This document shows, piece by piece, positions 1 through 64,000 of a stretch of DNA of 64,000 nucleotides. The DNA is from Pectinatus haikarae (lineage in GTDB: Bacteria > Bacillota > Negativicutes > Selenomonadales > Selenomonadaceae), in the NCBI RefSeq assembly GCF_015732185.1, contig NZ_WIQM01000015.1, positions 124,001-188,000 of the forward strand, in the 5' to 3' direction. Under the pieces are notes generated by a model. That model was given only the letters and a program-made list of their open reading frames with translations. It was not told the DNA's origin and made no database searches. Numbering within the stretch: position 1 is the first letter of the stretch; each line of letters begins with the position of its first letter. The position numbers were made by a program, and so were the translations under genes.

Positions 1-591
1 AAAATCATAGCTGACCTCAGGGATATCAAAAATACGGCTTTCCCCAAAAAATTCATTACGAAAAACATTATAATAAATTATAAAATTACTTTTGCTGGTA
101 AAATCGCTGTAATCAAAAACAATATATGAACCATTTATAATACGAACAGGCTGATCAGGCGTTATAAACAATCTGAATCCTGCAAAAGTTTCCGGCAATT
201 TTTTCTTATAATCCCATTGCATAATTTTTTTGTCATGAATGATGGAAGTTATATGTTCCGGATTAAAAGTCTGCATATCAGCCAGCAGGCCAGAACATCT
301 CTCCTGAAGTATTTCCTGAAAAGCTTCAAGTTCAGCATAAATATATTCTATGACACAAAATTCTGTCAGCCCAATCCGCATACGCAGCTTATACTCACTG
401 GTCTCTTCATGGTAATATACCGTTATACTGCGGTGTGCTTCTTTATTTTCGTAACGATAAAGATCCAGCACATCTCCCTTTTCTTCCATCAGCAGAACAT
501 AGTTGAACCCATGCATCTGTTCCGGCAGGTTTTTCATATAATCCCATGCTTTGACCTGAGACAGTATTTTTTCTTTTGTTGCCGCCTTCAT
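1..591 (-). CDS. Hypothetical two-repeat protein (3' end cut by window edge)
   Basis: The minus-strand frame is open from an ATG at 591 to the window edge, giving 197 visible residues and no stop. A GGTGG ribosome site lies just upstream. The visible part holds two related units. Each starts with a W-D-Y-x-K-x-L-P-E motif (about residues 26-34 and 128-136) and continues as a strand-rich stretch with F-x-I/V-x-Y-Y and aromatic residues, which suggests an internal duplication. I do not recognise the family. It follows pyrE by 18 nt on the same strand, so the two are probably co-transcribed, but that gives no clear function. No signal peptide or membrane segment is visible. Confidence 0.75.
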   Translation of the reverse strand, partial: MKAATKEKILSQVKAWDYMKNLPEQMHGFNYVLLMEEKGDVLDLYRYENKEAHRSITVYYHEETSEYKLRMRIGLTEFCVIEYIYAELEAFQEILQERCSGLLADMQTFNPEHITSIIHDKKIMQWDYKKKLPETFAGFRLFITPDQPVRIINGSYIVFDYSDFTSKSNFIIYYNVFRNEFFGESRIFDIPEVSYDF

Positions 592-609
592 ACTACCACC
601 GCTGTAATT

Positions 610-1185
610 TTATTTACCCGTACGACCGCGTTTTGTCATTGGAATGTTATTTTTGCAAAGAGGACATTCCTCCGGTTTATAAGCTGTAACGCTAAGATTC
701 AGAAGAGCTTTATGAGGCACATCCCCAAAATCAGCCTTACCGCCGCTTCTGTCGACAAGCAGCCCTACACCGACAGGTACAGCCCCTTCACTGCGGACGA
801 CGTCAATAACTTCCTTGACTGAACCGCCGGTCGTAACTATATCTTCAACGATAAGAACACGTTCTCCCCTTTTAAGTGAAAAACCGCGGCGAAAAGCCAT
901 TTTTCCATCTACACGTTCAGTAAAAATAGCTCGTGTCCCCAATGCCTTGCCGACCTCGTGAGCCAATAAAATACCGCCTGTCATAGGACCGACCACAGTC
1001 TGAACCTGCATATCAGCAAAACGTTCAGCCAGCTCTTTACAAAGAGCCTCCGTATACCTGGGATGCTGCAACACGTTGAATTTTTCCACATACATTGGGC
1101 TGTGCAATCCAGACGTAAGCAGAAAATGTCCCTCCATTACAGCATTTGTTTGCATCAGCAGATCTTTTACTTCCTGTTCGGTCAT
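610..1185 (-). CDS. pyrE: Orotate phosphoribosyltransferase
   Basis: This enzyme joins orotate to PRPP to make orotidine 5'-monophosphate, the penultimate step of UMP synthesis in the cytoplasm. The 191-residue length is normal. The PRPP-binding loop VLIVEDIVTTGGS is at residues 110-122, and the R-V-D-G-K-M-A-F-R-R-G-F segment precedes it as in the family. The C-terminus carries C-x2-C (about 174-177), seen in clostridial-type PyrE. The ATG at 1185 has an AGGAGA site 8 nt upstream. The partner pyrF lies about 9 kb away, so the pathway genes are not in one operon. Identification is firm. Confidence 0.95.
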   Translation of the reverse strand: MTEQEVKDLLMQTNAVMEGHFLLTSGLHSPMYVEKFNVLQHPRYTEALCKELAERFADMQVQTVVGPMTGGILLAHEVGKALGTRAIFTERVDGKMAFRRGFSLKRGERVLIVEDIVTTGGSVKEVIDVVRSEGAVPVGVGLLVDRSGGKADFGDVPHKALLNLSVTAYKPEECPLCKNNIPMTKRGRTGK

Positions 1186-1308
1186 TATTATCTCTCCTAA
1201 TTCTTATTTACGTTATTATATCATTTAGCAAAATTTTTGTCATGCACTTGCCACTATACAATACTCTAAGCCCGCGTAAATAGATATCCTGAAAAGACTG
1301 CCCCCATC

Positions 1309-2643
1309 TCACTGCTGCTTTTTTCTGAACCATTGCCAAAAACACAACACAAAGGCTGCTGTCCACGCCGCACTGCCTTCCATATTTCCAGCAGCGCCGT
1401 ACAAAGGCAATACCATACCGGCCACACTCAGCCCAAATATCCAAACAGGCATTAACCAAATATTTTGATTTGATAGGACTTCTGCGGAAAAATTGCTTTT
1501 CGCAGAAGTATTATTTACTTTTGCTGCACGTTTCCACCATCCTGCAAAGCCTGCTATGATAACAACTATTGTGATTATATCTAAAATTGCCCAGATAATT
1601 TTAAGTGCCAATGTATCATGATTATGCACGTGCAGATCCAGTGAAGCTGCAGCAGCTGACAAATAAACCGGCAGCTCTTTTGTATAATACTGCATATTTC
1701 CCTGTGCATCGGCGCCGACAAAAACCAATTGGCCCATAAACTCTGTGGGTCTGTCCTTAGCCGGTGTCATATAAAAAACATAACGCGAATGATTCAATTT
1801 TTTATCGGGCATATCAACCGATAAAATATAATCTTTGCTGAATTGCTGATTAATGAAACTGATCGCTGCCGGAAGTCCAATATTGTCAGCAGTTACCTGC
1901 GCAGACATATTTTTTGCCGCTTCCGCTTTTGCACTGCTGATGTAACTTCCATAACCAAGAGAAAAGATAACTATCATTACACCGCTGAAACATAAAAGTG
2001 CCGCCCACGCCGCTGTGGCAATCCCCAAAAACTTGTGCCAACCGAACCACTTTGCAGACGATGTCCTATTGTCTATTTTGCCAAATCTATTTTTTTTCAT
2101 AAACGGTCCGTAAATAAACATTCCCGATACCACCGATATAAAACTCAGCAGACACATAAATCCTAAAAATATCATCCCCCCCTTACCAAAGCCCATATAC
2201 ATATGCAGCACATGCATTTCATGCATAAATTGGGCAATGAATTGTGATTTTACGTCCTCTCTGTGCCAGTTTTGCAGCGCAGCCGTATCCGGATAAAACG
2301 CGATCTGCTCTCCGCCCATGCTCAAGCGTGCATCCACCAGCTTTTTACTATATTTATCCTGCACCCGGTAGAGCATACGCCCTTCCTCCGGCTGTACAGA
2401 GACTGCCCGTACGACCTTATCCGGATATTTGTTCAATATTGTATCAGCACCTGTCTCTGCATAATCCCATACAGAAGAATAGTCAAATGCCTTATGGTAC
2501 ATATTTTCCTGCATCATATTGTGATCATGTATTTCCATTTTAAATAAAAGGGGCAGCCCCGTGATGCAAAGCATCAAAAAAAATATTACACAAATCAGGC
2601 TGATCCATCGATGAAGCTTATACCAGTATCGCAAATTCGTCAT
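1309..2643 (-). CDS. PepSY-associated membrane protein, under a cobalamin riboswitch
   Basis: This is a membrane protein of the PepSY-associated TM helix family, often found beside siderophore or TonB-dependent uptake genes and thought to act in metal or cofactor reduction or transport. Four to five hydrophobic segments are visible: one near the N-terminus after H-R-W, two in the middle, and two near the C-terminus. Conserved histidines sit at the membrane edges (H-E-M-H-x2-H, W-H-K-F-L-G, L-H-V-H-N-H). A TTG at 2661 would add six residues, but the ATG at 2643 fits the family N-terminus better; its AGGGAG site is unusually close to the ATG. The cobalamin riboswitch and terminator immediately upstream imply repression by B12, so a role in corrinoid or cobalt handling is inferred. 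Confidence 0.8.
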   Translation of the reverse strand: MTNLRYWYKLHRWISLICVIFFLMLCITGLPLLFKMEIHDHNMMQENMYHKAFDYSSVWDYAETGADTILNKYPDKVVRAVSVQPEEGRMLYRVQDKYSKKLVDARLSMGGEQIAFYPDTAALQNWHREDVKSQFIAQFMHEMHVLHMYMGFGKGGMIFLGFMCLLSFISVVSGMFIYGPFMKKNRFGKIDNRTSSAKWFGWHKFLGIATAAWAALLCFSGVMIVIFSLGYGSYISSAKAEAAKNMSAQVTADNIGLPAAISFINQQFSKDYILSVDMPDKKLNHSRYVFYMTPAKDRPTEFMGQLVFVGADAQGNMQYYTKELPVYLSAAAASLDLHVHNHDTLALKIIWAILDIITIVVIIAGFAGWWKRAAKVNNTSAKSNFSAEVLSNQNIWLMPVWIFGLSVAGMVLPLYGAAGNMEGSAAWTAAFVLCFWQWFRKKQQ

Positions 2644-2659
2644 CTCCCTGAAAAACAGC

Positions 2660-2696
2660 AAAAAAATAAGCCCTTCCTGAAAAGAAACGGCTTTTA
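2660..2696 (-). terminator. Riboswitch expression platform terminator, copy I
   Basis: Read on the minus strand, AAGCC pairs with GGCTT and the inner TTTC pairs with GGAA, followed by ATTTTTTT. This intrinsic terminator sits between the aptamer and the PepSY start codon. Confidence 0.85.
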
Positions 2697-2699
2697 TCT

Positions 2700-2925
2700 A
2701 TGAAGTGACCAAGATAATCTCCTCCCTATCGCTCGCAGGTAATAATGGTGATTTTCAAACAGGCAGTTCTCCTGACTCAGGTTCATTGCCCATTCGCGCC
2801 TTCCCGGAAAAAATTTCCAGTGACATCATGCGATAAGCTCCCCTTACAGTGGCGGGACCGTGCCGGCTTTTACCGGCTTCTCTATCAAGTCTTACGACAC
2901 CTGTTCAACAATATTCAGTTACAAT
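2700..2925 (-). promoter_or_regulatory. Cobalamin riboswitch, copy I
   Basis: The minus strand carries the hallmark elements of the cobalamin aptamer: the GCCACTG core element within a GGTCCCGCCACTGTAA context, the GGGAAGG segment, and the B12 box AGTCAGGAGAACTGCC (2777-2762). It lies between a good promoter and an intrinsic terminator and is followed by the PepSY gene. Adenosyl- or methyl-cobalamin binding should favour termination. Confidence 0.93.
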
Positions 2926-2929
2926 AACA

Positions 2930-2958
2930 AATATACTTTCCTTTCTTATAATTGTCAA
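2930..2958 (-). promoter_or_regulatory. Promoter of riboswitch copy I
   Basis: On the minus strand TTGACA (2958-2953) and TATATT (2935-2930) are separated by exactly 17 nt, a near-consensus sigma-70/A promoter. It would start transcription just before the cobalamin aptamer. Confidence 0.75.
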
Positions 2959-2983
2959 TAAATTACTGCAAATATGTACTAAC

Positions 2984-3274
2984 TTAAAATCTATAAAAGT
3001 ATTGTGTGGGATAATAAGCTCTATCATCAATTTTATATGCAGTCAAAATAATTTCATCAGGATATTCAATGATTAGGCCTTTTTCTTTAGGATGTGTTCT
3101 TGAAATAATAAACCTTGGCCTACTGTTAGTTTTATCAAAATGTTTTTCTTCAACCAATATCTCATAACCTAATTTCCGCTTTATATAGATAAAATATGAT
3201 TTATCACTCTGAGACTCTAACTCTATATGCATTAAAAAGAACTCATTATCCCAAATATGCTCTAGTTTCTTCAT
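2984..3274 (-). CDS. Hypothetical protein (96 aa)
   Basis: This small protein is charged and aromatic-rich and I cannot place it in a family. The ATG at 3274 has an AGGAGA site about 8 nt upstream, which supports a real gene. No membrane segment, signal peptide or cysteine motif is visible. It lies inside the segment bounded by the two riboswitch cassettes, next to a transposase remnant, and its low-GC composition resembles the surrounding accessory DNA. A cytoplasmic accessory protein is the most that can be said. Confidence 0.6.
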   Translation of the reverse strand: MKKLEHIWDNEFFLMHIELESQSDKSYFIYIKRKLGYEILVEEKHFDKTNSRPRFIISRTHPKEKGLIIEYPDEIILTAYKIDDRAYYPTQYFYRF

Positions 3275-3493
3275 ATTGCAATTTCTCCTTGTATAATAAG
3301 TTTTGTAAGCAGAAATCTGCCAACGTACAAAGCGTATTTCCTTTTTATTACATGTTGTTTAAAAAATTTTGATACTGCAATAGATATAGTAATTTTGGCA
3401 AATGTTACCTCTTTTTCCTCCTCTGGCTAAACCCTGTAGTTTTTGCTTAAAAGCTTAACAACTACCTTATACTATAGATAAAAGTTACATGAA

Positions 3494-3628
3494 ATGAAAG
3501 ATAGTAATATCTTGGACGATAAGTCATATGGCAAAATTTTTCGTAGAGTTGCTACTCACTATGAAAAGCTGGTAACATCTTTTCTTGCCTTTGTTTATTG
3601 TGCTTCCATATTCATCTTGTGCAAATAA
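3494..3628 (+). pseudogene. IS5-family transposase, C-terminal remnant
   Basis: A short open frame of 44 codons ends with F-R-R-V-A-T-H-Y-E-K-L-V-T-S-F-L-A-F-V, matching the very conserved C-terminal F-R-R-[IV]-A-T-R-Y-[DE]-K-L motif of IS5-type DDE transposases. The rest of the transposase, including the catalytic DD, is absent, and the first few codons are unrelated. It is the main content of the gap 3275-3680 and marks an old insertion in this accessory segment. Confidence 0.7.
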
Positions 3629-3680
3629 TACTCAGCATTGAATGTTTTCTTTATTTTTATGGATTTAACATATTACCAGA

Positions 3681-4773
3681 TTATTTCTTGGTCATTAAAT
3701 ATGGTTCTTCAATTCCCGTTTGATACCCACACTTATAACATTTACCGTTGGAAAGCAATGAATCTTTTACATATGTGCACAAACCATATCTTTCCACAAG
3801 CAGTTCTTTACAATTTGGGCAATAAGTATTTAACCCAATACTTTCAAAAACATTTCCAATGTATGCATATTTTAACCCACGTTTTAATGCACGCTTACGC
3901 GCTTCCATAACATCTTCAACTGGAGTTTTAGCATATTGCATATATTTGTAATCAGGATGAAACCTTGTAAAATGAATAGGGATATCCGGAGATAATTCAC
4001 TGAGAATAAAATCAATCATTTTATCGTAGTTATTAACATTGTTTGTTAGACCAGTAACCACCAAATTACTGAGTTCATAATGTATCCCGGTAGAATGTAT
4101 ATATTTGGTATTTTCCAATACGGGCAATAACCATCCCTTTGTAAATTGTTTATAATAAGCTTCGTCCATAGCTTTAATAGAAATAGCAAAAATATCAATC
4201 ACATAATTGTATTACGGCATCTCTCGATAGAAAAAACGCCGATTTAAATAGGCTTTTTATTCCGTATTTCTTCGCTTCTCGTGCAGTATCAATTACAAAT
4301 TCGAACCAAACTGCAGGATCATTATACGTCCAAGATAGTATTTTTACATTATTTTTTAAGGTTATTTCAACAATAGACTGTGTAGTGTACTCGTGAATAT
4401 ATTCTGGTTTAGTATATTGAAATTGAGAATACATCCAATTCTGACAATAATCGCAATCCAAATTGCATCCAAAATTTCCAAGTGATAATATTTGTGCTCC
4501 AGGAGCATAATTAAATAATGCCTCTGTTTCAATTTTTTCGACCGTGACATGGGCGGCCTTACCATACGACTGAGCATATAATTTTCCGTTTATATTTTTT
4601 CTCACCTTACAAAAACCAACAGAGTTAGACTGGATTACACATTTACGTGGACATAATCCACATTGAACCTTTTGATTTTGCAATTTTTCATACAAATACG
4701 CCTCTTTTCTCGTATCATTCCATTTTAAATGTAAATTATATTTTGGAGAATTTGTTGAATAGACATTACTCAT
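3681..4773 (-). pseudogene. amrS: AmrS-type radical SAM protein, broken by a small deletion
   Basis: Two adjacent minus-strand frames (4773-4195 and 4202-3681) together give one AmmeMemoRadiSam-system radical SAM protein of about 363 residues, the usual length. The first part has the N-terminal C-x2-C-x3-C zinc-like motif (C-G-L-C-P-R-K-C) and the radical SAM motif C-N-L-D-C-D-Y-C. The second part begins at D-I-F-A-I-S-I-K and ends with the usual C-P-N-C and C-Y-K-C pairs. At 4195-4202 a T-G-T-G-A-T-T-G-A-T stretch causes a stop, as expected if one copy of a GTGAT direct repeat was lost. The original start at 4773 has an AGGGAGG site. The partner amrA/amrB genes are not next to it. Function is probably lost. 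Confidence 0.8.
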
Positions 4774-4830
4774 GCTTATACCTCCCTGACAATTTCAACT
4801 TATTCAAACAATATGTAATGCTATGCTATA

Positions 4831-5439
4831 TTAATTGAATCCAGATATAATAGTAATACCAAAAGCAATTAAAATTGCACCTGCACCAATATCCAAATGT
4901 TGTACAAGCTTGATATTCAAGTGTTTTTTGATCCTCCCTCCGGCAATTGAAACTGCGCCTAAGAATATAATAGTAGCAGAAACACACCCCAATATAGTTA
5001 ACGCAATATTTATTAATCCACTGATCTTTTTTAAACTGAGCAGAGCGCCAAGCGTACTTGCCCATAAAACTATTGTAAGTGGATTAATGGATGTAAGTTT
5101 AATGCCATATAAAAAACTATTGCAGACATTTTTTTCTTTCTCCCCTATATCACTGTTTTTCTTTCTTAGCCCAGTTACAATATAAGATATTCCAAATAAA
5201 ATTAGTCCTATTGCAGCAATTATAGTGAAGATATGATTCACAGATGGTAATTGAATTAAATTAGCAACAACTCCTGCTGATAAAAGAATATAACAAAAAT
5301 CCACTAACGCAACACCAAATACCATTTTAATTGCTTCAATAGAGCCTCTTGTAATGGAGTGGTGCAGTACAGCAATAAAAACAGGCCCTATTGAAAGCTG
5401 CAGTGTAAATCCTAAAATAAGACCATCAAAAAAATCCAT
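4831..5439 (-). CDS. LysE/RhtB-family exporter
   Basis: This is a small inner-membrane exporter of the LysE superfamily, which pumps out amino acids or related solutes. The 202 residues include about six hydrophobic helices and the family hallmark near the N-terminus, G-x-x-L-G-F-T-L-Q-L-S-I-G-P-V-F, with the conserved G-P. I placed the start at ATG 5439 because GGAAAGAG lies 6-7 nt upstream; an ATG at 5457 has no such site. It is about 390 nt downstream of riboswitch copy II on the same strand, too far for ordinary leader control but possible. Substrate unknown. Confidence 0.85.
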   Translation of the reverse strand: MDFFDGLILGFTLQLSIGPVFIAVLHHSITRGSIEAIKMVFGVALVDFCYILLSAGVVANLIQLPSVNHIFTIIAAIGLILFGISYIVTGLRKKNSDIGEKEKNVCNSFLYGIKLTSINPLTIVLWASTLGALLSLKKISGLINIALTILGCVSATIIFLGAVSIAGGRIKKHLNIKLVQHLDIGAGAILIAFGITIISGFN

Positions 5440-5852
5440 GTTTAACTCTTTCCACATAATAAGTAAAGATATGCAATATTTAAAGTTTTATGTATCTCTT
5501 CTATTTTCATTATTTATTAAGTAATTGGAAATAAAATTTAGTATTTTAAACTATATCTGCCCAAATAACTCTCATTTTATGTCTTTTTCTCATAAACAAT
5601 TATTTCTTACAAAATATATGATGCTAGAAAACAATTACATAATAAAAATGATATTTTAAGAATATGCCTAGGATAACAATTTGTCAGTCGGAAACATGAC
5701 AATTTTAGATAGAAAATTATACTAGGCAGATGTTCCTATTTACTTTTTCCAATTTAGTAACTATTCTTTCTATGATATATTTTGACTTCTTTGTTTGTTA
5801 TATTCTTATTAAAATTCCAGGATCTACATTATTGGGTAATAAATTTTTCCCT
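5440..5852. other. Gene-free AT-rich region
   Basis: No credible coding frame was found here. The stretch is very AT-rich and holds one interrupted inverted repeat (5665-5728). It lies directly downstream of the terminator of riboswitch copy II, where a regulated gene would be expected but is missing. Confidence 0.6.
5665..5728. repeat. Interrupted inverted repeat
   Basis: TGCCTAGGATAA at 5665-5676 pairs with TTATACTAGGCA at 5717-5728 with one mismatch. Shorter inner arms (TTGTCA and TGACAA) could extend the hairpin. There is no U tail, so it is not a standard terminator. It could be a small mobile-element relic or a structured RNA. Confidence 0.5.
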
Positions 5853-5863
5853 TGAAAAACAGC

Positions 5864-5900
5864 AAAAAAATAAGCCCTTCCTAAAAAGAAACGGCTTTTA
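5864..5900 (-). terminator. Riboswitch expression platform terminator, copy II
   Basis: The AAGCC/GGCTT stem with inner TTTC/GGAA pairs and the T7 tail match copy I. Only the loop differs by one base. Confidence 0.8.
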
Positions 5901-5903
5901 TCT

Positions 5904-6128
5904 ATGAAGTGACCAAGATAATCTCCTCCCTATCGCTCGCAGGTAATAATGGTGATTTTCAAACAGGCAGTTCTCCTGACTCAGGTTCATTGCCCATTCG
6001 CGCCTTCCCGGAAAAAATTTCCAGTGACATCATGCGATAAGCTCCCCTTACAGTGGCGGGACCGTGCCGGCTTTTACCGGCTTCTCTATCAAGTCTTACG
6101 ACACCTGTTCAACAATATTCAGTTACAA
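5904..6128 (-). promoter_or_regulatory. Cobalamin riboswitch, copy II (no gene directly behind it)
   Basis: The aptamer core, including GCCACTG and the B12 box AGTCAGGAGAACTGCC, is the same as in copy I. The next same-strand gene, the LysE exporter, starts about 425 nt after the terminator. The cassette could be a relic, a leader with a very long untranslated region, or a B12-controlled small RNA. Confidence 0.88.
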
Positions 6129-6132
6129 TAAA

Positions 6133-6161
6133 AATATACTTTCCTTTCCTATAATTGTCAA
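6133..6161 (-). promoter_or_regulatory. Promoter of riboswitch copy II
   Basis: The hexamers TTGACA and TATATT with a 17-nt spacer are identical to those of copy I, so this copy should still be transcribed. Confidence 0.7.
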
Positions 6162-6265
6162 TGACCAGCAGTAAATATACCACGATAAATTGTATTAATT
6201 TTAATCTCAAGGGAAAAGATTCAATGGACATTAAATTATTTCCAATCTGCTTAGCTGTACCAATA

Positions 6266-6305
6266 AATATGGGAAACAAGCTTATATTTACTTGTCTCCC
6301 ATATT
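6266..6305 (-). terminator. Terminator after glpQ
   Basis: AATATGGGA and ACAAG pair with CTTGT and TCCCATATT around a loop of about 10 nt. It lies 28 nt past the glpQ stop codon. Confidence 0.65.
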
Positions 6306-6332
6306 ATTGTAAACTATTTTTCATTTGATGAA

Positions 6333-7466
6333 TCAGTAAGCCGCATCATTGCCGCCTTTTCTTTCACCGGATATTGTTTCATTATGGGCTGTCCCCGTAT
6401 GGTATGGACTTTGTACATTAACTACCGGATCATGCAATTTTATTTTGCGGTCTTCCAATACTTTTTTCAAAACCCATGGTTTGTCGGATATTATTCCATC
6501 TACACCCATATCCAGCAACATTTTTATATCGCTTTCTTTGTTCACTGTCCACGGTACTACCTTCATGCCCAGTGAATGCGCTTCCTCCACATCCTGCTTA
6601 GACAGTTCTGTAAAATACGGCGATATTATATCCATTCCGATGGCATGCGCTGCGCGCACAGGGTCACCGTTATAGTCCTTTATGTCAAGCCCTCCAAGCC
6701 AGGGCGACTTCGCTTTCTCATAACGGCGCAGTGATTCGGAATCCCGTCCCCAAGAGGGCTGCTCCTGCCATAATGCTGATGTAGTAATATTGGGGTTTAA
6801 TTTTTTCATTTCGATTAATGTCTGCCAATCGAAGGATTGGAGCACCACACGATTTTCCATACCATACTTCTTTATGATATCATTGAATACTTGAACAAAT
6901 TTTTTCGGATCGGCATTATTTTTATAGCCTATACTAGCCGGGTCAGGATAAGATTTAGTTTCTATATTAAGTATGATTTTTTTATCCCCATAGGATTGTA
7001 TAAGCTGCAGCAGCTCTTCAAGCGTGGGGATCTTGGCGTCATGCGTTATTTGTGTACGCCCGTGCAGATCATAGTATTCGCCATTCTTAGGGTCCATCAC
7101 ACCTACATCGAATTTGCGCAGTTGGTCAATTGTCATTGTACGTATGTCATATTTCCCTCCGGACACATATTTACCTGTTTCATCACGGGTTATATCAGGA
7201 TTCAGTATCGGATTATGACTCATAACTATTTGTCCATCTTTTGTGAGCTGCATATCGCATTCGATAGATGTCGCTCCCATTTCCATTGCATAAGCATAGG
7301 AATACAGCGTATTTTCCGGTCTGGCATCACGTCCGCCCCGATGCGCTTCAAAATCGAATACATCATAGGATACCTTTGCCTGTGCAGCCGGCGTATATAT
7401 TACTCCTGCACCGCAATAAAGGCTGATTGCCACAAGCCCAGTCATTATAAGTTTTTTTCTCTTCAT
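6333..7466 (-). CDS. glpQ: Secreted glycerophosphodiester phosphodiesterase
   Basis: GlpQ hydrolyses glycerophosphodiesters to an alcohol and glycerol 3-phosphate outside the cytoplasmic membrane. The start at 7466 is chosen because GGAGAG lies 9 nt upstream and because it yields a clean signal peptide (K-R-K-K, hydrophobic core, A-Q-A cleavage near residue 30). The catalytic residues of the GDPD TIM barrel are visible: H-R at 42-43, E-N-T at 51-53, E69 and D71, and H84. The 377-residue length fits GlpQ. The organophosphate antiporter gene lies about 200 nt upstream on the same strand, so the product glycerol 3-phosphate could be imported by its neighbour. Confidence 0.93.
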   Translation of the reverse strand: MKRKKLIMTGLVAISLYCGAGVIYTPAAQAKVSYDVFDFEAHRGGRDARPENTLYSYAYAMEMGATSIECDMQLTKDGQIVMSHNPILNPDITRDETGKYVSGGKYDIRTMTIDQLRKFDVGVMDPKNGEYYDLHGRTQITHDAKIPTLEELLQLIQSYGDKKIILNIETKSYPDPASIGYKNNADPKKFVQVFNDIIKKYGMENRVVLQSFDWQTLIEMKKLNPNITTSALWQEQPSWGRDSESLRRYEKAKSPWLGGLDIKDYNGDPVRAAHAIGMDIISPYFTELSKQDVEEAHSLGMKVVPWTVNKESDIKMLLDMGVDGIISDKPWVLKKVLEDRKIKLHDPVVNVQSPYHTGTAHNETISGERKGGNDAAY

Positions 7467-7667
7467 TCCTGTACGCTCTCCTTTAAACTTCAAGTATAGT
7501 ATGCTTAATCTATTCATATGCTTAATCAACTATAGCACACTGTCCACCCTTTTGTATTAATCTTAAGTAAATTCTGCATTTTATACACATATTCCCGTTA
7601 AGTTTATCCAATCGTAATCCTCCGTCCCACGCTAAAGCTGCAATATCCAGAGGAAAAAGACAACTTG

Positions 7668-9017
7668 TTAATCTTCCCTGGGTTTGGTATTCCAAACAAA
7701 AAGTGCCAGTAAGGTGGAAACAACGGCTGCACCAACCCAGAATTCTGTTGCCAAGCCAAAATCATATACTTTAACACCGTTTACGACAGAAATGGTCATC
7801 AATTTGCCCGTGACGAATTCCTGAATAGCGGCACCGGCGTAGCTCAGCAGACCAATCATCCCCATAGCAGCACCAGTAACGCGCTTCGGTACGATATCGA
7901 CGGCCATAAGGCCACCCATATAGCAAACCAATGCTCCCATAGTAAAGCCGTAGAAGGTCATGCAGAAAAGATCCATGGTGAAGGACTGGGGAGCCCATAC
8001 AAAACCAGCAATTGATAAAGAGTATAATATGCCATAAATAAGCGCCGGTGCATTCCGTTTATGATTAAAAAATTTATCGGAAATAACACCACACAGCAGT
8101 GCCCCGAAGATACCAGCCACCTGCATATATGCCATGACGCCGGCAGCTCCCATCATATCATAGCCTTTTTGAGAAGTAAGATATACAACGCCCCAGCTTT
8201 CAACGGCATATCGGGCAATATATACACAAAGAGAAGAAAATCCGAGGATCCAGACCGCCGGATTTTTGACAACGGTATTCCATTGCATAGCACCAACGGA
8301 TTTTTGTTTTTCTGCCTCTGCCTGCGCTTGCGTTTTTTCTCCATAATAAACAGCCCCATTGGGGAGGCCCTGTGTTTCCGGGCGATCACTCATGCCAAAA
8401 TAAATGAAGGCTGTACCGATTAAAGAGATACTTCCTGCAGCAATAAATCCCATGGACCAATTATAAGCAGATACAACAGCCGCAATAGCAAAGTATGCAA
8501 AGGAAGAACCTAAATTGTGGCTCGTGAACCATACACCGTACAAAGTGCCCCGCTCTTTGTTGCTGAACCACTGATTCAATGCAACGATAGATGGACCCGC
8601 GCCATAGGATTGAAACCATCCGTTTAACCCCCATAGGACTGCCAACGGAACAAACGAATTTACAAGCCCCATACCGACCATTGTCAAAGATGAAATGAAA
8701 AGACCGAATGAAAAAAACCGTTTATTGTTCATGCGGTCGGCAAGGAAACTGTTGGTAAATTTGCCCAAGCCGTAAGTAATAAAAAAAATAGAGCCAATAA
8801 TGCCTACTTGCTCAGGGGTTACAATACCGGAAGACAAAAGCGGTTTTTTGATGACCGAATAGCTCTGGCGAATGATGTAGTAAAATGCGTATCCGATCGT
8901 GATAGAGGCAAATACACGCCAACGCATGCTGTTGAATTTTTTCTTGACAGCTCCGTTTTCCTTGATTTGTTCGATATCCGGACCGGTTTTAAAAAATTGA
9001 TATAATAGATTGAACAT
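7668..9017 (-). CDS. Organophosphate:phosphate antiporter (GlpT/UhpC-like MFS)
   Basis: This 12-helix major facilitator of the OPA family exchanges an organic phosphate for inorganic phosphate. The start at 9017 has AAAGGAG exactly 7 nt upstream; earlier codons would add an unneeded 12-residue extension. The N-terminal region has the family pattern W-R-V-F-x-S-I-T-I-G-Y-x-x-Y-Y-I-I-R-Q-S, with the substrate-phosphate-binding arginine after TM1, and a second key region V-Y-I-A-R-Y-A-V-E-S-W-G. Position upstream of glpQ favours glycerol 3-phosphate, but the sequence resembles the hexose-phosphate and UhpC branch as much as GlpT, so I leave the symbol open. Confidence 0.85.
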   Translation of the reverse strand: MFNLLYQFFKTGPDIEQIKENGAVKKKFNSMRWRVFASITIGYAFYYIIRQSYSVIKKPLLSSGIVTPEQVGIIGSIFFITYGLGKFTNSFLADRMNNKRFFSFGLFISSLTMVGMGLVNSFVPLAVLWGLNGWFQSYGAGPSIVALNQWFSNKERGTLYGVWFTSHNLGSSFAYFAIAAVVSAYNWSMGFIAAGSISLIGTAFIYFGMSDRPETQGLPNGAVYYGEKTQAQAEAEKQKSVGAMQWNTVVKNPAVWILGFSSLCVYIARYAVESWGVVYLTSQKGYDMMGAAGVMAYMQVAGIFGALLCGVISDKFFNHKRNAPALIYGILYSLSIAGFVWAPQSFTMDLFCMTFYGFTMGALVCYMGGLMAVDIVPKRVTGAAMGMIGLLSYAGAAIQEFVTGKLMTISVVNGVKVYDFGLATEFWVGAAVVSTLLALFVWNTKPRED

Positions 9018-9355
9018 AAAAAAACTCCTTTCTTTTTGATGGATGAAACTCAACCTGTTCTTTTAGTTGAATCCGCTTCCACTACTGACAATGCCAGTAT
9101 AGTACATTATTTTTAACATATATAGCAGAAAAAATCTGATTTTCTTGTAAGAATTTTTCTGACATAAAGAAGCTGCCACACAGGCAATAACAGCCGTCAT
9201 AAAATGAAAAATCCCCCAGTCCATAACGGCTGACTGAGGAAACTCCTGATGTTTAATAAAATCAAGTTCATATGTTTTTTGTGCGGATCAAGCGTGTTTC
9301 CCTTACACTCATACGTTTTTTATATACAATTAAAAAACATACGAAGGCTGTTATT
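9018..9355. other. Intergenic region with small hairpins
   Basis: No gene is apparent. The stretch includes an inverted repeat around 9126-9163 (CAGAAAAA/TTTTTCTG), a CAGTC/GACTG hairpin near 9218-9240 and an ACGTTTTTT/AAAAAACATACG pair near 9313-9344. The promoter of the antiporter gene must lie in the first 100 nt, but no clear hexamers were identified. Confidence 0.5.
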
Positions 9356-9629
9356 ATGCTCATACACCATTTCAACAACAGGTACTGCATTTCCTTGCTG
9401 CTTGTTCTGATCCTTTTCTTCATCTTTTTTTAATTATTCTCGCTCTGATGCATATGATTCTTACATCGACTTTTCTAAAGGTGAACCCTTGCCCCATGAA
9501 GAAGAAGCTTCGCCCAATGTCACCATTGAAGACTGGCGGTTTTTTTCTAACTATATAGGCAAACGGCTGAGTTATGTGTTAGTTTTCCTCTATCAGATTG
9601 CAGCCCGCTTTTTTGCAAAGCGCATATAA
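9356..9629 (+). pseudogene. Small membrane-anchored protein, frameshifted in a T7 run
   Basis: An ATG at 9356 opens a hydrophobic leader (residues 11-25, I-S-L-L-L-V-L-I-L-F-F-I-F-F) that hits TAA at 9431, directly after seven T at 9425-9431. With six T the frame continues for 66 more codons to TAA at 9627-9629. That second part looks like real protein: an acidic linker with G-E-P-L-P-H-E-E-E, then I-E-D-W-R-F-F-S-N-Y-I-G and a hydrophobic C-terminal helix. The whole would be about 91 residues with two membrane segments. Its last 51 nt overlap maf convergently. I do not recognise the family. It may be phase-variable, dead or a sequencing error. Confidence 0.4.
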
Positions 9630-10145
9630 TTTATGCAGAGGCAGTCCCACTACATTTGAGTATGAACCATCTATTTTTTTTATAAAAACTGCACTTTTCC
9701 CCTGTATAGCATATGATCCCGCTTTATCCAAAGATTCTCCGCTGGCCGCATATCTTTCTATTTCTTTTTCTGTCAGGACTGCCATTTCAACTTCAGTGAC
9801 AGAAAAATCCTGCCAGTATTTATCATTATAAACCAGCGCAATCCCAGTATAAACTTGATGTGATCTGCCTGACAACTTTCGGAGCATAGAAATGGCATCA
9901 GCTTCATCGGCAGGCTTACCATATACTTCTTCGCCGATTGCCACGACGGTATCTGCTCCTATTACCCACATGTCCTTATGCGTTGCCGCTATCTGTCCGG
10001 CTTTCAATAAAGCATTCTCACATACCAGTTTCTTAGGAGAGCCTGTCTTTACCTCTTCTGTCTCAGATGGTTCGAAAATGAATTCACAGCCTATCTGTGT
10101 CAATAATTCTCTGCGCCTTGGTGATGCCGATGCCAATATTATCAT
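9579..10145 (-). CDS. maf: Maf-family nucleotide pyrophosphatase
   Basis: Maf proteins hydrolyse non-canonical or modified nucleoside triphosphates (such as dTTP/UTP or m5UTP) to monophosphates and keep the nucleotide pool clean. The N-terminal signature L-A-S-A-S-P-R-R-R-E-L-L is at residues 4-15, and the conserved I-G-A-D-T-V-V and Y-G-K-P motifs follow at about 62-77. The K-A-G-S-Y-A-I-Q-G segment near residue 140 is also typical. The 188-residue length is normal. It starts 9 nt after the pyrF stop on the same strand, so the two form an operon. Confidence 0.93.
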   Translation of the reverse strand: MIILASASPRRRELLTQIGCEFIFEPSETEEVKTGSPKKLVCENALLKAGQIAATHKDMWVIGADTVVAIGEEVYGKPADEADAISMLRKLSGRSHQVYTGIALVYNDKYWQDFSVTEVEMAVLTEKEIERYAASGESLDKAGSYAIQGKSAVFIKKIDGSYSNVVGLPLHKLYALCKKAGCNLIEEN

Positions 10146-10154
10146 AATTACCTC

Positions 10155-10874
10155 TCAACAGTCTGCTGGATTTATTTCTGCAAGTATTTGTTCCGCCGCC
10201 TTACGCGGATCATCAGCCTTATAAATAGGTCTGCCGACGACAATCTGGCTGGCCCCATTTTTCAATGCCTGCTCAGGTGTTGCAATACGGCTTTGATCAT
10301 CCGCAGTACTGCCTGTCGGCCGCACCCCAGGAGTCACGATCATAAAGTTTTTTCCGCATGCCCTTCGTATCCTTGCGGCTTCATGAGGAGATGCCACAAC
10401 ACCGTCAAGCCCTGCATCCTTAGATAAAAGCGCCAGCCGCACCGCCTGTTCATCTATAGGCATGTGCATACCGAGCCCATCCCAATCATCTCCGTCCATA
10501 CTTGTGAGTACTGTTATAGCAATCAATTTGGGAGGGTTTATTCCCATTTTATCCGCTTCTTCCCTCACCCGCTGTGCCGCTCTGCTCATCATGGTAAAAC
10601 CGCCTGAAGCATGAACATTGAAAATATCGACACCAAGCCTCATGAGCGAAACGAGACCTTCAGCCACCGTATTGGGTATATCATGCAGCTTCAGATCAAG
10701 AAATATTTTCTTGTTTTTCCCTTTCAAATATTTTATTATCTCCGGACCGACGGCATAAAAAAGCTCCATGCCAACCTTATAGAAGACGATACTGTCACCA
10801 AGCTTTTCCACCAGTTTCTCAGCTTCTGCCAGCGTCCGTACATCAAGTGCTGCGATAATTCTTTCATCCGCCAT
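10155..10874 (-). CDS. pyrF: Orotidine 5'-phosphate decarboxylase
   Basis: PyrF decarboxylates OMP to UMP, the last step of de novo pyrimidine synthesis. The start at 10874 has GGAGG 7 nt upstream and gives M-A-D-E-R-I-I-A-A-L-D, the family N-terminus; an upstream GTG/ATG would add 12 residues. The catalytic D-x-K-x-x-D array is seen in F-L-D-L-K-L-H-D-I-P-N-T-V (about residues 58-70), and the phosphate-binding end V-G-R-P-I-Y is near the C-terminus. At 239 residues it is the short bacterial form. It leads a pyrF-maf pair. Confidence 0.95.
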   Translation of the reverse strand: MADERIIAALDVRTLAEAEKLVEKLGDSIVFYKVGMELFYAVGPEIIKYLKGKNKKIFLDLKLHDIPNTVAEGLVSLMRLGVDIFNVHASGGFTMMSRAAQRVREEADKMGINPPKLIAITVLTSMDGDDWDGLGMHMPIDEQAVRLALLSKDAGLDGVVASPHEAARIRRACGKNFMIVTPGVRPTGSTADDQSRIATPEQALKNGASQIVVGRPIYKADDPRKAAEQILAEINPADC

Positions 10875-10953
10875 TGTTATACCTCCACCTATAAACTTAT
10901 ATTCTGCCATTCATTATAGCATAGACTGATAATCTTTTATATTTCCCTTCTGC

Positions 10954-11931
10954 TCATACAAGCCCCACCATGTGCTGAACAACAAGCGAAACCACCGCGA
11001 CGGCAAACCAACAGCACAACCCCAGAAAGATAGGCCGAAAACCATTTTTTACCAATAATCGAAGATTTGTGTTCAAACCGATCGCACTCATCGCCAATAT
11101 TATGCAAAATTTTCCTGTTCCTGCCAGAGTATGTGAAAACTGCGGAGAAAGAATGCCTGTTGTATTGACAACAGCCGCTGTGACAAACCATAAGATGAAC
11201 CACGGAAAAATTTTTATTATACTGAAATTTCTGTTTTTATTTCCTTTATGCATAGTTAGTGCCGCGAAAAATATACAAGCAGGAACAATCATCAATGCAC
11301 GTGTCAATTTTACAATAGTGGCATACCCTCCTGCCGCAGTACTGTAGGAATAACCTGCCGCAACCACAGAAGAAGTATCATTGATAGCTGTTCCTGCCCA
11401 CATACCGAATCCTGTATCAGACATTCCCATTGTATGTCCCAGAAACGGGAAAAGAAAAACGGCAATAACATTAAAAAGAAAAATCGTCGATATAGAAAAA
11501 GCTATATCCTTATCCTTTGCCCCTATGACAGGAGCCAGGGCAGCTATTGCTGAACCGCCGCATATGGCTGTACCCGCACCGATAAGTATAGTCGTATCAT
11601 AGTCAAGACCCAGATATTTACCTATCAGCCACGCCGTCAAAAATGCCGTCAGCAGTGTAAAAATCATTACATAAAGAGAATGTGATCCGACTTTCAGCAC
11701 ATTGAACAGGTTCATTTCAAATCCTAAAAGAATTATGGAATATTGCAGTATTTTTTTCCCTGTAAATTTTATGCCTGCTTCAAAAGATTTCGGCCGTCTG
11801 AAACCTGAGGCAAGTATTCCCAAAAGTATGCCAAAAACCGGCCCACCTATAATAGGAAACATATTCCCAAGAAAATAAGCGGGAACCGCAAAAACGAGTG
11901 CATATAAAGTTCCTTTGATATATTTCCGCAC
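10954..11931 (-). CDS. YeiH/UPF0324-family membrane transporter
   Basis: This 325-residue polytopic protein has about ten hydrophobic segments and belongs to the YeiH (PSE, Cons_hypoth698) family, annotated as putative sulfate exporters. Conserved motifs are G-A-G-T-A-I-C-G-G-S-A near residue 120 and A-G-T-A-I-N-D-T-S-S-V-V-A-A-G near residue 185. The start is GTG at 11931 with GGAGAGG 6 nt upstream. Transport of sulfate or a related sulfur compound is only a family-level guess; the nearby TauE/SafE and CHR-type transporters deal with similar anions. Confidence 0.85.
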   Translation of the reverse strand: MRKYIKGTLYALVFAVPAYFLGNMFPIIGGPVFGILLGILASGFRRPKSFEAGIKFTGKKILQYSIILLGFEMNLFNVLKVGSHSLYVMIFTLLTAFLTAWLIGKYLGLDYDTTILIGAGTAICGGSAIAALAPVIGAKDKDIAFSISTIFLFNVIAVFLFPFLGHTMGMSDTGFGMWAGTAINDTSSVVAAGYSYSTAAGGYATIVKLTRALMIVPACIFFAALTMHKGNKNRNFSIIKIFPWFILWFVTAAVVNTTGILSPQFSHTLAGTGKFCIILAMSAIGLNTNLRLLVKNGFRPIFLGLCCWFAVAVVSLVVQHMVGLV

Positions 11932-12165
11932 TATTATCCTCTCCTTCCAACTGAGGATAAGTATACCTGCCGTTCATCCATAAGTAAAATACAAATATAT
12001 TATATTTATCATAGGTAAATTAATATGGATAAAAACAACAGTGTTCCCTGAAGATAAATATGGCACAAATTTATTCATAGCTGCCAAATAAAAGCACAGT
12101 GTCGACTGGAGACTCTTCTTAAACGGCAGACTATGAATCATATCAGGCGCATTATAAGGTCTTGT

Positions 12166-13007
12166 TTAGATATTTTTCTGCTGCACGTTAAGCAGTTTTT
12201 CAATTTTTTCTTTTGTTTTTGTACCTGTTGCAGGTGTATTAATATATATTTTAAAATTATTTTCCGGTGTCAAAAAAACAGTATGTTCAAAATACAATTT
12301 TCCTATAGTCGGATGCCGAATAATTTTTTTCAATTCCTGTTCTGCGGCCACATTATGCAGCGGCCACCATTGTTGGAAGTATTTGCTCTTTGCCTGCAAA
12401 GAACCACCAAATTCCTTTAACCACTGGTCATTGATAAATTCGGCGCAGGAGACACGAAAAACAGCAAGCATTTTTTTGCCTTTGTGGGCCAATCAGGAAA
12501 TAAGCTTTGATATTTTTCGTTGGTAAACATCAGTTGGATAATATTCCTGTTAACGACATCAAGCTTATCGAAATCTACGAATACAGCGTTAGCAGCCTTG
12601 TTCCAGGCAATCACATTCCAATATTTATCCATCATAGTTGATGGCGAACAGACAAGACTGTCCAATACATTCTGAAATATAGAATGTGCTGTCTTCATGC
12701 CCGATATATTATGTCTCAAGGATGATTGCGACAATTCGAAGATATAGGCTATTTCATGAGAATTCAGCATCAATGCTCTGGCAATACTGTGCATTACTTC
12801 ATCTGAAACCTTTATGGAACGTCCCTGCTCAAGCCATGTATACCAAGTGACACTGACCCCTGCCAGCAAGGCAACTTCTTCACGCCGCAGACCCGGAGTG
12901 CGGCGCCTCGTGCTGTCCGGCAGACCGACCTGCGGCGGACGTATTTTTTCCCTGCGCGTCTTTAAGAAATTTCCTAATTCTCTGCGCTGTATTATGTTAT
13001 CATCCAT
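12166..13007 (-). pseudogene. XRE-family regulator with MmyB-like ligand domain, frameshifted in an A7 run
   Basis: The upper frame (13007-12417) holds a complete helix-turn-helix of the S-T-R-R-R-T-P-G-L-R-R-E-E-V-A-L-L-A-G-V-S type (residues 32-55) followed by the first half of an MmyB-like ligand-binding domain. The lower frame (12492-12166) holds the rest. They join at a run of seven T on the plus strand (12471-12477); with eight bases the reading A-K-K-M-L-A-V-F would be continuous and give about 275 residues, the family length. The gene is divergent from an MFS transporter, as expected for its regulator. It is truncated, phase-variable or a sequencing error. Confidence 0.78.
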
Positions 13008-13153
13008 AATAATTCCCCCTGTTATATACTAATAGAAATTATACTATGATAATTGGTCTTCTTGTAATAGGATAAAAACATTGTATAGTTATTTTTATAA
13101 AAAAACAATATATAGTGATAAATTAAAAACTACAGGAAAGCCGGGAATCTTTT

Positions 13154-14347
13154 ATGGAAAAAATATTTATACACAGCAAACAAAATTTACCGGAAGGTCA
13201 GATTCGGCTCACAAAAAGACTTATTTGGGTTATGGCGGCAGCCAGCGGTATTGTGACGGCCAATCTTTATTATATGCAGCCGTTGCTTTATCAGCTGGCC
13301 GCTGAGTATCATATCACGCAGTCAAGTGCCGCATTAACTGCAACATTGACACAGCTGGGTCTGGCGTTAGGCTTTTTTTTCATTTTACCGCTGGCCGATA
13401 TACTGGAAAGGCGCCGGCTTGTTCTGTTTGTCCTGTTTTCTTCAGGCTGTGCGCTTATGACCATATATTTTTCACCAGATTTGTATGTAACAGCTGCCGC
13501 ATCACTTTTGGTCGGATTCACTTCAGTTATAGGACAAATCCTGCTTCCTTTCGGCGCTCAATTAGCTGCGCCAAAAGAGCGAGGCAGAGTTATTGGCAGT
13601 ATTATGAGCGGAATCCTCACGGGGATATTATTATCTCGTGTGGCAAGCGGTTTTATCGCCCAAATATATAATTGGCGAACCATCTATTTCATAGCGGCAT
13701 TGATGATGCTCTGTCTTATGATAATTTTGCATCTGGAATTGCCTCGGTTTGATGCTTTATCAAAAATAACTTACAGTGAATCGCTGCGGTCTATTATTCC
13801 AATAGTCAAAAATTTTCGGGGACTGCGCAAGGCAAGTCTTATAGGTGCGATGGCATTTTGCGCATTCAGTGCATTTTGGACATCGCTCACATTTTTATTA
13901 CAGGAAAATTACCATCTGGGATCAAATTTTGCCGGTCTGTTTGGTTTAATAGGTATTGCGGGAGCTTTACTGGCTCCGATGGCAGGGAGTATTTCAGACA
14001 GAAAAGGACCAAATTTTAGTATTGGCATCAGTATATCAATTATTATTTTTTCATATATTGTATTTATTATCTGGGGCTATCATTTATGGGGATTGATCAC
14101 AGGCATCATTTTGCTGGATATCGGTGTACAGTGCTGTAATATCAGCAGCCAGACTAAAATTCAGCAATTGAGCGAAAAGGCGCGAAGCCGCATCACAGCA
14201 ATATACATGATTACTTTTTTTATTGGCGGAGCATTGGGAACGTATACAGGTGCATGGGCATTTCAACATTTCGGCTGGATCGGAACATGCATTGTCGGAC
14301 TGACATCGCAGTCTGTCGCTGTGTGTGCACACTTGTTTAAAGATTAG
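13154..14347 (+). CDS. MFS transporter (drug/metabolite efflux type)
   Basis: The 397-residue protein has 12 predicted membrane helices and the pattern of the DHA group of the major facilitator superfamily, including the loop 2-3 motif L-A-D-I-L-E-R-R-R and the TM5 region G-R-V-I-G-S-I-M-S-G-I-L-T-G-I-L-L. The L-Y-Y-M-Q-P-L-L start region is common to this subfamily. The divergently placed, frameshifted XRE/MmyB regulator is its likely controller. The substrate is unknown. The same window has a second MFS pump of this type at 49862-51073. Confidence 0.88.
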   Translation: MEKIFIHSKQNLPEGQIRLTKRLIWVMAAASGIVTANLYYMQPLLYQLAAEYHITQSSAALTATLTQLGLALGFFFILPLADILERRRLVLFVLFSSGCALMTIYFSPDLYVTAAASLLVGFTSVIGQILLPFGAQLAAPKERGRVIGSIMSGILTGILLSRVASGFIAQIYNWRTIYFIAALMMLCLMIILHLELPRFDALSKITYSESLRSIIPIVKNFRGLRKASLIGAMAFCAFSAFWTSLTFLLQENYHLGSNFAGLFGLIGIAGALLAPMAGSISDRKGPNFSIGISISIIIFSYIVFIIWGYHLWGLITGIILLDIGVQCCNISSQTKIQQLSEKARSRITAIYMITFFIGGALGTYTGAWAFQHFGWIGTCIVGLTSQSVAVCAHLFKD

Positions 14348-14575
14348 GTTTATTGCCGTTCGGCAGGCTGATATTCCGCACAAAAAAATAAACTGTCACT
14401 GCATTCTTTCAGGAGTGCAATTATCAATTTCTATTTTACTTAGATAATATAAATCTTCGGCAGCCATATAAACATGAAAGATCATCTTTTTTATGCCCCA
14501 ATATTTAATAAACTTTACGCTTAAACATTTTTGCACTATAATTGTTAACATATTGTATGAAATGAGGCAGTAAAA

Positions 14576-15049
14576 ATGTCTATTGATAACGTAAAGGCTT
14601 ATTTTTCTCAACTGGGCAGAGCAGATTCTGTCATGGAATTTCCTGTTTCAAGTGCAACCGTCGCAGAGGCAGCCAGAGCGGTGAATTGTGACGAAGCACG
14701 TATAGCAAAAACTTTATCTTTAAAATTAAATGATAAAGCCATATTGATCGTTGTTGCCGGAGACAAAAAAATTGACAATCATAAATATAAACAGTTTTTT
14801 GGTAAAAAGGCTGCTATGCTTAAAGCCGATGAAGTCGAAAATTTGACAGGGCATCCTATAGGCGGAGTATGCCCTTTTGCCGTGAAAGAAGGAATAAAAA
14901 CATATCTGGATGAATCACTTAAACGATTTTCCACTGTGTTCCCCGCATGCGGCAGTTCCAACAGTGCAATTGAACTGACAACAGCTGAGTTGGAAAAATA
15001 CTCGCATGCTGTCGGCTGGATCGATATAAGCAAAACTTCTGACCACTAA
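14576..15049 (+). CDS. YbaK/EbsC-family aminoacyl-tRNA deacylase
   Basis: Proteins of this family hydrolyse mischarged tRNA such as Cys-tRNA(Pro) in trans. The 157 residues form a single YbaK/prolyl-tRNA-synthetase editing domain. Typical elements are I-A-K-T-L-S-L-K near residue 41, the conserved D-K-K-I-D-x-x-K segment near 62, and G-G-V-C-P-F-A near 97. The C-terminal A-C-G-S-S-N-S-A-I-E-L-T is characteristic. It is a single gene followed by its own terminator. Amino-acid specificity cannot be read from the sequence. Confidence 0.88.
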   Translation: MSIDNVKAYFSQLGRADSVMEFPVSSATVAEAARAVNCDEARIAKTLSLKLNDKAILIVVAGDKKIDNHKYKQFFGKKAAMLKADEVENLTGHPIGGVCPFAVKEGIKTYLDESLKRFSTVFPACGSSNSAIELTTAELEKYSHAVGWIDISKTSDH

Positions 15050-15068
15050 AAATCAACGATTTGTTTTT

Positions 15069-15104
15069 AATGAAGCGTTCCGTATCATGATGCTTCATTT
15101 TTTT
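15069..15104 (+). terminator. Terminator after the YbaK gene
   Basis: AATGAAGC pairs with GCTTCATT and is followed by a run of seven T. Confidence 0.75.
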
Positions 15105-15133
15105 GCTGATAATATTAATTGCGAGGCGATTAC

Positions 15134-15892
15134 ATGATATTTGCTGCCATGCTCATACTGGGTACGATGATAGGTTTTGTCGGTGCCGGCGGCGCCGGTG
15201 TGGCAATCACACTTCTGACTGTCGGCTTCGGTGTGAAAATCCATACAGCTCTTGGCATAGCTCTCGGTACCATGATGTTTACTACTTTATCCGGAGCGAT
15301 AAGCCATTTGCGCGAAGGCAACGTAGATTTAAAAATTGGTTGTGCCATGGGCATAGGCGGCGCCATCGGTGCTTTTATAGGTGCCGGCGTTTCCAATTAT
15401 ATTTCTTCCGCTGATTTAAAAGCAGCCACAGCTGCGATGATGCTTATTTCTGCACTTCTTTTGTATGTAAGACTTTTTCACTCTCAGTTTACAACGAGTA
15501 CTTTGCATATAAATCATTCATTTTCCTCTCCTTCCCGCTTTTGGATCATCGCTCTTATTACAGGTATAATAAATGGTTTTTTATCAGGAGCCTTTGGTAT
15601 CGGCGCTGCCGCTTTCATTCAGCTCAGCATGCTGCTTATATTTGGTCTGCCCTTATATAAAGCGGTGGGCACAACCATGATGATCATTATCCCTATATCT
15701 GCCTTCGGCGGCCTCGGTTACCTCATTTCGGGGCATCTGGAACTTTCTCTTTTCGTTCAGACATTACTTGGGTTGATGGCGGGTGCTTTCATCGGGGCAA
15801 AATTCACCCGTATGGTTTCCCTGCCTGTATTAAGGTTTTTCATGGTGGCTATGCCTGTACTAGGCGGTGTTATACTGATGTTTTCCCGTTGA
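15134..15892 (+). CDS. TauE/SafE-family sulfite/organosulfonate exporter-like protein
   Basis: This 252-residue membrane protein has eight hydrophobic segments in two related halves. The first half contains G-x-x-I-G-F-V-G-A-G-G-A-G and the second G-I-I-N-G-F-L-S-G-A-F-G-I-G-A-A, the TauE/SafE glycine-rich repeat. The start at ATG 15134 is preceded by GAGGCG; a TTG at 15119 is less likely. Family members move sulfite, sulfoacetate or related anions. It precedes the two chromate-type transporter genes by 66 nt and may be co-transcribed with them. Confidence 0.85.
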   Translation: MIFAAMLILGTMIGFVGAGGAGVAITLLTVGFGVKIHTALGIALGTMMFTTLSGAISHLREGNVDLKIGCAMGIGGAIGAFIGAGVSNYISSADLKAATAAMMLISALLLYVRLFHSQFTTSTLHINHSFSSPSRFWIIALITGIINGFLSGAFGIGAAAFIQLSMLLIFGLPLYKAVGTTMMIIIPISAFGGLGYLISGHLELSLFVQTLLGLMAGAFIGAKFTRMVSLPVLRFFMVAMPVLGGVILMFSR

Positions 15893-15958
15893 TGCCGGAA
15901 TCAGCCGGTGACACTCGTCCTGGTCTGTCCGAATTTTACTTTCGCAAAGGATATTTAT

Positions 15959-16567
15959 ATGGAAAAAGTATGTGATATTTCTCCTTTTTCAATGAAAAAA
16001 CTTTTTTTTACATGGTGCAGCATTGGCATTACTTCTTTCGGCGGCGGTGCCATCACTCAATTTCTGATCCAGGATAAATTCATATACAAACATCACTGGC
16101 TTACAGAAGCAGAGTACACCACTATTATCGGTATCGGACAGATCACTCCCGGTATCAATATTCTGGCTTATACTATTTTAATCGGCAGAAAGCTTGCCGG
16201 CTGGCGCGGCAGTATTTTATCCGTACTGGGTCTTATCATCCCCAGTGCCGCCATAACGCTTGCTTTATCTGCAGTGTATTTGAACATAAGTCAGTATCCC
16301 GCCGTCCAGAACGGTCTGAAAGCTGCATTTGCCGCGATTTTTGGAGTATCGATAGTCACTAACTGGCGCAATATAAAACCTATTCTGCAGCACGGCTGCC
16401 ATGAAGGCGCTCTGCCGCTGCTTTCCTTTTTACTCATAATGACTGCTACGGCCATATTATATTGTGTTTTTCACGTTTCTGTCATCCTGCTCTATATAAT
16501 GGGAAGCATTTCGGGAATATTTGTCTATACCTTTATTATAAAAAAGAAACCGAGGTCGCCTAAATGA
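15959..16567 (+). CDS. Chromate transporter, N-terminal half (short CHR subunit 1)
   Basis: The CHR superfamily exists as long fused proteins or as pairs of short half-proteins; this is one half. Hallmarks are I-G-I-T-S-F-G-G-G-A-I-T-Q-F near residue 22 and G-I-G-Q-I-T-P-G-I-N near residue 61. The start at 15959 has AAAGGA 7 nt upstream; the longer form adds an unlikely 17 residues. The stop overlaps the next start by 4 nt (ATGA), which signals translational coupling. Family members exchange chromate or sulfate; in an anaerobe another anion is possible. Confidence 0.88.
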   Translation: MEKVCDISPFSMKKLFFTWCSIGITSFGGGAITQFLIQDKFIYKHHWLTEAEYTTIIGIGQITPGINILAYTILIGRKLAGWRGSILSVLGLIIPSAAITLALSAVYLNISQYPAVQNGLKAAFAAIFGVSIVTNWRNIKPILQHGCHEGALPLLSFLLIMTATAILYCVFHVSVILLYIMGSISGIFVYTFIIKKKPRSPK

Positions 16568-17079
16568 TAATCTATTGGTGCCTGTTTTTTCTGACTATCC
16601 TGAAAGCTGTATTATTTTCTACCGGCGGCTTCGGCCCTTTACCGTCACTTCATGCCGATTTTCTTGCCAATGGCTGGGCTACTGAGCAGCAGTTTGCCGA
16701 AGCTATCGCCATAGGGCAGATTGCTCCCGGCCCCAATGGCTTGTGGGTTGTCAGTCTTGCCAATCTGGCGGGCGGCATGACAGGTGCTGTTCTTGGTGCC
16801 ATAGCTTTAATACTGCCTCCTTTTTTTATTCTTCTCGTCAGAAAATTTTATGCCCGGATAAGATTTTACCCTTCCACACAGGGAATACTTGACGGAATGG
16901 TACTTGTGGTTTCAACTTTCAGTATCGTTGTCCTTGCAACTATATATTTCAACAGCAGTCCTGATATCATTCTGCTCTTTATCACGGCTGCAAGTGCTTT
17001 TCTTGCCTATACGAAACGGATATCGGTCAATCTTATTCTGATAATTTCTGCTGCGGCGGGTGCTCTTTTTTTCCACTGA
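16564..17079 (+). CDS. Chromate transporter, second half (short CHR subunit 2)
   Basis: This 171-residue partner of the preceding gene has the matching CHR motifs F-S-T-G-G-F-G-P-L-P-S-L near residue 18 and A-I-G-Q-I-A-P-G-P-N-G-L near residue 48. About five hydrophobic helices are visible. It overlaps the previous gene by 4 nt, so the two halves are made together and likely form a heterodimer. A weak hairpin (TACGGCA/TGCCGTA) follows the stop. Confidence 0.88.
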   Translation: MIIYWCLFFLTILKAVLFSTGGFGPLPSLHADFLANGWATEQQFAEAIAIGQIAPGPNGLWVVSLANLAGGMTGAVLGAIALILPPFFILLVRKFYARIRFYPSTQGILDGMVLVVSTFSIVVLATIYFNSSPDIILLFITAASAFLAYTKRISVNLILIISAAAGALFFH

Positions 17080-17153
17080 TCAAAACTTTACGGCAGATCA
17101 TAAAATTTGCCGTATGCGTCTTTTCAATTTCCAGGAAAGGATGTGGTAATAAT

Positions 17154-17945
17154 ATGCAGGAACTTTATTCCATAGGCGACACTGCAAAAATTATGGGTAT
17201 TTCCGTACAAACCTTGCGCAATTACACCAATATGAACCTCGTTATCCCGCAGCATATAGACCTTGAGACAGGCTACCGTTACTATTCTTTTAAACAATTT
17301 CACTATATTGACCGTATCAAATATCTACGCTCGCTTGGCATGTCATTGGCAGAAATAGCGGAAATTCTCCGGGCCGGAAAACCGGAAAAACTGCTTATTC
17401 ATCTTGAGGCACAGAAAAAAAAGCTTGTATGGGAACTCAAAGAAATGGTAGAACGCTACGAAGATATTGAATGGTACATAGATTATTTCCGTTATCTTGG
17501 ACGATACCGTATAGAAAATGTTCCTTATATTCTGCAGTTCGAGGCACGTCACCTGATGTATGTGGACCATCTCCGTCAAGATACTATTGAAAGTGTCGAA
17601 ACAAGATTGGCAAAATTGAAAAATAAGGCCAATATACCATATCGGCGCCAGTATGGTTACGTAATTGATTTTCCCGATTTTCTAAACGGCAAATTCACTC
17701 CCCAGAAATATTTCACATATCTAAAAGAGAAACCTGAGGATGATATCAATGGCAAGTATCTGAATCTTCCGGCCGGACTCTATCTTTGTCTGTGGGTCAC
17801 TGATCGTTCTGCCATAAAAGCTGAACTGGTAAAAAAGTTTTTTGCTGAACATCCTTCTCCTTCTTTTGCTGTTGCTAATGAATATGAAGACAGTCTGATT
17901 GAATATCATCATTGTCCGTATGAAATTCAGGCATTAATAACGTAA
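17154..17945 (+). CDS. MerR-family transcriptional regulator with effector domain
   Basis: The N-terminal winged helix-turn-helix is of MerR type: Y-S-I-G-D-T-A-K-I-M-G-I-S-V-Q-T-L-R-N-Y-T (residues 5-25) and G-Y-R-Y-Y-S near 41. A coiled-coil dimerisation stretch follows (about 78-105), and the C-terminal 150 residues resemble a GyrI/BmrR-like drug-binding domain. The 263-residue length fits BmrR-type activators. It sits after the chromate-type transporter pair and before the sulfur enzyme operon, so its targets are uncertain. A good terminator separates it from the next operon. Confidence 0.88.
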   Translation: MQELYSIGDTAKIMGISVQTLRNYTNMNLVIPQHIDLETGYRYYSFKQFHYIDRIKYLRSLGMSLAEIAEILRAGKPEKLLIHLEAQKKKLVWELKEMVERYEDIEWYIDYFRYLGRYRIENVPYILQFEARHLMYVDHLRQDTIESVETRLAKLKNKANIPYRRQYGYVIDFPDFLNGKFTPQKYFTYLKEKPEDDINGKYLNLPAGLYLCLWVTDRSAIKAELVKKFFAEHPSPSFAVANEYEDSLIEYHHCPYEIQALIT

Positions 17946-17958
17946 ACTGTTTTTTGAC

Positions 17959-18007
17959 GGCCCCAGGTTTGTATTTTTACAATAAAATACCGCCTGAGGC
18001 CATTTTT
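17959..18007 (+). terminator. Terminator after the MerR gene
   Basis: GGCC-CAGG and GTATTTT pair with AAAATAC and CCTG-GGCC, followed by ATTTTTAC. Confidence 0.65.
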
Positions 18008-18027
18008 ACGAAACAGGCAAAAACAGC

Positions 18028-18056
18028 TTGACTTTATAACTGCTATAGACTTTAGA
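18028..18056 (+). promoter_or_regulatory. Putative promoter of the first PLP-enzyme operon
   Basis: TTGACT (18028-18033) and TTTAGA (18051-18056) are spaced by 17 nt, 78 nt before the start codon. Confidence 0.45.
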
Positions 18057-18133
18057 CTTAATTCATACCTCAGTACAGATTCCGCTTCCTGCATTGACGG
18101 TTAAATCCGCATTCATATTAAGGAGGATGTAAC

Positions 18134-19330
18134 ATGGAAGATTCCACAAATTTTTCCGAAGCTACAGAAATTTTATATCAGGGTGAAGATTACTCACAGC
18201 ATCTAAAGCCTGAGGCATCGCCTATTTATATGACCACAGCTTTCAATATGGGCGATCTTGATGACGTACAGCAAACTTATGATAAAAAAGGCTATACATA
18301 TATCCGTACGAGAAATCCCAACAGGCGTTCGCTGGGAGAATTGATTTCCTTCCTGGAAAAAGGCAAAAACACCCTTATTTGCTCATCAGGAATGGCCGCT
18401 ATAACGACAACGTATTTTGCCCTTTTGGCCCCGGGCGACCATTTCCTTGCCAATGAAAATATTTACGGAGAAACCTTCGATGCCATCAACATCTTTCTGA
18501 AAAAGATGCATGTTGATGTTGACTTTGTAGACTTTTCTGATCTTGACGCGGTAAAAAAAGCAATTCGCAGCAATACTCGCATTGTTTATACAGAGGTTGC
18601 TTCTAATCCCACAGACAGACTCGCTGATATCAGCGCTCTGGCAGATATAGCCCACACAAAAAATGCGCTGATGATGGTGGACAATACTTTTACCACGCCT
18701 ATAGGGATAAAACCGCTGGCACTTGGTGCCGACATAGTCATAAGCAGTCTTACAAAATTTATGAACGGACACAGCGATGCTCTGCTCGGATCAATTACCG
18801 TAAAAGATGAAAAAATTTTTGATATCATACATTCTGTGCGCATGCTGACCGGAACTTCCGGCAGTCCGTTTGCCGCATGGCTTGTTTATCGAGGCATTCA
18901 CACACTTGATCTGCGTGTCCGCAAGCAAATGAAAAATGCTGCGCTTTTGGCGGCAGCACTGGCCAAACATCCGAAGATCCTGCATGTGAATCATCCTTCC
19001 TTGGACAACTTTCCGCAAAAAGAATTGGCGAAAAAGCTTTTTAAAGACAAGTACACTATGACCGGCATGCTCAGCTTCGAAATGCCAGATGATCCCTCAA
19101 AAATAAACTGTTTTATGAACCGGCTTCATCTGGCTCATTACGCGCCTACCCTCGGCGGTATACGGACTACACTTTCTCATCCGCTTCACTCTTCACATCA
19201 TCATGTTCCAAAGGACGAATTGAAAAAGATGGGCATATCTTACGGTCTTATGCGTATATCTGTCGGCATTGAAGAAGCTGACGATCTCATAGCGGATTTC
19301 ACTCAGGCACTGAGTGTCTTCTCAGACTGA
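18134..19330 (+). CDS. Cys/Met-metabolism PLP-dependent enzyme (paralogue A)
   Basis: This 398-residue enzyme belongs to the cystathionine gamma-synthase/lyase and methionine gamma-lyase family of fold-type I PLP enzymes. The Schiff-base lysine is K208 in S-S-L-T-K-F-M-N-G-H-S-D, and D183 in V-D-N-T-F would hold the pyridine nitrogen. The start has AAGGAGGATG upstream. The substrate-side motif I-Y-M-T-T-A-F-N is shared with the second copy at 24271-25464, so the two are paralogues 5 kb apart. Reaction specificity (beta- or gamma-elimination, or synthase) cannot be fixed from sequence. It heads a run of co-directional genes. Confidence 0.88.
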   Translation: MEDSTNFSEATEILYQGEDYSQHLKPEASPIYMTTAFNMGDLDDVQQTYDKKGYTYIRTRNPNRRSLGELISFLEKGKNTLICSSGMAAITTTYFALLAPGDHFLANENIYGETFDAINIFLKKMHVDVDFVDFSDLDAVKKAIRSNTRIVYTEVASNPTDRLADISALADIAHTKNALMMVDNTFTTPIGIKPLALGADIVISSLTKFMNGHSDALLGSITVKDEKIFDIIHSVRMLTGTSGSPFAAWLVYRGIHTLDLRVRKQMKNAALLAAALAKHPKILHVNHPSLDNFPQKELAKKLFKDKYTMTGMLSFEMPDDPSKINCFMNRLHLAHYAPTLGGIRTTLSHPLHSSHHHVPKDELKKMGISYGLMRISVGIEEADDLIADFTQALSVFSD

Positions 19331-19351
19331 TCCTATACAGGAGAAAATTTT

Positions 19352-20080
19352 ATGAAACTATCGCATACAATCGAAAAAATCGTCCGTACTGAAGTAACAA
19401 ATAATTTTCTCGAATATCGTGAACCGATAATAGGCTATGCGGCAGCTGATGATCCTCTCTATGCCACATTGGACGACAAAATCGGCGCCAGACAGTTTCA
19501 TCCAAAAGAAATGCTGCCGGACGCCAAAACAGTTATTGTCTATTTTATCCCGTTTCCATTATCTTTGATACATGCCATCAGACAAAAGCAGCATATTGTT
19601 CCCATGTGGTCGCAATACTACGACACCACGAACGAATTACTCGAAAAAATTGGCAAAAACATCCTGATAAAAATGTCTGCTCTTAATATCAAAGGAGCAA
19701 TGGACCCGCCGACAGAAAATTTTGATTCTATTTCGCTCACAGGGCACTGGGCCCACAAAGCATCCGCCGTTATTGCCGGAATCGGTACATTTGGTCTTAA
19801 TCATCTGCTTATCACACGTCTCGGCACCGCGGGAAGACTGGGCAGCGTGATCATAAACGCAGCCATACCGCCATCCACGCGTCCGTCCTCATCATACTGT
19901 CTTTATTACAAATCCGGGAAATGCCGGGTTTGTGCAGAAAAATGCCCCAGTGGTGCTCTTACAGAAGAATTTTTCGACAGGTTTCGCTGTAATGCCTATC
20001 TGGATGGAAAAAATATACGTGATGATCAGCAGGGCTGCCCCGTGTGCAGCTCCGGGCCATGTGCTGACAAAGGTTTTTAA
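19352..20080 (+). CDS. QueG-like iron-sulfur protein
   Basis: The 242-residue protein resembles the C-terminal half of epoxyqueuosine reductase. A G-x-G-x-F-G-x-N-x-L-L-I-T segment (about 142-154) precedes a ferredoxin-type cluster motif C-R-V-C-A-E-K-C-P (about 191-199), and further cysteines (R-C-N-A-Y, C-P-V-C-S-S-G-P-C) could hold a second [4Fe-4S] cluster. It is shorter than true QueG (about 310-380) and lacks the C-terminal HEAT repeats. It lies 21 nt after the PLP enzyme gene in one operon. A redox role linked to the sulfur enzyme is plausible; queuosine synthesis is less likely. Confidence 0.7.
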   Translation: MKLSHTIEKIVRTEVTNNFLEYREPIIGYAAADDPLYATLDDKIGARQFHPKEMLPDAKTVIVYFIPFPLSLIHAIRQKQHIVPMWSQYYDTTNELLEKIGKNILIKMSALNIKGAMDPPTENFDSISLTGHWAHKASAVIAGIGTFGLNHLLITRLGTAGRLGSVIINAAIPPSTRPSSSYCLYYKSGKCRVCAEKCPSGALTEEFFDRFRCNAYLDGKNIRDDQQGCPVCSSGPCADKGF

Positions 20081-20090
20081 GGAGTACCGC

Positions 20091-20870
20091 ATGAGTTTTT
20101 ATACAGATAATGAGCATGAAAAAGGACGTTTGGCTACACTTCATTGGCTAGTACATCCGCCTGAAACAGCTGCTGAATTCTTTCTCTATGGTGAATACGC
20201 TTTTCGCTTGTACGAATTTCGCAAGGCCTTTGCTGCCTATAAACACGCAGCAAATGAAGAAATCGGTGCTTTATTCAAGCTTGGCTGGTGCTTTATGCAC
20301 GGCTACGGTACTGCCACAGATAAACGGAAAGCCGCAAGCTGCTTCGGCAGACTGCTTAAATCTGCCAGCGAAAAAGAGGCCCGTCACCGTTATTACATAG
20401 GCATGTGTTATCTTTACGGTTCAGATTCCCTTAAAGACGAAGAACATATCTGGTACTTATTTGCAAACTGTTCAGAAAAAATCGAAGCTGCACTTTATGA
20501 GCAGGGTTTATTTTTTATTGATGACAGAAAATCCTTTGCCAAAGATCTGCCAAACGCTGTTTTTTATCTGCGCAAAGCCTATGATATGGGTGAAGAAAGA
20601 GCCGTCTTCGCCATGGAAGATTTATTTCACCTATATAAAAAAGATTATCCTGATCATACAGAATTAGTACAGGCCTACTCATGGCGTCTTGGCAGAATAT
20701 TGCGAGCTGCCGAAAAATCGCCCTGCCGTGAATATTATCTGCGTCTTTCTGACTGCTACAGACAGGGTTTCCCTGATGATTCTCCCGGCAACAGAAAAAA
20801 GTTTCTGCGTTTGGCAGATGAATATAAAAGGTTTGCCGAAATATTACCTATCGAGGATGATGCCACTTGA
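20091..20870 (+). CDS. Sel1-like/TPR repeat protein
   Basis: The 259-residue protein contains several Sel1-type repeats, for example A-A-N-E-E-I-G-A-L-F-K-L-G-W-C-F-M-H-G-Y-G (about 57-77) and A-R-H-R-Y-Y-I-G-M-C-Y-L-Y-G near residue 100. Such helical repeats mediate protein-protein contacts. The start at 20091 is set by AAGGAG 6 nt upstream; an upstream extension in this frame overlaps the preceding gene and is not credible. It starts 10 nt after the QueG-like gene and its stop overlaps the next start, so it belongs to this operon. Its partner is unknown. Confidence 0.75.
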   Translation: MSFYTDNEHEKGRLATLHWLVHPPETAAEFFLYGEYAFRLYEFRKAFAAYKHAANEEIGALFKLGWCFMHGYGTATDKRKAASCFGRLLKSASEKEARHRYYIGMCYLYGSDSLKDEEHIWYLFANCSEKIEAALYEQGLFFIDDRKSFAKDLPNAVFYLRKAYDMGEERAVFAMEDLFHLYKKDYPDHTELVQAYSWRLGRILRAAEKSPCREYYLRLSDCYRQGFPDDSPGNRKKFLRLADEYKRFAEILPIEDDAT

Positions 20871-21745
20871 CTAATATCGGGAAAATTCTGCCTCTGATTT
20901 CCGCCACTTTTTTTTGGGGAATACAGCCGATCGCCTTAAAAATGCTATTGCTGCAATATTCGACATCTACCATAATTCTTTTTCGCTCTGCTGCTATGCT
21001 GCTTTTTTATTTTGCATTAATAAAAGTCAAAAATATGAATCTATGGCCTGCGCTGTCAAAAAAAGAATGGTCTATTTTAATATTAATGGGACTTACCGGA
21101 ACCACCATTTGCAGCATTTCTCAATATGAGGGCCTGCGCTACGCTCCTGTTTTCCACTGTGTCTTATTCAGTGCTGCAGTCCCTGCCATTACAGCATTTC
21201 TGGCCAGAATATTTCTCAAGGATCAGCTTTCTTTATTGCAGTGGGGCGGCATCCTGCTTTCCTTCTTTGGTGTCATATTTATGCTGACCAAAGGCAATAT
21301 AGGCAATATTTGGTACGAATCTCTTAACATCGGTGATCTGCTTTTCTTTATCAATGAAGTGTCCTGGTCTGTTTATATCATAGCCAGCCGTTATGTTCTG
21401 AAAAACCTGCCGCCATTACAAGTCACCGCTCTGGCAAGCTTTACCGGGATAGGCACTTTTATTCCCTACATCTTAAGCATAGGAAATTTAAGCTGGACAG
21501 TACCGAATATGACATCTGTGCTTTCATATATATTTGTTGTTATTTTCGGCGGTGTTTTAGCCATGCTGGCATGGAATAAGGGCATTGAACTCATCGGTGT
21601 CAAGGGTGCTGTATTCAACAATGTCACACCTTTCACCGGACTTATCTTCGGCAACCTAATTTTAGGTGAGGTCATCAGCAGTTCCGATATTATCGGACTC
21701 GCAGCAGTCATCTGCGGCATCTATATTCTTATCTGGCAAAAATAA
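20867..21745 (+). CDS. EamA/DMT-family transporter
   Basis: This 292-residue protein has ten hydrophobic helices in two EamA repeats (about 6-135 and 155-290), the pattern of drug/metabolite transporters that usually export amino acids or similar small molecules. The start codon is TTG at 20867, overlapping the previous stop by 4 nt, so translation is coupled. The C-terminal motif N-N-V-T-P-F-T-G-L-I-F-G-N-L-I-L-G-E fits the family. In this operon it may export a product or substrate of the PLP enzyme. Confidence 0.88.
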   Translation: MTNIGKILPLISATFFWGIQPIALKMLLLQYSTSTIILFRSAAMLLFYFALIKVKNMNLWPALSKKEWSILILMGLTGTTICSISQYEGLRYAPVFHCVLFSAAVPAITAFLARIFLKDQLSLLQWGGILLSFFGVIFMLTKGNIGNIWYESLNIGDLLFFINEVSWSVYIIASRYVLKNLPPLQVTALASFTGIGTFIPYILSIGNLSWTVPNMTSVLSYIFVVIFGGVLAMLAWNKGIELIGVKGAVFNNVTPFTGLIFGNLILGEVISSSDIIGLAAVICGIYILIWQK

Positions 21746-21888
21746 TTTTATTTTCTTGTTGACTCTGTATCAAATATAGAGATTATGATGTGTCCATAGC
21801 AGATTGACAGACTTTTTGCAGTAAATATCTGCCACCTGTTTAACGGCTGTATTTTTATTATTGACTTTAGTTTAATAACAGACAAAAC

Positions 21889-21950
21889 AAAGATGTTTTG
21901 GGTAGTTTTCTTTTTTGAAAATTTTCCGAAACATCTTTTTGTTTATTTTA
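21889..21950 (+). terminator. Strong hairpin in the leader of the ABC transporter operon
   Basis: AAGATGTTTTGG pairs with CCGAAACATCTT, extended inside by GTTTTC/GAAAAT, followed by TTTTTGTTTATTTT. It lies 144 nt after the EamA gene and about 75 nt before the lipoprotein gene, so it could be the terminator of the first operon or an attenuator of the second. An AAGGAGGG just after it (21951-21958) has no clear start codon behind it. Confidence 0.7.
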
Positions 21951-22024
21951 AGGAGGGTTTTCTTCACATTATTTTTCTGCAATATATATCGTCAACCTTT
22001 TAAAAGAAAGTGAGTGCATACTAA

Positions 22025-22822
22025 ATGAAAAAATTTATTATTGCAGGGATCATTCTATCCCTTTTCGGATTACTTATGACCGGCTGCGGTTCTTCTGCCG
22101 GCCAGGCGGACAGCAAGAAAAACATCAAAGTAGTCACATACGCAAAATGGAATCCTTTTGAATATGTGGACAATGGTAAAGTAGTTGGTTTTGATATTGA
22201 TCTTATTAATGCGCTGGCCGCAGATGCCGGATATGACTGTACAGTTCAGGATGTGGGCTGGGATCCGATGTTTGTTCAGATCAAGGACAAATCAGCTGAT
22301 GCAGCAATTGCAGGTATTACCATTACTGATGACCGCAGACAGACATATGATTTCTCCAATCCTTACTTTATTTCCAGACAGTCCATAGTGGTTAAGGATG
22401 GCAGCAATATCCAAAGCGCCCGTGATCTGACAGATAAAGTGGTAGCCGTACAAAGTGGCAGCACCGGGCAGGAGGCCGTGGAAAAACTGATGGGCAAAAA
22501 TGATGAACATATCAAGAAAATAAAAGGCGGGCTGACTTATATAGAATTACTTCACGGCACCGCTAAAGCGGTTGTCGGCGATGACACTGCAAACAAGATT
22601 TTTATTCAGGAAAATCCTGATGAACAACTTAAAATCATTGAAGACAAAGAAAATTTTTCTCCCGAATATTTTGGCATAATGTTCCCTAAGGGGAGTGATC
22701 TGGCTGTGAAGATGAATGAATCACTCCAGCATATCATTAATAATGATAAATATGCTGAAATCTATCAAAAATGGTTTAAAACCGCACCAAATCTGGATGA
22801 ACTTAAGGCACAGCAAAAATAA
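22025..22822 (+). CDS. Amino-acid ABC transporter substrate-binding lipoprotein
   Basis: This is the solute receptor of a polar amino-acid importer. The N-terminus is a lipoprotein signal with L-M-T-G-C at residues 17-21 (lipid-bearing C21). The mature part is a family-3 solute-binding fold with W-N-P-F-E-Y near residue 43, G-F-D-I-D-L-I-N-A-L-A near 56, the R-x-x-x-Y-D-F-S-N-P-Y motif near 104, and a C-terminal Y-A-E-I-Y-Q-K-W-F helix. The 265-residue length is normal. The downstream permease, ATPase, PLP enzyme and RidA genes suggest the ligand is a sulfur amino acid such as cystine or methionine. Confidence 0.93.
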   Translation: MKKFIIAGIILSLFGLLMTGCGSSAGQADSKKNIKVVTYAKWNPFEYVDNGKVVGFDIDLINALAADAGYDCTVQDVGWDPMFVQIKDKSADAAIAGITITDDRRQTYDFSNPYFISRQSIVVKDGSNIQSARDLTDKVVAVQSGSTGQEAVEKLMGKNDEHIKKIKGGLTYIELLHGTAKAVVGDDTANKIFIQENPDEQLKIIEDKENFSPEYFGIMFPKGSDLAVKMNESLQHIINNDKYAEIYQKWFKTAPNLDELKAQQK

Positions 22823-22842
22823 TCTTGAAGGAGGACATATAA

Positions 22843-23502
22843 ATGATGGATTTTCGCTTCGATATCATTGCGGAATACTCCCATTTTTTTCTCATGGGAA
22901 CATTATTGACTATAGGCCTATCTTTAGCAGGAGTTTTTCTTGGTTCACTGATGGGATTATTTATTGCCATAGGAGAACTGCTTGAAAATAAATTTATTGC
23001 TTTTATTTTCAAGGCTTATGTAGGTTTTTTTCGTGGTACTCCTCTTTTCGTGCAAATACTTATCATTTATTTTGGTGTTATTCCCGCTCTTTTTGGTGAA
23101 GCCAATGGTATTGTCTCAGCTATTGCGGCATTATCTATGAATGCCGGGGCCTATATCGCCGAAACAATCCGTGCCGGTATCCAATCGATAAACCGAGGAC
23201 AGTCTGAAGCATCACGATCTCTGGGAATGACTAAAATTCAGTCCATGCGCTATATCATACTTCCGCAGGCAATACGCCGCATTCTTCCTGCATTGGGTAA
23301 TGAATTTATCAGTCTTATCAAGGATTCCTCGCTTGCTTCGACCATAGCTACTCCAGAATTGATGTATTGGGCTCAGTCAATGAATGCCCAGTATTACCGT
23401 GTATGGGAATCTTATGTATCTGTGGCGTTAATCTATCTTATACTCACTCTTACCGCCAATTTTATACTCAAACATTTCGAAAAGAAGGTGCCCGTAAAAT
23501 GA
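22843..23502 (+). CDS. Amino-acid ABC transporter permease
   Basis: The 219-residue HisM/GlnP-type permease has about five membrane helices and the EAA loop signature [22 protein letters not shown] (about 125-146) that contacts the ATPase. The [10 protein letters not shown] motif near residue 63 is diagnostic of polar amino-acid importers. GAAGGAGG precedes the ATG by about 8 nt. Its stop overlaps the ATPase start by 4 nt. A single permease gene implies a homodimer. Confidence 0.95.
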
Positions 23503-24248
23503 TAAAAATAGAAGATCTGAAAAAATCTTTTGATGAAAATGTCATTTTAAAAGGTATCAGCCTAACTGTTAAAGCTCAAGAAGTCGTCGTGCTCATAGGC
23601 CCGTCAGGAGCCGGTAAATCAACATTTCTTCGCTGTTTGAATAAACTCGAAACCATTAACAGCGGTCATGTCTATATCAATGCGCAGGACATAACTGATC
23701 CTAAAGTAGACATAAATAAAATACGCCAAAAAATCGGTATGGTTTTTCAGGACTTCAATCTATTCCCGCATATGACCGTTCTGGAGAATATCATGATCTC
23801 GCCGATAAAAGTAAAAAAAGAATCCCGCGATACAGCTTATGAAACAGCCTCACAGCTTTTAACCAAAGTAGGACTTGCCAATAAAGCTGACGCTTACCCT
23901 GACGATCTGTCAGGCGGTCAAAAACAGCGCATAGCCATAGCCAGAGCGCTGGCCATGAAACCCGACATTATGCTTTTTGATGAGCCTACCTCAGCACTTG
24001 ATCCTGAAATGGTCGGTGAAGTTTTAACAGTCATGCAGAATCTGGCTAAAGAGGGTATGACTATGGTAGTAGTAACACATGAGATGGGTTTTGCCCGTGA
24101 AGTCGGCAGCCGTATTATTTTTATGGACAGAGGATACATCGTTGAAGAAAATTCTCCGCAGGAGCTCTTCTCTCACCCTCAAAAAGAACGTACAAAAGCA
24201 TTTCTAAGCAAGATATTGTCTTCCCAAAACAATAAACTGCCGTTGTAG
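23499..24248 (+). CDS. Amino-acid ABC transporter ATP-binding protein
   Basis: The start at 23499 overlaps the permease stop (ATGA) and gives 249 residues, the normal size. Visible motifs are Walker [10 protein letters not shown] (32-40), Q-loop [10 protein letters not shown], signature L-S-G-G-Q-K-Q-R, Walker [13 protein letters not shown] and the switch histidine in V-T-H-E-M-G. It powers uptake by the preceding receptor and permease. A frame extended upstream inside the permease is a shadow. Confidence 0.96.
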
Positions 24249-24270
24249 AAAATACAGGAGGGTATTCATA

Positions 24271-25464
24271 ATGTTTAAAGAAACAAATAAAAAATTTTCT
24301 TTTGAAACTGAATTATTACGCAGCGGCGCATACACCCGCTATCCGGTGACCAATCCAGAAGCTATGCCCATCTATATGACCACAGCTTTTAATGTAGAGG
24401 ACTTAGATGATCTTGAACAAAGATATAAAGAAAAAGGATTTTGTTATAACCGCAATCGCAATGCCAATCGCAGTGCTCTGGCAGAACTGCTCACACAGGC
24501 AGAAAACGGTGATGATACAATCGTCTGTTCATCAGGAATGGCAGCTATCTATACTTCGATCATCTCTATAGTTAAGGCGGGAGACCATATTATCGCTGAC
24601 CAGACACTATATGGTGAAACGATAGAAATATTCACAGAGATAATGAAAAATTACGGTATAGAAACCACTTTTACCGATTTCACAGACCTTAACATGGTAA
24701 AGGCAAATATTCGTTCTAATACAAAGCTGTTCTATACAGAAACAATTGCTAATCCAATGATTACTGTTGCTGATATCGATGAGCTTGGCAATATTGCTCA
24801 TGCTAATAATGCCTTTCTTGTGGTTGATAATACCTTTATGACCGCAGTCGGTTTCAGACCGCTTGAGCATAATGCTGATCTGACAGTCATCAGCCTGACC
24901 AAGTTTGCCAACGGGCACAGTGATGCCGTATGCGGCGCCATCGTCGGTAAAAGTGAACTGATAGCGCAGGCATATAAAATGCAGATTCTTACCGGCTGCA
25001 CAGCAGACCCTTTTACTTCATGGCTCGTTTCACGCGGTATGAGAACTATACATCTGCGTGTCGAAAAACAAATGGCAAATGCCCTGAAACTGGCAGAGGC
25101 ACTGGAAGAATCTCCATATGTAGAAAAAGTTAATTATCCCGGATTAAAATCCCATAAACAATATGAATTGGCCAGCAAATTATTCACCAACGGCTTCGGC
25201 GGTATGATGAGCATTATTTTACCGGAAGACAGGAAAAAAATGAATGCTTTCATGCGCAGGCTGAATCTTGCCCATTACGCAATGACACTCGGTGGTTATC
25301 GTACCACACTGTCTTATCCGGTCCTGTCCTCTCATTATGATATGCCGGAAAAGGATCGCTTAAAAATCGGTATTACCAACGGTATGATGCGTATTTCCGT
25401 TGGCATTGAAAACAGCGGCGATCTGGTGGAAGATTTTCTCCAGGCACTGTCTGTCTATGCATAA
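24271..25464 (+). CDS. Cys/Met-metabolism PLP-dependent enzyme (paralogue B)
   Basis: This 397-residue paralogue of 18134-19330 has K211 as the PLP lysine in I-S-L-T-K-F-A-N-G-H-S-D and D186 in V-D-N-T-F. It shares I-Y-M-T-T-A-F-N near residue 34 and the C-terminal G-x-R-T-T-L-S motif. It lies in one operon with an amino-acid importer and RidA, which points to a lyase that releases a reactive enamine, such as methionine gamma-lyase or cysteine/cystathionine lyase. The genetic context makes catabolism more likely here than biosynthesis. AGGAGGG lies before the start. Confidence 0.9.
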   Translation: MFKETNKKFSFETELLRSGAYTRYPVTNPEAMPIYMTTAFNVEDLDDLEQRYKEKGFCYNRNRNANRSALAELLTQAENGDDTIVCSSGMAAIYTSIISIVKAGDHIIADQTLYGETIEIFTEIMKNYGIETTFTDFTDLNMVKANIRSNTKLFYTETIANPMITVADIDELGNIAHANNAFLVVDNTFMTAVGFRPLEHNADLTVISLTKFANGHSDAVCGAIVGKSELIAQAYKMQILTGCTADPFTSWLVSRGMRTIHLRVEKQMANALKLAEALEESPYVEKVNYPGLKSHKQYELASKLFTNGFGGMMSIILPEDRKKMNAFMRRLNLAHYAMTLGGYRTTLSYPVLSSHYDMPEKDRLKIGITNGMMRISVGIENSGDLVEDFLQALSVYA

Positions 25465-25482
25465 TAAGAAGAAAGGGGCCTC

Positions 25483-25914
25483 ATGGCAAATATACAAAAT
25501 GACATGAGAATAAAATTAATGGAAAATAAATATGATAAATCCTTACAAAGCATAATGGACGAAAACACCCCTACTATAATAGGTCCTTATGTACAGGCAA
25601 TGATCTATGGCGATCTGGTATTTATATCCGGACAGATAGCCATAGATCCTGCCACAGGTAAAATTCCTTCTGATATAGAATCTCAGGTCAGACAGGCAAT
25701 AAAAAATGCTGAAATCGTTCTTAAGCAGGCCGGTTCAAGTCTGAAAAGAGCAATTAAAGTCAATATATATATGACTGACTTAGATGATTTTCCTGTTATC
25801 AATCGTGTCTATCAGGAAATGTTCACTGTCTCCTATCCCGCCAGATCATGTATGGAGGTCAGCCGTCTGCCCGGTGGGGCAAATTTCGAAATTGATATTG
25901 TGGCGGCAAAATAA
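25483..25914 (+). CDS. RidA-family enamine/imine deaminase
   Basis: RidA hydrolyses 2-aminoacrylate and similar enamines released by PLP lyases, protecting other PLP enzymes. The family core is clear: G-P-Y-V-Q-A-M-I-Y-G-D-L-V-F-I-S-G-Q-I, the Y-P-A-R-S-C-M-E-V segment with the substrate-binding arginine, and L-P-G-G-A-N-F-E-I-D-I. The protein has an N-terminal extension of about 18 residues compared with the usual 126-130. It follows paralogue B by 18 nt with AAAGGGG upstream. Co-expression with the lyase is consistent with product detoxification. Confidence 0.93.
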   Translation: MANIQNDMRIKLMENKYDKSLQSIMDENTPTIIGPYVQAMIYGDLVFISGQIAIDPATGKIPSDIESQVRQAIKNAEIVLKQAGSSLKRAIKVNIYMTDLDDFPVINRVYQEMFTVSYPARSCMEVSRLPGGANFEIDIVAAK

Positions 25915-25958
25915 TTTTTGTGTCTTCATATTTATCTTGCATATATTAAGCTGTTTTT

Positions 25959-26345
25959 TTATAATATCCGTAACCCCTTTTCCTTGAATATCTTTTTGGC
26001 CACAAACACAGCATTTAATACTTTTGGAAAACCTGTATATGGAATACATTGCAAAAAAGTCTCTATTATTTTTTGTGGTGGAATTTTCACATTTAACGCT
26101 CCATTAATGTGAACTGCTAGCTGCGGCTCACATCCACCGGCAGTAAGCAGGCTGGTAATTGTTATAAGCTCCCTTTCTTGCAAATTCAGCCCGTTTCTTG
26201 TATAAATATCCCCGAATGCAAATTCTACGATATACCTTCCCAGATCTGGAGATATATCCTCCAATGATTCAATAACTTTTTCTCCGCCTAATCCATCAAT
26301 ACTTTTTAATTGCTCCATACCGCGTTCAAATCGTGTTTTTTCCAT
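25959..26345 (-). CDS. Carboxymuconolactone decarboxylase-family protein
   Basis: The 128-residue protein has the CMD fold signature: E-R-E-L-I-T-I-T-S-L-L-T-A-G-G-C-E-P-Q-L-A-V-H-I-N-G-A-L-N (about 57-85), with the conserved His and one cysteine but without the C-x2-C pair of AhpD peroxidases. It is therefore closer to decarboxylase-type members whose substrates are mostly unknown. AGGAGG lies before the ATG at 26345. It is divergent from a small MerR regulator with a palindromic operator between them, which suggests that regulator controls it. Confidence 0.85.
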   Translation of the reverse strand: MEKTRFERGMEQLKSIDGLGGEKVIESLEDISPDLGRYIVEFAFGDIYTRNGLNLQERELITITSLLTAGGCEPQLAVHINGALNVKIPPQKIIETFLQCIPYTGFPKVLNAVFVAKKIFKEKGLRIL

Positions 26346-26385
26346 TTGCAGTTACCTCCTTAGATTATTACAATATAACTGTATT

Positions 26386-26405
26386 ACTTAGACTATACTG
26401 TAAGT
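26386..26405. promoter_or_regulatory. Imperfect palindrome between the CMD and MerR genes
   Basis: ACTTAGACTATACTGTAAGT is a near-palindrome with ACTTA/TAAGT arms. On the minus strand a TTGACT lies at its edge, so it could be the spacer of a MerR-type promoter driving the decarboxylase gene. Confidence 0.5.
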
Positions 26406-26432
26406 CAATATTTTTTATAGGAGATATAATAT

Positions 26433-26786
26433 ATGACAATTGGAGAATTATCTAAAAAAACAAATATAAGTGAGTATACTTTACGCTATTATGAAAAAAA
26501 AAGATTATTGCGCGTCAGCCGTGACAGGATAGGCAGACGCTGTTACGCCGAAAATGACATTAGTTGGATTTTTTTTATAAAGCGATTAAAAGATACCGGT
26601 ATGCTCCTTAAAGATATCGAAAAATATGCTGAACTTCGCTACGAAGGAGATTCTACCATGCCCGAACGCTTGGCAATGCTTCAAGAACATAGAGTATACA
26701 TTCTTCGCGAACAAAGAAAATGGGCAGAATACTTAAAAAATCTTGATAGTAAAATTTCTTTTTACCAAGAAGAAATTAATAAGTAA
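26433..26786 (+). CDS. Small MerR-family regulator
   Basis: The 117-residue protein has the MerR helix-turn-helix in I-G-E-L-S-K-K-T-N-I-S-E-Y-T-L-R-Y-Y-E-K-K-R-L-L (residues 3-26) and a C-terminal coiled coil, with no large effector domain. Such short members often sense simple metabolites or redox state. It is divergent from the CMD-family gene. GGAG lies about 8 nt before the start. Confidence 0.88.
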   Translation: MTIGELSKKTNISEYTLRYYEKKRLLRVSRDRIGRRCYAENDISWIFFIKRLKDTGMLLKDIEKYAELRYEGDSTMPERLAMLQEHRVYILREQRKWAEYLKNLDSKISFYQEEINK

Positions 26787-26902
26787 GTATCGTCAAAATG
26801 CATTCACCGCATGATGACAGGGCATGAATAAAAAATCTTATATTTGTGAACAGCGAAAACGACCTCCTGTGATAGCGTAGGAGGTCGTAAGTCTATACTC
26901 GA

Positions 26903-27336
26903 GAGTTCTTCAAGTTTTGTGTAAACCCTAAAAGCTAATATAAAATTAATAGTAATATATTTTAAGGGGATTGCTTGTAAAAGTGATGCCCTTTAAAAAC
27001 TTTACTTCGATTGAATGAAAATAGAGTTATATCGGATATATAGAACCTACATAATTTGAATATTTTGAGGTTCTCTACTAAATAGCGCTTGCACTGCTTG
27101 TTAGGGAGTATCTACAGGAATGGTCGTATTGAGGATTTTCTCTTAATTTGGTTTATCATCATTTTCGGCAGTGAGCATTTTGATGAATTCATGGATATCA
27201 GTCATGCTTTTGACGACATGTTCGGCGATTATTTCCCTTAGTTTACTGCTGTCTTTTTTTCATAAGTAAAGCCTCCATGTTCAGATATTTTTACTTTACA
27301 CCTGTTTTTGGAGGTTTACACATTTTTTTAGATGCT
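26903..27336 (-). mobile_element. Decayed IS256-type element (internally deleted)
   Basis: Imperfect inverted ends share GTGTAAACC (about 26919-26927 and, reversed, 27312-27320). Between them the minus strand carries about 37 codons (27256-27143) reading D-S-S-K-L-R-E-I-I-A-E-H-V-V-K-S-M-T-D-I-H, the N-terminus typical of mutator/IS256-type transposases, ending early in a stop. An A-run upstream is one base short of an in-frame join. The catalytic part of the transposase is gone. No clear target duplication was found. This fills most of the gap between 26787 and 27822, together with a 9-bp hairpin at 26859-26888. Confidence 0.6.
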
Positions 27337-27434
27337 ACCTAGAACATCTTTACCAAAGTGGCAAATACAAAGAAATATATGAAAAATAGTTCCATAAAAC
27401 ACCAGATATTGGGCAGTTGAAAAATTGGGGATAA
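27336..27434 (+). pseudogene. 3' stub of an ABC solute-binding protein gene
   Basis: Starting right at the edge of the decayed IS, the plus frame reads L-E-H-L-Y-Q-S-G-K-Y-K-E-I-Y-E-K, a stop (TAG, 27387-27389), then F-H-K-T-P-D-I-G-Q-L-K-N-W-G and TAA. It aligns with the end of the lipoprotein at 22025-22822 (Y-A-E-I-Y-Q-K-W-F-K-T-A-P-N-L), where the stop sits at the conserved Trp; TGG to TAG is a single change. The rest of the gene is absent. Confidence 0.55.
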
Positions 27435-27455
27435 ATTGCTTTTTTTAAATGCTGC

Positions 27456-27499
27456 AACAAAAACAGCCAGCGCTATTTTAAAGCTTGGCTGTTTTTGTT
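27456..27499 (+). terminator. Terminator left from the lost transporter gene
   Basis: AACAAAAACAGCCA pairs perfectly with TGGCTGTTTTTGTT, with an inner AGC/GCT extension, 22 nt after the end of the solute-binding protein stub. No intact gene precedes it. Confidence 0.85.
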
Positions 27500-27822
27500 A
27501 TTTATTTGCGTTCCGCATAATTAATCAAAAATGTGGATTAAATGTAAAATTACTATTACTGCCAAAAAGCTATTCGTACTAAGCGGTGAAATCATTGTTG
27601 TTCAAAGTTTATTTCTCAGAAAAATAACATTTTATTGTAAAAGCACGTCATATACAACTCTTCAACTCAATCCAAAGATTCGTATACATTTTACTATCCA
27701 TAACCGATATTACGAATATGATACTATAAAAGAAAATCTTTTATTTCCGCAGGTTAAGGAAATTTAATAGCTGGAATTATCATAATAATATTTATATAAT
27801 GACAATATTGGAGGATATAAAA
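27500..27822. other. Leader region of the PTS operon
   Basis: A plus-strand frame at 27531-27767 lacks a ribosome site and recognisable motifs and was not called. The stretch should contain the promoter of the downstream regulator and PTS genes; no clear hexamers or operator were identified. Confidence 0.4.
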
Positions 27823-29772
27823 ATGGTTATTCAAAATAAAAGAATTTTGCATATTTTGAGATTGCTTAATAAGAGTAACAAAATTATTACAGGAAAACAT
27901 CTGGCAGATTCGATTGGGGTGAGCAGTCGCACGATAAGAACCGATATGAAAGAGGTTGCTTGTTTTCTAAAGAATAAAGGAGCACATATCACTGCTGAAA
28001 CGGGCAGTGGATATTTATTGATTGTTGATGATGAAAAAAAATACGAAAATTTCATTGATGAACATTCCATTAATGCATCTAGGGATTACAAGGGAATAAA
28101 TATCGTTCCTTCAGACTATAACGATCGTATATCTTTTATCATTGCCAGAATTTTGCTGAATTCATTGCACAACAAAGTAGTCAGACAGGAAGACCTCTCT
28201 GATGAATTATTTATCAGTCTGTCAACGTTAAAAAAGTATCTCGGTGATATAAAAAGGAGTGTTGCCCGCTTCAATCTTGAACTTACTGCCGATAGGAAAA
28301 ACGGTATAAAGATAAATGGCAATGAGGCACAGATAAGATATTGCATATCCGAATATGTTTTTAATCGAGACGAGTTATTAAATTTGTCGAATAATAAATT
28401 TTTTAATGATATATTTCCCAGACAGGAGATTGAAGCGGTAAAACATATTTTGCTGAAAGTGATTCTACAGCATAATATTCATTTGACTGATATAGCTTTT
28501 AAGAATTTGCTGGTTCATATTATCATAACTATGCGACGCTCAGGTAAAAAAAATACGGTAGAATACACTGAAAATGAACGTATGAAGTTAAAACAGTCAG
28601 CGTATTTTTTGCCGGCGGCTGAAATACTTAATATTGTTGAAGAACAGCTTGGTGTGGATATTAATAATGAAATATATTATTTGACGCAGCATTTTATTGC
28701 CAGTCAAAAATTTATCGAATCATCGAAAAACAGAGATGATTTTCAAAAATTGATTAATGATATTTTATTGAAAATAAAAGAAACCATCGGAATAAATTTA
28801 TTTGATGACGATGAACTGTTTTCCGGTATAATGATCCATTTGATAGCCGCAATCAGCAGACTAAGATTTAATATGAATATACGAAATGATATTTTACATT
28901 CAATTAAGAATAATTATCCTCTGGCATTTGATATGGCAGTGATAGCCAGTGAAATAATGGAGCGGGAAGAAAATGTAAAAACCAATGAAAACGAAATAGG
29001 ATTTTTGGCTATTCATTTCGGAGCCGCTCTGGAACGTAATAAGCTTAATAATCAAATGGGCAAAACAGCTGTTATTGTCTGCGGAACAGGTCTCTCTGCC
29101 GCTCTGCTGCTGAAAAGCAAACTGCAGAGAAGATTTGGCGGTATATTGCAGATAAAAAAAGTAATGAGCTGTTATGAACTTAACAGTCAGACAATAAATG
29201 ACACTGATTTTATATTTACGACAGTACCGGTAGAACATATAAAATCAGATAAGATAATTCGTGTAGAGCCTATAATGACGGAATATGATCTTGCAAAGAT
29301 AGAAAAAAGAATAAACAATGTCTCATCTGAAAAAAATGATATTAATTATGATGAATTTTTTAAGAAAAGTTTATTTTTTTCTTCTTTAAATGCAACATCA
29401 TCAAATGAAGTTATTGAAAAAATAGCTGACAATATGATTAAGGCAGGCTACATTGACAAAAAAATTAAAAAGTCGATTTTTGACAGAGAAAATATGGCTT
29501 CTACCGAGTTTTCTAATTTTATAGCAATTCCTCATCCTTTGGAAAATAATATGGAAAAACCGGCGATAGCAGCAGCGATTTTGAGGGATCCTGTTTTATG
29601 GAATAAGGAAAAGGTGCAGATAGTATTTTTATTGGGAATACCACAGAGACTCCATAGCGTTTGGGAAAGTATATTCAAAAAAATATATGATAATTTCATA
29701 GAAGGAAACAGCGGTGAAAATCTATTAAAATCACCTCTGTTTGAAACATTGATTACAGAATTAAAAAAATAA
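27823..29772 (+). CDS. PRD-containing transcriptional activator (LicR/MtlR type)
   Basis: The protein (649 residues) controls PTS operons in response to phosphorylation. Domains in order: winged helix-turn-helix (about 1-60, I-G-V-S-S-R-T-I-R-T-D-M), Mga-like helix-turn-helix (about 95-160), two PTS regulation domains (about 185-400) with likely phospho-histidines in L-L-V-H-I-I-I-T-M and L-A-I-H-F-G-A, an EIIB-like domain with V-C-G-T-G-L-S-A near 424, and a C-terminal EIIA domain with I-A-I-P-H-P. The start at 27823 has GGAGG 8 nt upstream. It is co-directional with the PTS genes and surely their regulator. Confidence 0.92.
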   Translation: MVIQNKRILHILRLLNKSNKIITGKHLADSIGVSSRTIRTDMKEVACFLKNKGAHITAETGSGYLLIVDDEKKYENFIDEHSINASRDYKGINIVPSDYNDRISFIIARILLNSLHNKVVRQEDLSDELFISLSTLKKYLGDIKRSVARFNLELTADRKNGIKINGNEAQIRYCISEYVFNRDELLNLSNNKFFNDIFPRQEIEAVKHILLKVILQHNIHLTDIAFKNLLVHIIITMRRSGKKNTVEYTENERMKLKQSAYFLPAAEILNIVEEQLGVDINNEIYYLTQHFIASQKFIESSKNRDDFQKLINDILLKIKETIGINLFDDDELFSGIMIHLIAAISRLRFNMNIRNDILHSIKNNYPLAFDMAVIASEIMEREENVKTNENEIGFLAIHFGAALERNKLNNQMGKTAVIVCGTGLSAALLLKSKLQRRFGGILQIKKVMSCYELNSQTINDTDFIFTTVPVEHIKSDKIIRVEPIMTEYDLAKIEKRINNVSSEKNDINYDEFFKKSLFFSSLNATSSNEVIEKIADNMIKAGYIDKKIKKSIFDRENMASTEFSNFIAIPHPLENNMEKPAIAAAILRDPVLWNKEKVQIVFLLGIPQRLHSVWESIFKKIYDNFIEGNSGENLLKSPLFETLITELKK

Positions 29773-29791
29773 AAAATCAGGAGGTATTTTA

Positions 29792-30277
29792 ATGATATTC
29801 CAAGATGACAACTCATTGGATATGCATATAGATCCTAAATATATATTTATGGATTTTGAGGCTGAGAATGACATGGATGCGATAAAAAAAATGGCTGCAA
29901 ATTTGAATAAGGAAGGAGTTGTAAAAGAAAGTTTTATATCAGCTATTTTAGAACGAGAAAAAAAATTTTGCACAGGACTACAATTTGACGAAGCAGGAAT
30001 AGCTATTCCGCATACCGATACACAGCATGTCAATTTACCTGCAGTGAGTATTGCAGTATTAAAAAATCCTTTGAGTTTTCAGGAAATGGGCACACCTGGG
30101 ACAAAAGTGAATGTAGAAATAATATTTATGCTGGCAATAAAAGCCGCCCATAGCCAAGTAGAATTTTTACAGACATTGATGACTGAATTTCAAAAAAATG
30201 GTGTATTAACAAGTTTAATTCAAAGCGAATCAAAGAATGAGTTATTAAATAAGTTTAAGATACTTTTAAGAAAGTAG
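29792..30277 (+). CDS. PTS EIIA component, galactitol/fructose type
   Basis: This 161-residue cytoplasmic EIIA domain takes the phosphate from HPr and passes it to EIIB. The phosphorylatable histidine is in E-A-G-I-A-I-P-H-T-D (about residue 71). Sequence order and size match GatA-type EIIA. AGGAGG lies before the start. It begins 19 nt after the activator gene, and the EIIB gene follows 9 nt after its stop. Confidence 0.92.
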   Translation: MIFQDDNSLDMHIDPKYIFMDFEAENDMDAIKKMAANLNKEGVVKESFISAILEREKKFCTGLQFDEAGIAIPHTDTQHVNLPAVSIAVLKNPLSFQEMGTPGTKVNVEIIFMLAIKAAHSQVEFLQTLMTEFQKNGVLTSLIQSESKNELLNKFKILLRK

Positions 30278-30286
30278 GAGAAAATT

Positions 30287-30568
30287 ATGAAAAAAATTCT
30301 TGTAGCATGCGGCGCCGGTGTTTGCACCTCTACCGCAGTATTGAGTAAAATGAAAAAAATTCTTGATGATAATGGTTTTAAGGGACAGTATGAATTAGCT
30401 CAGTGCAAAATTGCAGAAGTGCCTTCAAAATCATCAAGTTTTGATTTGTGTGTGGCCACCACAATGGTTTCCGAGGTAAAATGTCCCTTTATAATGGGAA
30501 TTGCTTTTTTAACGGGACGGGGTCTTGAAGATACTGTAAAAAAAATTTTTACTGAACTGAAAAAATAA
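30287..30568 (+). CDS. PTS EIIB component, galactitol family
   Basis: This 93-residue EIIB protein carries the active cysteine in the P-loop-like I-L-V-A-C-G-A-G-V-C-T-S-T-A (C9, residues 5-18). It takes phosphate from EIIA and gives it to the incoming sugar at EIIC. Length and motif are typical of GatB/SgcB-type EIIB. Confidence 0.92.
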   Translation: MKKILVACGAGVCTSTAVLSKMKKILDDNGFKGQYELAQCKIAEVPSKSSSFDLCVATTMVSEVKCPFIMGIAFLTGRGLEDTVKKIFTELKK

Positions 30569-30597
30569 TAATTGATAAATTAGAAAGGCGGAAAATA

Positions 30598-31965
30598 ATG
30601 GATACTGTATTGGCTGCTTTTAAATTTGTGCAAGGTCTGGGACCGTCAGTAATGATGCCCATAATAATATTTATTCTTGGAGTCATCCTGAAAACAGGTG
30701 TAGGAAAAGCAATAAGAGCAGGGTTGACCGTAGGTATAGGATTTATCGGGTTGAATCTGGTAATTGGTCTTATGAGCTCAAATCTCGGTCCGGCGGCACA
30801 GCAGATGGTGGAAAGATATGGCTTGAGTCTGTCAGTAATTGACGTAGGCTGGCCGGCAGCGGCGGCTATAGCTTTTGCATCTACGGTAGGAACGGTAATA
30901 ATACCGTTGTGTTTGCTGATAAATATTATTATGCTACTTACGAATACGACACAGACGGTGGATGTCGATATATGGGATTATTGGCATTTTGCTTTCACCG
31001 GTGCATTGGTTGCGATAATCACTGACAGCCAGATATTTGGCATTATAGCAGCTGTATTGAATATGATAATAATAATGGTCATAGCAGATTATACTGCACC
31101 GGCACTGGAAAAAACCAACGATCTGGCGGGAATATCGCTGCCACATGGCTTCAGCGGAGCATATGTTCCAATTGCTTTAATAATTAATAAAATGATAGAT
31201 ATGATTCCCGTGGTGAGGAATATAAATATTGATCTCAATAAAATACAAAATAAGTTTGGTGTGTTCGGAGAGCCTGTTTTAGTGGGAAGTGTACTGGGCT
31301 TGATTATAGGTATAGTTGCCGGGTATGATATAGGTCCTGTACTCACTCTTGGTATAACACTCGGCGGAGTTCTTGTACTTATTCCTAAAATGGCGGCAAT
31401 GCTGATGGAAGGACTGCTGCCTATATCAGATGCAGCTTCTGAGTTCATAGAAAAAAGATTTAAAAACAGAGGTAAGATTTATATCGGCCTTGATTCGGCG
31501 ATAGGGATAGGTCATCCGATAACACTGGCAGTTTCACTTATTCTCGTACCATTGACAGTATTTATGGCAGTTATACTTCCGGGAAACAAAGTTCTTCCCT
31601 TTGCTGATCTCGCAGTCATACCTTTTATGTTTGTATTGATAATACCGATGGTAAACGGCAACGGTTTCAGAGCATTAGTGACAGGCATTTTAACCATAGC
31701 AGCAGGCCTTCTGATTGCTACGAATCTCTCACCATTGATGACCACAGCGGCAATAAACGCCAAATTTAAAATGCCGGAAGGAGCTATGGCTATTTCAAGT
31801 ATTTGTGATGGAGCTAATCCACTTACATGGGCTATTGTTCATTTAAGCGATATAGGTGTGATCGGTGTATGTATATTGGCAGCAGTAGCATTAATAATGG
31901 CCGTGATGAACAGAAAAAGAATTATGAAAGAAGCTGACGAACTACATGCAGTAAATGATAATTAG
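30598..31965 (+). CDS. PTS EIIC component, galactitol family
   Basis: The 455-residue membrane permease has about ten to twelve hydrophobic helices and belongs to the galactitol (Gat) EIIC family, with V-G-K-A-I-R-A-G-L-T-V-G-I-G-F-I-G near residue 35 and G-L-L-P-I-S-D-A-A near 276. It moves and phosphorylates a polyol or sugar. The family also covers arabitol, ribitol and unknown substrates, so galactitol itself is not proven. Neighbouring EIIA and EIIB genes complete the set. Confidence 0.93.
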   Translation: MDTVLAAFKFVQGLGPSVMMPIIIFILGVILKTGVGKAIRAGLTVGIGFIGLNLVIGLMSSNLGPAAQQMVERYGLSLSVIDVGWPAAAAIAFASTVGTVIIPLCLLINIIMLLTNTTQTVDVDIWDYWHFAFTGALVAIITDSQIFGIIAAVLNMIIIMVIADYTAPALEKTNDLAGISLPHGFSGAYVPIALIINKMIDMIPVVRNINIDLNKIQNKFGVFGEPVLVGSVLGLIIGIVAGYDIGPVLTLGITLGGVLVLIPKMAAMLMEGLLPISDAASEFIEKRFKNRGKIYIGLDSAIGIGHPITLAVSLILVPLTVFMAVILPGNKVLPFADLAVIPFMFVLIIPMVNGNGFRALVTGILTIAAGLLIATNLSPLMTTAAINAKFKMPEGAMAISSICDGANPLTWAIVHLSDIGVIGVCILAAVALIMAVMNRKRIMKEADELHAVNDN

Positions 31966-31977
31966 GTGTTTAATATT

Positions 31978-32463
31978 ATGAAAATATATATTTGTTCGAA
32001 AAAAGAATTTATTTTTCGGATTTTAATTCCTGCAGCAACTTCTGTATGCGGATTAACAGCTTGTATGACAGTATTATTTATTTATCCAGAATACAGCACG
32101 TTTTGCCTTTTGGCGGGAATAATATCTCTGTATACTGTTTATAATACTTTTTTTGCCGGCAGTTATCCTGATAAAATTATCATAGCTGATGATTACATTT
32201 CATTTTATTCTATGGGAAGAGTTCAGTACTATAGTTACTGCAGCATAAAATATTTTAAAGTAAGGGAATCAAGATATTCAAGAGATATGTTCATTAGAAT
32301 AAATAAACCATTATTCGGTAAAGGACGATTTTGGTTTAATGCAAACAGTTTTAACAATGGCAATGCTCTGTATAAATATATAACAAATCTTGAAAACAGG
32401 ATACATCCTGAATCATTGAAAAGCATTGCAGGTAATCGGTGTTCACATGTGGAGGGAAGATAA
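31978..32463 (+). CDS. Small membrane protein, PH-like (unknown)
   Basis: This 161-residue protein begins with a short basic stretch and two membrane helices (about 14-35 and 43-60), followed by a strand-rich cytoplasmic part that looks like a bacterial PH-type domain (D-Y-I-S-F-Y-S-M-G-R). I prefer the ATG at 31978 with AGGTG upstream over the GTG at 31966. It lies between the EIIC gene and the aldolase-fold gene, and its last codons run up to the next start. It is not part of known PTS systems and its role is unknown. Confidence 0.65.
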   Translation: MKIYICSKKEFIFRILIPAATSVCGLTACMTVLFIYPEYSTFCLLAGIISLYTVYNTFFAGSYPDKIIIADDYISFYSMGRVQYYSYCSIKYFKVRESRYSRDMFIRINKPLFGKGRFWFNANSFNNGNALYKYITNLENRIHPESLKSIAGNRCSHVEGR

Positions 32464-32464
32464 A

Positions 32465-33109
32465 TTGTTTGAAGAAGAAAAGCAGCAAATTATTGATACG
32501 GGTATAAAAATTGATCGTTATGGTCTTATTGCCCTTTCAGGCGGGAATGTAAGCTGGCGCATGCCCTCGGGAGAAATCCTGGTGACTCCTTCAGGAATGG
32601 TGTATGAAGAACTCACGGCAGACGATATTCTGATGATGGACATTGACGGAAAAATTTTAGAAGGTACAAGACGTCCTTCAGTTGATACAATAGCATTATT
32701 GTATATATATAATAATATGCCTCATATTAACTCAATTATTCATACACACCAGCCATACGCAACTGCAGTCGGTCTTGTTGCCGATGAATTACCATGCGTT
32801 CTTACGACATTGGCAAATGCCGTCAAGGGCAGTGTGAAAGTCTGTAAGTTCAGCTCTGCAGCCAGCAAACAAATGGGTGTGGAAACCGTAAAAAATATTG
32901 GAGAAAAATTGGCGGTAATATTAAAAAATCATGGCGTAATATCCGTAGGAACAGATTTGAAACAGGCACTCTGCTCCTGTGTTTATTTGGAAGAAGCCGC
33001 TAAAACCTATCTTTCCGCCAGAGCTGTCAGTAGTGATATAGCCTTTCTGACCAAAGAACAAATCAGTCAGGCTATCAAAATTTTTGATCATTATGGGCAA
33101 AATAAATAA
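32465..33109 (+). CDS. Class II aldolase/adducin-fold enzyme (epimerase or aldolase)
   Basis: This 214-residue zinc enzyme belongs to the fuculose-phosphate aldolase/ribulose-phosphate 4-epimerase family. The start is TTG 32465 because GGAGG lies 9 nt upstream inside the previous gene; an ATG 18 nt earlier lacks a good site. Zinc ligands are H93 and H95 in I-H-T-H-Q-P-Y-A and the later N-H-G-V histidine. At the position of the catalytic Glu73 of fuculose aldolase it has Asp (R-P-S-V-D-T), as in L-ribulose-5-phosphate 4-epimerase (P-S-S-D-T). It could therefore be an epimerase instead of an aldolase. It acts on the phosphorylated PTS product. Confidence 0.85.
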   Translation: MFEEEKQQIIDTGIKIDRYGLIALSGGNVSWRMPSGEILVTPSGMVYEELTADDILMMDIDGKILEGTRRPSVDTIALLYIYNNMPHINSIIHTHQPYATAVGLVADELPCVLTTLANAVKGSVKVCKFSSAASKQMGVETVKNIGEKLAVILKNHGVISVGTDLKQALCSCVYLEEAAKTYLSARAVSSDIAFLTKEQISQAIKIFDHYGQNK

Positions 33110-33139
33110 TCGAATAAAACTATAAAAAGAGGTAATAAT

Positions 33140-33982
33140 ATGCTTGTATCAACAAAAGAGATGCTGCAAGAGGCAAAGAAGCGGGGTTTTGCAATACCAT
33201 CGGCAAATTTTGTCGACCAATTATCGGTTAGAACACACATAAGAACTGCCCAAAAATTGGGACTGCCTTTGATATTATCATATGCACAAGCACACTCAAT
33301 ATATCTAGATATAGAGGAAGCCGCACTTCTAGGAAAATTGTATATAAAGAAGGCTTCCGTCCCAGTGGCTTTACACTTGGATCACGGAATGGATCTTGCC
33401 TTTATAGAAAGAGCCGTGGAACTTGGTTTTACATCAGTAATGATTGACGCTTCAATGCATGATCTTGCAGGAAATATAGAAATAACAAAAAAGGTCGTCA
33501 TGTTCGCCCACAGGCATAATATAACAGTAGAAGCAGAAATAGGTCATGTAGGGACGGGCATAAATGTTGGACAGGGAGAAACTGACCTTGGTGATAATAG
33601 TATTTATACGACTGTTAACGAAGCAAAAAAAATTGCTGAACAGAGCGGTCTTGACAGTCTGGCCGTCTCTATAGGCACTGCACACGGCCTTTATAAAGGA
33701 ACGCCAAAAATAAATTTTGCCAGACTGGGCGAATTAGCAGAACATATAGATGTGCCATTGGTACTGCACGGAGGTTCATCTTCAGGTTACGAAAATTTGG
33801 AAAAATGTGCACTTGGCGGTATAGCTAAGATAAATATCTATACTGATTTTATAGTTAATGCTTATACCAGGTTAAGACAAAATCTGCCTGAAAACTATTT
33901 TGAAGTAAGAGATTCTATAGAGCAGGGCATGGCAGATACGCTGGAACATTATTATAAAGTATTTCATACCCAAAAAATATAA
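33140..33982 (+). CDS. Class II ketose-bisphosphate aldolase (GatY/KbaY-like)
   Basis: The 280-residue enzyme has the TIM-barrel zinc aldolase motifs: H-L-D-H-G with the catalytic Asp near residue 81, V-E-A-E-I-G-H-V-G-T-G, G-T-A-H-G and V-L-H-G-G-S-S-S-G. It would cleave a ketose 1,6-bisphosphate or a related monophosphate into DHAP and an aldehyde. It follows the aldolase-fold gene by 30 nt. No GatZ, phosphofructokinase or polyol dehydrogenase gene is in the cluster, so a complete galactitol route is not encoded here. Confidence 0.88.
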   Translation: MLVSTKEMLQEAKKRGFAIPSANFVDQLSVRTHIRTAQKLGLPLILSYAQAHSIYLDIEEAALLGKLYIKKASVPVALHLDHGMDLAFIERAVELGFTSVMIDASMHDLAGNIEITKKVVMFAHRHNITVEAEIGHVGTGINVGQGETDLGDNSIYTTVNEAKKIAEQSGLDSLAVSIGTAHGLYKGTPKINFARLGELAEHIDVPLVLHGGSSSGYENLEKCALGGIAKINIYTDFIVNAYTRLRQNLPENYFEVRDSIEQGMADTLEHYYKVFHTQKI

Positions 33983-34049
33983 TAGTTAAAAGTCAGTGTA
34001 AAGTTCATTTCACGCGAAATATCCCGGCTCATGTTCTGGCAAAGAAAAA

Positions 34050-34075
34050 AGCCCTCTGATTACTCAGAGGGAAAA
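34050..34075. terminator. Bidirectional terminator between PTS and tartrate operons
   Basis: CCCTCTGA pairs with TCAGAGGG around TTAC. On the minus strand it is followed by CTTTTTTC, a good U tail for the tartrate operon; on the plus strand the tail is poor. Confidence 0.75.
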
Positions 34076-34090
34076 ACATAATATATCCTC

Positions 34091-34702
34091 TCATTTTATA
34101 AAGCTTACATGCTTGCATATTTCTTTATACGCTTCATCTTTTCGTTTATCATAAATAATCTTATTTTCCTCAAAAAGATTGCGTCCGTGTGTGTCTATTG
34201 ATACTATAAGCGGCCCGAATTCTTTTACCTTACAGGTCCAAAGTGTTTCGGGCATCCCTAAGTCCTTCCACTTTGCACTTTCAATATATTCTACACATTT
34301 CGCAGCTACTACAGCACATCCGGCAGGAAAAACCACATGTAATGCCTTATACTTTTGGCATCCTGCCATAGTGCCTTTCCCCATACCTCCTTTGCCGACA
34401 ATCAACCGAACACCTGTTTTTTTTATAAATTCTTCTTCAAATTTTTCCATACGCATGCTGGTTGTAGGTCCTACCGAAACCATTTCATATTTATCTTCAT
34501 CCAATGTACGTATTATTGGCCCTGCATGTAGAATTGCTCCTCCACGAATATCAATAGGCAGATCACGTTTTTCTTCAATGAGCCTTCTGTGTGCGACATC
34601 ACGGCAAGTCGTGATATATCCGTTAAGATATATAATATCTCCTACATTTATATCTTCAAGATCTTCTGCCTGAATTGGTGTTGTTAATATTTTTTTATCC
34701 AT
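34091..34702 (-). CDS. ttdB: L(+)-tartrate dehydratase subunit beta
   Basis: TtdB is the small subunit of the oxygen-sensitive [4Fe-4S] L-tartrate dehydratase that forms oxaloacetate. The 203 residues match the family end to end: D-V-A-H-R-R-L-I-E near residue 36, [10 protein letters not shown] near 55, G-P-T-T-S-M-R-M-E near 79 and G-K-G-G-M-G near 103. Its ATG overlaps the ttdA stop by 1 nt. A class I fumarase beta subunit is the alternative, but the linked DASS transporter and LysR gene favour tartrate. Confidence 0.9.
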
Positions 34703-35601
34703 TAAAAATTCACCCCCGAATGTGAGTCGATAACATAATTCAGTTCACGGTCAAACACAATATGTCCGCGGCGATGAGACCAACAACCCACATTTACAGC
34801 CACACCTATAACGGATGGATGACGTGCAGCATTCTCAATATGGACACCCATTACGGAATTTTTCCCCATGAGTCCCTGTGGTCCAAGTCCTATTTTATTT
34901 ATACCTTCCTCTAAAAGTTTTTCCATTTCAGCTGCACGTGCATTCTTATTATGTGATCCCAAAGGCCTCATGAGTGCTTTCTTAGACAGCACAGCTGCAA
35001 CTTCGACAGAGGTTCCAATGCCGACTCCGACCAAAAGCGGCGGACATGCATTTAGTCCATACGTCGTCATTTGGTCCAGTACAAACTTCGTGACACCCTC
35101 ATATCCTTCTCCCGGCATTAATACCATAGCTTTTCCGGGCAGAGAACATCCTCCACCTGCCATATAAGTGTTAATATCAAGTTTATCGGTATCAGGTATA
35201 ATATCCCAAAAAATTGAGGGAATATCTGTTCCCACATTTTTACCTGTATTATATTCGTCAAAAGTTTCCACACAATTATGTCTGAGAGGTGCTGCTTTGG
35301 TTGCACGCATTGTGGCATCTTTCAATAACGCCGGCAGCTCTCCAATATAAGGAAATTTCGCACCGCATTTTATGAAAAATTGTATAGCTCCTGTATCCTG
35401 GCAACTTGGTCTATCCAAATCTATCGCAAGTTTTTGATTTTTCATCATTGTATCATAAATTATTTTTGCCAGTGGAATAGTTTCCTGTCTGCTAAGTTCA
35501 TCAAGTTTTCCACGCACATCATCGGGCAAACATTTACCCGTATAATCTATAAATTTTACCATCGTATCCGTAATTTTTTCTGCGGCTTCTTTTTCTATCA
35601 T
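34702..35601 (-). CDS. ttdA: L(+)-tartrate dehydratase subunit alpha
   Basis: TtdA (299 residues) binds the catalytic [4Fe-4S] cluster. Conserved segments are R-P-S-C-Q-D-T-G (about 60-67), A-P-L-R-H-N near 97, A-G-G-G-C-S-L-P-G near 149 and [14 protein letters not shown] near 184, and G-C-W-S-H-R-R-G near the end. The start has GAGGG 8 nt upstream. It forms a heterodimer with TtdB, as in E. coli ttdAB. Fumarase is the close alternative because the families overlap. Confidence 0.9.
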
Positions 35602-35631
35602 AATACCATCCCTCTTTAGTAAAATTAATTA

Positions 35632-37032
35632 CTACCAAATACCAATAAGTTTCCACCAAAGCGAACCAATACCGATCCAAATGATGAAATTTATTATTGA
35701 ACATGTGAAACCAATTCTCCACCAGTCTTTCTGGCCTATAAATCCTGCACCAAAATAGACCGGCGCAGCTCCTGTAGCATAATGAGTAAGTCCTGCCATA
35801 AGATTTGAAAGTACAGCAAGACCAATTGCAGCAAAATAAGGCGGTGCACCTGCTGCAACGGCAACTGCTAAAAAGGGGGCATATATAGCAGTTGCATGAG
35901 CGGAAAGACTTGCAAATGCATAGTGACTATAAAGATATACAAGAAAAAGTACACCAAGTGTTATTACCCAAGACACTCCGTTCAATGATTGTGTAACATT
36001 TTGGGCGAACCATTGAATAAAACCCGATTTATTTAGTGCCTCAGCAAGACCGATGATTCCTCCCATCCACATCATACTATCCCATGCGCCCTTTTCACTG
36101 ATAACATCCTCCCACTCGAGTACATGAAATATCAGCATAACCGACACTCCCAGTAAGGCAACTATTGTGGCATCTATATGTGTATATTGTGATGTACTCC
36201 AGAGGAGCAGTGCTCCGATAAAAACACCGCTTATAATTTTTTCATTATGTGTCATTTCACCCATATTTTTAAGTTCTTTTCCCGCAAGCTGTTGTGCCTC
36301 AGGTGTATCTTTTATTTCTGGTGTATATGTCCGATAAAGGAAGAAGGGAATTACAATAATAGAAATAATCCCCGGTACAATACCCGCTATCGCCCAAAGG
36401 CCCCACGTAATATCTAAATTTGCAGTTTGTTTAGCTAACGTAGCCATCAGGGGATTCGGTGCGCATGCAGTCAAAAAAATTGCTGCAATAGGCGCATCAG
36501 CCTGAAAGGAAACAGCTAAAAGAAACGCCCCTATCTTGCGGGCAGTGGGGCCTGGTTCTGAATCAAATACCGATGCCAGACTTCTCACAATAGGAAACAT
36601 TATCCCCCCAGACCGTGCTGTGTTTGAGGGTGTCGCCGGGCTAATAATGAAGTCACTGATAACAAGCGTATAACTGAGTTTCAAGCTACTACTGCCAAAC
36701 CAAAAAATTAATTTGTAAGCAATACGTTTCCCCAGACCTGTTTTGATAAAACCTTTTGCAAATAAAAACGCCGATATTATAAGCCATATTGTTGTATTAC
36801 TGAAACCGGCAAGTACTTCTGATGGTTTCAATAATCCAATAAGTGCCGGATAAGTAACACCTGCCAATGCGACTGCTCCCAATGGCATTGGCTGCAAAAT
36901 AAATCCTAAAATTACAGCTGCAAAAATGGCAAATATATGCCATGCTTCTACAGTAAGACCAGCAGGAACAGGAAGCAACCATATCAACATTAATGATACC
37001 AATACGATGCTGCCTCGTACTAAACGATTCAT
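35632..37032 (-). CDS. DASS-family anion transporter (tartrate/dicarboxylate)
   Basis: The 466-residue membrane protein has about 12 helices of the divalent anion:sodium symporter/CitT-TtdT family. The P-A-T-P-S-N-T-A-R-S-G-G segment (about 132-143) is the conserved substrate/ion-binding motif, and A-T-G-A-A-P-V-Y-F-G-A-G is near the C-terminus. It is the first gene of the operon, followed by ttdA and ttdB, and would import tartrate, perhaps in exchange for succinate. GAGGTGATAAG lies before its ATG. Confidence 0.9.
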   Translation of the reverse strand: MNRLVRGSIVLVSLMLIWLLPVPAGLTVEAWHIFAIFAAVILGFILQPMPLGAVALAGVTYPALIGLLKPSEVLAGFSNTTIWLIISAFLFAKGFIKTGLGKRIAYKLIFWFGSSSLKLSYTLVISDFIISPATPSNTARSGGIMFPIVRSLASVFDSEPGPTARKIGAFLLAVSFQADAPIAAIFLTACAPNPLMATLAKQTANLDITWGLWAIAGIVPGIISIIVIPFFLYRTYTPEIKDTPEAQQLAGKELKNMGEMTHNEKIISGVFIGALLLWSTSQYTHIDATIVALLGVSVMLIFHVLEWEDVISEKGAWDSMMWMGGIIGLAEALNKSGFIQWFAQNVTQSLNGVSWVITLGVLFLVYLYSHYAFASLSAHATAIYAPFLAVAVAAGAPPYFAAIGLAVLSNLMAGLTHYATGAAPVYFGAGFIGQKDWWRIGFTCSIINFIIWIGIGSLWWKLIGIW

Positions 37033-37077
37033 CTTATCACCTCTAATGCATTAAATTTATTTCAATATTTAGTTTTT

Positions 37078-37101
37078 ATAGAAAAAAATAAATATTTCTA
37101 T
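37078..37101. promoter_or_regulatory. Palindrome between the tartrate transporter and LysR genes
   Basis: ATAGAAA (37078-37084) and TTTCTAT (37095-37101) form a 7-10-7 inverted repeat; a second palindrome, ATGATTATCAT, lies at 37151-37161. Either could be the LysR operator in the divergent promoter region. Confidence 0.5.
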
Positions 37102-37192
37102 GAAATTATTGTAGATTATAATATAATATAAGTAAAATACTTGTTTTATTATGATTATCATAGTATAAAGCCTATGGAGGTCGCTTATATTT

Positions 37193-38137
37193 ATGGAATA
37201 TAGACAATTACGTTATGTCCTAAAAATAGCTGAAGAAAAAAACATTTCATTGGCGGCAAAAAAACTCTATATATCACAACCATCTTTAAGTCAATTATTA
37301 TTGACTGTAGAAAAAAAAATTGGTGCTCCTATATTTGACAGAAGTGTAACTCCTTTAAAGTTAACTTATATCGGTGAATTATATGTAAATACAGCACGGC
37401 AGATTCTTGACTCAAGTGAACAATTCTACCAACAGGTAGATGACGTTATGCATTTAAATCAAGGACATATTACAATAGGATGCTCTCCATTTCGCAGTAC
37501 ATATTTATTAGCTAAATTTATCCCTTATTTTCAGAAAAAATATCCTGCTATTACCTTGGAATTATGTGAAGATACGACTTTACGGCTGGAAGAACTTGCC
37601 CTAAATGGAGAAACAGATATATCAATTTCTCTTTTGCCAATTAACAAAAAAAATTTTTCTTATGAGGAACTATTTAAGGAAAGACTCCTCTTAGCCATTC
37701 CGCCGTATCACCCTATCTGTCGTGAATATAATCTATCTCCCGGTATTTTCTCAAAACCGCCAATAATTAATTTATCAAAATTAAAAAACACTCCTTTCAT
37801 TCTGATGGAACAGGGTCAAAAATTGCATTGCACATTACTTGAATTATGCCGTCAAGCTGGTTTTTCTCCTCAGATCAAACTGGAAACACAAAGCATGGAT
37901 GCTGCACAGGCGCTTGCTGGAGCAGGTATCGGCGTCACACTTTTACCTCACACATTAATCCAATCTGTGCAGCCTAAGTTGGCACCTTGCTATACATCGC
38001 TTATCGAAAAACCATCCCGCATAGCTATTGTCATTTGGCGTAAAAATCGTTATTTATCCAGGGCTGCACAAAAATTCATTTGTTTGCTAAAGAATTTTTG
38101 CGCTCAATCCACTAAAGAAAAAGAGTCCTCTACTTGA
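37193..38137 (+). CDS. LysR-family regulator of the tartrate genes
   Basis: The 314-residue protein has the LysR helix-turn-helix (M-E-Y-R-Q-L-R-Y-V-L-K-I-A-E-E-K and S-L-A-A-K-K-L-Y-I-S-Q-P-S-L-S-Q, residues 1-36) and a C-terminal inducer-binding domain. It is divergent from the tartrate transporter and dehydratase genes, as TtdR is in E. coli, so activation by tartrate is likely. The GGAGG site is about 11 nt from the ATG. Confidence 0.88.
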   Translation: MEYRQLRYVLKIAEEKNISLAAKKLYISQPSLSQLLLTVEKKIGAPIFDRSVTPLKLTYIGELYVNTARQILDSSEQFYQQVDDVMHLNQGHITIGCSPFRSTYLLAKFIPYFQKKYPAITLELCEDTTLRLEELALNGETDISISLLPINKKNFSYEELFKERLLLAIPPYHPICREYNLSPGIFSKPPIINLSKLKNTPFILMEQGQKLHCTLLELCRQAGFSPQIKLETQSMDAAQALAGAGIGVTLLPHTLIQSVQPKLAPCYTSLIEKPSRIAIVIWRKNRYLSRAAQKFICLLKNFCAQSTKEKESST

Positions 38138-38221
38138 GCAATATTCAATGCCACATCTCCTTATGGGCAAAACAAAAAACTGTCTCACTTAATCAAAATA
38201 TGTAAACAGTTCTTTCGAAAA

Positions 38222-38262
38222 AAATACTCCCGGACTAAAAAAGTCAGGGAGTATTTCCATGC
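38222..38262. terminator. Bidirectional terminator
   Basis: AAATACTCCC and GACT pair with AGTC and GGGAGTATTT around a short A loop. It lies between the convergent LysR and phosphatase genes. Confidence 0.75.
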
Positions 38263-38288
38263 TTATTCAAATTTCCAATCCGCTTCTC

Positions 38289-39746
38289 TCAGCGCGTCTT
38301 ATATCCTTTATAGTCCTTCAATTTGGTGTTTTTCTGCAGAACTTCAGCAATACTTGCACCGTTATTTAACTCGGTAACAGCTTTATCTGCTTTATCAGAC
38401 AAAAATACTTTATCCTGTTTCCCCAGCAGCAAAGTTTGGTCATCAGGCCAAAGCCGCCCTGTGTTTTCGTTGCGTCCCTGCAGAACGAATTTCGTATCAC
38501 CTGCCGCATTGGCCTGCTGCAATGTTATGTTATGGCTTTTTTGATATTCCGCTACAGCCGCACATAAAGCAGCGTCGTCCTTACGGCGGCGATTCATAAT
38601 GAGTACAGCTTTAGTATCCTTGAATTCTGTACAAAAGTTGAAATCCCCCTGCGAATCCATTGCCGTAAAAATCGGACCTCTCCCATGATATAACGGCGCG
38701 ATAACTTTTTCGATCGTCAGTGATTTGCCCACTCCCTGCGTCTGAGGATGTGCATTATAATCATAGGCATTGATATATTTACCATCACTGCCGAGCCGGT
38801 TAGTCATTGCCACGATGCCTTTTACCCCCGGTATATCAAAATACTTCACAGCGGCACGTATTACGTCAATTGCCGAGGCCGAATTGATCCAGACATCCAT
38901 ACCGTTTTGAGCCAAGGCTTTATATAGCTCCTTGATTTCCGGTGTAACGGTGATTCCCTGATTATATGACACGGTAATAACACCGGTATCACTTTTTCTG
39001 TCAGCCGGACTTGTATATTTCCCTTTTGACCATGTTTGTGCTTTGGCCGGATCACCATAATAGCTGTCACAGGCATAAGCAAGATTATAAACCTGCCCCG
39101 GCGTCATACCTGTAAACCAGTATGTCACCCACGGATAAGAGACCGATGTGTCCATCGTTTCTGATATAGCATCATATAACCAACGCATTTTAGTGACAAA
39201 TTCCTGATATTCAAAACTCTGTTTGATCTGTCCGGACTGTTCCCGTCCTTCAGCTGAAACCACTCCCGCCTTATAGAGAGAAGCATAAGCCCTGACCGCA
39301 TCATTTATACCGGCTTGGATCGTCACAGGCCGACCGGAACCGTCATCAGCCCCATATGTCAAGGATAATTTTTCGATTGGTATGCCTGTTTCCAGTACTT
39401 CAGCCAATTTCTGAGGAGGAACGGCAAATGCCAGATGTTCAAGCTGCCAGATCATCAGCTGTTCTTCCACATCCAAAACCGATGTCGTATTATCAAAATC
39501 AAAAACGGCATAGGGACGCTCATGTTTATCATAGTTTGGTGAATATTTTCCGTAAGTCAGCAAAAAATCATTTAGTGTGCCTCTGACTTCCGGCGCCCAA
39601 TTCTCACTTTGCAGCTGCGGTGTGCTGGCAGTTTCTGTTTCTGAAACTGCCGCAGCTCCTTCAGTAACTGGGGGGCTTACCAATACACAGATTACCGTCA
39701 TTGCCAAAGCAACACCCAGCATACGGAAATTTTTTAAAAGCCTCAT
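38289..39746 (-). CDS. Secreted HAD-superfamily phosphatase
   Basis: The 485-residue protein starts with a signal peptide (hydrophobic stretch 10-30, A-A-A region). The HAD motif I is F-D-F-D-N-T-T-S (about 82-89), with D-x-D as nucleophile and acid-base. Later regions contain W-I-N-S-A-S-A (motif II-like) and F-T-A-M-D-S-Q-G-D (motif IV-like). It resembles secreted phosphatases such as phosphorylcholine phosphatase and would act outside the membrane. AAGGAG lies before the ATG. It is a single gene between two terminators; the substrate is unknown. Confidence 0.8.
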   Translation of the reverse strand: MRLLKNFRMLGVALAMTVICVLVSPPVTEGAAAVSETETASTPQLQSENWAPEVRGTLNDFLLTYGKYSPNYDKHERPYAVFDFDNTTSVLDVEEQLMIWQLEHLAFAVPPQKLAEVLETGIPIEKLSLTYGADDGSGRPVTIQAGINDAVRAYASLYKAGVVSAEGREQSGQIKQSFEYQEFVTKMRWLYDAISETMDTSVSYPWVTYWFTGMTPGQVYNLAYACDSYYGDPAKAQTWSKGKYTSPADRKSDTGVITVSYNQGITVTPEIKELYKALAQNGMDVWINSASAIDVIRAAVKYFDIPGVKGIVAMTNRLGSDGKYINAYDYNAHPQTQGVGKSLTIEKVIAPLYHGRGPIFTAMDSQGDFNFCTEFKDTKAVLIMNRRRKDDAALCAAVAEYQKSHNITLQQANAAGDTKFVLQGRNENTGRLWPDDQTLLLGKQDKVFLSDKADKAVTELNNGASIAEVLQKNTKLKDYKGYKTR

Positions 39747-39866
39747 GGTTTAAAACTCCTTTTTCAGCATATTTATACTGTTATAATATAATTGTTAAAG
39801 TCATGTTTGATTATCAATATATTATTTTTTTATTATATTCTTCACATTGGAAGAACTTTTATCAAC

Positions 39867-39900
39867 AACAAAAAGCCCTCTGAAATCAGAGAGCTTTTTG
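39867..39900 (-). terminator. Terminator of the trp operon
   Basis: On the minus strand AAAAAGCTCTCTGA pairs with TCAGAGGGCTTTTT, ending in a T run. It lies about 55 nt after the trpA stop. Confidence 0.85.
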
Positions 39901-39953
39901 CCGGAATATCCAGTATGCAGCTGCAAACATATATACGTTATTTTTATCTGCTT

Positions 39954-40736
39954 TTATTCTGCCGCCCGCATAACCGCTTCTTTCATTTTTCTCACATATG
40001 CACCGACAGGTTCCGGTGCATTCCTGCCATGCTGCGCTATAATATTTACTATTGCACTGCCCACTATAGCTGCATCAGCTGTTTTTGCCGCTTTATATGC
40101 CTGTTCCGGAGTCGCTATGCCGAAACCGATGCCGACTGGAATCTTACTGTTTTGGCGGATAACTTTTACTATACCGGCAAGATCTGTCTTTATTTCGCTT
40201 CTCACACCTGTTACCCCCAATGAAGATACGAGATAAATAAAGCCCTGCGCTTCTTTTGCTATCATGCCTATACGCTGCAGAGAAGTAGGTGCTATCAATG
40301 ACACCATTTCAACCCCCTCTTTATTTGCGTATGATATAAGTTCATCTTTTTCTTCAAAAGGGATATCAGGAATAATGATAGCATTTATGTCCGCTTCACG
40401 GCATTTGGCAAAAAATTTTTCTTTCCCGTAAACAAACAGCAGATTGGCATATGTCATAAAGGCCATCGGTATCTGTACTTTCTCTCGTACTTTTTTCACC
40501 ATGGCAAAAATCTTATCAGTTGTCGTGCCGTTGGCAAGAGATCGCAGACTAGCCTGTTCTATGACAGGTCCTTCCGCAACCGGATCAGAAAAAGGTATGC
40601 CTATTTCTATCAGATCGGCACCATTTTCCGCCATCGAAATAATTATTTTTTCCGTGGTTTCCATATCAGGATCACCTGCGGTGATAAAGGCAATAAAGGC
40701 TTTTTTATTTTTGAATGCGTCCTGTACTTTAGTCAT
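39954..40736 (-). CDS. trpA: Tryptophan synthase alpha chain
   Basis: TrpA splits indole-3-glycerol phosphate into indole and glyceraldehyde 3-phosphate. The 260 residues carry F-I-T-A-G-D-P-D (17-24), the catalytic Glu in [11 protein letters not shown] (about 42-52), the loop-2 Asp in I-I-P-D-I-P and G-F-G-I-A-T-P-E-Q near 189. It overlaps trpB by 8 nt and is the last gene of the trp operon. Confidence 0.96.
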
Positions 40737-41916
40737 GTATATCTATCCCCCTGTAACGCGCTATTGCTGCCACATCCTTATCACCACGGCCTGACAGGCA
40801 GATAATCATCACTGCGTCTTTTTTCATTTTTGGCGCTATTTTTATAGCATGCGCCACTGCATGAGCGCTTTCTATGGCCGGTATTATACCTTCTACATGT
40901 GACAGGTACTCAAAGGCGTCTACCGCTTCATCATCCGTTACCGGCACATACTCCGCACGGCCCGTGTCATGCAGATATGCGTGTTCCGGTCCTATTCCCG
41001 GATAATCCAGGCCTGCCGAAATAGAATATACAGGTGCTATCTGCCCGTATTCATCCTGGCAGAAATAGGATTTCATGCCGTGGAATATTCCCTCCGTACC
41101 GGTAGTCAGCGTCGCTGCGTGCTTACCCGTCTCAATACCTCGCCCTGCCGCTTCACAGCCGATAAGACGCACACTCTTATCATTGATAAAATTATAGAAC
41201 ATGCCCATAGCGTTGCTGCCGCCGCCGACACACGCCATTACAACATCAGGCAGCCTGCCTTCCGTATCAAGGATCTGCTGTCTTGCTTCTTTACTTATAA
41301 TACTCTGGAAGTCCCTGACAATTGTCGGAAAAGGATGAGGTCCCATTACCGACCCCAGTACATAATGTGTATCATCAATCCGTTTTGTCCATTCACGCAT
41401 CGTTTCGTTGACTGCATCTTTCAGCGTTTGTGTCCCGCTTGTCACTGCGTGCACTTTCGCACCTAAAAGTTCCATACGATAAACATTGAGCCGCTGTCGA
41501 TCGGTATCCTCCCTGCCCATAAAAATTTCGCATTCCATTCCCATAAAAGCCGCAGCTGTTGCCGTGGCAACACCGTGCTGTCCGGCTCCCGTTTCGGCAA
41601 TGACGCGTGTCTTGCCCATTTTTTTTGCCAGCAGGATCTGCCCCAATGCATTATTTATTTTATGTGAGCCTGTATGATTGAGATCTTCACGTTTTATATA
41701 TATCTTTGCACCGCCCAGATCTCTTGTCATACGATCGGCATAATATAAAAGAGAAGGCCTGCCTGCGTATGTTTTCAATAAATCGTCCAGTTCTTTTACA
41801 AATGCTTCATTGTTCTTATATTCATTATAAGTTTCTTCCAGTTCTATTACAGCATTCATCAGTGTTTCCGGTATATACTGTCCGCCGTGAATGCCAAATC
41901 TGCCTTTTTTACTCAT
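40729..41916 (-). CDS. trpB: Tryptophan synthase beta chain
   Basis: TrpB condenses indole with serine using PLP. The start at 41916 overlaps the trpCF stop (ATGA) and has AGGAG 6 nt upstream; an upstream frame is not used. The PLP lysine is in [10 protein letters not shown] (about residue 83), followed by E-T-G-A-G-Q-H-G and the phosphate-binding G-G-G-S-N-A near 229. The 395-residue length is standard. It pairs with TrpA to channel indole. Confidence 0.96.
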
Positions 41917-43310
41917 TTCAATCTCCTTATGATCGACATTATTTCTTTTATTTTTACCGCATCTTTCACACCGTCTGTTTCCACACCGCTGTTGATATCT
42001 ACGCCCCACGGAGCAGCCTGTCTTATTGCTCTGGCAATATTTTTACTGCTGAGACCGCCTGCCAGCATAAAGGGTCTGTCAACTCTTTCCAGAAGTGACC
42101 AATCAAAACTATGCCCGGTACCGCCTGCTTCAGTTCCCGAAAATGTATCAAAAAGCAGCAAATCAGCCGCTGAGTTTTGCCATTTATCTATATCACTGCT
42201 GTCCTTGACACGAACCGCCTTCCATACAGCACAGCCTGTTTCTTTTTTTATGCGGATGATATCCTCTTCCGTTTCATCACCGTGCAGCTGTATCACATCC
42301 AGCGCAAGCGAATGTGCCGCATTGATTATGGCCGCTGTTACTTCATTGACAAAAACACCTGCCGCATCTATTGAAGATGAAAGCGGCACTTTCATTTCAT
42401 GGACACGCGACGAAGTGACCTGTCTTCTGCTTGGTGCAAAAATAAAGCCTATGTAATCCGGCTGGACCATATTTATCGCATCAATATCCTCCATACGGGA
42501 AACACCGCATATTTTCGTACGGGGTATCCTGACCGGCCCATACAGCTTCGTCAGTTCCTTCACTTTGTCTGCGCTGCGCATGAATGTCTCACCGATCAGC
42601 GCTCCCTGTACATTATTTTTCCGCAATCTTTCAATATTTTCTGCTGTTTTAATGCCGCTTTCCGATATGAATATAACATCTGCCGGCACCTCTTTGCGGA
42701 GGTTTATACTGTTGTTTATATCCACCGAAAAATCACGCAGATCGCGGTTATTGACCCCGATTATACGTGCTCCTGCGGCCAAAGCCTTTTTTATTTCGGC
42801 ATCGTCATGTGCCTCTATAAGACACGAAATTCCCAGTTCATCAGCTATCTGCCGAAAACGAATCAGCTGTTCGGTTAAAAGCAGCGCGCAGATCAGTAAA
42901 ACCGCTCCCGCACCCAGAATAGCCGCTTCATAAATCTGATATTCATCCACTGTAAAATCCTTGCGCAGTACCGGGATGTCCACAGCAGCGGCTATCTCGC
43001 GCAGGTATACGTCACTCCCCAGAAAAAACTCCGGCTCTGTCAATACAGAAATAGCCGCCGCACCCGCTTTTTCATAATCCCTGGCAATATCAAGATAAGG
43101 GAAATCTTCCGCAATAATGCCTTTTGACGGTGATGCCTTCTTCACCTCGCAAATAAAGGATATATCTTTTCCACGCAAAGCTTTTTCAAATAAGAACGGA
43201 TTTTTGTTTTTTCTGCCATATGCCTCCTTCTTCACTTTTTCGAGCGATTTTTGCCGCTTGCGTTCTTCCACACGGATGCGTGTTTTTGCGGCAATTTTTT
43301 CCAGGATCAT
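41913..43310 (-). CDS. trpCF: Fused indole-3-glycerol-phosphate synthase / phosphoribosylanthranilate isomerase
   Basis: One 465-residue chain carries two TIM barrels: IGPS in residues about 1-255 ([11 protein letters not shown] near 55 and the I-G-V-N-N-R-D-L segment) and PRAI from about 260 (T-K-I-C-G-V-S-R, then L-H-G-D-E and D-I-N-S-G-V-E at the end). The order TrpC-TrpF matches E. coli TrpCF, but most Firmicutes keep separate genes. The start at 43310 has AGGTG 8 nt upstream within the trpD end. The gene sits fourth in the operon. Confidence 0.94.
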
Positions 43311-43315
43311 ACTCG

Positions 43316-44326
43316 TCACACCTCGTTGGTTGTTTTTATAAATTCTTCCATCTTTTTATAAGCGTTTCCGCTGTCAATTGCATTTGCTGCTTTTTCCATG
43401 CCGTCTGCCAGATTTGCTGCCCTGCCCGCCAAATATAATGACATTCCCGCGTTTAAAAGCACGGCATCTCTTTTTGCGCCCGGAGCACCTGATAAAACCG
43501 TTTTCGTGATCTGCGCGTTCTCCATGCCCGCACCGCCGACCAGCTCACTGAGTGCAGCATATTCCATATCATAATTTTTAGGATCTATTTCATATTCATT
43601 GAATTTGCCGCCAGCAATTTCACACACAGTTGTTTTGCCGCACACTGTAATTTCATCAAGTCCGTCACCGTAGACCACGGCACCTCTTTGCACTCCCAGT
43701 TTTGCCAAAACTTTTGCCATAGGACGTATAAGCTCTTTGTCATAAACACCCATGAGCTGTATATTGGCTGCTGCCGGATTACCCAATGGTCCCAGTATAT
43801 TAAAAATGGTTCTGACACCCAGCTCTTTTCGTACAGGCGCCGCATATTTCATGGATGCATGGTAAACGGGTGCATACATGAAGCACATACCTATATCATC
43901 CAGCATTTTTTTATTCTGCAGAGCGTCAAGCTCCAACCTGGCACCAAGCGATTCCAGACAATCGGCAGCCCCGCATTTGCTTGAGACACTGCGATTGCCA
44001 TGCTTTGCCACAGTTACACCGGCGGCCGCGACAACAAAGGAAGCCGTGGTTGAAATATTGAAAGTATTCGCTTCATCACCGCCGGTGCCTACTATTTCCA
44101 AAACATCGTCACTCCGGTGTCCTACCTGTGTGCATTTTTCCCTCATGGCTGCGGCACAGGCTGCTATTTCGTCGACTGTTTCTCCCTTTAGACGAAGAGC
44201 TGTCAAAAAACCGCCTATCTGTGCATTTGTAGCTTTACCTTCCATTATTTCCAGCATGGCTGTATTAGCAGTTTTATAATCCAGATCATTTCCCTTTACT
44301 ATTTGATGAATAGCTTCTTTTATCAT
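43316..44326 (-). CDS. trpD: Anthranilate phosphoribosyltransferase
   Basis: TrpD attaches ribose phosphate to anthranilate. The start at 44326 overlaps the trpG stop (ATGA); a longer frame would start inside trpG and is rejected. The P-R-T fold motif G-T-G-G-D is near residue 81, K-H-G-N-R-S-V-S-S-K near 108, and the substrate arginine region in A-P-V-Y-H-A-S-M-K near 152. The length of 336 residues is normal. Confidence 0.95.
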   Translation of the reverse strand: MIKEAIHQIVKGNDLDYKTANTAMLEIMEGKATNAQIGGFLTALRLKGETVDEIAACAAAMREKCTQVGHRSDDVLEIVGTGGDEANTFNISTTASFVVAAAGVTVAKHGNRSVSSKCGAADCLESLGARLELDALQNKKMLDDIGMCFMYAPVYHASMKYAAPVRKELGVRTIFNILGPLGNPAAANIQLMGVYDKELIRPMAKVLAKLGVQRGAVVYGDGLDEITVCGKTTVCEIAGGKFNEYEIDPKNYDMEYAALSELVGGAGMENAQITKTVLSGAPGAKRDAVLLNAGMSLYLAGRAANLADGMEKAANAIDSGNAYKKMEEFIKTTNEV

Positions 44327-44904
44327 TGTACCGCACCACCTGTCTGCAAAAAGTTCTGCAAAATACATTTTCCGCCAAATGTCAGAATAGATTCCGGATG
44401 AAACTGCACACCGTAAATAGGATAATCGCGATGCCTCATAGCCATTACTTCACCGTCATCAGTCTGTGCCGTCACTATCAGTTCATCGGTAATAGTATTC
44501 CTGTCAACCGCAAGCGAATGATATCTGGCCGCCTCAAATTTTTCCGGCATTCCCTTGAAAATGGGCATGTTGCCTGTTACTGTGATCATGCTTTTTTTAC
44601 CGTGCATGATTTTCTTCGCATAACCGACTGTTGCCGAAAATACCTCACCGATAGCCTGATGTCCCAGACAGACACCTAATATGGGAATCTTACTGCCCAG
44701 TGTGCGCACGACATCCTTACAGATACCGGCATCCTCCGGTCTGCCCGGTCCAGGTGACAGAACGATTCGAGCCGGAGAAAGCGCTCTGATCTCTTCAACG
44801 GTCAATTCATCATTTCTGATTACTTTTATATCAGCGTCTATTTCACCCAAAAGCTGATAAAGATTGTAGGAAAAACTATCATAATTATCTATTAACAGCA
44901 GCAT
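44323..44904 (-). CDS. trpG: Anthranilate synthase component II (glutamine amidotransferase)
   Basis: This glutaminase supplies ammonia to TrpE. The catalytic triad is in G-V-C-L-G-H-Q (C about 79) and F-H-P-E-S (about 169-173). The oxyanion motif S-P-G-P-G-R-P is near 50. The 193-residue length is normal. It overlaps trpE by one base and trpD by four. It could also serve PabB. Confidence 0.95.
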   Translation of the reverse strand: MLLLIDNYDSFSYNLYQLLGEIDADIKVIRNDELTVEEIRALSPARIVLSPGPGRPEDAGICKDVVRTLGSKIPILGVCLGHQAIGEVFSATVGYAKKIMHGKKSMITVTGNMPIFKGMPEKFEAARYHSLAVDRNTITDELIVTAQTDDGEVMAMRHRDYPIYGVQFHPESILTFGGKCILQNFLQTGGAVQ

Positions 44905-46376
44905 TATTCTCCGACCTCCTGTGTTCTTTCAATTGCCTCGATCATAGCTCTGGCCTTATTCTGCGACTCCATATATTCTGTCTGCGGCACACTGTCAAAA
45001 ACGACGCCGCCGCCGGAACGGACATAGACCTTGTTATCATAGGCAACAGCCATTCGTATGCCTATGCATACATCCATGTTGCCGGTAAAATCTATATAAC
45101 CGACCGCTCCCCCATAAATGCCGCGCATGCTTTTTTCCAATTCATGCAAAATCTGCACGGCCCTGACCTTAGGCGCCCCTGACAGCGTTCCCGCGGGCAG
45201 CGTGGCCTCTATGGCATCAAGTGCATCCTTATCCTTGCGTATTCTGCCGGTAACTGTCGATGTTATGTGCATAACATGAGAAAAGCGTTCTATCTTATGA
45301 AAATTTTTGACTTTTACGGTGCCGAATTCACTTATCTTGCCAAGATCATTTCGCCCTAGATCGACCAGCATATTGTGTTCTGCCAGCTCTTTTTCATCAT
45401 GGCATAATTTTTCTTCCAATGCCGCATCCTCTGCCGCATTTTTCCCGCGCGGCATAGTACCTGCTATCGGAAAAGTAGAAAGTTCACCGTCTTTGAGTTT
45501 TACCAAAGTTTCCGGTGATGCTCCGGTCAGCTCTATCTGTCTGCCGCTCAAATAAAACATATATGGAGACGGATTGCTCGTGCGCAGCATACGGTAAGCA
45601 TTGAGCAGACTTCCCGTAAATCCGGCTTCCTGTCGATTGGAAGGAACTGCCTGGAATATATCGCCCTCTTTTATATACACTTTTGTTTTTTCGACTAATT
45701 TTTCATATTCCTTTGCCGTCATTTCCCCGCTGAAGGGAGTAGTAAGTTTTCCCGGCTGCTCATTGCATGGTGCACCGTTACTGACGAGCATTGCTAAATT
45801 ATCCAGCTCTTCCTGCGCTTTTTCGTAGTTCTTTTCTAAATCATCCGTCCGTATATTGGCGATCAAAAATATTTTCTGCTTCAGATTGTCAAAAGCGACG
45901 ATCTTATCGAAAAGCATCAGATCCACATCATTAAGCTCTTGTTGTTTACCGGCAAAATTTAATTTTTTTTCACTGTATCGTATATATTCGTAAGAAAAAT
46001 AACCTATTAATCCACCCGTCAGCGGCGGCAGAAAATCAAATCGCGGACTTTTGTACTGCTGCAGCAGAGTACGTAGTTCTTTAGAAGGATTTTCCGTATA
46101 AAATGACTTTTCACCATTTTTATCTTTGATCATCATTTTATGATCCTTGCATTTTATCTCTACCGACGGATCAAAACCCAGGAACGAATAACGGCCCCAT
46201 TTCTCACCGCTTTCCACACTTTCCAGCAAAAAACAGCAATCACTGACATTTTTCATTGCTTTTAACACAGCTATAGGCGTTTTAATATCAGCGAAAAGCG
46301 TTCTGCTCACCGGCAGCACATCATAACTATCTGCCATTTTTTTCAATTCTGCCAGACCCGGTTTGTAGTTTATCAT
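44904..46376 (-). CDS. trpE: Anthranilate synthase component I
   Basis: TrpE makes anthranilate from chorismate. The Trp feedback-binding site L-L-E-S (about 50-53) is present, so the enzyme should be inhibited by tryptophan. The chorismate-binding core has D-I-F-Q-A-V-P-S near 240, P-I-A-G-T-M-P-R-G near 307, and G-G-A-V-G-Y near 410. The 490-residue length is typical. It leads the operon, with AAAGGGGTG upstream of its ATG and a T-box leader before it. Confidence 0.96.
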   Translation of the reverse strand: MINYKPGLAELKKMADSYDVLPVSRTLFADIKTPIAVLKAMKNVSDCCFLLESVESGEKWGRYSFLGFDPSVEIKCKDHKMMIKDKNGEKSFYTENPSKELRTLLQQYKSPRFDFLPPLTGGLIGYFSYEYIRYSEKKLNFAGKQQELNDVDLMLFDKIVAFDNLKQKIFLIANIRTDDLEKNYEKAQEELDNLAMLVSNGAPCNEQPGKLTTPFSGEMTAKEYEKLVEKTKVYIKEGDIFQAVPSNRQEAGFTGSLLNAYRMLRTSNPSPYMFYLSGRQIELTGASPETLVKLKDGELSTFPIAGTMPRGKNAAEDAALEEKLCHDEKELAEHNMLVDLGRNDLGKISEFGTVKVKNFHKIERFSHVMHITSTVTGRIRKDKDALDAIEATLPAGTLSGAPKVRAVQILHELEKSMRGIYGGAVGYIDFTGNMDVCIGIRMAVAYDNKVYVRSGGGVVFDSVPQTEYMESQNKARAMIEAIERTQEVGE

Positions 46377-46418
46377 TTATTTATGCACCCCTTTATAGTA
46401 AATGGACAAAATAAAAAT

Positions 46419-46461
46419 ACCCGCCCTAAGACAAATTACTTTGTCAAGGACGAGTATATAT
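46419..46461 (-). terminator. T-box terminator hairpin
   Basis: On the minus strand ATACTCGTCCT and TGACAAA pair with TTTGTC and AGGGCGGGTAT, followed by TTTTTATTTT. It overlaps the leader's antiterminator option. Confidence 0.85.
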
Positions 46462-46718
46462 TTTCAATTACTCGCGGTGCCACCTTGCTTGGAAAAAACT
46501 TTCCCTCTCAATGCAGGATACCAACATATCCCTCACAGATAACGCCTGTGCTGCGTCACAGAATACTCGGCAGAGACTGCTCTCTTCCTTTGACTGTGCC
46601 CTCTGCGGTCCATTTAATACCCTGCGTCCTGCCATCTCTCAGCAACGATGGCTCTCTGTAAGTGCACGATGTATTTTTATCTCCGCATCAATGGTTTCTT
46701 AAGGCAGATATTTAATTT
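46419..46718 (-). promoter_or_regulatory. Trp-specific T-box leader
   Basis: On the minus strand GGTGGCACCGCG (46484-46473) is the conserved T-box sequence. Upstream lies a stem I region in which T-G-G at 46612-46610 sits in a loop context A-A-T-G-G-A-C-C, fitting a tryptophan specifier codon read by uncharged tRNA(Trp). Downstream is a terminator/antiterminator region. Uncharged tRNA should stabilise the antiterminator and turn on trpE. Confidence 0.92.
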
Positions 46719-46724
46719 GGTTTT

Positions 46725-46753
46725 ATTCTACTATGAGGATGTAAAGTTGTCAA
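46725..46753 (-). promoter_or_regulatory. Promoter of the trp operon
   Basis: TTGACA (46753-46748), a 17-nt spacer and TAGAAT (46730-46725) give a near-consensus promoter immediately upstream of the T-box leader. Confidence 0.75.
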
Positions 46754-46766
46754 GAGTATATCAAAA

Positions 46767-46877
46767 TTATTTGGTGAATTTTACAGATAAATAAACACTG
46801 CAGATAATCAGCGACGCCCCAAACAAAAAGCTGACAAAAATATGTTCACCCAATAATAACCATCCCAGTATTATTCT
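46767..46877 (-). pseudogene. C-terminal stub of an EamA/DMT transporter gene
   Basis: The minus strand reads R-I-I-L-G-W-L-L-L-G-E-H-I-F-V-S-F-L-F-G-A and then a hydrophobic end before TAA at 46769-46767. L-G-x-L-L-L-G-E is the conserved end of the last EamA repeat. Upstream the frame stays open for about 20 codons without family match. The rest of the gene is gone. It lies next to the trp promoter. Confidence 0.6.
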
Positions 46878-47020
46878 ATAATCAATTTCTATGTCATACA
46901 GGCCCATCCCTGCGCTGATTTGCCAAACATCAAAATTAATATATTTGCTTTGTGCCTGCTTAAAATTCTGCTATACTATACTTAGTTAATAATTATTTTC
47001 CCGAACAACAAGGAGAACTT

Positions 47021-47395
47021 ATGCCAAAAGAACCTGAAAGCAAAGACTGTGACATGTGTGAAATCTACCATGTTCATCAGGATATGATCAATAAATCAAA
47101 GCTGCATCTTTTAGACGAAAAAACAACGGGCCATCTGGCTGATACTTTTAAAATTCTTGGTGACCCTACTCGGATTAAAATACTTACCATCTTGTCAAAT
47201 GATGAAATGTGTGTCTGCGATATAGCTGCAACATTGCAGATGGGACAATCAGCGATTTCGCATCAGCTGCGGCTTCTGCGCGGTGCCCGTCTGGTAAAAT
47301 TCCGCCGTGAAGGCAAGGAAGCATGGTATTCGCTTGACGACAACCATGTTGTCATATTGCTGAAGCAGGGATTACAGCACATATTGCATGACTGA
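47021..47395 (+). CDS. ArsR/SmtB-family metal-sensing regulator
   Basis: The 124-residue repressor has the winged helix of ArsR type (F-K-I-L-G-D-P-T-R-I-K-I-L near residue 43 and Q-S-A-I-S-H-Q-L-R-L-L-R near 79). The C-V-C-D-I motif at the helix alpha3 start and extra N-terminal cysteines (C-D-M-C) match the metal-binding cysteines of the CadC group, so Cd/Pb/Zn sensing is likely. No metal efflux gene adjoins it; the next gene is a cell-wall hydrolase. Confidence 0.88.
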   Translation: MPKEPESKDCDMCEIYHVHQDMINKSKLHLLDEKTTGHLADTFKILGDPTRIKILTILSNDEMCVCDIAATLQMGQSAISHQLRLLRGARLVKFRREGKEAWYSLDDNHVVILLKQGLQHILHD

Positions 47396-47417
47396 GAACA
47401 GAAAGGATTTTTCGGCC

Positions 47418-48281
47418 ATGAATAAAATAATAAGAGGCATCATCCCTGCTGTATTCATTTTTTTTCTTTCACCTATTGGTACATTACATGCTGCACCGAT
47501 CCTGAAGCTGCATTCAGAAGGCCATGATGTAACCGTGCTGCAACAGCTATTATTAAAGGGCAATTATACCGTCAGTGTAACCGGCATTTTTGACGAGTCC
47601 ACACAAAAAACAGTCAAAGCCTTTCAAGCTGACAACAACTTACCGGATACCGGTATTGTCGACAGGAAAACATGGTGGCTGCTGACCGGAGAAAAAGACA
47701 CCGGCAGACCAGCCTCTGTTTCTGCAGCAGCTCCGATTTCTCCCGTCGGCAATCATATTGCCGCCAAACCGCAGACGACTGCTTCCGTTTATGTGCCTCC
47801 TGTGCAAAAAAAGTCTGCCTCCGCAGGCACAAAAAAGCCACAGTCTGAAGCTGCGGCCATTGCTGCTATCCGCGCCCGAAGCGTTCCTGAAACACCTGTA
47901 TTTCTTCCTTCCGGCAAAGTGGGTTCTATAATATCCACCGCAAAAAAATATATGGGAACACCATATATTTACGGCGGAGAAACACCGAAGGGCTTTGATT
48001 GTTCCGGGTATCTGCAGTACATCTTTAAGCAAAATAATATTATTATTCCGCGTACCGCCGATGAACAATATAAAATCGGCAAAAAAGTTCCTGTAAATCA
48101 ATTGCAGCCGGGCGATCTGGTATTTTTTTCTACCGATCTCACAGATATCAGCCATTGCGGCATTTACCTGGGAAGCGGCCAATTTATCCATGCTTCCACC
48201 AGTAAAGGCGTTCGCATCGATCGTCTGGATAATGATTATTGGAAAAATTATTTCATAGGCGGCAAACATATCGTAAAATAA
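47418..48281 (+). CDS. Secreted NlpC/P60 cell-wall endopeptidase with peptidoglycan-binding domain
   Basis: The 287-residue protein has a signal peptide (residues 1-25), a PG_binding_1 domain (about 27-90: V-T-V-L-Q-Q-L-L-L-K-G-N-Y), an Ala/Pro-rich linker and an NlpC/P60 catalytic domain from about 168. The catalytic residues are C195 in F-D-C-S-G, H246 in I-S-H-C-G-I-Y-L-G and H258. It would cleave peptide bonds in murein outside the membrane. The start at 47418 is chosen for the signal peptide; an ATG at 47388 overlaps the ArsR gene. Confidence 0.9.
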   Translation: MNKIIRGIIPAVFIFFLSPIGTLHAAPILKLHSEGHDVTVLQQLLLKGNYTVSVTGIFDESTQKTVKAFQADNNLPDTGIVDRKTWWLLTGEKDTGRPASVSAAAPISPVGNHIAAKPQTTASVYVPPVQKKSASAGTKKPQSEAAAIAAIRARSVPETPVFLPSGKVGSIISTAKKYMGTPYIYGGETPKGFDCSGYLQYIFKQNNIIIPRTADEQYKIGKKVPVNQLQPGDLVFFSTDLTDISHCGIYLGSGQFIHASTSKGVRIDRLDNDYWKNYFIGGKHIVK

Positions 48282-48319
48282 ACGATAAATTAATATTTTT
48301 ACTCGGGAGAAACTCTTAT

Positions 48320-48760
48320 ATGGAATTAGTTGTCAAACGTTTTGAAGAACTATCGACCTCGGAACTCTATGAAATATTGAAAGCTCGGTTTGCTGTGTTT
48401 GTCGTGGAACAGAAATGCTTATATCAAGATCTTGACGACAAAGATCTGCATGCCTATCATGTATTTTTACGCGATGAAAATACGGTACAAGCTTATCTGC
48501 GCGTGATAGATAGGGGATTTGCTTTTCCAGAAGTCACTATCGGCCGCGTTTTGACCATGAAAAGGAGATGCGGTTTAGGCAGTAAAATTGTTGCCAGCGG
48601 TATCCAAGTTGCAAAAGAGCGAATGAAAGCGGATAAAATAAAAATAGCAGCGCAATTATATGTGAAAACTTTATATGAAAAAGCTGGCTTCCAACAAACC
48701 TCTGATGAATTTCTCGAATGCGACATACCGCACATCCAGATGACTCTTACAATTATTTGA
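48320..48760 (+). CDS. GNAT-family acetyltransferase (ElaA-like)
   Basis: The 146-residue protein has the GNAT fold of the ElaA type: F-E-E-L-S-T-S-E-L-Y-E-I-L-K-A-R-F-A-V-F-V-V-E-Q (about 7-30), the acetyl-CoA loop R-R-C-G-L-G-S-K-I near 90 and a C-terminal Y-E-K-A-G-F. It transfers acetyl to an unknown amine. The start at 48320 has GGGAGA upstream. It is transcribed after the cell-wall gene. Confidence 0.85.
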   Translation: MELVVKRFEELSTSELYEILKARFAVFVVEQKCLYQDLDDKDLHAYHVFLRDENTVQAYLRVIDRGFAFPEVTIGRVLTMKRRCGLGSKIVASGIQVAKERMKADKIKIAAQLYVKTLYEKAGFQQTSDEFLECDIPHIQMTLTII

Positions 48761-48844
48761 TCATATACCTTTCCATATGAACACACAGCTGCCCACATTC
48801 ACCAATGCTGTTGAAGATAAATTTCTGTCGGCGCCCAAAAACAC

Positions 48845-49729
48845 TCACATCTTTTCACCATATTTATTCTGAATCACTTTTTGTGCATAGGCAATAAATT
48901 TTTTTGTTGCCGGCGACGCATTATGCAGGGAGGGCAGTGCTATTCCCAGTGTTATATAATATGGCGGATCAAGCGGCTTTATTGCCACATTGCCTGACCA
49001 ATTGACTGACATCAGTTCCTTGTTCAGACTGATGCCCAGTCCCGCTGCGACCATTGAATAGGTTGTATAATTATCTATCGTCGTAAAACGTATATCAGGA
49101 CGAAGTTTTTTTTCCCGCAGAAAACGTTCAATATCCGTGTTGCAGTCAGGCAATGTTTCTATAAACGGAGCGCCGTTAATTTCTTCTATAGGAAAAACAG
49201 ATAAATCAGCCTTGGGATGATCCTGCGGCAGCCAAACGACAAGCCGATCTCGTTTTAACGGTATCCAGTCTCCTTCTACGGGATATTCGCTGAAAAAACA
49301 GCAATCGATCCGATGTTCTTCAAACCAATGCAGCAGGTCACTGTTTGCCCCCTCCATTGTATGCACTTTAATGCCAGGGTAGTCAGACTGAAAGGCTTTG
49401 ATTATTTCCGGCAGCCAGCACGCAGCGATGCTATAAAATGTGCCAATTGTCAGATTTCCAACATCAAGCCCGCGAATCTGTGCTCCCAGCTGTTCTGTTT
49501 GTTCATGAAAATGCACCAGCTTACGCAGAAGGGGCAGCATTTGCGCTCCATCCTTCGTAATTTTTACTCCTTTGTGACTTCTCATAAGAATTGCGAAGCC
49601 TATTTCTTTTTCCAAAGCATTTATTATTCGGGTCACCCCTGACGGCGTATACCCCAAGATCGTTGCCGCAGCAGAAAAACTCCCTGCATCGACTGCTGTC
49701 AGCAGAACTTTGCATTTAATTATGTCCAT
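48845..49729 (-). CDS. LysR-family regulator
   Basis: The 294-residue protein has the LysR helix-turn-helix A-V-D-A-G-S-F-S-A-A-A-T-I-L-G-Y-T-P-S-G-V-T-R near residue 13 and a typical inducer-binding domain. The start at 49729 has AAGGAG 7 nt upstream. It is divergent from the MFS gene at 49862 and probably controls it. Inducer unknown. Confidence 0.9.
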   Translation of the reverse strand: MDIIKCKVLLTAVDAGSFSAAATILGYTPSGVTRIINALEKEIGFAILMRSHKGVKITKDGAQMLPLLRKLVHFHEQTEQLGAQIRGLDVGNLTIGTFYSIAACWLPEIIKAFQSDYPGIKVHTMEGANSDLLHWFEEHRIDCCFFSEYPVEGDWIPLKRDRLVVWLPQDHPKADLSVFPIEEINGAPFIETLPDCNTDIERFLREKKLRPDIRFTTIDNYTTYSMVAAGLGISLNKELMSVNWSGNVAIKPLDPPYYITLGIALPSLHNASPATKKFIAYAQKVIQNKYGEKM

Positions 49730-49861
49730 CGCCATTCTCCTTCTATGACATTTACTCACAATGCATGTGCAAATTTGTTTCTTCCCGCATATTAATTTGT
49801 ATTGTATACTATTTATTATTAAAAAAAAAGTATCTGTTCATATTGAAAGGATTGCATAATA

Positions 49862-51073
49862 GTGTCTTCTAATTTCATCCAAAAAGGCGACAAGGAATAT
49901 TGGTCAACAATTATTGCCTTATTCTTTGGCAGCTTTGTAACTTTTGCTCTGCTTTATTGTTATCAACCGCTTATTCCTATTTTTTCTTCAGAATATTCTA
50001 TTTCTCCGTCTACCGCGAGTCTTTCCATCTCGACGGCTACTGCCAGTCTTGCTGTGGCAATGCTTCTTACACCTTCGCTGTCGGATAAATTTGGCAGAAA
50101 AACAATAATGAGCATTTCTCTTATCGGCTCTACGATTTTAACGGGAATTGTTGCCTGCACGGATAATTTTTCAGCGATACTTCCACTGCGCATTCTTCAG
50201 GGAATATTTTTAGCAGGCTATCCGGCTATTGCGATGACATATATACAGGAAGAATTTCATCCTTCCATTACGGCAATTGTAATGGGTATTTTTGTCAGTG
50301 GCAATTCAATAGGCGGTCTTCTCGGCAGAATTATCATCAGTACCATTTCTGATTTTTTTTCCTGGCATGCGGCTATTGCTGTATTAAGTATTTTAAGTCT
50401 CCTAATAAGTATCTGGTTTTTCAGGAATCTTCCCGTTTCTCGAAACTTCACCAGGCGTACTCTTGAAATTCATGACATCGTCCGTCAATTTTCTGCAAAT
50501 CTAAAGGTCGGCAATCTTCTTTGTATATATATGATTGGTTTTCTTATTATGGGAAGCTTTGTGGCATTATACAATTATGTCGAATATCCGCTGATAAATC
50601 CACCTTATTCACTGAGCCAGACTATTGTCGGCTTCATTTTTGTTATCTATCTTGTCGGTACATTCAGTTCAACACTGATGGGGCGTCTGGCAAATAACCG
50701 GGGAGCTTTCAAGATGCTGGATATTTCTTTATGTTTCATGCTTGCCGGCGTTTTGCTCACTCTTTTTATGCCTCTTTGGCTCAAAATACTCGGTATTGCG
50801 CTTTTTACCTTCGGTTTTTTCGGCAGTCATTCTATAGCCAGCAGTATGGTTGTAAAATTAAGTCCCACCGGGAAAGCGCAGTCCTCTGCATTATATCTGC
50901 TGTTTTATTATGTAGGTTCCAGTATTATCGGTGCATTGGGCGGTAAATTCCTTATCTGGCAGGGCTGGATCGGTGTAGTGCTGCTTTTGAGCTGCGCAAT
51001 AATACTGGCATTATTCTTATCCAATGCTCTTTTATGGAAAAAGCACGTATCATTGCAAAAGGCTCATGCTTAA
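49862..51073 (+). CDS. MFS transporter (DHA type)
   Basis: The 403-residue protein has 12 helices, with L-S-D-K-F-G-R-K-T-I-M near residue 73 (the loop 2-3 MFS motif) and the Q-P-L-I-P-I-F start region. The start codon is GTG at 49862. It resembles the YnfM/AraJ-type pumps. It is paired with the divergent LysR regulator. Substrate unknown. Confidence 0.88.
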   Translation: MSSNFIQKGDKEYWSTIIALFFGSFVTFALLYCYQPLIPIFSSEYSISPSTASLSISTATASLAVAMLLTPSLSDKFGRKTIMSISLIGSTILTGIVACTDNFSAILPLRILQGIFLAGYPAIAMTYIQEEFHPSITAIVMGIFVSGNSIGGLLGRIIISTISDFFSWHAAIAVLSILSLLISIWFFRNLPVSRNFTRRTLEIHDIVRQFSANLKVGNLLCIYMIGFLIMGSFVALYNYVEYPLINPPYSLSQTIVGFIFVIYLVGTFSSTLMGRLANNRGAFKMLDISLCFMLAGVLLTLFMPLWLKILGIALFTFGFFGSHSIASSMVVKLSPTGKAQSSALYLLFYYVGSSIIGALGGKFLIWQGWIGVVLLLSCAIILALFLSNALLWKKHVSLQKAHA

Positions 51074-51212
51074 ATACACAAAATTTAATTTATCATTTAC
51101 AAAAAATACATTGTAACCTGACAATAATAATATTATCATGAAGACAGTTTCCCTAAACAATATGGCATGCGAATTCATTGATATTATTTTACCGACAGGA
51201 GGACAATTTATA

Positions 51213-51761
51213 ATGGCTATGAAATCGTATCCGCTTGAAAAAGCATTTACCTTTATCGAACCCGGTCCTGTGCTCTTAGTGACCACTTACAACGAATCCC
51301 GTTATAACATTATGGCTATAACCTGGCATATGGTTCTTGATTTCACACCAAAAATAGCCGTGGCAACCGGACCTTGGAACTATTCCTTCAATGCGCTTCT
51401 CAAAAACAGGGAATGTGTTCTTGCCGTCCCTACCATAGAATTAGCCGAAAAAACAGTTCATATAGGTGATTGTTCCGGTAAAACCATAGACAAATTTCAG
51501 CAATTTGGTCTTACTGCTTTACCTGCTGAAAAGATCAAAGCACCCCTTATAGGTGAATGCCTTGCCTGTATCGAATGTAAAGTAACTGATTATCTGGAAT
51601 CACAAAATTTCTTTGTGCTGCAGGGCATCAATGCCTGGTATGATGAAGAGCACAAAGAAATTCGTAAATTTCACGCCAACGGAGACGGAACATTTGTCAC
51701 TGACGGACCGACACTTGACCTGCGAAATCTAATGGAAGATAAACTTCCTGCCGGTGTCTAG
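51213..51761 (+). CDS. Flavin reductase-like (FMN-binding split-barrel) protein
   Basis: The 182-residue protein belongs to the flavoredoxin/flavin reductase-like family: E-P-G-P-V-L-L-V-T-T-Y near residue 15, N-I-M-A-I-T-W-H near 30, and G-P-W-N-Y-S near 53. Such proteins bind FMN and transfer electrons or reduce flavins. AGGAGG lies 10 nt before the ATG at 51213. A terminator follows it. Confidence 0.85.
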   Translation: MAMKSYPLEKAFTFIEPGPVLLVTTYNESRYNIMAITWHMVLDFTPKIAVATGPWNYSFNALLKNRECVLAVPTIELAEKTVHIGDCSGKTIDKFQQFGLTALPAEKIKAPLIGECLACIECKVTDYLESQNFFVLQGINAWYDEEHKEIRKFHANGDGTFVTDGPTLDLRNLMEDKLPAGV

Positions 51762-51776
51762 AGATCTTTATAGAAA

Positions 51777-51823
51777 AATAAAATTGGCAGCTGCATAAAC
51801 AAATGCAGCTGCCGATTTTATTC
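51777..51823. terminator. Bidirectional terminator
   Basis: AATAAAATTGGCAGCTGCAT pairs with ATGCAGCTGCCGATTTTATT around AAACAA. It separates the convergent flavin protein and enoyl-CoA hydratase genes. Confidence 0.85.
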
Positions 51824-51832
51824 TATACTTAA

Positions 51833-52618
51833 TTATCGACCCTTAAATACCGGTTTTCTTTTTTCTCTGAACGCAGCTGTACCTTCCCTAAAATCCTCCG
51901 TCTGCATACAAACAGTTTGCTGAGCATTTTCACCTTCAAGTACATCATCAAGCGTCATCCCTCCGCTGCGATTAAGCATAGATTTTGTAATTGACAGCGC
52001 CAGCGGAGAACCTTCTGCCAAATCACGTGCGAATTGACAAACAAATTCCTGCAACTTTTCTTTTTCTATAATTTGATTCACAATTCCCAGATGCAGCGCT
52101 TCCTTTGCTTCGATAAGTTTACCTGTAAACATCAATTCTTTTGCTTTATATATGCCCACAGCCCGCGGTAAAAGATAAAGACCGCCGCAATCAGGTATAA
52201 GTCCCACCTTTGCAAAGCTTTGTCCAAAGCGTGCTGAGTCAGCGCAAAAAACAATATCACAGGCTAAAGCCAGATTAAAACCAGCACCCGCAGCCACTCC
52301 GTTTACCATCGCAACAACTGGTTTTTCCATTGTCATTATTTCCCTGACAATATCTCCTACCGATTTTATAAACTCTCTCGCTTCAGCAGGTCCGAGAGAC
52401 GAAAGATAATTGAGATCACCACCTGCCGAAAATGCTTTTCCGGCACCTGTGATAACAACTGCTCTTATAGAACTATCATTGGCTATTTTCTTGAGGATAC
52501 TGTAAAACATCTTCACCAATTCATCATTAAAAGCATTCATTACCCTTGGTCTATTCAAGATAATCACTGCAATGTTTTCTTTTATTTCCAAAATCACGGT
52601 GTCATTTTGCTCCGGCAA
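51833..52618 (-). CDS. Enoyl-CoA hydratase/isomerase family protein
   Basis: The 261-residue crotonase-fold protein has the oxyanion hole segments A-F-S-A-G-G-D-L (about 63-70) and N-G-V-A-A-G-A-G-F-N-L-A (about 105-116), and the conserved E in the S-F-A-K-V-G-L-I-P-D-C-G-G region. It would hydrate or isomerise an acyl-CoA. The start is TTG 52618 with GAGGAG 9 nt upstream. It lies downstream of hydF but is separated by an intervening two-gene block. Substrate unknown. Confidence 0.9.
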   Translation of the reverse strand: MPEQNDTVILEIKENIAVIILNRPRVMNAFNDELVKMFYSILKKIANDSSIRAVVITGAGKAFSAGGDLNYLSSLGPAEAREFIKSVGDIVREIMTMEKPVVAMVNGVAAGAGFNLALACDIVFCADSARFGQSFAKVGLIPDCGGLYLLPRAVGIYKAKELMFTGKLIEAKEALHLGIVNQIIEKEKLQEFVCQFARDLAEGSPLALSITKSMLNRSGGMTLDDVLEGENAQQTVCMQTEDFREGTAAFREKRKPVFKGR

Positions 52619-52639
52619 TACATATCACTCCTCTATTTT
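52609..52639. repeat. 31-bp direct repeat, copy 1
   Basis: These 31 bp recur exactly at 54300-54330 in the same orientation. This copy contains the ribosome site and TTG start of the enoyl-CoA hydratase gene (minus strand). The two copies flank the HxlR regulator and the NAD(P)H oxidoreductase gene. Confidence 0.9.
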
Positions 52640-52855
52640 TCTATTTCTACCTGCTCGAAACTGTATAATCATCAATTTAACAATCAAATGATGATTATAC
52701 ATAAATTTTTTTAAAACAAATGACTTCAATAAATTTTACCATAAACCATATTTAATATCTAACGGAACTGTTGCACTAAACATTTTTTCTATCAATAATT
52801 GATTCACAAGCTGTCTATTTGATCTAAACTATCCAAGCAGCAAGAGTAAAGATTT

Positions 52856-53212
52856 TTATTTTTGTTCTTTTCCTAACAATTCTATATCTTCTCCTTGCTG
52901 TTGCCGTATTTTAATATTATCTCTGCCCCATGAACACATAATATCAATGATTTTATTTGCCGTAACCCCGTATTCAGTCATATAATACTCAACTTTCGGC
53001 GGCATTTCGCTGTATTCATGGCGTCCCACAACACCATCTCTTTCAAGTTCACGGAGCTGCTGTACAAGAACTTTTTGGGAAATTCCGGGGATAAGACGCT
53101 GCAGCTCCCCTGTTCTTTTTGTACCGGACATCAATAAGCATATAATTAGCGCTTTCCATTTTCCGCCGAGTATTTCAAGGGTTGCCTCAATACCCAAACG
53201 ATATTTTTTCAT
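52856..53212 (-). CDS. HxlR-family transcriptional regulator
   Basis: The 118-residue winged helix protein has the HxlR pattern E-A-T-L-E-I-L-G-G-K-W-K-A-L-I-I-C-L-L (about 9-27), I-P-G-I-S-Q-K-V-L-V-Q-Q-L-R-E-L-E-R-D-G near 43 and Y-S-E-M-P-P-K-V-E-Y near 66. Such regulators often control divergent redox enzymes in response to quinones or aldehydes. It is divergent from the flavodoxin-fold oxidoreductase, its likely target. Confidence 0.9.
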   Translation of the reverse strand: MKKYRLGIEATLEILGGKWKALIICLLMSGTKRTGELQRLIPGISQKVLVQQLRELERDGVVGRHEYSEMPPKVEYYMTEYGVTANKIIDIMCSWGRDNIKIRQQQGEDIELLGKEQK

Positions 53213-53444
53213 AAAATTACCTCTTTATTTCTGGTTAGTCCACCAAATTCAGCTGACACACTTATTATTGCACATTTTTCTGTTGATTTCAGTACATACC
53301 TGCAAGTAAGTATTCAGTGACTTTATTGTGTGTATTTACAAAGATCGGCCTGTGCCTGATAATAAATGTATTAAATATATATAAAAACAATCAGCTTTTA
53401 TTTAAGTATTGTCTGCAAAATGCAAATGAGGAATGAGGTAAATT

Positions 53445-54218
53445 ATGAAAAAAAATATACTAATCGTTTTTGCACATCCGGAACCAACATCGTTAACATG
53501 TCAATTGGTTAATGTATCAAAACAAACATTTCAGAATCGTGGAGACAATGTTATGATATCCGATCTCTATAATATGAAATGGAAGGCAGTTTTTGATAAA
53601 GATGATTTTCCCGGCAGAGTTCTTTCCGAACGCTTATCCTTCATTGACGAATCAAGGCATGCCTTTCTGACAAATCAACAGACAACCGATGTTACAGCAG
53701 AGCAAAAAAAACTCCTTTGTGCAGATGCCGTTATATTTCATTTTCCTCTTTGGTGGTTTAGTATGCCGGCAATTTTAAAGGGGTGGATAGATCGGGTATT
53801 CGCTTACGGTTTGGCTTACGGTTATAAAGATGCGGGAAATCGTTTCCGATATGGTGAAGGCGGTTTCAAAGGAAAACGGGCTATATTATCAGTATGTGCA
53901 GGCGGGTCAGAAAAGGATTATTCACCGCGCGGTATCAATGGACCGTTGAATCAACTCCTGTTCCCGATCACGCACGGAATGCTTTTTTTCTCGGGTATGG
54001 ATGTATTGCCAACCTATGCGGTCTATGGAACGGTTCGGCTCACTCAGACTGATGTAGTGTCAGCTGAATCGGCCTGGCAGTCACGTCTTGAGCATCTCTT
54101 TGAAGAGACACCTATTGCTTTCCGCCAGCAAAATGACGGAGATTATCCGGACCATCATGTACTCGCAGATCATATTGCTGTCGGTAAGACCGGACTGTCC
54201 GCTCATATAAAAGAATAA
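53445..54218 (+). CDS. NAD(P)H:quinone oxidoreductase, flavodoxin fold
   Basis: The 257-residue protein matches the NQO1/MdaB-type family: I-L-I-V-F-A-H-P-E-P-T-S at residues 5-16 (flavin phosphate loop), F-H-F-P-L-W-W-F-S-M-P-A-I-L-K-G-W-I-D-R-V-F near 99, and S-V-C-A-G-G-S near 149. It would reduce quinones or similar compounds with two electrons. The upstream, divergent HxlR gene probably senses its substrate. Confidence 0.9.
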   Translation: MKKNILIVFAHPEPTSLTCQLVNVSKQTFQNRGDNVMISDLYNMKWKAVFDKDDFPGRVLSERLSFIDESRHAFLTNQQTTDVTAEQKKLLCADAVIFHFPLWWFSMPAILKGWIDRVFAYGLAYGYKDAGNRFRYGEGGFKGKRAILSVCAGGSEKDYSPRGINGPLNQLLFPITHGMLFFSGMDVLPTYAVYGTVRLTQTDVVSAESAWQSRLEHLFEETPIAFRQQNDGDYPDHHVLADHIAVGKTGLSAHIKE

Positions 54219-54232
54219 ATAATACACCGTCA

Positions 54233-54277
54233 AAAAATGGGCAGCTGCATTTTATTTGTGCAGCCGCCCATTTTTGT
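54233..54277. terminator. Bidirectional terminator
   Basis: AAAAATGGGC and GCTGCA pair with TGCAGC and GCCCATTTTT. It follows the oxidoreductase gene and lies before the hydF end. Confidence 0.85.
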
Positions 54278-54299
54278 TTTCAGGTACATAATCTCTTCC

Positions 54300-54330
54300 G
54301 CTCCGGCAATACATATCACTCCTCTATTTT
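54300..54330. repeat. 31-bp direct repeat, copy 2
   Basis: It is an exact second copy of 52609-52639, directly after the hydF stop codon. On the minus strand it contains the same ribosome site and TTG start, but no long frame follows. Confidence 0.9.
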
Positions 54331-54341
54331 CTTATCTCTGC

Positions 54342-55553
54342 TTAAAAATCGGTATAATGCTCATCAATGTCGGCAAACACCTGCACCGAACGTTTTAATA
54401 TGCCGTTCATATACGCTATGGCCGTTCCATAATTGGTCATCGGCACCTTCTGCTTTTTGGCGCAAGCTAATCTGTACTGCATTTCCTTTTCATTGAGCAT
54501 GCACCCGCCGCAATGGATGATCAATTTATATTTTTCTAAGTTGTCGGGGAACTGTGTTCCGCTGGAAAATACAAACTTTGGTTCCGTTTTAGTATAATCT
54601 TTTATCCAGCGGGGCAGTTTTACCGTACCTATATCATCACATTGCCGATGATGTGTACAGCCTTCAGCGACCAATACTTCATCGCCGTCCTTCAAAAAAT
54701 CAAAAGTTTTTACAGCCTTCATCTGTGAAAGAAGATTCCCCTTATAACGTGAAAATAATATGGAAAAAGATGTCAGCAATATATCCTTCGGTGTTTGTTT
54801 ATTCACATTTTCAAAGGCCTGACTGTCTGTGATCACCAATTTAGGTTTCACGTTGAGTTCTGAAATTGTTTTCGCCAGCTTATCATCCTGTGTTATTACC
54901 GCAGTGGCCCCTACATCAAGTATTTCCCGTATGGTCTGCTGCTGCGGTAAAATAAGCCGCCCCTTCGGTGCTGCCTTATCAATGGGTATCACCAGAATGA
55001 CTGTATCATCCGAGGATACTATATCTTTAAGCAAGGTTTTTTCATCTTCGTTTTTTACAAGATGGGCCAAACGTTCCTTAAGTTCAAATATCCCCTTGTT
55101 TTCCTTTGCACTGATGAATACTATATGCTCATTGTCTGTATTTACTGGCGGAACAGTACCTTTATCTATTTTATTGTACGCAACGACATAAGGAATTTTT
55201 TGCTCTTTGAACAGTTTCAACATATCATGATCAGCAGAGGTCATGTTTTTCGCCGCATCAACAATAAGCACGGCAATATCTGTCTTACGCAGCACCTGTT
55301 TGGTTTTTTCAATACGCAGCTGTCCCAATGTGCCCTCATCATCTATTCCCGGTGTATCAATAATTGTCACCGGTCCCAGCGGTAAAAGTTCCATAGCCTT
55401 ATACACCGGATCTGTCGTTGTACCTTTGATATCAGAAACAATGGCTATATTCTGCCCTGTAACGGCATTCATAACACTTGATTTGCCGGCATTTCTTACG
55501 CCAAAGAAGGCTATATGCGTACGATTCGCCGAAGGTGTGGCATTCAAATCCAT
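54342..55553 (-). CDS. hydF: [FeFe]-hydrogenase maturation GTPase
   Basis: HydF is the scaffold GTPase on which the H-cluster precursor is assembled. The 403 residues contain G-V-R-N-A-G-K-S-S (18-26), D-T-P-G (66-69) and N-K-I-D (127-130) of the G domain. The C-terminal cluster ligands are C299-x-H301 and H347-C348-x2-C351. AAGGAG lies before the ATG. It follows hydG by 42 nt. The third maturase gene, hydE, is not in the window. Confidence 0.96.
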   Translation of the reverse strand: MDLNATPSANRTHIAFFGVRNAGKSSVMNAVTGQNIAIVSDIKGTTTDPVYKAMELLPLGPVTIIDTPGIDDEGTLGQLRIEKTKQVLRKTDIAVLIVDAAKNMTSADHDMLKLFKEQKIPYVVAYNKIDKGTVPPVNTDNEHIVFISAKENKGIFELKERLAHLVKNEDEKTLLKDIVSSDDTVILVIPIDKAAPKGRLILPQQQTIREILDVGATAVITQDDKLAKTISELNVKPKLVITDSQAFENVNKQTPKDILLTSFSILFSRYKGNLLSQMKAVKTFDFLKDGDEVLVAEGCTHHRQCDDIGTVKLPRWIKDYTKTEPKFVFSSGTQFPDNLEKYKLIIHCGGCMLNEKEMQYRLACAKKQKVPMTNYGTAIAYMNGILKRSVQVFADIDEHYTDF

Positions 55554-55595
55554 AAAAGCTCTCCTTCACTTTTTTATCTGTATATAAAAGCTCAC

Positions 55596-57014
55596 TTAAA
55601 AACGAAAATCTCTCGCTCCGTCTTCAATAAGCGCGAGTTCCTCGCGAACTTTATTAACTACGTTCTCCCGAGTGATATGCGCTATTTGCTTGTCTATTAC
55701 TTTAAGCCCAAGCGCCTTTGTGTCATTCCCTGCATAATCACACAAATACTCCTTGAGCGTCAGCAGTGCGTTCGGCAGACAACAGTTCGATATCTGACCG
55801 CTTTTGCACAAACTCATAAAGCGGTCACCTACACGTCCGGCACGATAGCAGGCTGTGCAGAAGCTCGGTACAAAACCACGTTCCATCAGCCAGTCAACCA
55901 CTTCATCAAGACTTCTGTTATCGCTGACATCGAACTGTTTGGAATTATCCTCTTCTGCTTCTTCTTCCGCATAACCGCCGACGCTTGTCCTCGAACCGCC
56001 GCTGATCTGTGATATACCGAGTTCCAATACTTTTTCGCGACATTTTCTGCTTTCACGTGTAGAAACTATCATGCCTGTATAAGGCACAGCCACTCGTATA
56101 CACGCTACTATTTTAGCAAAAACATCATCGGATATGCCATTATCAAAGGTCTCCGGATCAATATCTTCAGCCCGCCTTATGCGTGGAACACTTATTGTAT
56201 GCGGTCCCACACCGAAACGTGCCTCCAAATGCTCCGCATGCATTAAAAGGCCGGCAAATTCATACTTATATGTAGACAGTCCAAACAGCACGCCGCAGCC
56301 TACATCGTCTATACCGCCCAGCATCGCTCTGTCCATAGCTTCTGTATGATAATCGTAATTATGTTTTGGGCCTGTCGGATGAAGTTTCCCGTAATTTTCT
56401 TTATGATACGTTTCCTGAAAAAGAATATAAGTTCCTATCTGTGCTTTTTTGAGCATTCTGTACTCTTCCAGCGTAGTCGCCGCAATATTGACATTCACAC
56501 GTCGTATGGCACCATTCTTATGCTTTATATTATATATAGTATGGATACTATCCAGTATATACTCAATGGGATTATTCACAGGATCTTCGCCGCATTCTAT
56601 GGCAAGACGTTTATGTCCCATATCCTGCAAGGCTATTACTTCTGTCTTTATATCCTCCTGCGTCAATTTACGTCGGCATATATGTTTATTTTTTGCATGA
56701 TAAGGGCAATATACACAACCGTTCACGCAATAATTGGACAGATACAAAGGTGCAAACAAAACTATCCTGTCCCCGTAGAAGTCCTCTTTTATCTTTTTTG
56801 CCAATTTGAAAATCTGCTCGTTCAACTCCGGTATATCGCATGCTAAAAGCACGGAAGCTTCACGATGCGACAGTCCTTTGTTCTTTTGCGCTTTTTCTAA
56901 AATTTCTTCAAGCATCACCCGGTTATGTTTATTTTTCTCCGCATAGCCGAGAGTTTCCATAACTTCCTCATGGTTTATAAAATCATCTGCATGTTCTGAC
57001 TTGGCCTCATACAC
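55596..57014 (-). CDS. hydG: [FeFe]-hydrogenase maturase, tyrosine lyase
   Basis: HydG cleaves tyrosine to make CO and CN ligands for the H-cluster. The 472-residue length is normal. The radical SAM motif C96-x3-C100-x2-C103 (C-V-N-G-C-V-Y-C) and the C-terminal C-T-A-C-Y-R plus later cysteine of the second cluster are present. The start codon is GTG at 57014 and fits the family N-terminus. It lies 89 nt after hydA and precedes hydF. Confidence 0.96.
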   Translation of the reverse strand: MYEAKSEHADDFINHEEVMETLGYAEKNKHNRVMLEEILEKAQKNKGLSHREASVLLACDIPELNEQIFKLAKKIKEDFYGDRIVLFAPLYLSNYCVNGCVYCPYHAKNKHICRRKLTQEDIKTEVIALQDMGHKRLAIECGEDPVNNPIEYILDSIHTIYNIKHKNGAIRRVNVNIAATTLEEYRMLKKAQIGTYILFQETYHKENYGKLHPTGPKHNYDYHTEAMDRAMLGGIDDVGCGVLFGLSTYKYEFAGLLMHAEHLEARFGVGPHTISVPRIRRAEDIDPETFDNGISDDVFAKIVACIRVAVPYTGMIVSTRESRKCREKVLELGISQISGGSRTSVGGYAEEEAEEDNSKQFDVSDNRSLDEVVDWLMERGFVPSFCTACYRAGRVGDRFMSLCKSGQISNCCLPNALLTLKEYLCDYAGNDTKALGLKVIDKQIAHITRENVVNKVREELALIEDGARDFRF

Positions 57015-57103
57015 AAAATCGTCTTCTTTCTAAAACAGCTTCTTCATAAATTATTAGTTTCCAGATAAAACCTGCATATTACCTGCCCTGCGCTCTATCT
57101 TCT

Positions 57104-58846
57104 TCATTTGCTAAAATCAAATTCCTTTTCTCTTGCATGATAATGCGTGTGCAGCAGTTTATGTGCGGTTTCACTGCCCGGTGCCTCCAAAAATTCAGCA
57201 TATAATTTTTTCAGATAAGGATTTTCATGTGATTTACGCAATTTGCTGCTTCTATCTATCGTATAAAGTGCTTTTATGCGTTCTTTTGTAGCCGCAAAAG
57301 TAGTAGTCACCGGCTGTCCGCCGCCGCCTACACACCCCCCGGGGCAGGCCATTACTTCAATAAAATCATAGTCGCATTTACCGTCACGCAGTTTATCCAT
57401 GATGAGTGCGGCATTCTTCAAAGTGTGCACTACCGCGATCTTTAAATTATGCCCGCCAATTTCCACCTGGGCTTCCTTTATACCCTCAAATCCCCTGACA
57501 GGTGTATATTCCAGTGTAGGCATCGGCTTATCCGTCATCCATTCATAAGCCGTGCGCAAAGCTGCCTCCATAACACCGCCGGTGGCTCCGAAAATAGCTC
57601 CGGCGCCTGTAGACTCGCCCATGGGGTTATCAAACTCGCTTTCCGGCAAATTATTGAAATCTATACCAATATATTTTATGAGCTTTATCAATCCACGTGT
57701 CGTTATAACTGCATCGGTATCGAAAAGCCCGTTTTGTGTCAATTCCTGACGTTTCGCCTCATATTTTTTTGCTATGCATGGCATAATTGCCACCGAAAAG
57801 ACATTTTTCGAAGCTATATTTTCCTGTTTGGCATATTGTGTTTTAGCTATAGCTGAAAAAATAGCCATAGGAGATTTTGTTGTAGACAGATGTGCGATCT
57901 TATCGGGATAGTGCTTTTCCATAAAATTGACCCAGGCCGGACAGCAGGATGTCGTCATCGGCATTGTTTTATTATTTTTCAGCCTGTCAATGAGTTCCCC
58001 TGCTTCTTCCGTTATGGTCAGATCCGCACCGTAATTTGTGTCGAATACTTTATCAAAGCCAATCATCCGAAGCGCTGAAACCATTTTCTTCGTCACGATA
58101 CTGCCGTCCGGCAGCCCAAATGCATCACCGAGCGCCACACGCACAGAAGGAGCCGTCTGCACTATAACAGTTTTATCAGGATCAAAGATAGCATCCAAAA
58201 CCCTGTCTGTATCGTCTTTTTCTACTAATGCTCCGACAGGACAGACAACTGTGCATTGTCCGCATAAGACACAGTCAGTCTTATTAAATTCCTCCTCATA
58301 AGGAGTAGTAACCTTCAGACCCGTACTTCTTCCCGCAAAACCAATTGCCTCTATTCCCTGCACATCCTTGCAGACACGTATACAGCGCCCGCATTTCACA
58401 CATTTTTCCGGATCATGAACAAGGCTCGGATTAGTCGTTTTCACTGGTATTGATTCGGCAACATGTGTCAAATTAGGACGAAGTACATTAAAGCGACTGC
58501 ATAAATGCTGCAGCACGCAATTTCCATTACGCGGACACGTCAGACAATTTTCTTCATGGTCAGCCATTATCAGCTGTAAAATCCCTCTTTGTGTATCGCG
58601 TACTACTTTTGTATCAGTAAAAACTTCCATACCGTCCCAGCATTCAGTGGCACAAGCTGCCAAAAGGCGTTTTTTCCCTACCACCTCCACAGAACAAATA
58701 CGGCAGCGGGCCTTGACTCTCTGATCAGGATGATAACACAAATGCGGAATATCAATGTGCAGCACTTTAGCTGCTTCCAATATCTTAGTCCCCTTTTTAA
58801 CTTCCACAGGCATACCATTTATTTTTAAGGTAATCTTTTCTTCCAT
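57104..58846 (-). CDS. hydA: [FeFe]-hydrogenase catalytic subunit
   Basis: The catalytic subunit (580 residues, HndD-like) makes or uses H2. Domains in order: N-terminal [2Fe-2S] (C37, C48, C51, C65), His-Cys [4Fe-4S] (H97, C101, C104, C110), two [4Fe-4S] ferredoxin-type sites (C149/152/155/159 and C192/195/198/202), then the H-cluster with T-S-C-C-P-A-W (299-305), M-P-C-I-A-K-K (355-361) and A-C-P-G-G-C (500-505). It lacks the extra C-terminal [2Fe-2S] of Thermotoga HydA. It overlaps hydB by 1 nt. Confidence 0.97.
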   Translation of the reverse strand: MEEKITLKINGMPVEVKKGTKILEAAKVLHIDIPHLCYHPDQRVKARCRICSVEVVGKKRLLAACATECWDGMEVFTDTKVVRDTQRGILQLIMADHEENCLTCPRNGNCVLQHLCSRFNVLRPNLTHVAESIPVKTTNPSLVHDPEKCVKCGRCIRVCKDVQGIEAIGFAGRSTGLKVTTPYEEEFNKTDCVLCGQCTVVCPVGALVEKDDTDRVLDAIFDPDKTVIVQTAPSVRVALGDAFGLPDGSIVTKKMVSALRMIGFDKVFDTNYGADLTITEEAGELIDRLKNNKTMPMTTSCCPAWVNFMEKHYPDKIAHLSTTKSPMAIFSAIAKTQYAKQENIASKNVFSVAIMPCIAKKYEAKRQELTQNGLFDTDAVITTRGLIKLIKYIGIDFNNLPESEFDNPMGESTGAGAIFGATGGVMEAALRTAYEWMTDKPMPTLEYTPVRGFEGIKEAQVEIGGHNLKIAVVHTLKNAALIMDKLRDGKCDYDFIEVMACPGGCVGGGGQPVTTTFAATKERIKALYTIDRSSKLRKSHENPYLKKLYAEFLEAPGSETAHKLLHTHYHAREKEFDFSK

Positions 58847-60102
58847 CAGCCAACAGCCTCCGTTTGTGTTTTTGATGCAAAAACCTCAGGGAAAACATCA
58901 AATGCCGATTTTAAAGCATTCTGCGCCGTTTCTCCTAACCCGCACAAAGATGACATAGGCATAACTCTGGCAAAGGTTTTCATCGTCTGTATATCTTCAT
59001 CAGTATAAGTCCCATTTTTTATTTTCTCCAGAAATATTCTTATATGCCTGTTGCCTTCACGGCACGGCGTGCACTGTCCGCAGCTTTCATGCAGGAAAAA
59101 ATCCTGCGTATAACGCAGAAAATCTATGACACTGGTGCGTTCATCTATTACCAATATTGACCCTGATCCGATTATTAAATTATTTTTTGCAAAATCTTCA
59201 TAACTGTATGATATGTCAAGTATACGGTCATCCGATATTTTTCCTGATGCACCGCCAAACTGTATCAATCTGATTTTGTGATCTTCCTGTATTCCGCCCG
59301 CCAGCCCGTAAACTATATCACGCACTGTTATACCAAAGGGAACTTCATATACTCCCGGTTTATTGACATTTCCACCCACACTGACCATTTTTGTCCCTAT
59401 TGACTCTTTCGTTCCTGCCTGCATATACGGCACCGCATCATGCAAAAGATGAGGCACAATAGACAGACTCTCCACATTATTGATACATGTTGGCCGGGCA
59501 AACAGTCCGCTTTGCTTCATGAAAGGAGGCTTCATCCGCGGTCTTCCCGCCTTTCCTTCTATAGAACGAATAAGCGCCGTTCCTTCTCCGCATACATAAG
59601 CACCGGCGCCGCTGTATAAATGTACATCATAATCCCATCCTGTACCCAGAATATTTTTTCCTAAAAAACCGCGTTCTTTTGCCTGCTTTATAGCATTTAT
59701 GAGTCTTGGCCTCAGATGAGAATATTCAGCGCGCATATAAATATAACCATCCTCCGCATTAACGGCCCAGCCTGCGATCACCATCGCTTCGATCAGATTA
59801 AATGGATCATTTGTAATAAGTTCACGATCTTTGAAAGTACATGTTTCGCCTTCATCCGCGTTGCAAATGACACAATGATGCGGTCTCTTTACCGCTCGAG
59901 CCTGGCTCCATTTTCTGCCCATTGGGTATTCCGCACCGCCGCGTCCTTTTATCCCCGCGTCTGATAAAACTGCGGCAATGTCCTCCCCTTCCATATCAAT
60001 CGCTTTCTGCAAAGACTGAAACCCGCCAATATTCATATATGAATCTATGGAAAAGACATCGTACTTACCAAAGTTTTCTGTTATATAATTAATCTTCTGC
60101 AT
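58846..60102 (-). CDS. hydB: NuoF-like NADH/FMN subunit of the hydrogenase (short form)
   Basis: The subunit of 418 residues binds NADH and FMN. The glycine-rich G-R-G-G-A-E-Y-P-M-G-R-K-W is at 53-65 and the [4Fe-4S] motif E-S-C-G-Q-C-T-P-C-R (339-348, C341/344/347, plus C387). The start at 60102 has GGAGG 7 nt upstream. It lacks both the N-terminal thioredoxin-like [2Fe-2S] domain and the C-terminal ferredoxin domain of about 600-residue HydB/HndC proteins. The missing ferredoxin part bears on whether the complex can bifurcate electrons. Confidence 0.93.
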   Translation of the reverse strand: MQKINYITENFGKYDVFSIDSYMNIGGFQSLQKAIDMEGEDIAAVLSDAGIKGRGGAEYPMGRKWSQARAVKRPHHCVICNADEGETCTFKDRELITNDPFNLIEAMVIAGWAVNAEDGYIYMRAEYSHLRPRLINAIKQAKERGFLGKNILGTGWDYDVHLYSGAGAYVCGEGTALIRSIEGKAGRPRMKPPFMKQSGLFARPTCINNVESLSIVPHLLHDAVPYMQAGTKESIGTKMVSVGGNVNKPGVYEVPFGITVRDIVYGLAGGIQEDHKIRLIQFGGASGKISDDRILDISYSYEDFAKNNLIIGSGSILVIDERTSVIDFLRYTQDFFLHESCGQCTPCREGNRHIRIFLEKIKNGTYTDEDIQTMKTFARVMPMSSLCGLGETAQNALKSAFDVFPEVFASKTQTEAVG

Positions 60103-60121
60103 AAACAATCCTCCAGATAAT

Positions 60122-60619
60122 TCAAACAAACTGCTCAAGCAATTTGCGTACTTGTTCTTTTGTTTTCAACGGTCCGTATACCGTTTTATTGATTCTCACC
60201 GCAGGTGCACGATCACAGGCACCAAAACAAGAAACTTTCTCTATCGTGAATCTTCCATCGTAGGTTACTGTACCAAAATCTATACCTAAAAGTTCTTTTA
60301 GTGACCCTAATAAAAAATCGTTATCGTTTACCTTACATGCAACACTGTCACAAATTTCGATGGGATAACGGCCGCGCGGTTCCTCATTGAGTGCGTCATA
60401 AAAAGTTATGCAGTCATATATTACCGATAATTTCAACGGTAATTTCTCAGCAATATAAAATGCTGCCGCCTTAGGAATATAATGCTGCGGTATTTCATCC
60501 TGCACATCAAGAAGGATACCGACAATCTGAGTAAAATCATGATAATGATTGTCCAAAATTTTTTCAATTTTGCTTTTTAACTCATCTGTAATTTCAAATT
60601 TACTGCTGTCCTCAATCAT
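60122..60619 (-). CDS. hydC: NuoE-like [2Fe-2S] subunit of the hydrogenase
   Basis: The 165-residue thioredoxin-like subunit carries the [2Fe-2S] ligands C90, C95, C131 and C135 in the expected C-x4-C...C-x3-C arrangement. It passes electrons between the NADH subunit and the hydrogenase. It is first in the operon, 19 nt before hydB. AGG lies 8 nt before its ATG. Confidence 0.94.
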   Translation of the reverse strand: MIEDSSKFEITDELKSKIEKILDNHYHDFTQIVGILLDVQDEIPQHYIPKAAAFYIAEKLPLKLSVIYDCITFYDALNEEPRGRYPIEICDSVACKVNDNDFLLGSLKELLGIDFGTVTYDGRFTIEKVSCFGACDRAPAVRINKTVYGPLKTKEQVRKLLEQFV

Positions 60620-60943
60620 AAATACAACCTGCTTTCAAATTATTTTTTAGCTGTATACACTTGCAAAGCTTTAGATATTCGGAAAATATTGATATACCAG
60701 TCAGTTGACATTATCACTTATGAAAAAAAAGAATAGAACTCAGCCTGTTTAAACTAAAATAAATAAAAATTTTTTGTCATTTTTTATTTAAAAAGTCTTT
60801 TATATCATTATAGTTTTCGAAAAATTTAATATTATTAGTATTAATCATCAGATAAATTTAGTATACTCTATGCTTATAGAAAATAAAAGTTCTTCTGCAA
60901 AATAAAAATTTCACTAAGTTATGTTTTTACCAGCAAACAGCAG
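60620..60943. other. Upstream region of the hydrogenase operon
   Basis: No gene was seen in this AT-rich stretch. It should contain the hydC promoter, but no clear hexamers or operator could be assigned. Confidence 0.4.
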
Positions 60944-61048
60944 CAAAAAAACACCCCTCAGAACAATTGAAGTGATTCCATAAAGTTAAACCTAAAATCT
61001 AACTTATGGATATCACCCCAAATAACTTGTTCTAAAGGGTGCTTTTTG
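60944..61048. repeat. Long interrupted palindrome (MITE-like or terminator)
   Basis: The left arm (60944-60990) and right arm (60998-61048) pair through AAAAA-CACCC, AGAACAA, GTGAT-CCATAA-GTTA with small bulges. The minus-strand end GGGGTG-TTTTTTT looks like a terminator for ahpC. The length, bulged arms and tiny centre also fit a miniature transposable element or an IS end pair. Confidence 0.6.
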
Positions 61049-61139
61049 CAAAATCAGCCGACAGAAATCTTATATATGGTCCGCTCATTTCTTTCGCTTT
61101 GAGGCGGACACAATTACAGCTTGATTATTATTACAGGTT

Positions 61140-61703
61140 CTATATTTCTCCGACCAAATCAATGCCCGGTTTTAATGTCTTTGCGCCAGGATGCCAATTG
61201 GCAGGACATACTTCGCTGCCGTGTTTAGCTACAAATTGCGCTGCCTGCACTCTGCGCAGAAGTTCTTCCGCATTACGCCCGACGCTGCCTTCAATTACTT
61301 CATAGCCAACAATCTTTCCTTCCGGATTGATTATAAATGAGCCTCGGTCAGCAACTCCCGAATCTTCAATAAGTACATCAAAATCTCTGGCAAGGGTGCC
61401 TGTGGGATCACCCAGCATAGGAAATCTTATCTTCTTTATTGTATCCGAAGCATCATGCCATGCCTTATGAACAAAATAGGTATCGCATGAAACAGAATAT
61501 ATTTCACAACCGATTTCCTTGAATTTATCATATGTGTTTGCCAGATCTTCAAGTTCTGTAGGACACACAAAAGTAAAGTCAGCAGGATAAAAGAAAAATA
61601 CCGACCACTTGCCCAGAATATCTTTTTTGCTTACAGTAGTGAACATCTCATCAATATACGCCTCAGTAGAAAATTCACCGACTTCCTTATTAATCAACGA
61701 CAT
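61140..61703 (-). CDS. ahpC: Peroxiredoxin (AhpC type)
   Basis: This 187-residue 2-Cys peroxiredoxin reduces peroxides. The peroxidatic cysteine is C47 in F-T-F-V-C-P-T-E and the resolving cysteine C166 in S-E-V-C-P-A-N-W. The start at 61703 has GGAGG 6 nt upstream; a longer frame is less likely. No ahpF lies beside it, so another reductase must recycle it. It fits an anaerobe's defence against oxygen. Confidence 0.94.
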   Translation of the reverse strand: MSLINKEVGEFSTEAYIDEMFTTVSKKDILGKWSVFFFYPADFTFVCPTELEDLANTYDKFKEIGCEIYSVSCDTYFVHKAWHDASDTIKKIRFPMLGDPTGTLARDFDVLIEDSGVADRGSFIINPEGKIVGYEVIEGSVGRNAEELLRRVQAAQFVAKHGSEVCPANWHPGAKTLKPGIDLVGEI

Positions 61704-61740
61704 AATATTCCTCCTTACAAATAAATAATGTTTGTACCTA

Positions 61741-61757
61741 ATGATAATTAATATCAT
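61741..61757. promoter_or_regulatory. Palindrome upstream of ahpC (PerR/Fur-like)
   Basis: ATGATA-ATTAA-TATCAT is a perfect 6-5-6 palindrome between the promoter and the ribosome site. Its AT-rich form resembles Fur/PerR-type boxes, which fits a peroxide-response gene, but it is not an exact match. Confidence 0.5.
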
Positions 61758-61769
61758 CTACTGATGGTT

Positions 61770-61798
61770 ATTATATCAAACTCATATCAAATTTGCAA
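61770..61798 (-). promoter_or_regulatory. Promoter of ahpC
   Basis: TTGCAA (61798-61793), a 17-nt spacer and TATAAT (61775-61770) are found on the minus strand about 70 nt from the start codon. Confidence 0.6.
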
Positions 61799-62114
61799 TA
61801 ATTCAATTAAAATATGTTTATGCGATGAAGTATATTCACTATCCCAATACTTTTTTTGCAAAATATTATTAGATATCATCTATAATATGAAAAATTTATC
61901 TGTACACTGTCGTTTCTGCGACATACTTTTTATTCTAAAAATGCTATTATTATTTTGGTACATAATTTATCGCTGATCGTGATTATCTCATATACAATCA
62001 ATTATTCTACACAGTTGATCATAAAAATGAAGACTGGGCATGCGCCTGGTCTTTATTTTTTTTATTTGACGATATTATTTCACATCAAAAATTATTAAAG
62101 CAAAGGAGTAAAAA
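61799..62114. other. Intergenic region before the FMN-barrel operon
   Basis: This 316-nt AT-rich stretch has no gene I can support. It should contain the promoter of the operon starting at 62115; CATAAAAATGAAGACTGGGC...GCGCCTGGTCTTTATTTTTTTTATTT near 62021-62065 contains a hairpin (AAGACTGGGC/GCCTGGTCTT) with a T run that could be a terminator or attenuator. Confidence 0.5.
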
Positions 62115-62570
62115 ATGTTATTAAATCCAAAAGTTTACGAACTGTTAAAAAAGGAAAGCACTATAAAAATTTTATCAACCATAAATGAGAATAATCAAAT
62201 CCACACTGTAATAAAGGATTCTCTGCAGATCTGCGATGATCAGCTGCTGTATCTGGAATATCTGGAGTCATCTACTACAAATAGAAATTTGACTTTCAGT
62301 ATGTGGTTTAAAAACTCTGTTACTGTTCTTATTTTAAGCGAAAATAAAACCTCATATCAAATAAATGTCACTCCGGTAAAATGCATCGTCAGCGGCCCCG
62401 TATTTCAAAAATTTTATACTGAAACTCTGCAAAAACATAATGACACTGATCTGGCTGCTATATGGATCTTTGAACCGGATGCAGTTGTCAATGAGACTTT
62501 ATCGGTACGACAAAAAGAAGAACGTGCCCAAAGACCTTATTTTAAACATTTAGACAGACTGGCTTTATAA
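62115..62570 (+). CDS. FMN-binding split-barrel protein (pyridoxamine-oxidase-like)
   Basis: The 151-residue protein looks like a member of the pyridoxamine 5'-phosphate oxidase-like split-barrel family: an N-terminal helix, I-K-I-L-S-T-I-N-E-N-N-Q-I-H near residue 17 (the usual L-A-T-V-D-E-N-G-x-P-H position), and later strands with N-V-T-P-V-K-C-I-V-S-G-P near 84. It probably binds a flavin or related cofactor. GGAG lies before the ATG. A TTG-started radical SAM gene follows after 12 nt, so the two are one operon. Confidence 0.65.
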   Translation: MLLNPKVYELLKKESTIKILSTINENNQIHTVIKDSLQICDDQLLYLEYLESSTTNRNLTFSMWFKNSVTVLILSENKTSYQINVTPVKCIVSGPVFQKFYTETLQKHNDTDLAAIWIFEPDAVVNETLSVRQKEERAQRPYFKHLDRLAL

Positions 62571-62582
62571 GGAGAGAATATA

Positions 62583-63854
62583 TTGGTATCAATTTCATTA
62601 AAAAACAAAATCAGCACTGAATATCCTTTATCCAGTGAACTAAAAAGCCTCACTCAAAAATATGCGCAGTTTCCATATCTTATAATGTTAAAAACAGATA
62701 TCCAAAGGCGCGGCATTTATTATACTCATGAAGCTTTGAAAAAAGCCGATCCTACTGTTCATCAGTTAGCCGGTACACATATTTTCGGAACACGTGATGG
62801 TATTCTGACCCATCGGCCTGAAGCATTTATGCTGCGTGACGGCACCTCTGTTCTTACTACACCGACTCCGCTGGAGCAGAACCCTTATATAATTGATCTG
62901 AGAAATGACAAATTGACTCTTGTAGACGGACAGAACGAGCTTGAAGAAATAGAATATTGGACAAAACCCGATTTTTATGACAAAACCACAAAAAGCGGCA
63001 TACCAATGAATTTAATAGCCAGCGCCAGACCTCAGCGCATTTACATAATGCCCAACCGCTATTGTTTTTTCTGGAGCGATAAACAAAATTGTCTGTTCTG
63101 CGACATTGTTAATAACCTGCAAAAACAAAAAAAAGAACTAAGCATGCCTACACGCTTAAAGCCAGAAGATGTTGAAGAAACAATCAGTGAAGCTTTAAAA
63201 CAAAAAGGCCGTTTTACCGCAATTTGTTTGACATCCGGCTCTGATTTCAACGGTGTCAATGCTTTTGACCGTGAAACTGATTATTATATTGAAATTTTAA
63301 AAGCCGTCGGAAAAAATTTCAAAACAAAAAAATTCCCCAGTCAGTTAATTGCTACGGCTTTTAATCAGGATCAGCTTGGCAGACTTTATGAGCAGACAGG
63401 TATATTAAGCTACACTCCTGATATTGAAGTACTTAACGAGCGCTTGTTCAATTGGCTTTGTCCCGGAAAAGCTCATTGGGTGGGCTACAAAGAATGGAAA
63501 AAAAGACTTAAGGAAGCTGTTCCTATATTTGGCCGCGGTTATGTAAATACCTGCATCGTTGCTGGAATAGAACTTGCGCAGCCTTATGGATTTAAAAGCG
63601 AAGATGAAGCTTTAAAAAATGTTCTGGAAGAAGCTGAGGACCTCGCTGCAGATGGAGTCAACACTGTTTTTACCGTCTGGTCACCCCGTCCGGGCTCAAT
63701 AATAGGCAATCAAAAAAACGCTTCACTGGAATATTACATTCGATTGGCCTCGGGACTGCATGCTCTCAGGAAAAAATATAAGTTGCGTCTTGATCATGAC
63801 GATTACAGACGCTGCGGCAATCATCCTGATTCTGATCTCGCCAGGATTTTATAA
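62583..63854 (+). CDS. Radical SAM protein with a C-x8-C-x2-C motif
   Basis: The 423-residue protein reads like a radical SAM enzyme: M-P-N-R-Y-C near 156, followed by C161-x8-C170-x2-C173 (C-F-F-W-S-D-K-Q-N-C-L-F-C), unlike the usual C-x3-C-x2-C. Downstream comes a TIM-barrel-like region with I-C-L-T-S-G-S-D-F near 215, I-E-V-L-N-E near 281 and F-T-V-W-S-P-R-P-G-S near 364. The start is TTG with GGAGAG 6 nt upstream. The first 150 residues are of unknown fold. I cannot assign a reaction. It lies between an FMN-barrel gene and a SAF-domain gene. Confidence 0.8.
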   Translation: MVSISLKNKISTEYPLSSELKSLTQKYAQFPYLIMLKTDIQRRGIYYTHEALKKADPTVHQLAGTHIFGTRDGILTHRPEAFMLRDGTSVLTTPTPLEQNPYIIDLRNDKLTLVDGQNELEEIEYWTKPDFYDKTTKSGIPMNLIASARPQRIYIMPNRYCFFWSDKQNCLFCDIVNNLQKQKKELSMPTRLKPEDVEETISEALKQKGRFTAICLTSGSDFNGVNAFDRETDYYIEILKAVGKNFKTKKFPSQLIATAFNQDQLGRLYEQTGILSYTPDIEVLNERLFNWLCPGKAHWVGYKEWKKRLKEAVPIFGRGYVNTCIVAGIELAQPYGFKSEDEALKNVLEEAEDLAADGVNTVFTVWSPRPGSIIGNQKNASLEYYIRLASGLHALRKKYKLRLDHDDYRRCGNHPDSDLARIL

Positions 63855-63937
63855 ACAGCTTTTTTACAATATCCGGAAAAAATATAAATAAAACTCGCTT
63901 ATCAGGCGAATTATCAAAAATGACAGGAGATTATAAT

Positions 63938-64000
63938 ATGGCCTACCACAAATTTTTAGTTCATGAAAAAAAAGACAGTGTTGGTGTCGCAATAACCGAT
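63938..64000 (+). CDS. SAF-domain protein, UxaA/SuyA-like N-terminus (3' end beyond window)
   Basis: The final 21 codons read M-A-Y-H-K-F-L-V-H-E-K-K-D-S-V-G-V-A-I-T, the start of the SAF domain found in the small subunits of altronate/galactarate dehydratases and of (2R)-sulfolactate sulfo-lyase (F-L-V-H-x-x-x-D-x-V-G-V-A). AGGAG lies 8 nt before the ATG. The rest lies outside the window, so the exact enzyme cannot be named. It is 83 nt after the radical SAM gene and probably in the same operon. Confidence 0.7.
   Translation, partial: MAYHKFLVHEKKDSVGVAITD

Follow-up and report, generated by a model that had tools for sequence, protein, structure and literature searches.

How do strict anaerobes gain access to the sulfur of simple alkanesulfonates? 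To our knowledge there is no settled answer; only a handful of O2-independent desulfonation enzymes are known, and they act on a limited set of substrates (Xsc, IslAB, SuyAB, CuyA and the recently described Isr system). The question is raised here by an operon at the end of the 64,000-nucleotide stretch of Pectinatus haikarae DNA that we analyzed (denoted the window), in which genes for a small split-barrel protein and a radical SAM (rSAM) protein lie side by side. We propose that the two proteins probably constitute the enzymatic core of an O2-independent sulfonate desulfonation module that supplies sulfite for sulfur assimilation, an anaerobic counterpart of SsuD. The family and fold of the proteins, the conservation of the cysteines, the operon-like order and the pairing of the genes, the link to sulfonate-transporter and ssuD genes, and the independence from nearby nitrogenase-like genes were all computed directly. 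The initial annotation of the window had regarded the operon as a good candidate for an undescribed system, and we found no description of a module of this type in the open-licence literature.

Organization of the operon

The open reading frames of the split-barrel and rSAM genes were confirmed and are separated by a gap of 12 bp (Table 1). On contig C3, extended beyond the window, the apparent operon has the order FMN-type protein, rSAM, SAF subunit, GD_AH subunit, SsuA, SsuC and SsuB, with the genes from the GD_AH subunit onwards located past position 64,000. The SsuABC-type transporter, the defining third component of the module, was therefore not visible to the initial annotation, and the gene combination described there proved incomplete. 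The SsuA protein of the operon passes the cut-off of the sulfonate subfamily TIGR01728 (234.4 versus 163.5 bits) and also matches PF09084 (NMT1/THI5-like).

Table 1. Features of the operon and of another sulfonate island of P. haikarae. Positions refer to the window unless a contig is given.
Feature	Position	Strand	Remarks
Intrinsic-terminator-like hairpin	62023..62060	+	~50 bp 5' of the operon; terminator scan and fold z-score
Split-barrel gene	62115-62570	+	151 aa
rSAM gene	62583-63854	+	423 aa; TTG start, AGGAG upstream
Codons of the predicted cluster cysteines C161, C170 and C173 (CX8CX2C)	63063..63101	+	invariant in 30/30 window-type sequences
C411-G-N-H414 near the C-terminus	63813..63824	+	C and H invariant within the window-type clade
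Start of the SAF-domain subunit (UxaA/SuyA/GarD-like)	63938..64000	+	incomplete in the window; extends to C3:188231
Second sulfonate island	C1:308000-323000 (L005), 1506-14844		HDK, two NF045502 rSAMs, SsuACB, HpsG-type dehydratase

The hairpin preceding the operon is a possible leader or attenuator, a candidate role suggested by the terminator scan and by the fold z-score of -6.5 for positions 62026-62066. Pectinatus cerevisiiphilus retains both the hairpin and the preceding block of ~30 nt, and block and hairpin together occur as a single copy in the P. haikarae genome; Rfam scans of the operon leader gave no family above the gathering score. Separate regulatory elements were seen on the minus strand: two cobalamin riboswitches of 110 bits each (2745-2919 and 5949-6123), ~3.2 kb apart, and a T-box leader at window positions 46443-46700 (94.5 bits).

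The radical SAM protein belongs to a variant family

The 423-residue protein is matched over residues 34-392 by the NCBIfam model NF045502 (variant_rSAM); the score of 181.7 bits is above the cut-off of 125, and all 29 members of the homologue alignment match the same model. The protein therefore falls into a named family, on which point the initial annotation was wrong or incomplete. A fit to a characterized family, which would have spoken against its reading, did not emerge, in that we found no characterized function for NF045502, which is annotated merely 'radical SAM protein'. Similarly, the first 150 residues, described as devoid of recognized domains, are silent in Pfam, which detects no convincing domain in either the rSAM or the split-barrel protein, but from residue 34 they are covered by NF045502.

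Instead of the canonical CX3CX2C motif, the protein contains C161-x8-C170-x2-C173. This motif is atypical by the textbook standard, as had been pointed out, but it is the norm within NF045502: two rSAM paralogues at another locus of the same genome also carry CX8CX2C, which identifies the motif as a family trait and not a local oddity. Across 30 aligned window-type sequences, in which the homologues are 43-87% identical to the window rSAM, residues C161, C170, C173, C293, C411 and H414 are invariant, whereas the spacing between the first and second cysteine varies (CX8-11CX2C). Conservation of the three motif cysteines, a check suggested initially, thus extends to all 30 sequences, and on this basis the protein is predicted to bind a [4Fe-4S] cluster and to cleave SAM.

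The AF2 model of the rSAM, calculated from the 29-sequence alignment, has a pLDDT of 87.2 and resembles lipoyl synthase, HydE, NosL, BioB and NifB, with Z values of ~15 to 17.7 over ~200-250 residues; lipoyl synthase is the best structural match (VIA Z 17.7). The partial TIM-barrel fold of the superfamily is present in this predicted structure. Together with the confirmed open reading frame and the NF045502 match, it bears out the original assignment as a radical SAM protein. When the rSAM alignment was used as a profile against PDB sequences, the matches were at chance level only.

Maximum-likelihood phylogeny places the nitrogenase-linked rSAMs in a single group with full support, separate from the window-type group; the nearest named relative is P. 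cerevisiiphilus (87% identity for the rSAM). With other NF045502 members, window-type proteins share scores above the cut-off, the CX8CX2C motif common to paralogues and a similar length; they differ by forming their own clade, by their CX8-11 spacing, by a split-barrel partner and by the invariant C411 and H414. The latter two residues, which are not conserved in the nitrogenase-linked paralogues, are candidates for a second-cluster ligand or a catalytic residue. A more distant homologue with similar cysteine spacing is the MSMEG_0568 radical SAM protein of the nitrilase (Nit1C) cluster; the window rSAM scores 68.2 bits against the TIGR04043 cut-off of 303.7, and the MSMEG_0568 cluster holds nitrilase, GNAT and AIR-synthase-like genes. 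Of the two tested proteins that flank a homologue on a Streptomyces plasmid (28.6% identity), neither is a split-barrel protein, and ~370 Klebsiella plasmid records carry a distant (<60% identity) homologue of the nitrogenase-linked rSAM of P. haikarae.

A split-barrel protein and an SsuABC-type transporter accompany the radical SAM protein

The 151-residue protein is modelled as a split barrel of the PNPOx/HupZ-like type (AF2 pLDDT 91.6). Best Foldseek matches of the model are HupZ, the FMN-binding protein 3in6 and PNPOx-like proteins. As heme-binding HupZ and F420-binding proteins are among the nearest structures, the fold is one that can also bind heme or F420, which counts against a firm assignment of the cofactor. 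PF01243 is weakly matched in 8 of 24 homologues, and a profile search of PDB sequences with the split-barrel alignment returned weak HupZ matches only. Based on the model, we presume that the protein is a flavin-binding (probably FMN) redox partner of the rSAM.

A scan of the genome collection yielded 30 loci in about five phyla (Bacillota, Campylobacterota, Spirochaetota, Pseudomonadota and one member of the Geobacteraceae); many of these loci are contigs of metagenome-assembled genomes (MAGs), so absences count weakly. In 28 loci the rSAM gene has the split-barrel gene as its neighbour at a distance of 0-111 bp, and in the other two the contig ends at the rSAM, where adjacency cannot be judged; the coupling to a small flavin-type protein noted initially is therefore present in 28/28 testable loci. 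Among 150 relatives and the P. haikarae genome itself, the split-barrel profile matches only G000, G003, G107, G108 and G135, precisely those that carry a window-type rSAM, and the two genes adjoin each time; two of these five genomes belong to one genus and hence do not represent five independent events. At one MAG locus (L024, 9779-9967) the split-barrel match is limited to residues 56-116, possibly owing to a frameshift or degradation. Two or three window-type rSAM genes are found per locus in L025, L034, L039, L058 and L059, possibly for different sulfonates.

Within 6 kb of the rSAM, SsuA-, SsuC- and SsuB-type genes occur in 27, 26 and 27 of the 30 loci, respectively; L041, L044 and L046 have no SsuA or SsuC nearby, which weighs against our reading. 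The suspected link to sulfonated substrates is strengthened by this association, seen in about 27/30 loci. Genes that recur in the vicinity at some loci are metK, cysK, cysE, metA, metY, metH and a threonine-synthase-like gene, several of these names being readings from the sequence. SAM riboswitches are found in L024, L025 and L041, and metK lies near the rSAM in L025, L032 and L034, which fits a high demand for SAM. The ThrC-like neighbours in Campylobacterota were considered as cysteate synthases and rejected; threonine synthase fits better.

The module and the oxygen-dependent enzyme SsuD

SsuD (TIGR03565) is missing from 22 of the 30 carrier genomes, including that of P. haikarae, and present in eight. 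The FMN-rSAM pair adjoins ssuD in termite-gut Campylobacterota and in Paenibacillus anaericanus. The genes are co-directional in L057 (SsuD at 9651, FMN at 10813, rSAM at 11271) and L060 (5819, 6974 and 7436); L058 and L059 contain SsuD, SsuA copies, SsuC, SsuB, FMN and two rSAMs in one direction, and ssuD is divergent from the pair in L061 (P. anaericanus) and L049. Such proximity is the pattern expected of an O2-dependent and an O2-independent enzyme acting on the same substrates, for which HemF/HemN provides an analogy. The module and SsuD/SsuE have in common the transporter type, a flavin-type component and, in several genomes, neighbouring genes; SsuD, however, is a luciferase-like (PF00296) enzyme that uses O2 and FMNH2, whereas the module comprises a radical SAM enzyme and a split-barrel protein.

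Xsc is above its cut-off in 2/30 carriers only, both Rhodocyclus, and a sulfite reductase domain is found in 28/30 carrier genomes. Most carriers have no other known desulfonation enzyme among the kinds searched. Five genomes (G157, G159, G162, G167 and G175) have neither NflD, SsuD nor Xsc above cut-off; they are MAGs and possibly incomplete, so this triple absence is suggestive only.

The gene neighbourhood also bears on whether the ligand is a sulfonate to be desulfonated at all. The module could handle another sulfur compound or SsuA-type ligand (a sulfate ester, sulfinate, thioether, or thiamin or riboflavin precursor), or modify a sulfonate while leaving its C-S bond intact. Ligands of the NMT1/SsuA family, to which the PF09084 match points, do vary, and that its superfamily also includes transporters of other small molecules counts against our proposal. 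We nevertheless regard this alternative as unlikely, although it has to be reckoned with, given that SsuA passes the sulfonate subfamily cut-off, that co-location with ssuD is repeated, and that sulfur-assimilation genes are neighbours.

Relation to nitrogenase-like sulfonate systems

The closest functional analogue of the module is isrBHDK. Anaerobic isethionate use by Rhodobacter capsulatus needs a radical SAM protein, nitrogenase-like HDK and SsuCAB (isrBHDK/nflBHDK; PMC11423573), and BciD is reported as the closest Swiss-Prot protein to IsrB (PMC11423573). The two systems share O2-independent sulfonate assimilation, proposed in the case of the module, an SsuCAB transporter and a radical SAM protein, essential in R. 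capsulatus; the window locus differs in having no HDK and in having a split-barrel partner, IsrB being compared by description only. When the nitrogenase-linked rSAM of P. haikarae was used as a query, sampled alphaproteobacteria gave no strong match, a result that carries no weight for or against IsrB orthology.

The window rSAM might be an IsrB-like accessory that activates or matures a separate nitrogenase-like reductase, which would itself desulfonate, as proposed for IsrHDK and isethionate; in R. capsulatus, IsrB is essential together with IsrHDK (PMC11423573). Contig C1 of the P. haikarae genome does carry nitrogenase-like HDK genes together with two NF045502 rSAMs, SsuACB and a (2S)-3-sulfopropanediol dehydratase of the glycyl radical enzyme (GRE) type, a second sulfonate island that is a candidate isr-like locus. 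Two further loci lend this alternative some substance: L042 (Citrifermentans bremense) has a lone divergent NifH-like gene at 10332-11156, shortly downstream of the FMN-rSAM-Ssu genes, and in L032 (12854-16076) double-cubane-type ATP-dependent reductase genes adjoin the FMN-rSAM-SsuA module. No D/K partners of the NifH-like gene were seen in the L042 locus, however, and NflDK is found within 6 kb of the rSAM in none of the 30 loci. Six carrier genomes lack any NflD match, the clade of window-type rSAMs is distinct from the nitrogenase-linked proteins, and the window-type proteins have a dedicated split-barrel partner whose profile finds no match in G099 and G116, which carry solely nitrogenase-linked-type rSAMs. 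Because the module at these loci comes without nitrogenase-like D/K genes, an IsrB/NifB-type maturase is not our lead reading, and we consider it distinctly improbable.

Genomes G107, G108, G135 and G168 have 13-31 matches each to nitrogenase-like D proteins, which suggests that these enzymes are greatly expanded there. The second island of P. haikarae also holds a Crp-type regulator, a nearby metK and, with the HpsG-type dehydratase, an activase-like gene. As read from sequence, the L032 reductase pair consists of an HGD-D protein and a fusion of an acyl-CoA dehydratase activase with an HGD-D-like part, and a small ORF in the G135 sulfonate island (L016, 13430-13705) resembles an activase remnant.

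Proposed route of desulfonation

With respect to our proposal of an O2-independent desulfonation module, we infer the substrate, the C-S cleavage and the sulfite product, and likewise what the split-barrel protein does and which cofactor it carries. The SsuABC transporter, whose genes follow in the apparent operon, would import the sulfonate. A [4Fe-4S] cluster held by C161, C170 and C173 would cleave SAM to yield a 5'-deoxyadenosyl radical, which would abstract a hydrogen from the sulfonate, leading to breakage of the C-S bond and release of sulfite. Two routes are conceivable. In the first, a radical at the α-carbon would be oxidized with transfer of an electron to the flavin, and hydration would give an α-hydroxysulfonate that decomposes to an aldehyde and sulfite; in the second, a radical at the β-carbon would expel a sulfite radical, which the flavin would reduce. 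The split-barrel protein, probably containing FMN, would be a dedicated one-electron partner that either closes the radical reaction or supplies electrons to the cluster. Sulfite would then pass through sulfite reductase to cysteine and methionine synthesis.

The more specific form of the proposal, in which the rSAM itself cleaves the C-S bond of a simple alkanesulfonate with the split-barrel flavoprotein as its dedicated one-electron partner, in a system widespread among anaerobes and counterpart to SsuD, we put forward tentatively, as a little short of an even chance. A point against the proposal as a whole is that alkanesulfonates are chemically demanding; the rSAM might instead serve to mature or modify a different target. 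Radical, O2-independent cleavage of sulfonate C-S bonds started by a SAM-derived radical would be shared with IslAB and other GREs; unlike these systems, the window operon has no GRE, and the window rSAM matches no GRE activase family. If correct, the proposal would provide a function for one NF045502 clade and suggest new radical chemistry for C-S cleavage. Since its genes are named and occur in anaerobes and facultative organisms that can be cultured, the module is open to direct genetic and biochemical testing.

Dehydratase-like subunits in Pectinatus

The third open reading frame, previously read as the start of a UxaA/SuyA-like subunit, indeed encodes a SAF domain (PF08666, 33.1 bits versus a cut-off of 21), and the next protein beyond the window is of the GD_AH_second/GD_AH_C type (PF04295, PF20629). 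This two-subunit SAF plus GD_AH architecture is common to SuyAB and UxaA/GarD-type dehydratases. The galactarate dehydratase model TIGR03248 is split over the two genes, and its cut-off of 730.85 bits is not reached by either the SAF (44.6 bits) or the GD_AH part (125 bits).

Does the dehydratase belong to the system? Following the initial annotation, one could envisage an integrated pathway in which a hydroxy or sulfonated acid is converted stepwise by the rSAM and a dehydratase or sulfo-lyase of the UxaA/SuyA type, and in both Pectinatus genomes the SAF and GD_AH genes do lie close together and point the same way. A GD_AH subunit is, however, near the module in only one of the 30 public loci, that of the other Pectinatus, and was not found at the G107, G108 and G135 loci, which makes such a pathway highly improbable. 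The restriction to two Pectinatus genomes characterizes the dehydratase as a lineage-specific addition and not part of a conserved system, contrary to its inclusion in the initial annotation. In Pectinatus, the UxaAB/SuyAB-like pair would have joined the operon, possibly for a related sulfo-hydroxy acid.
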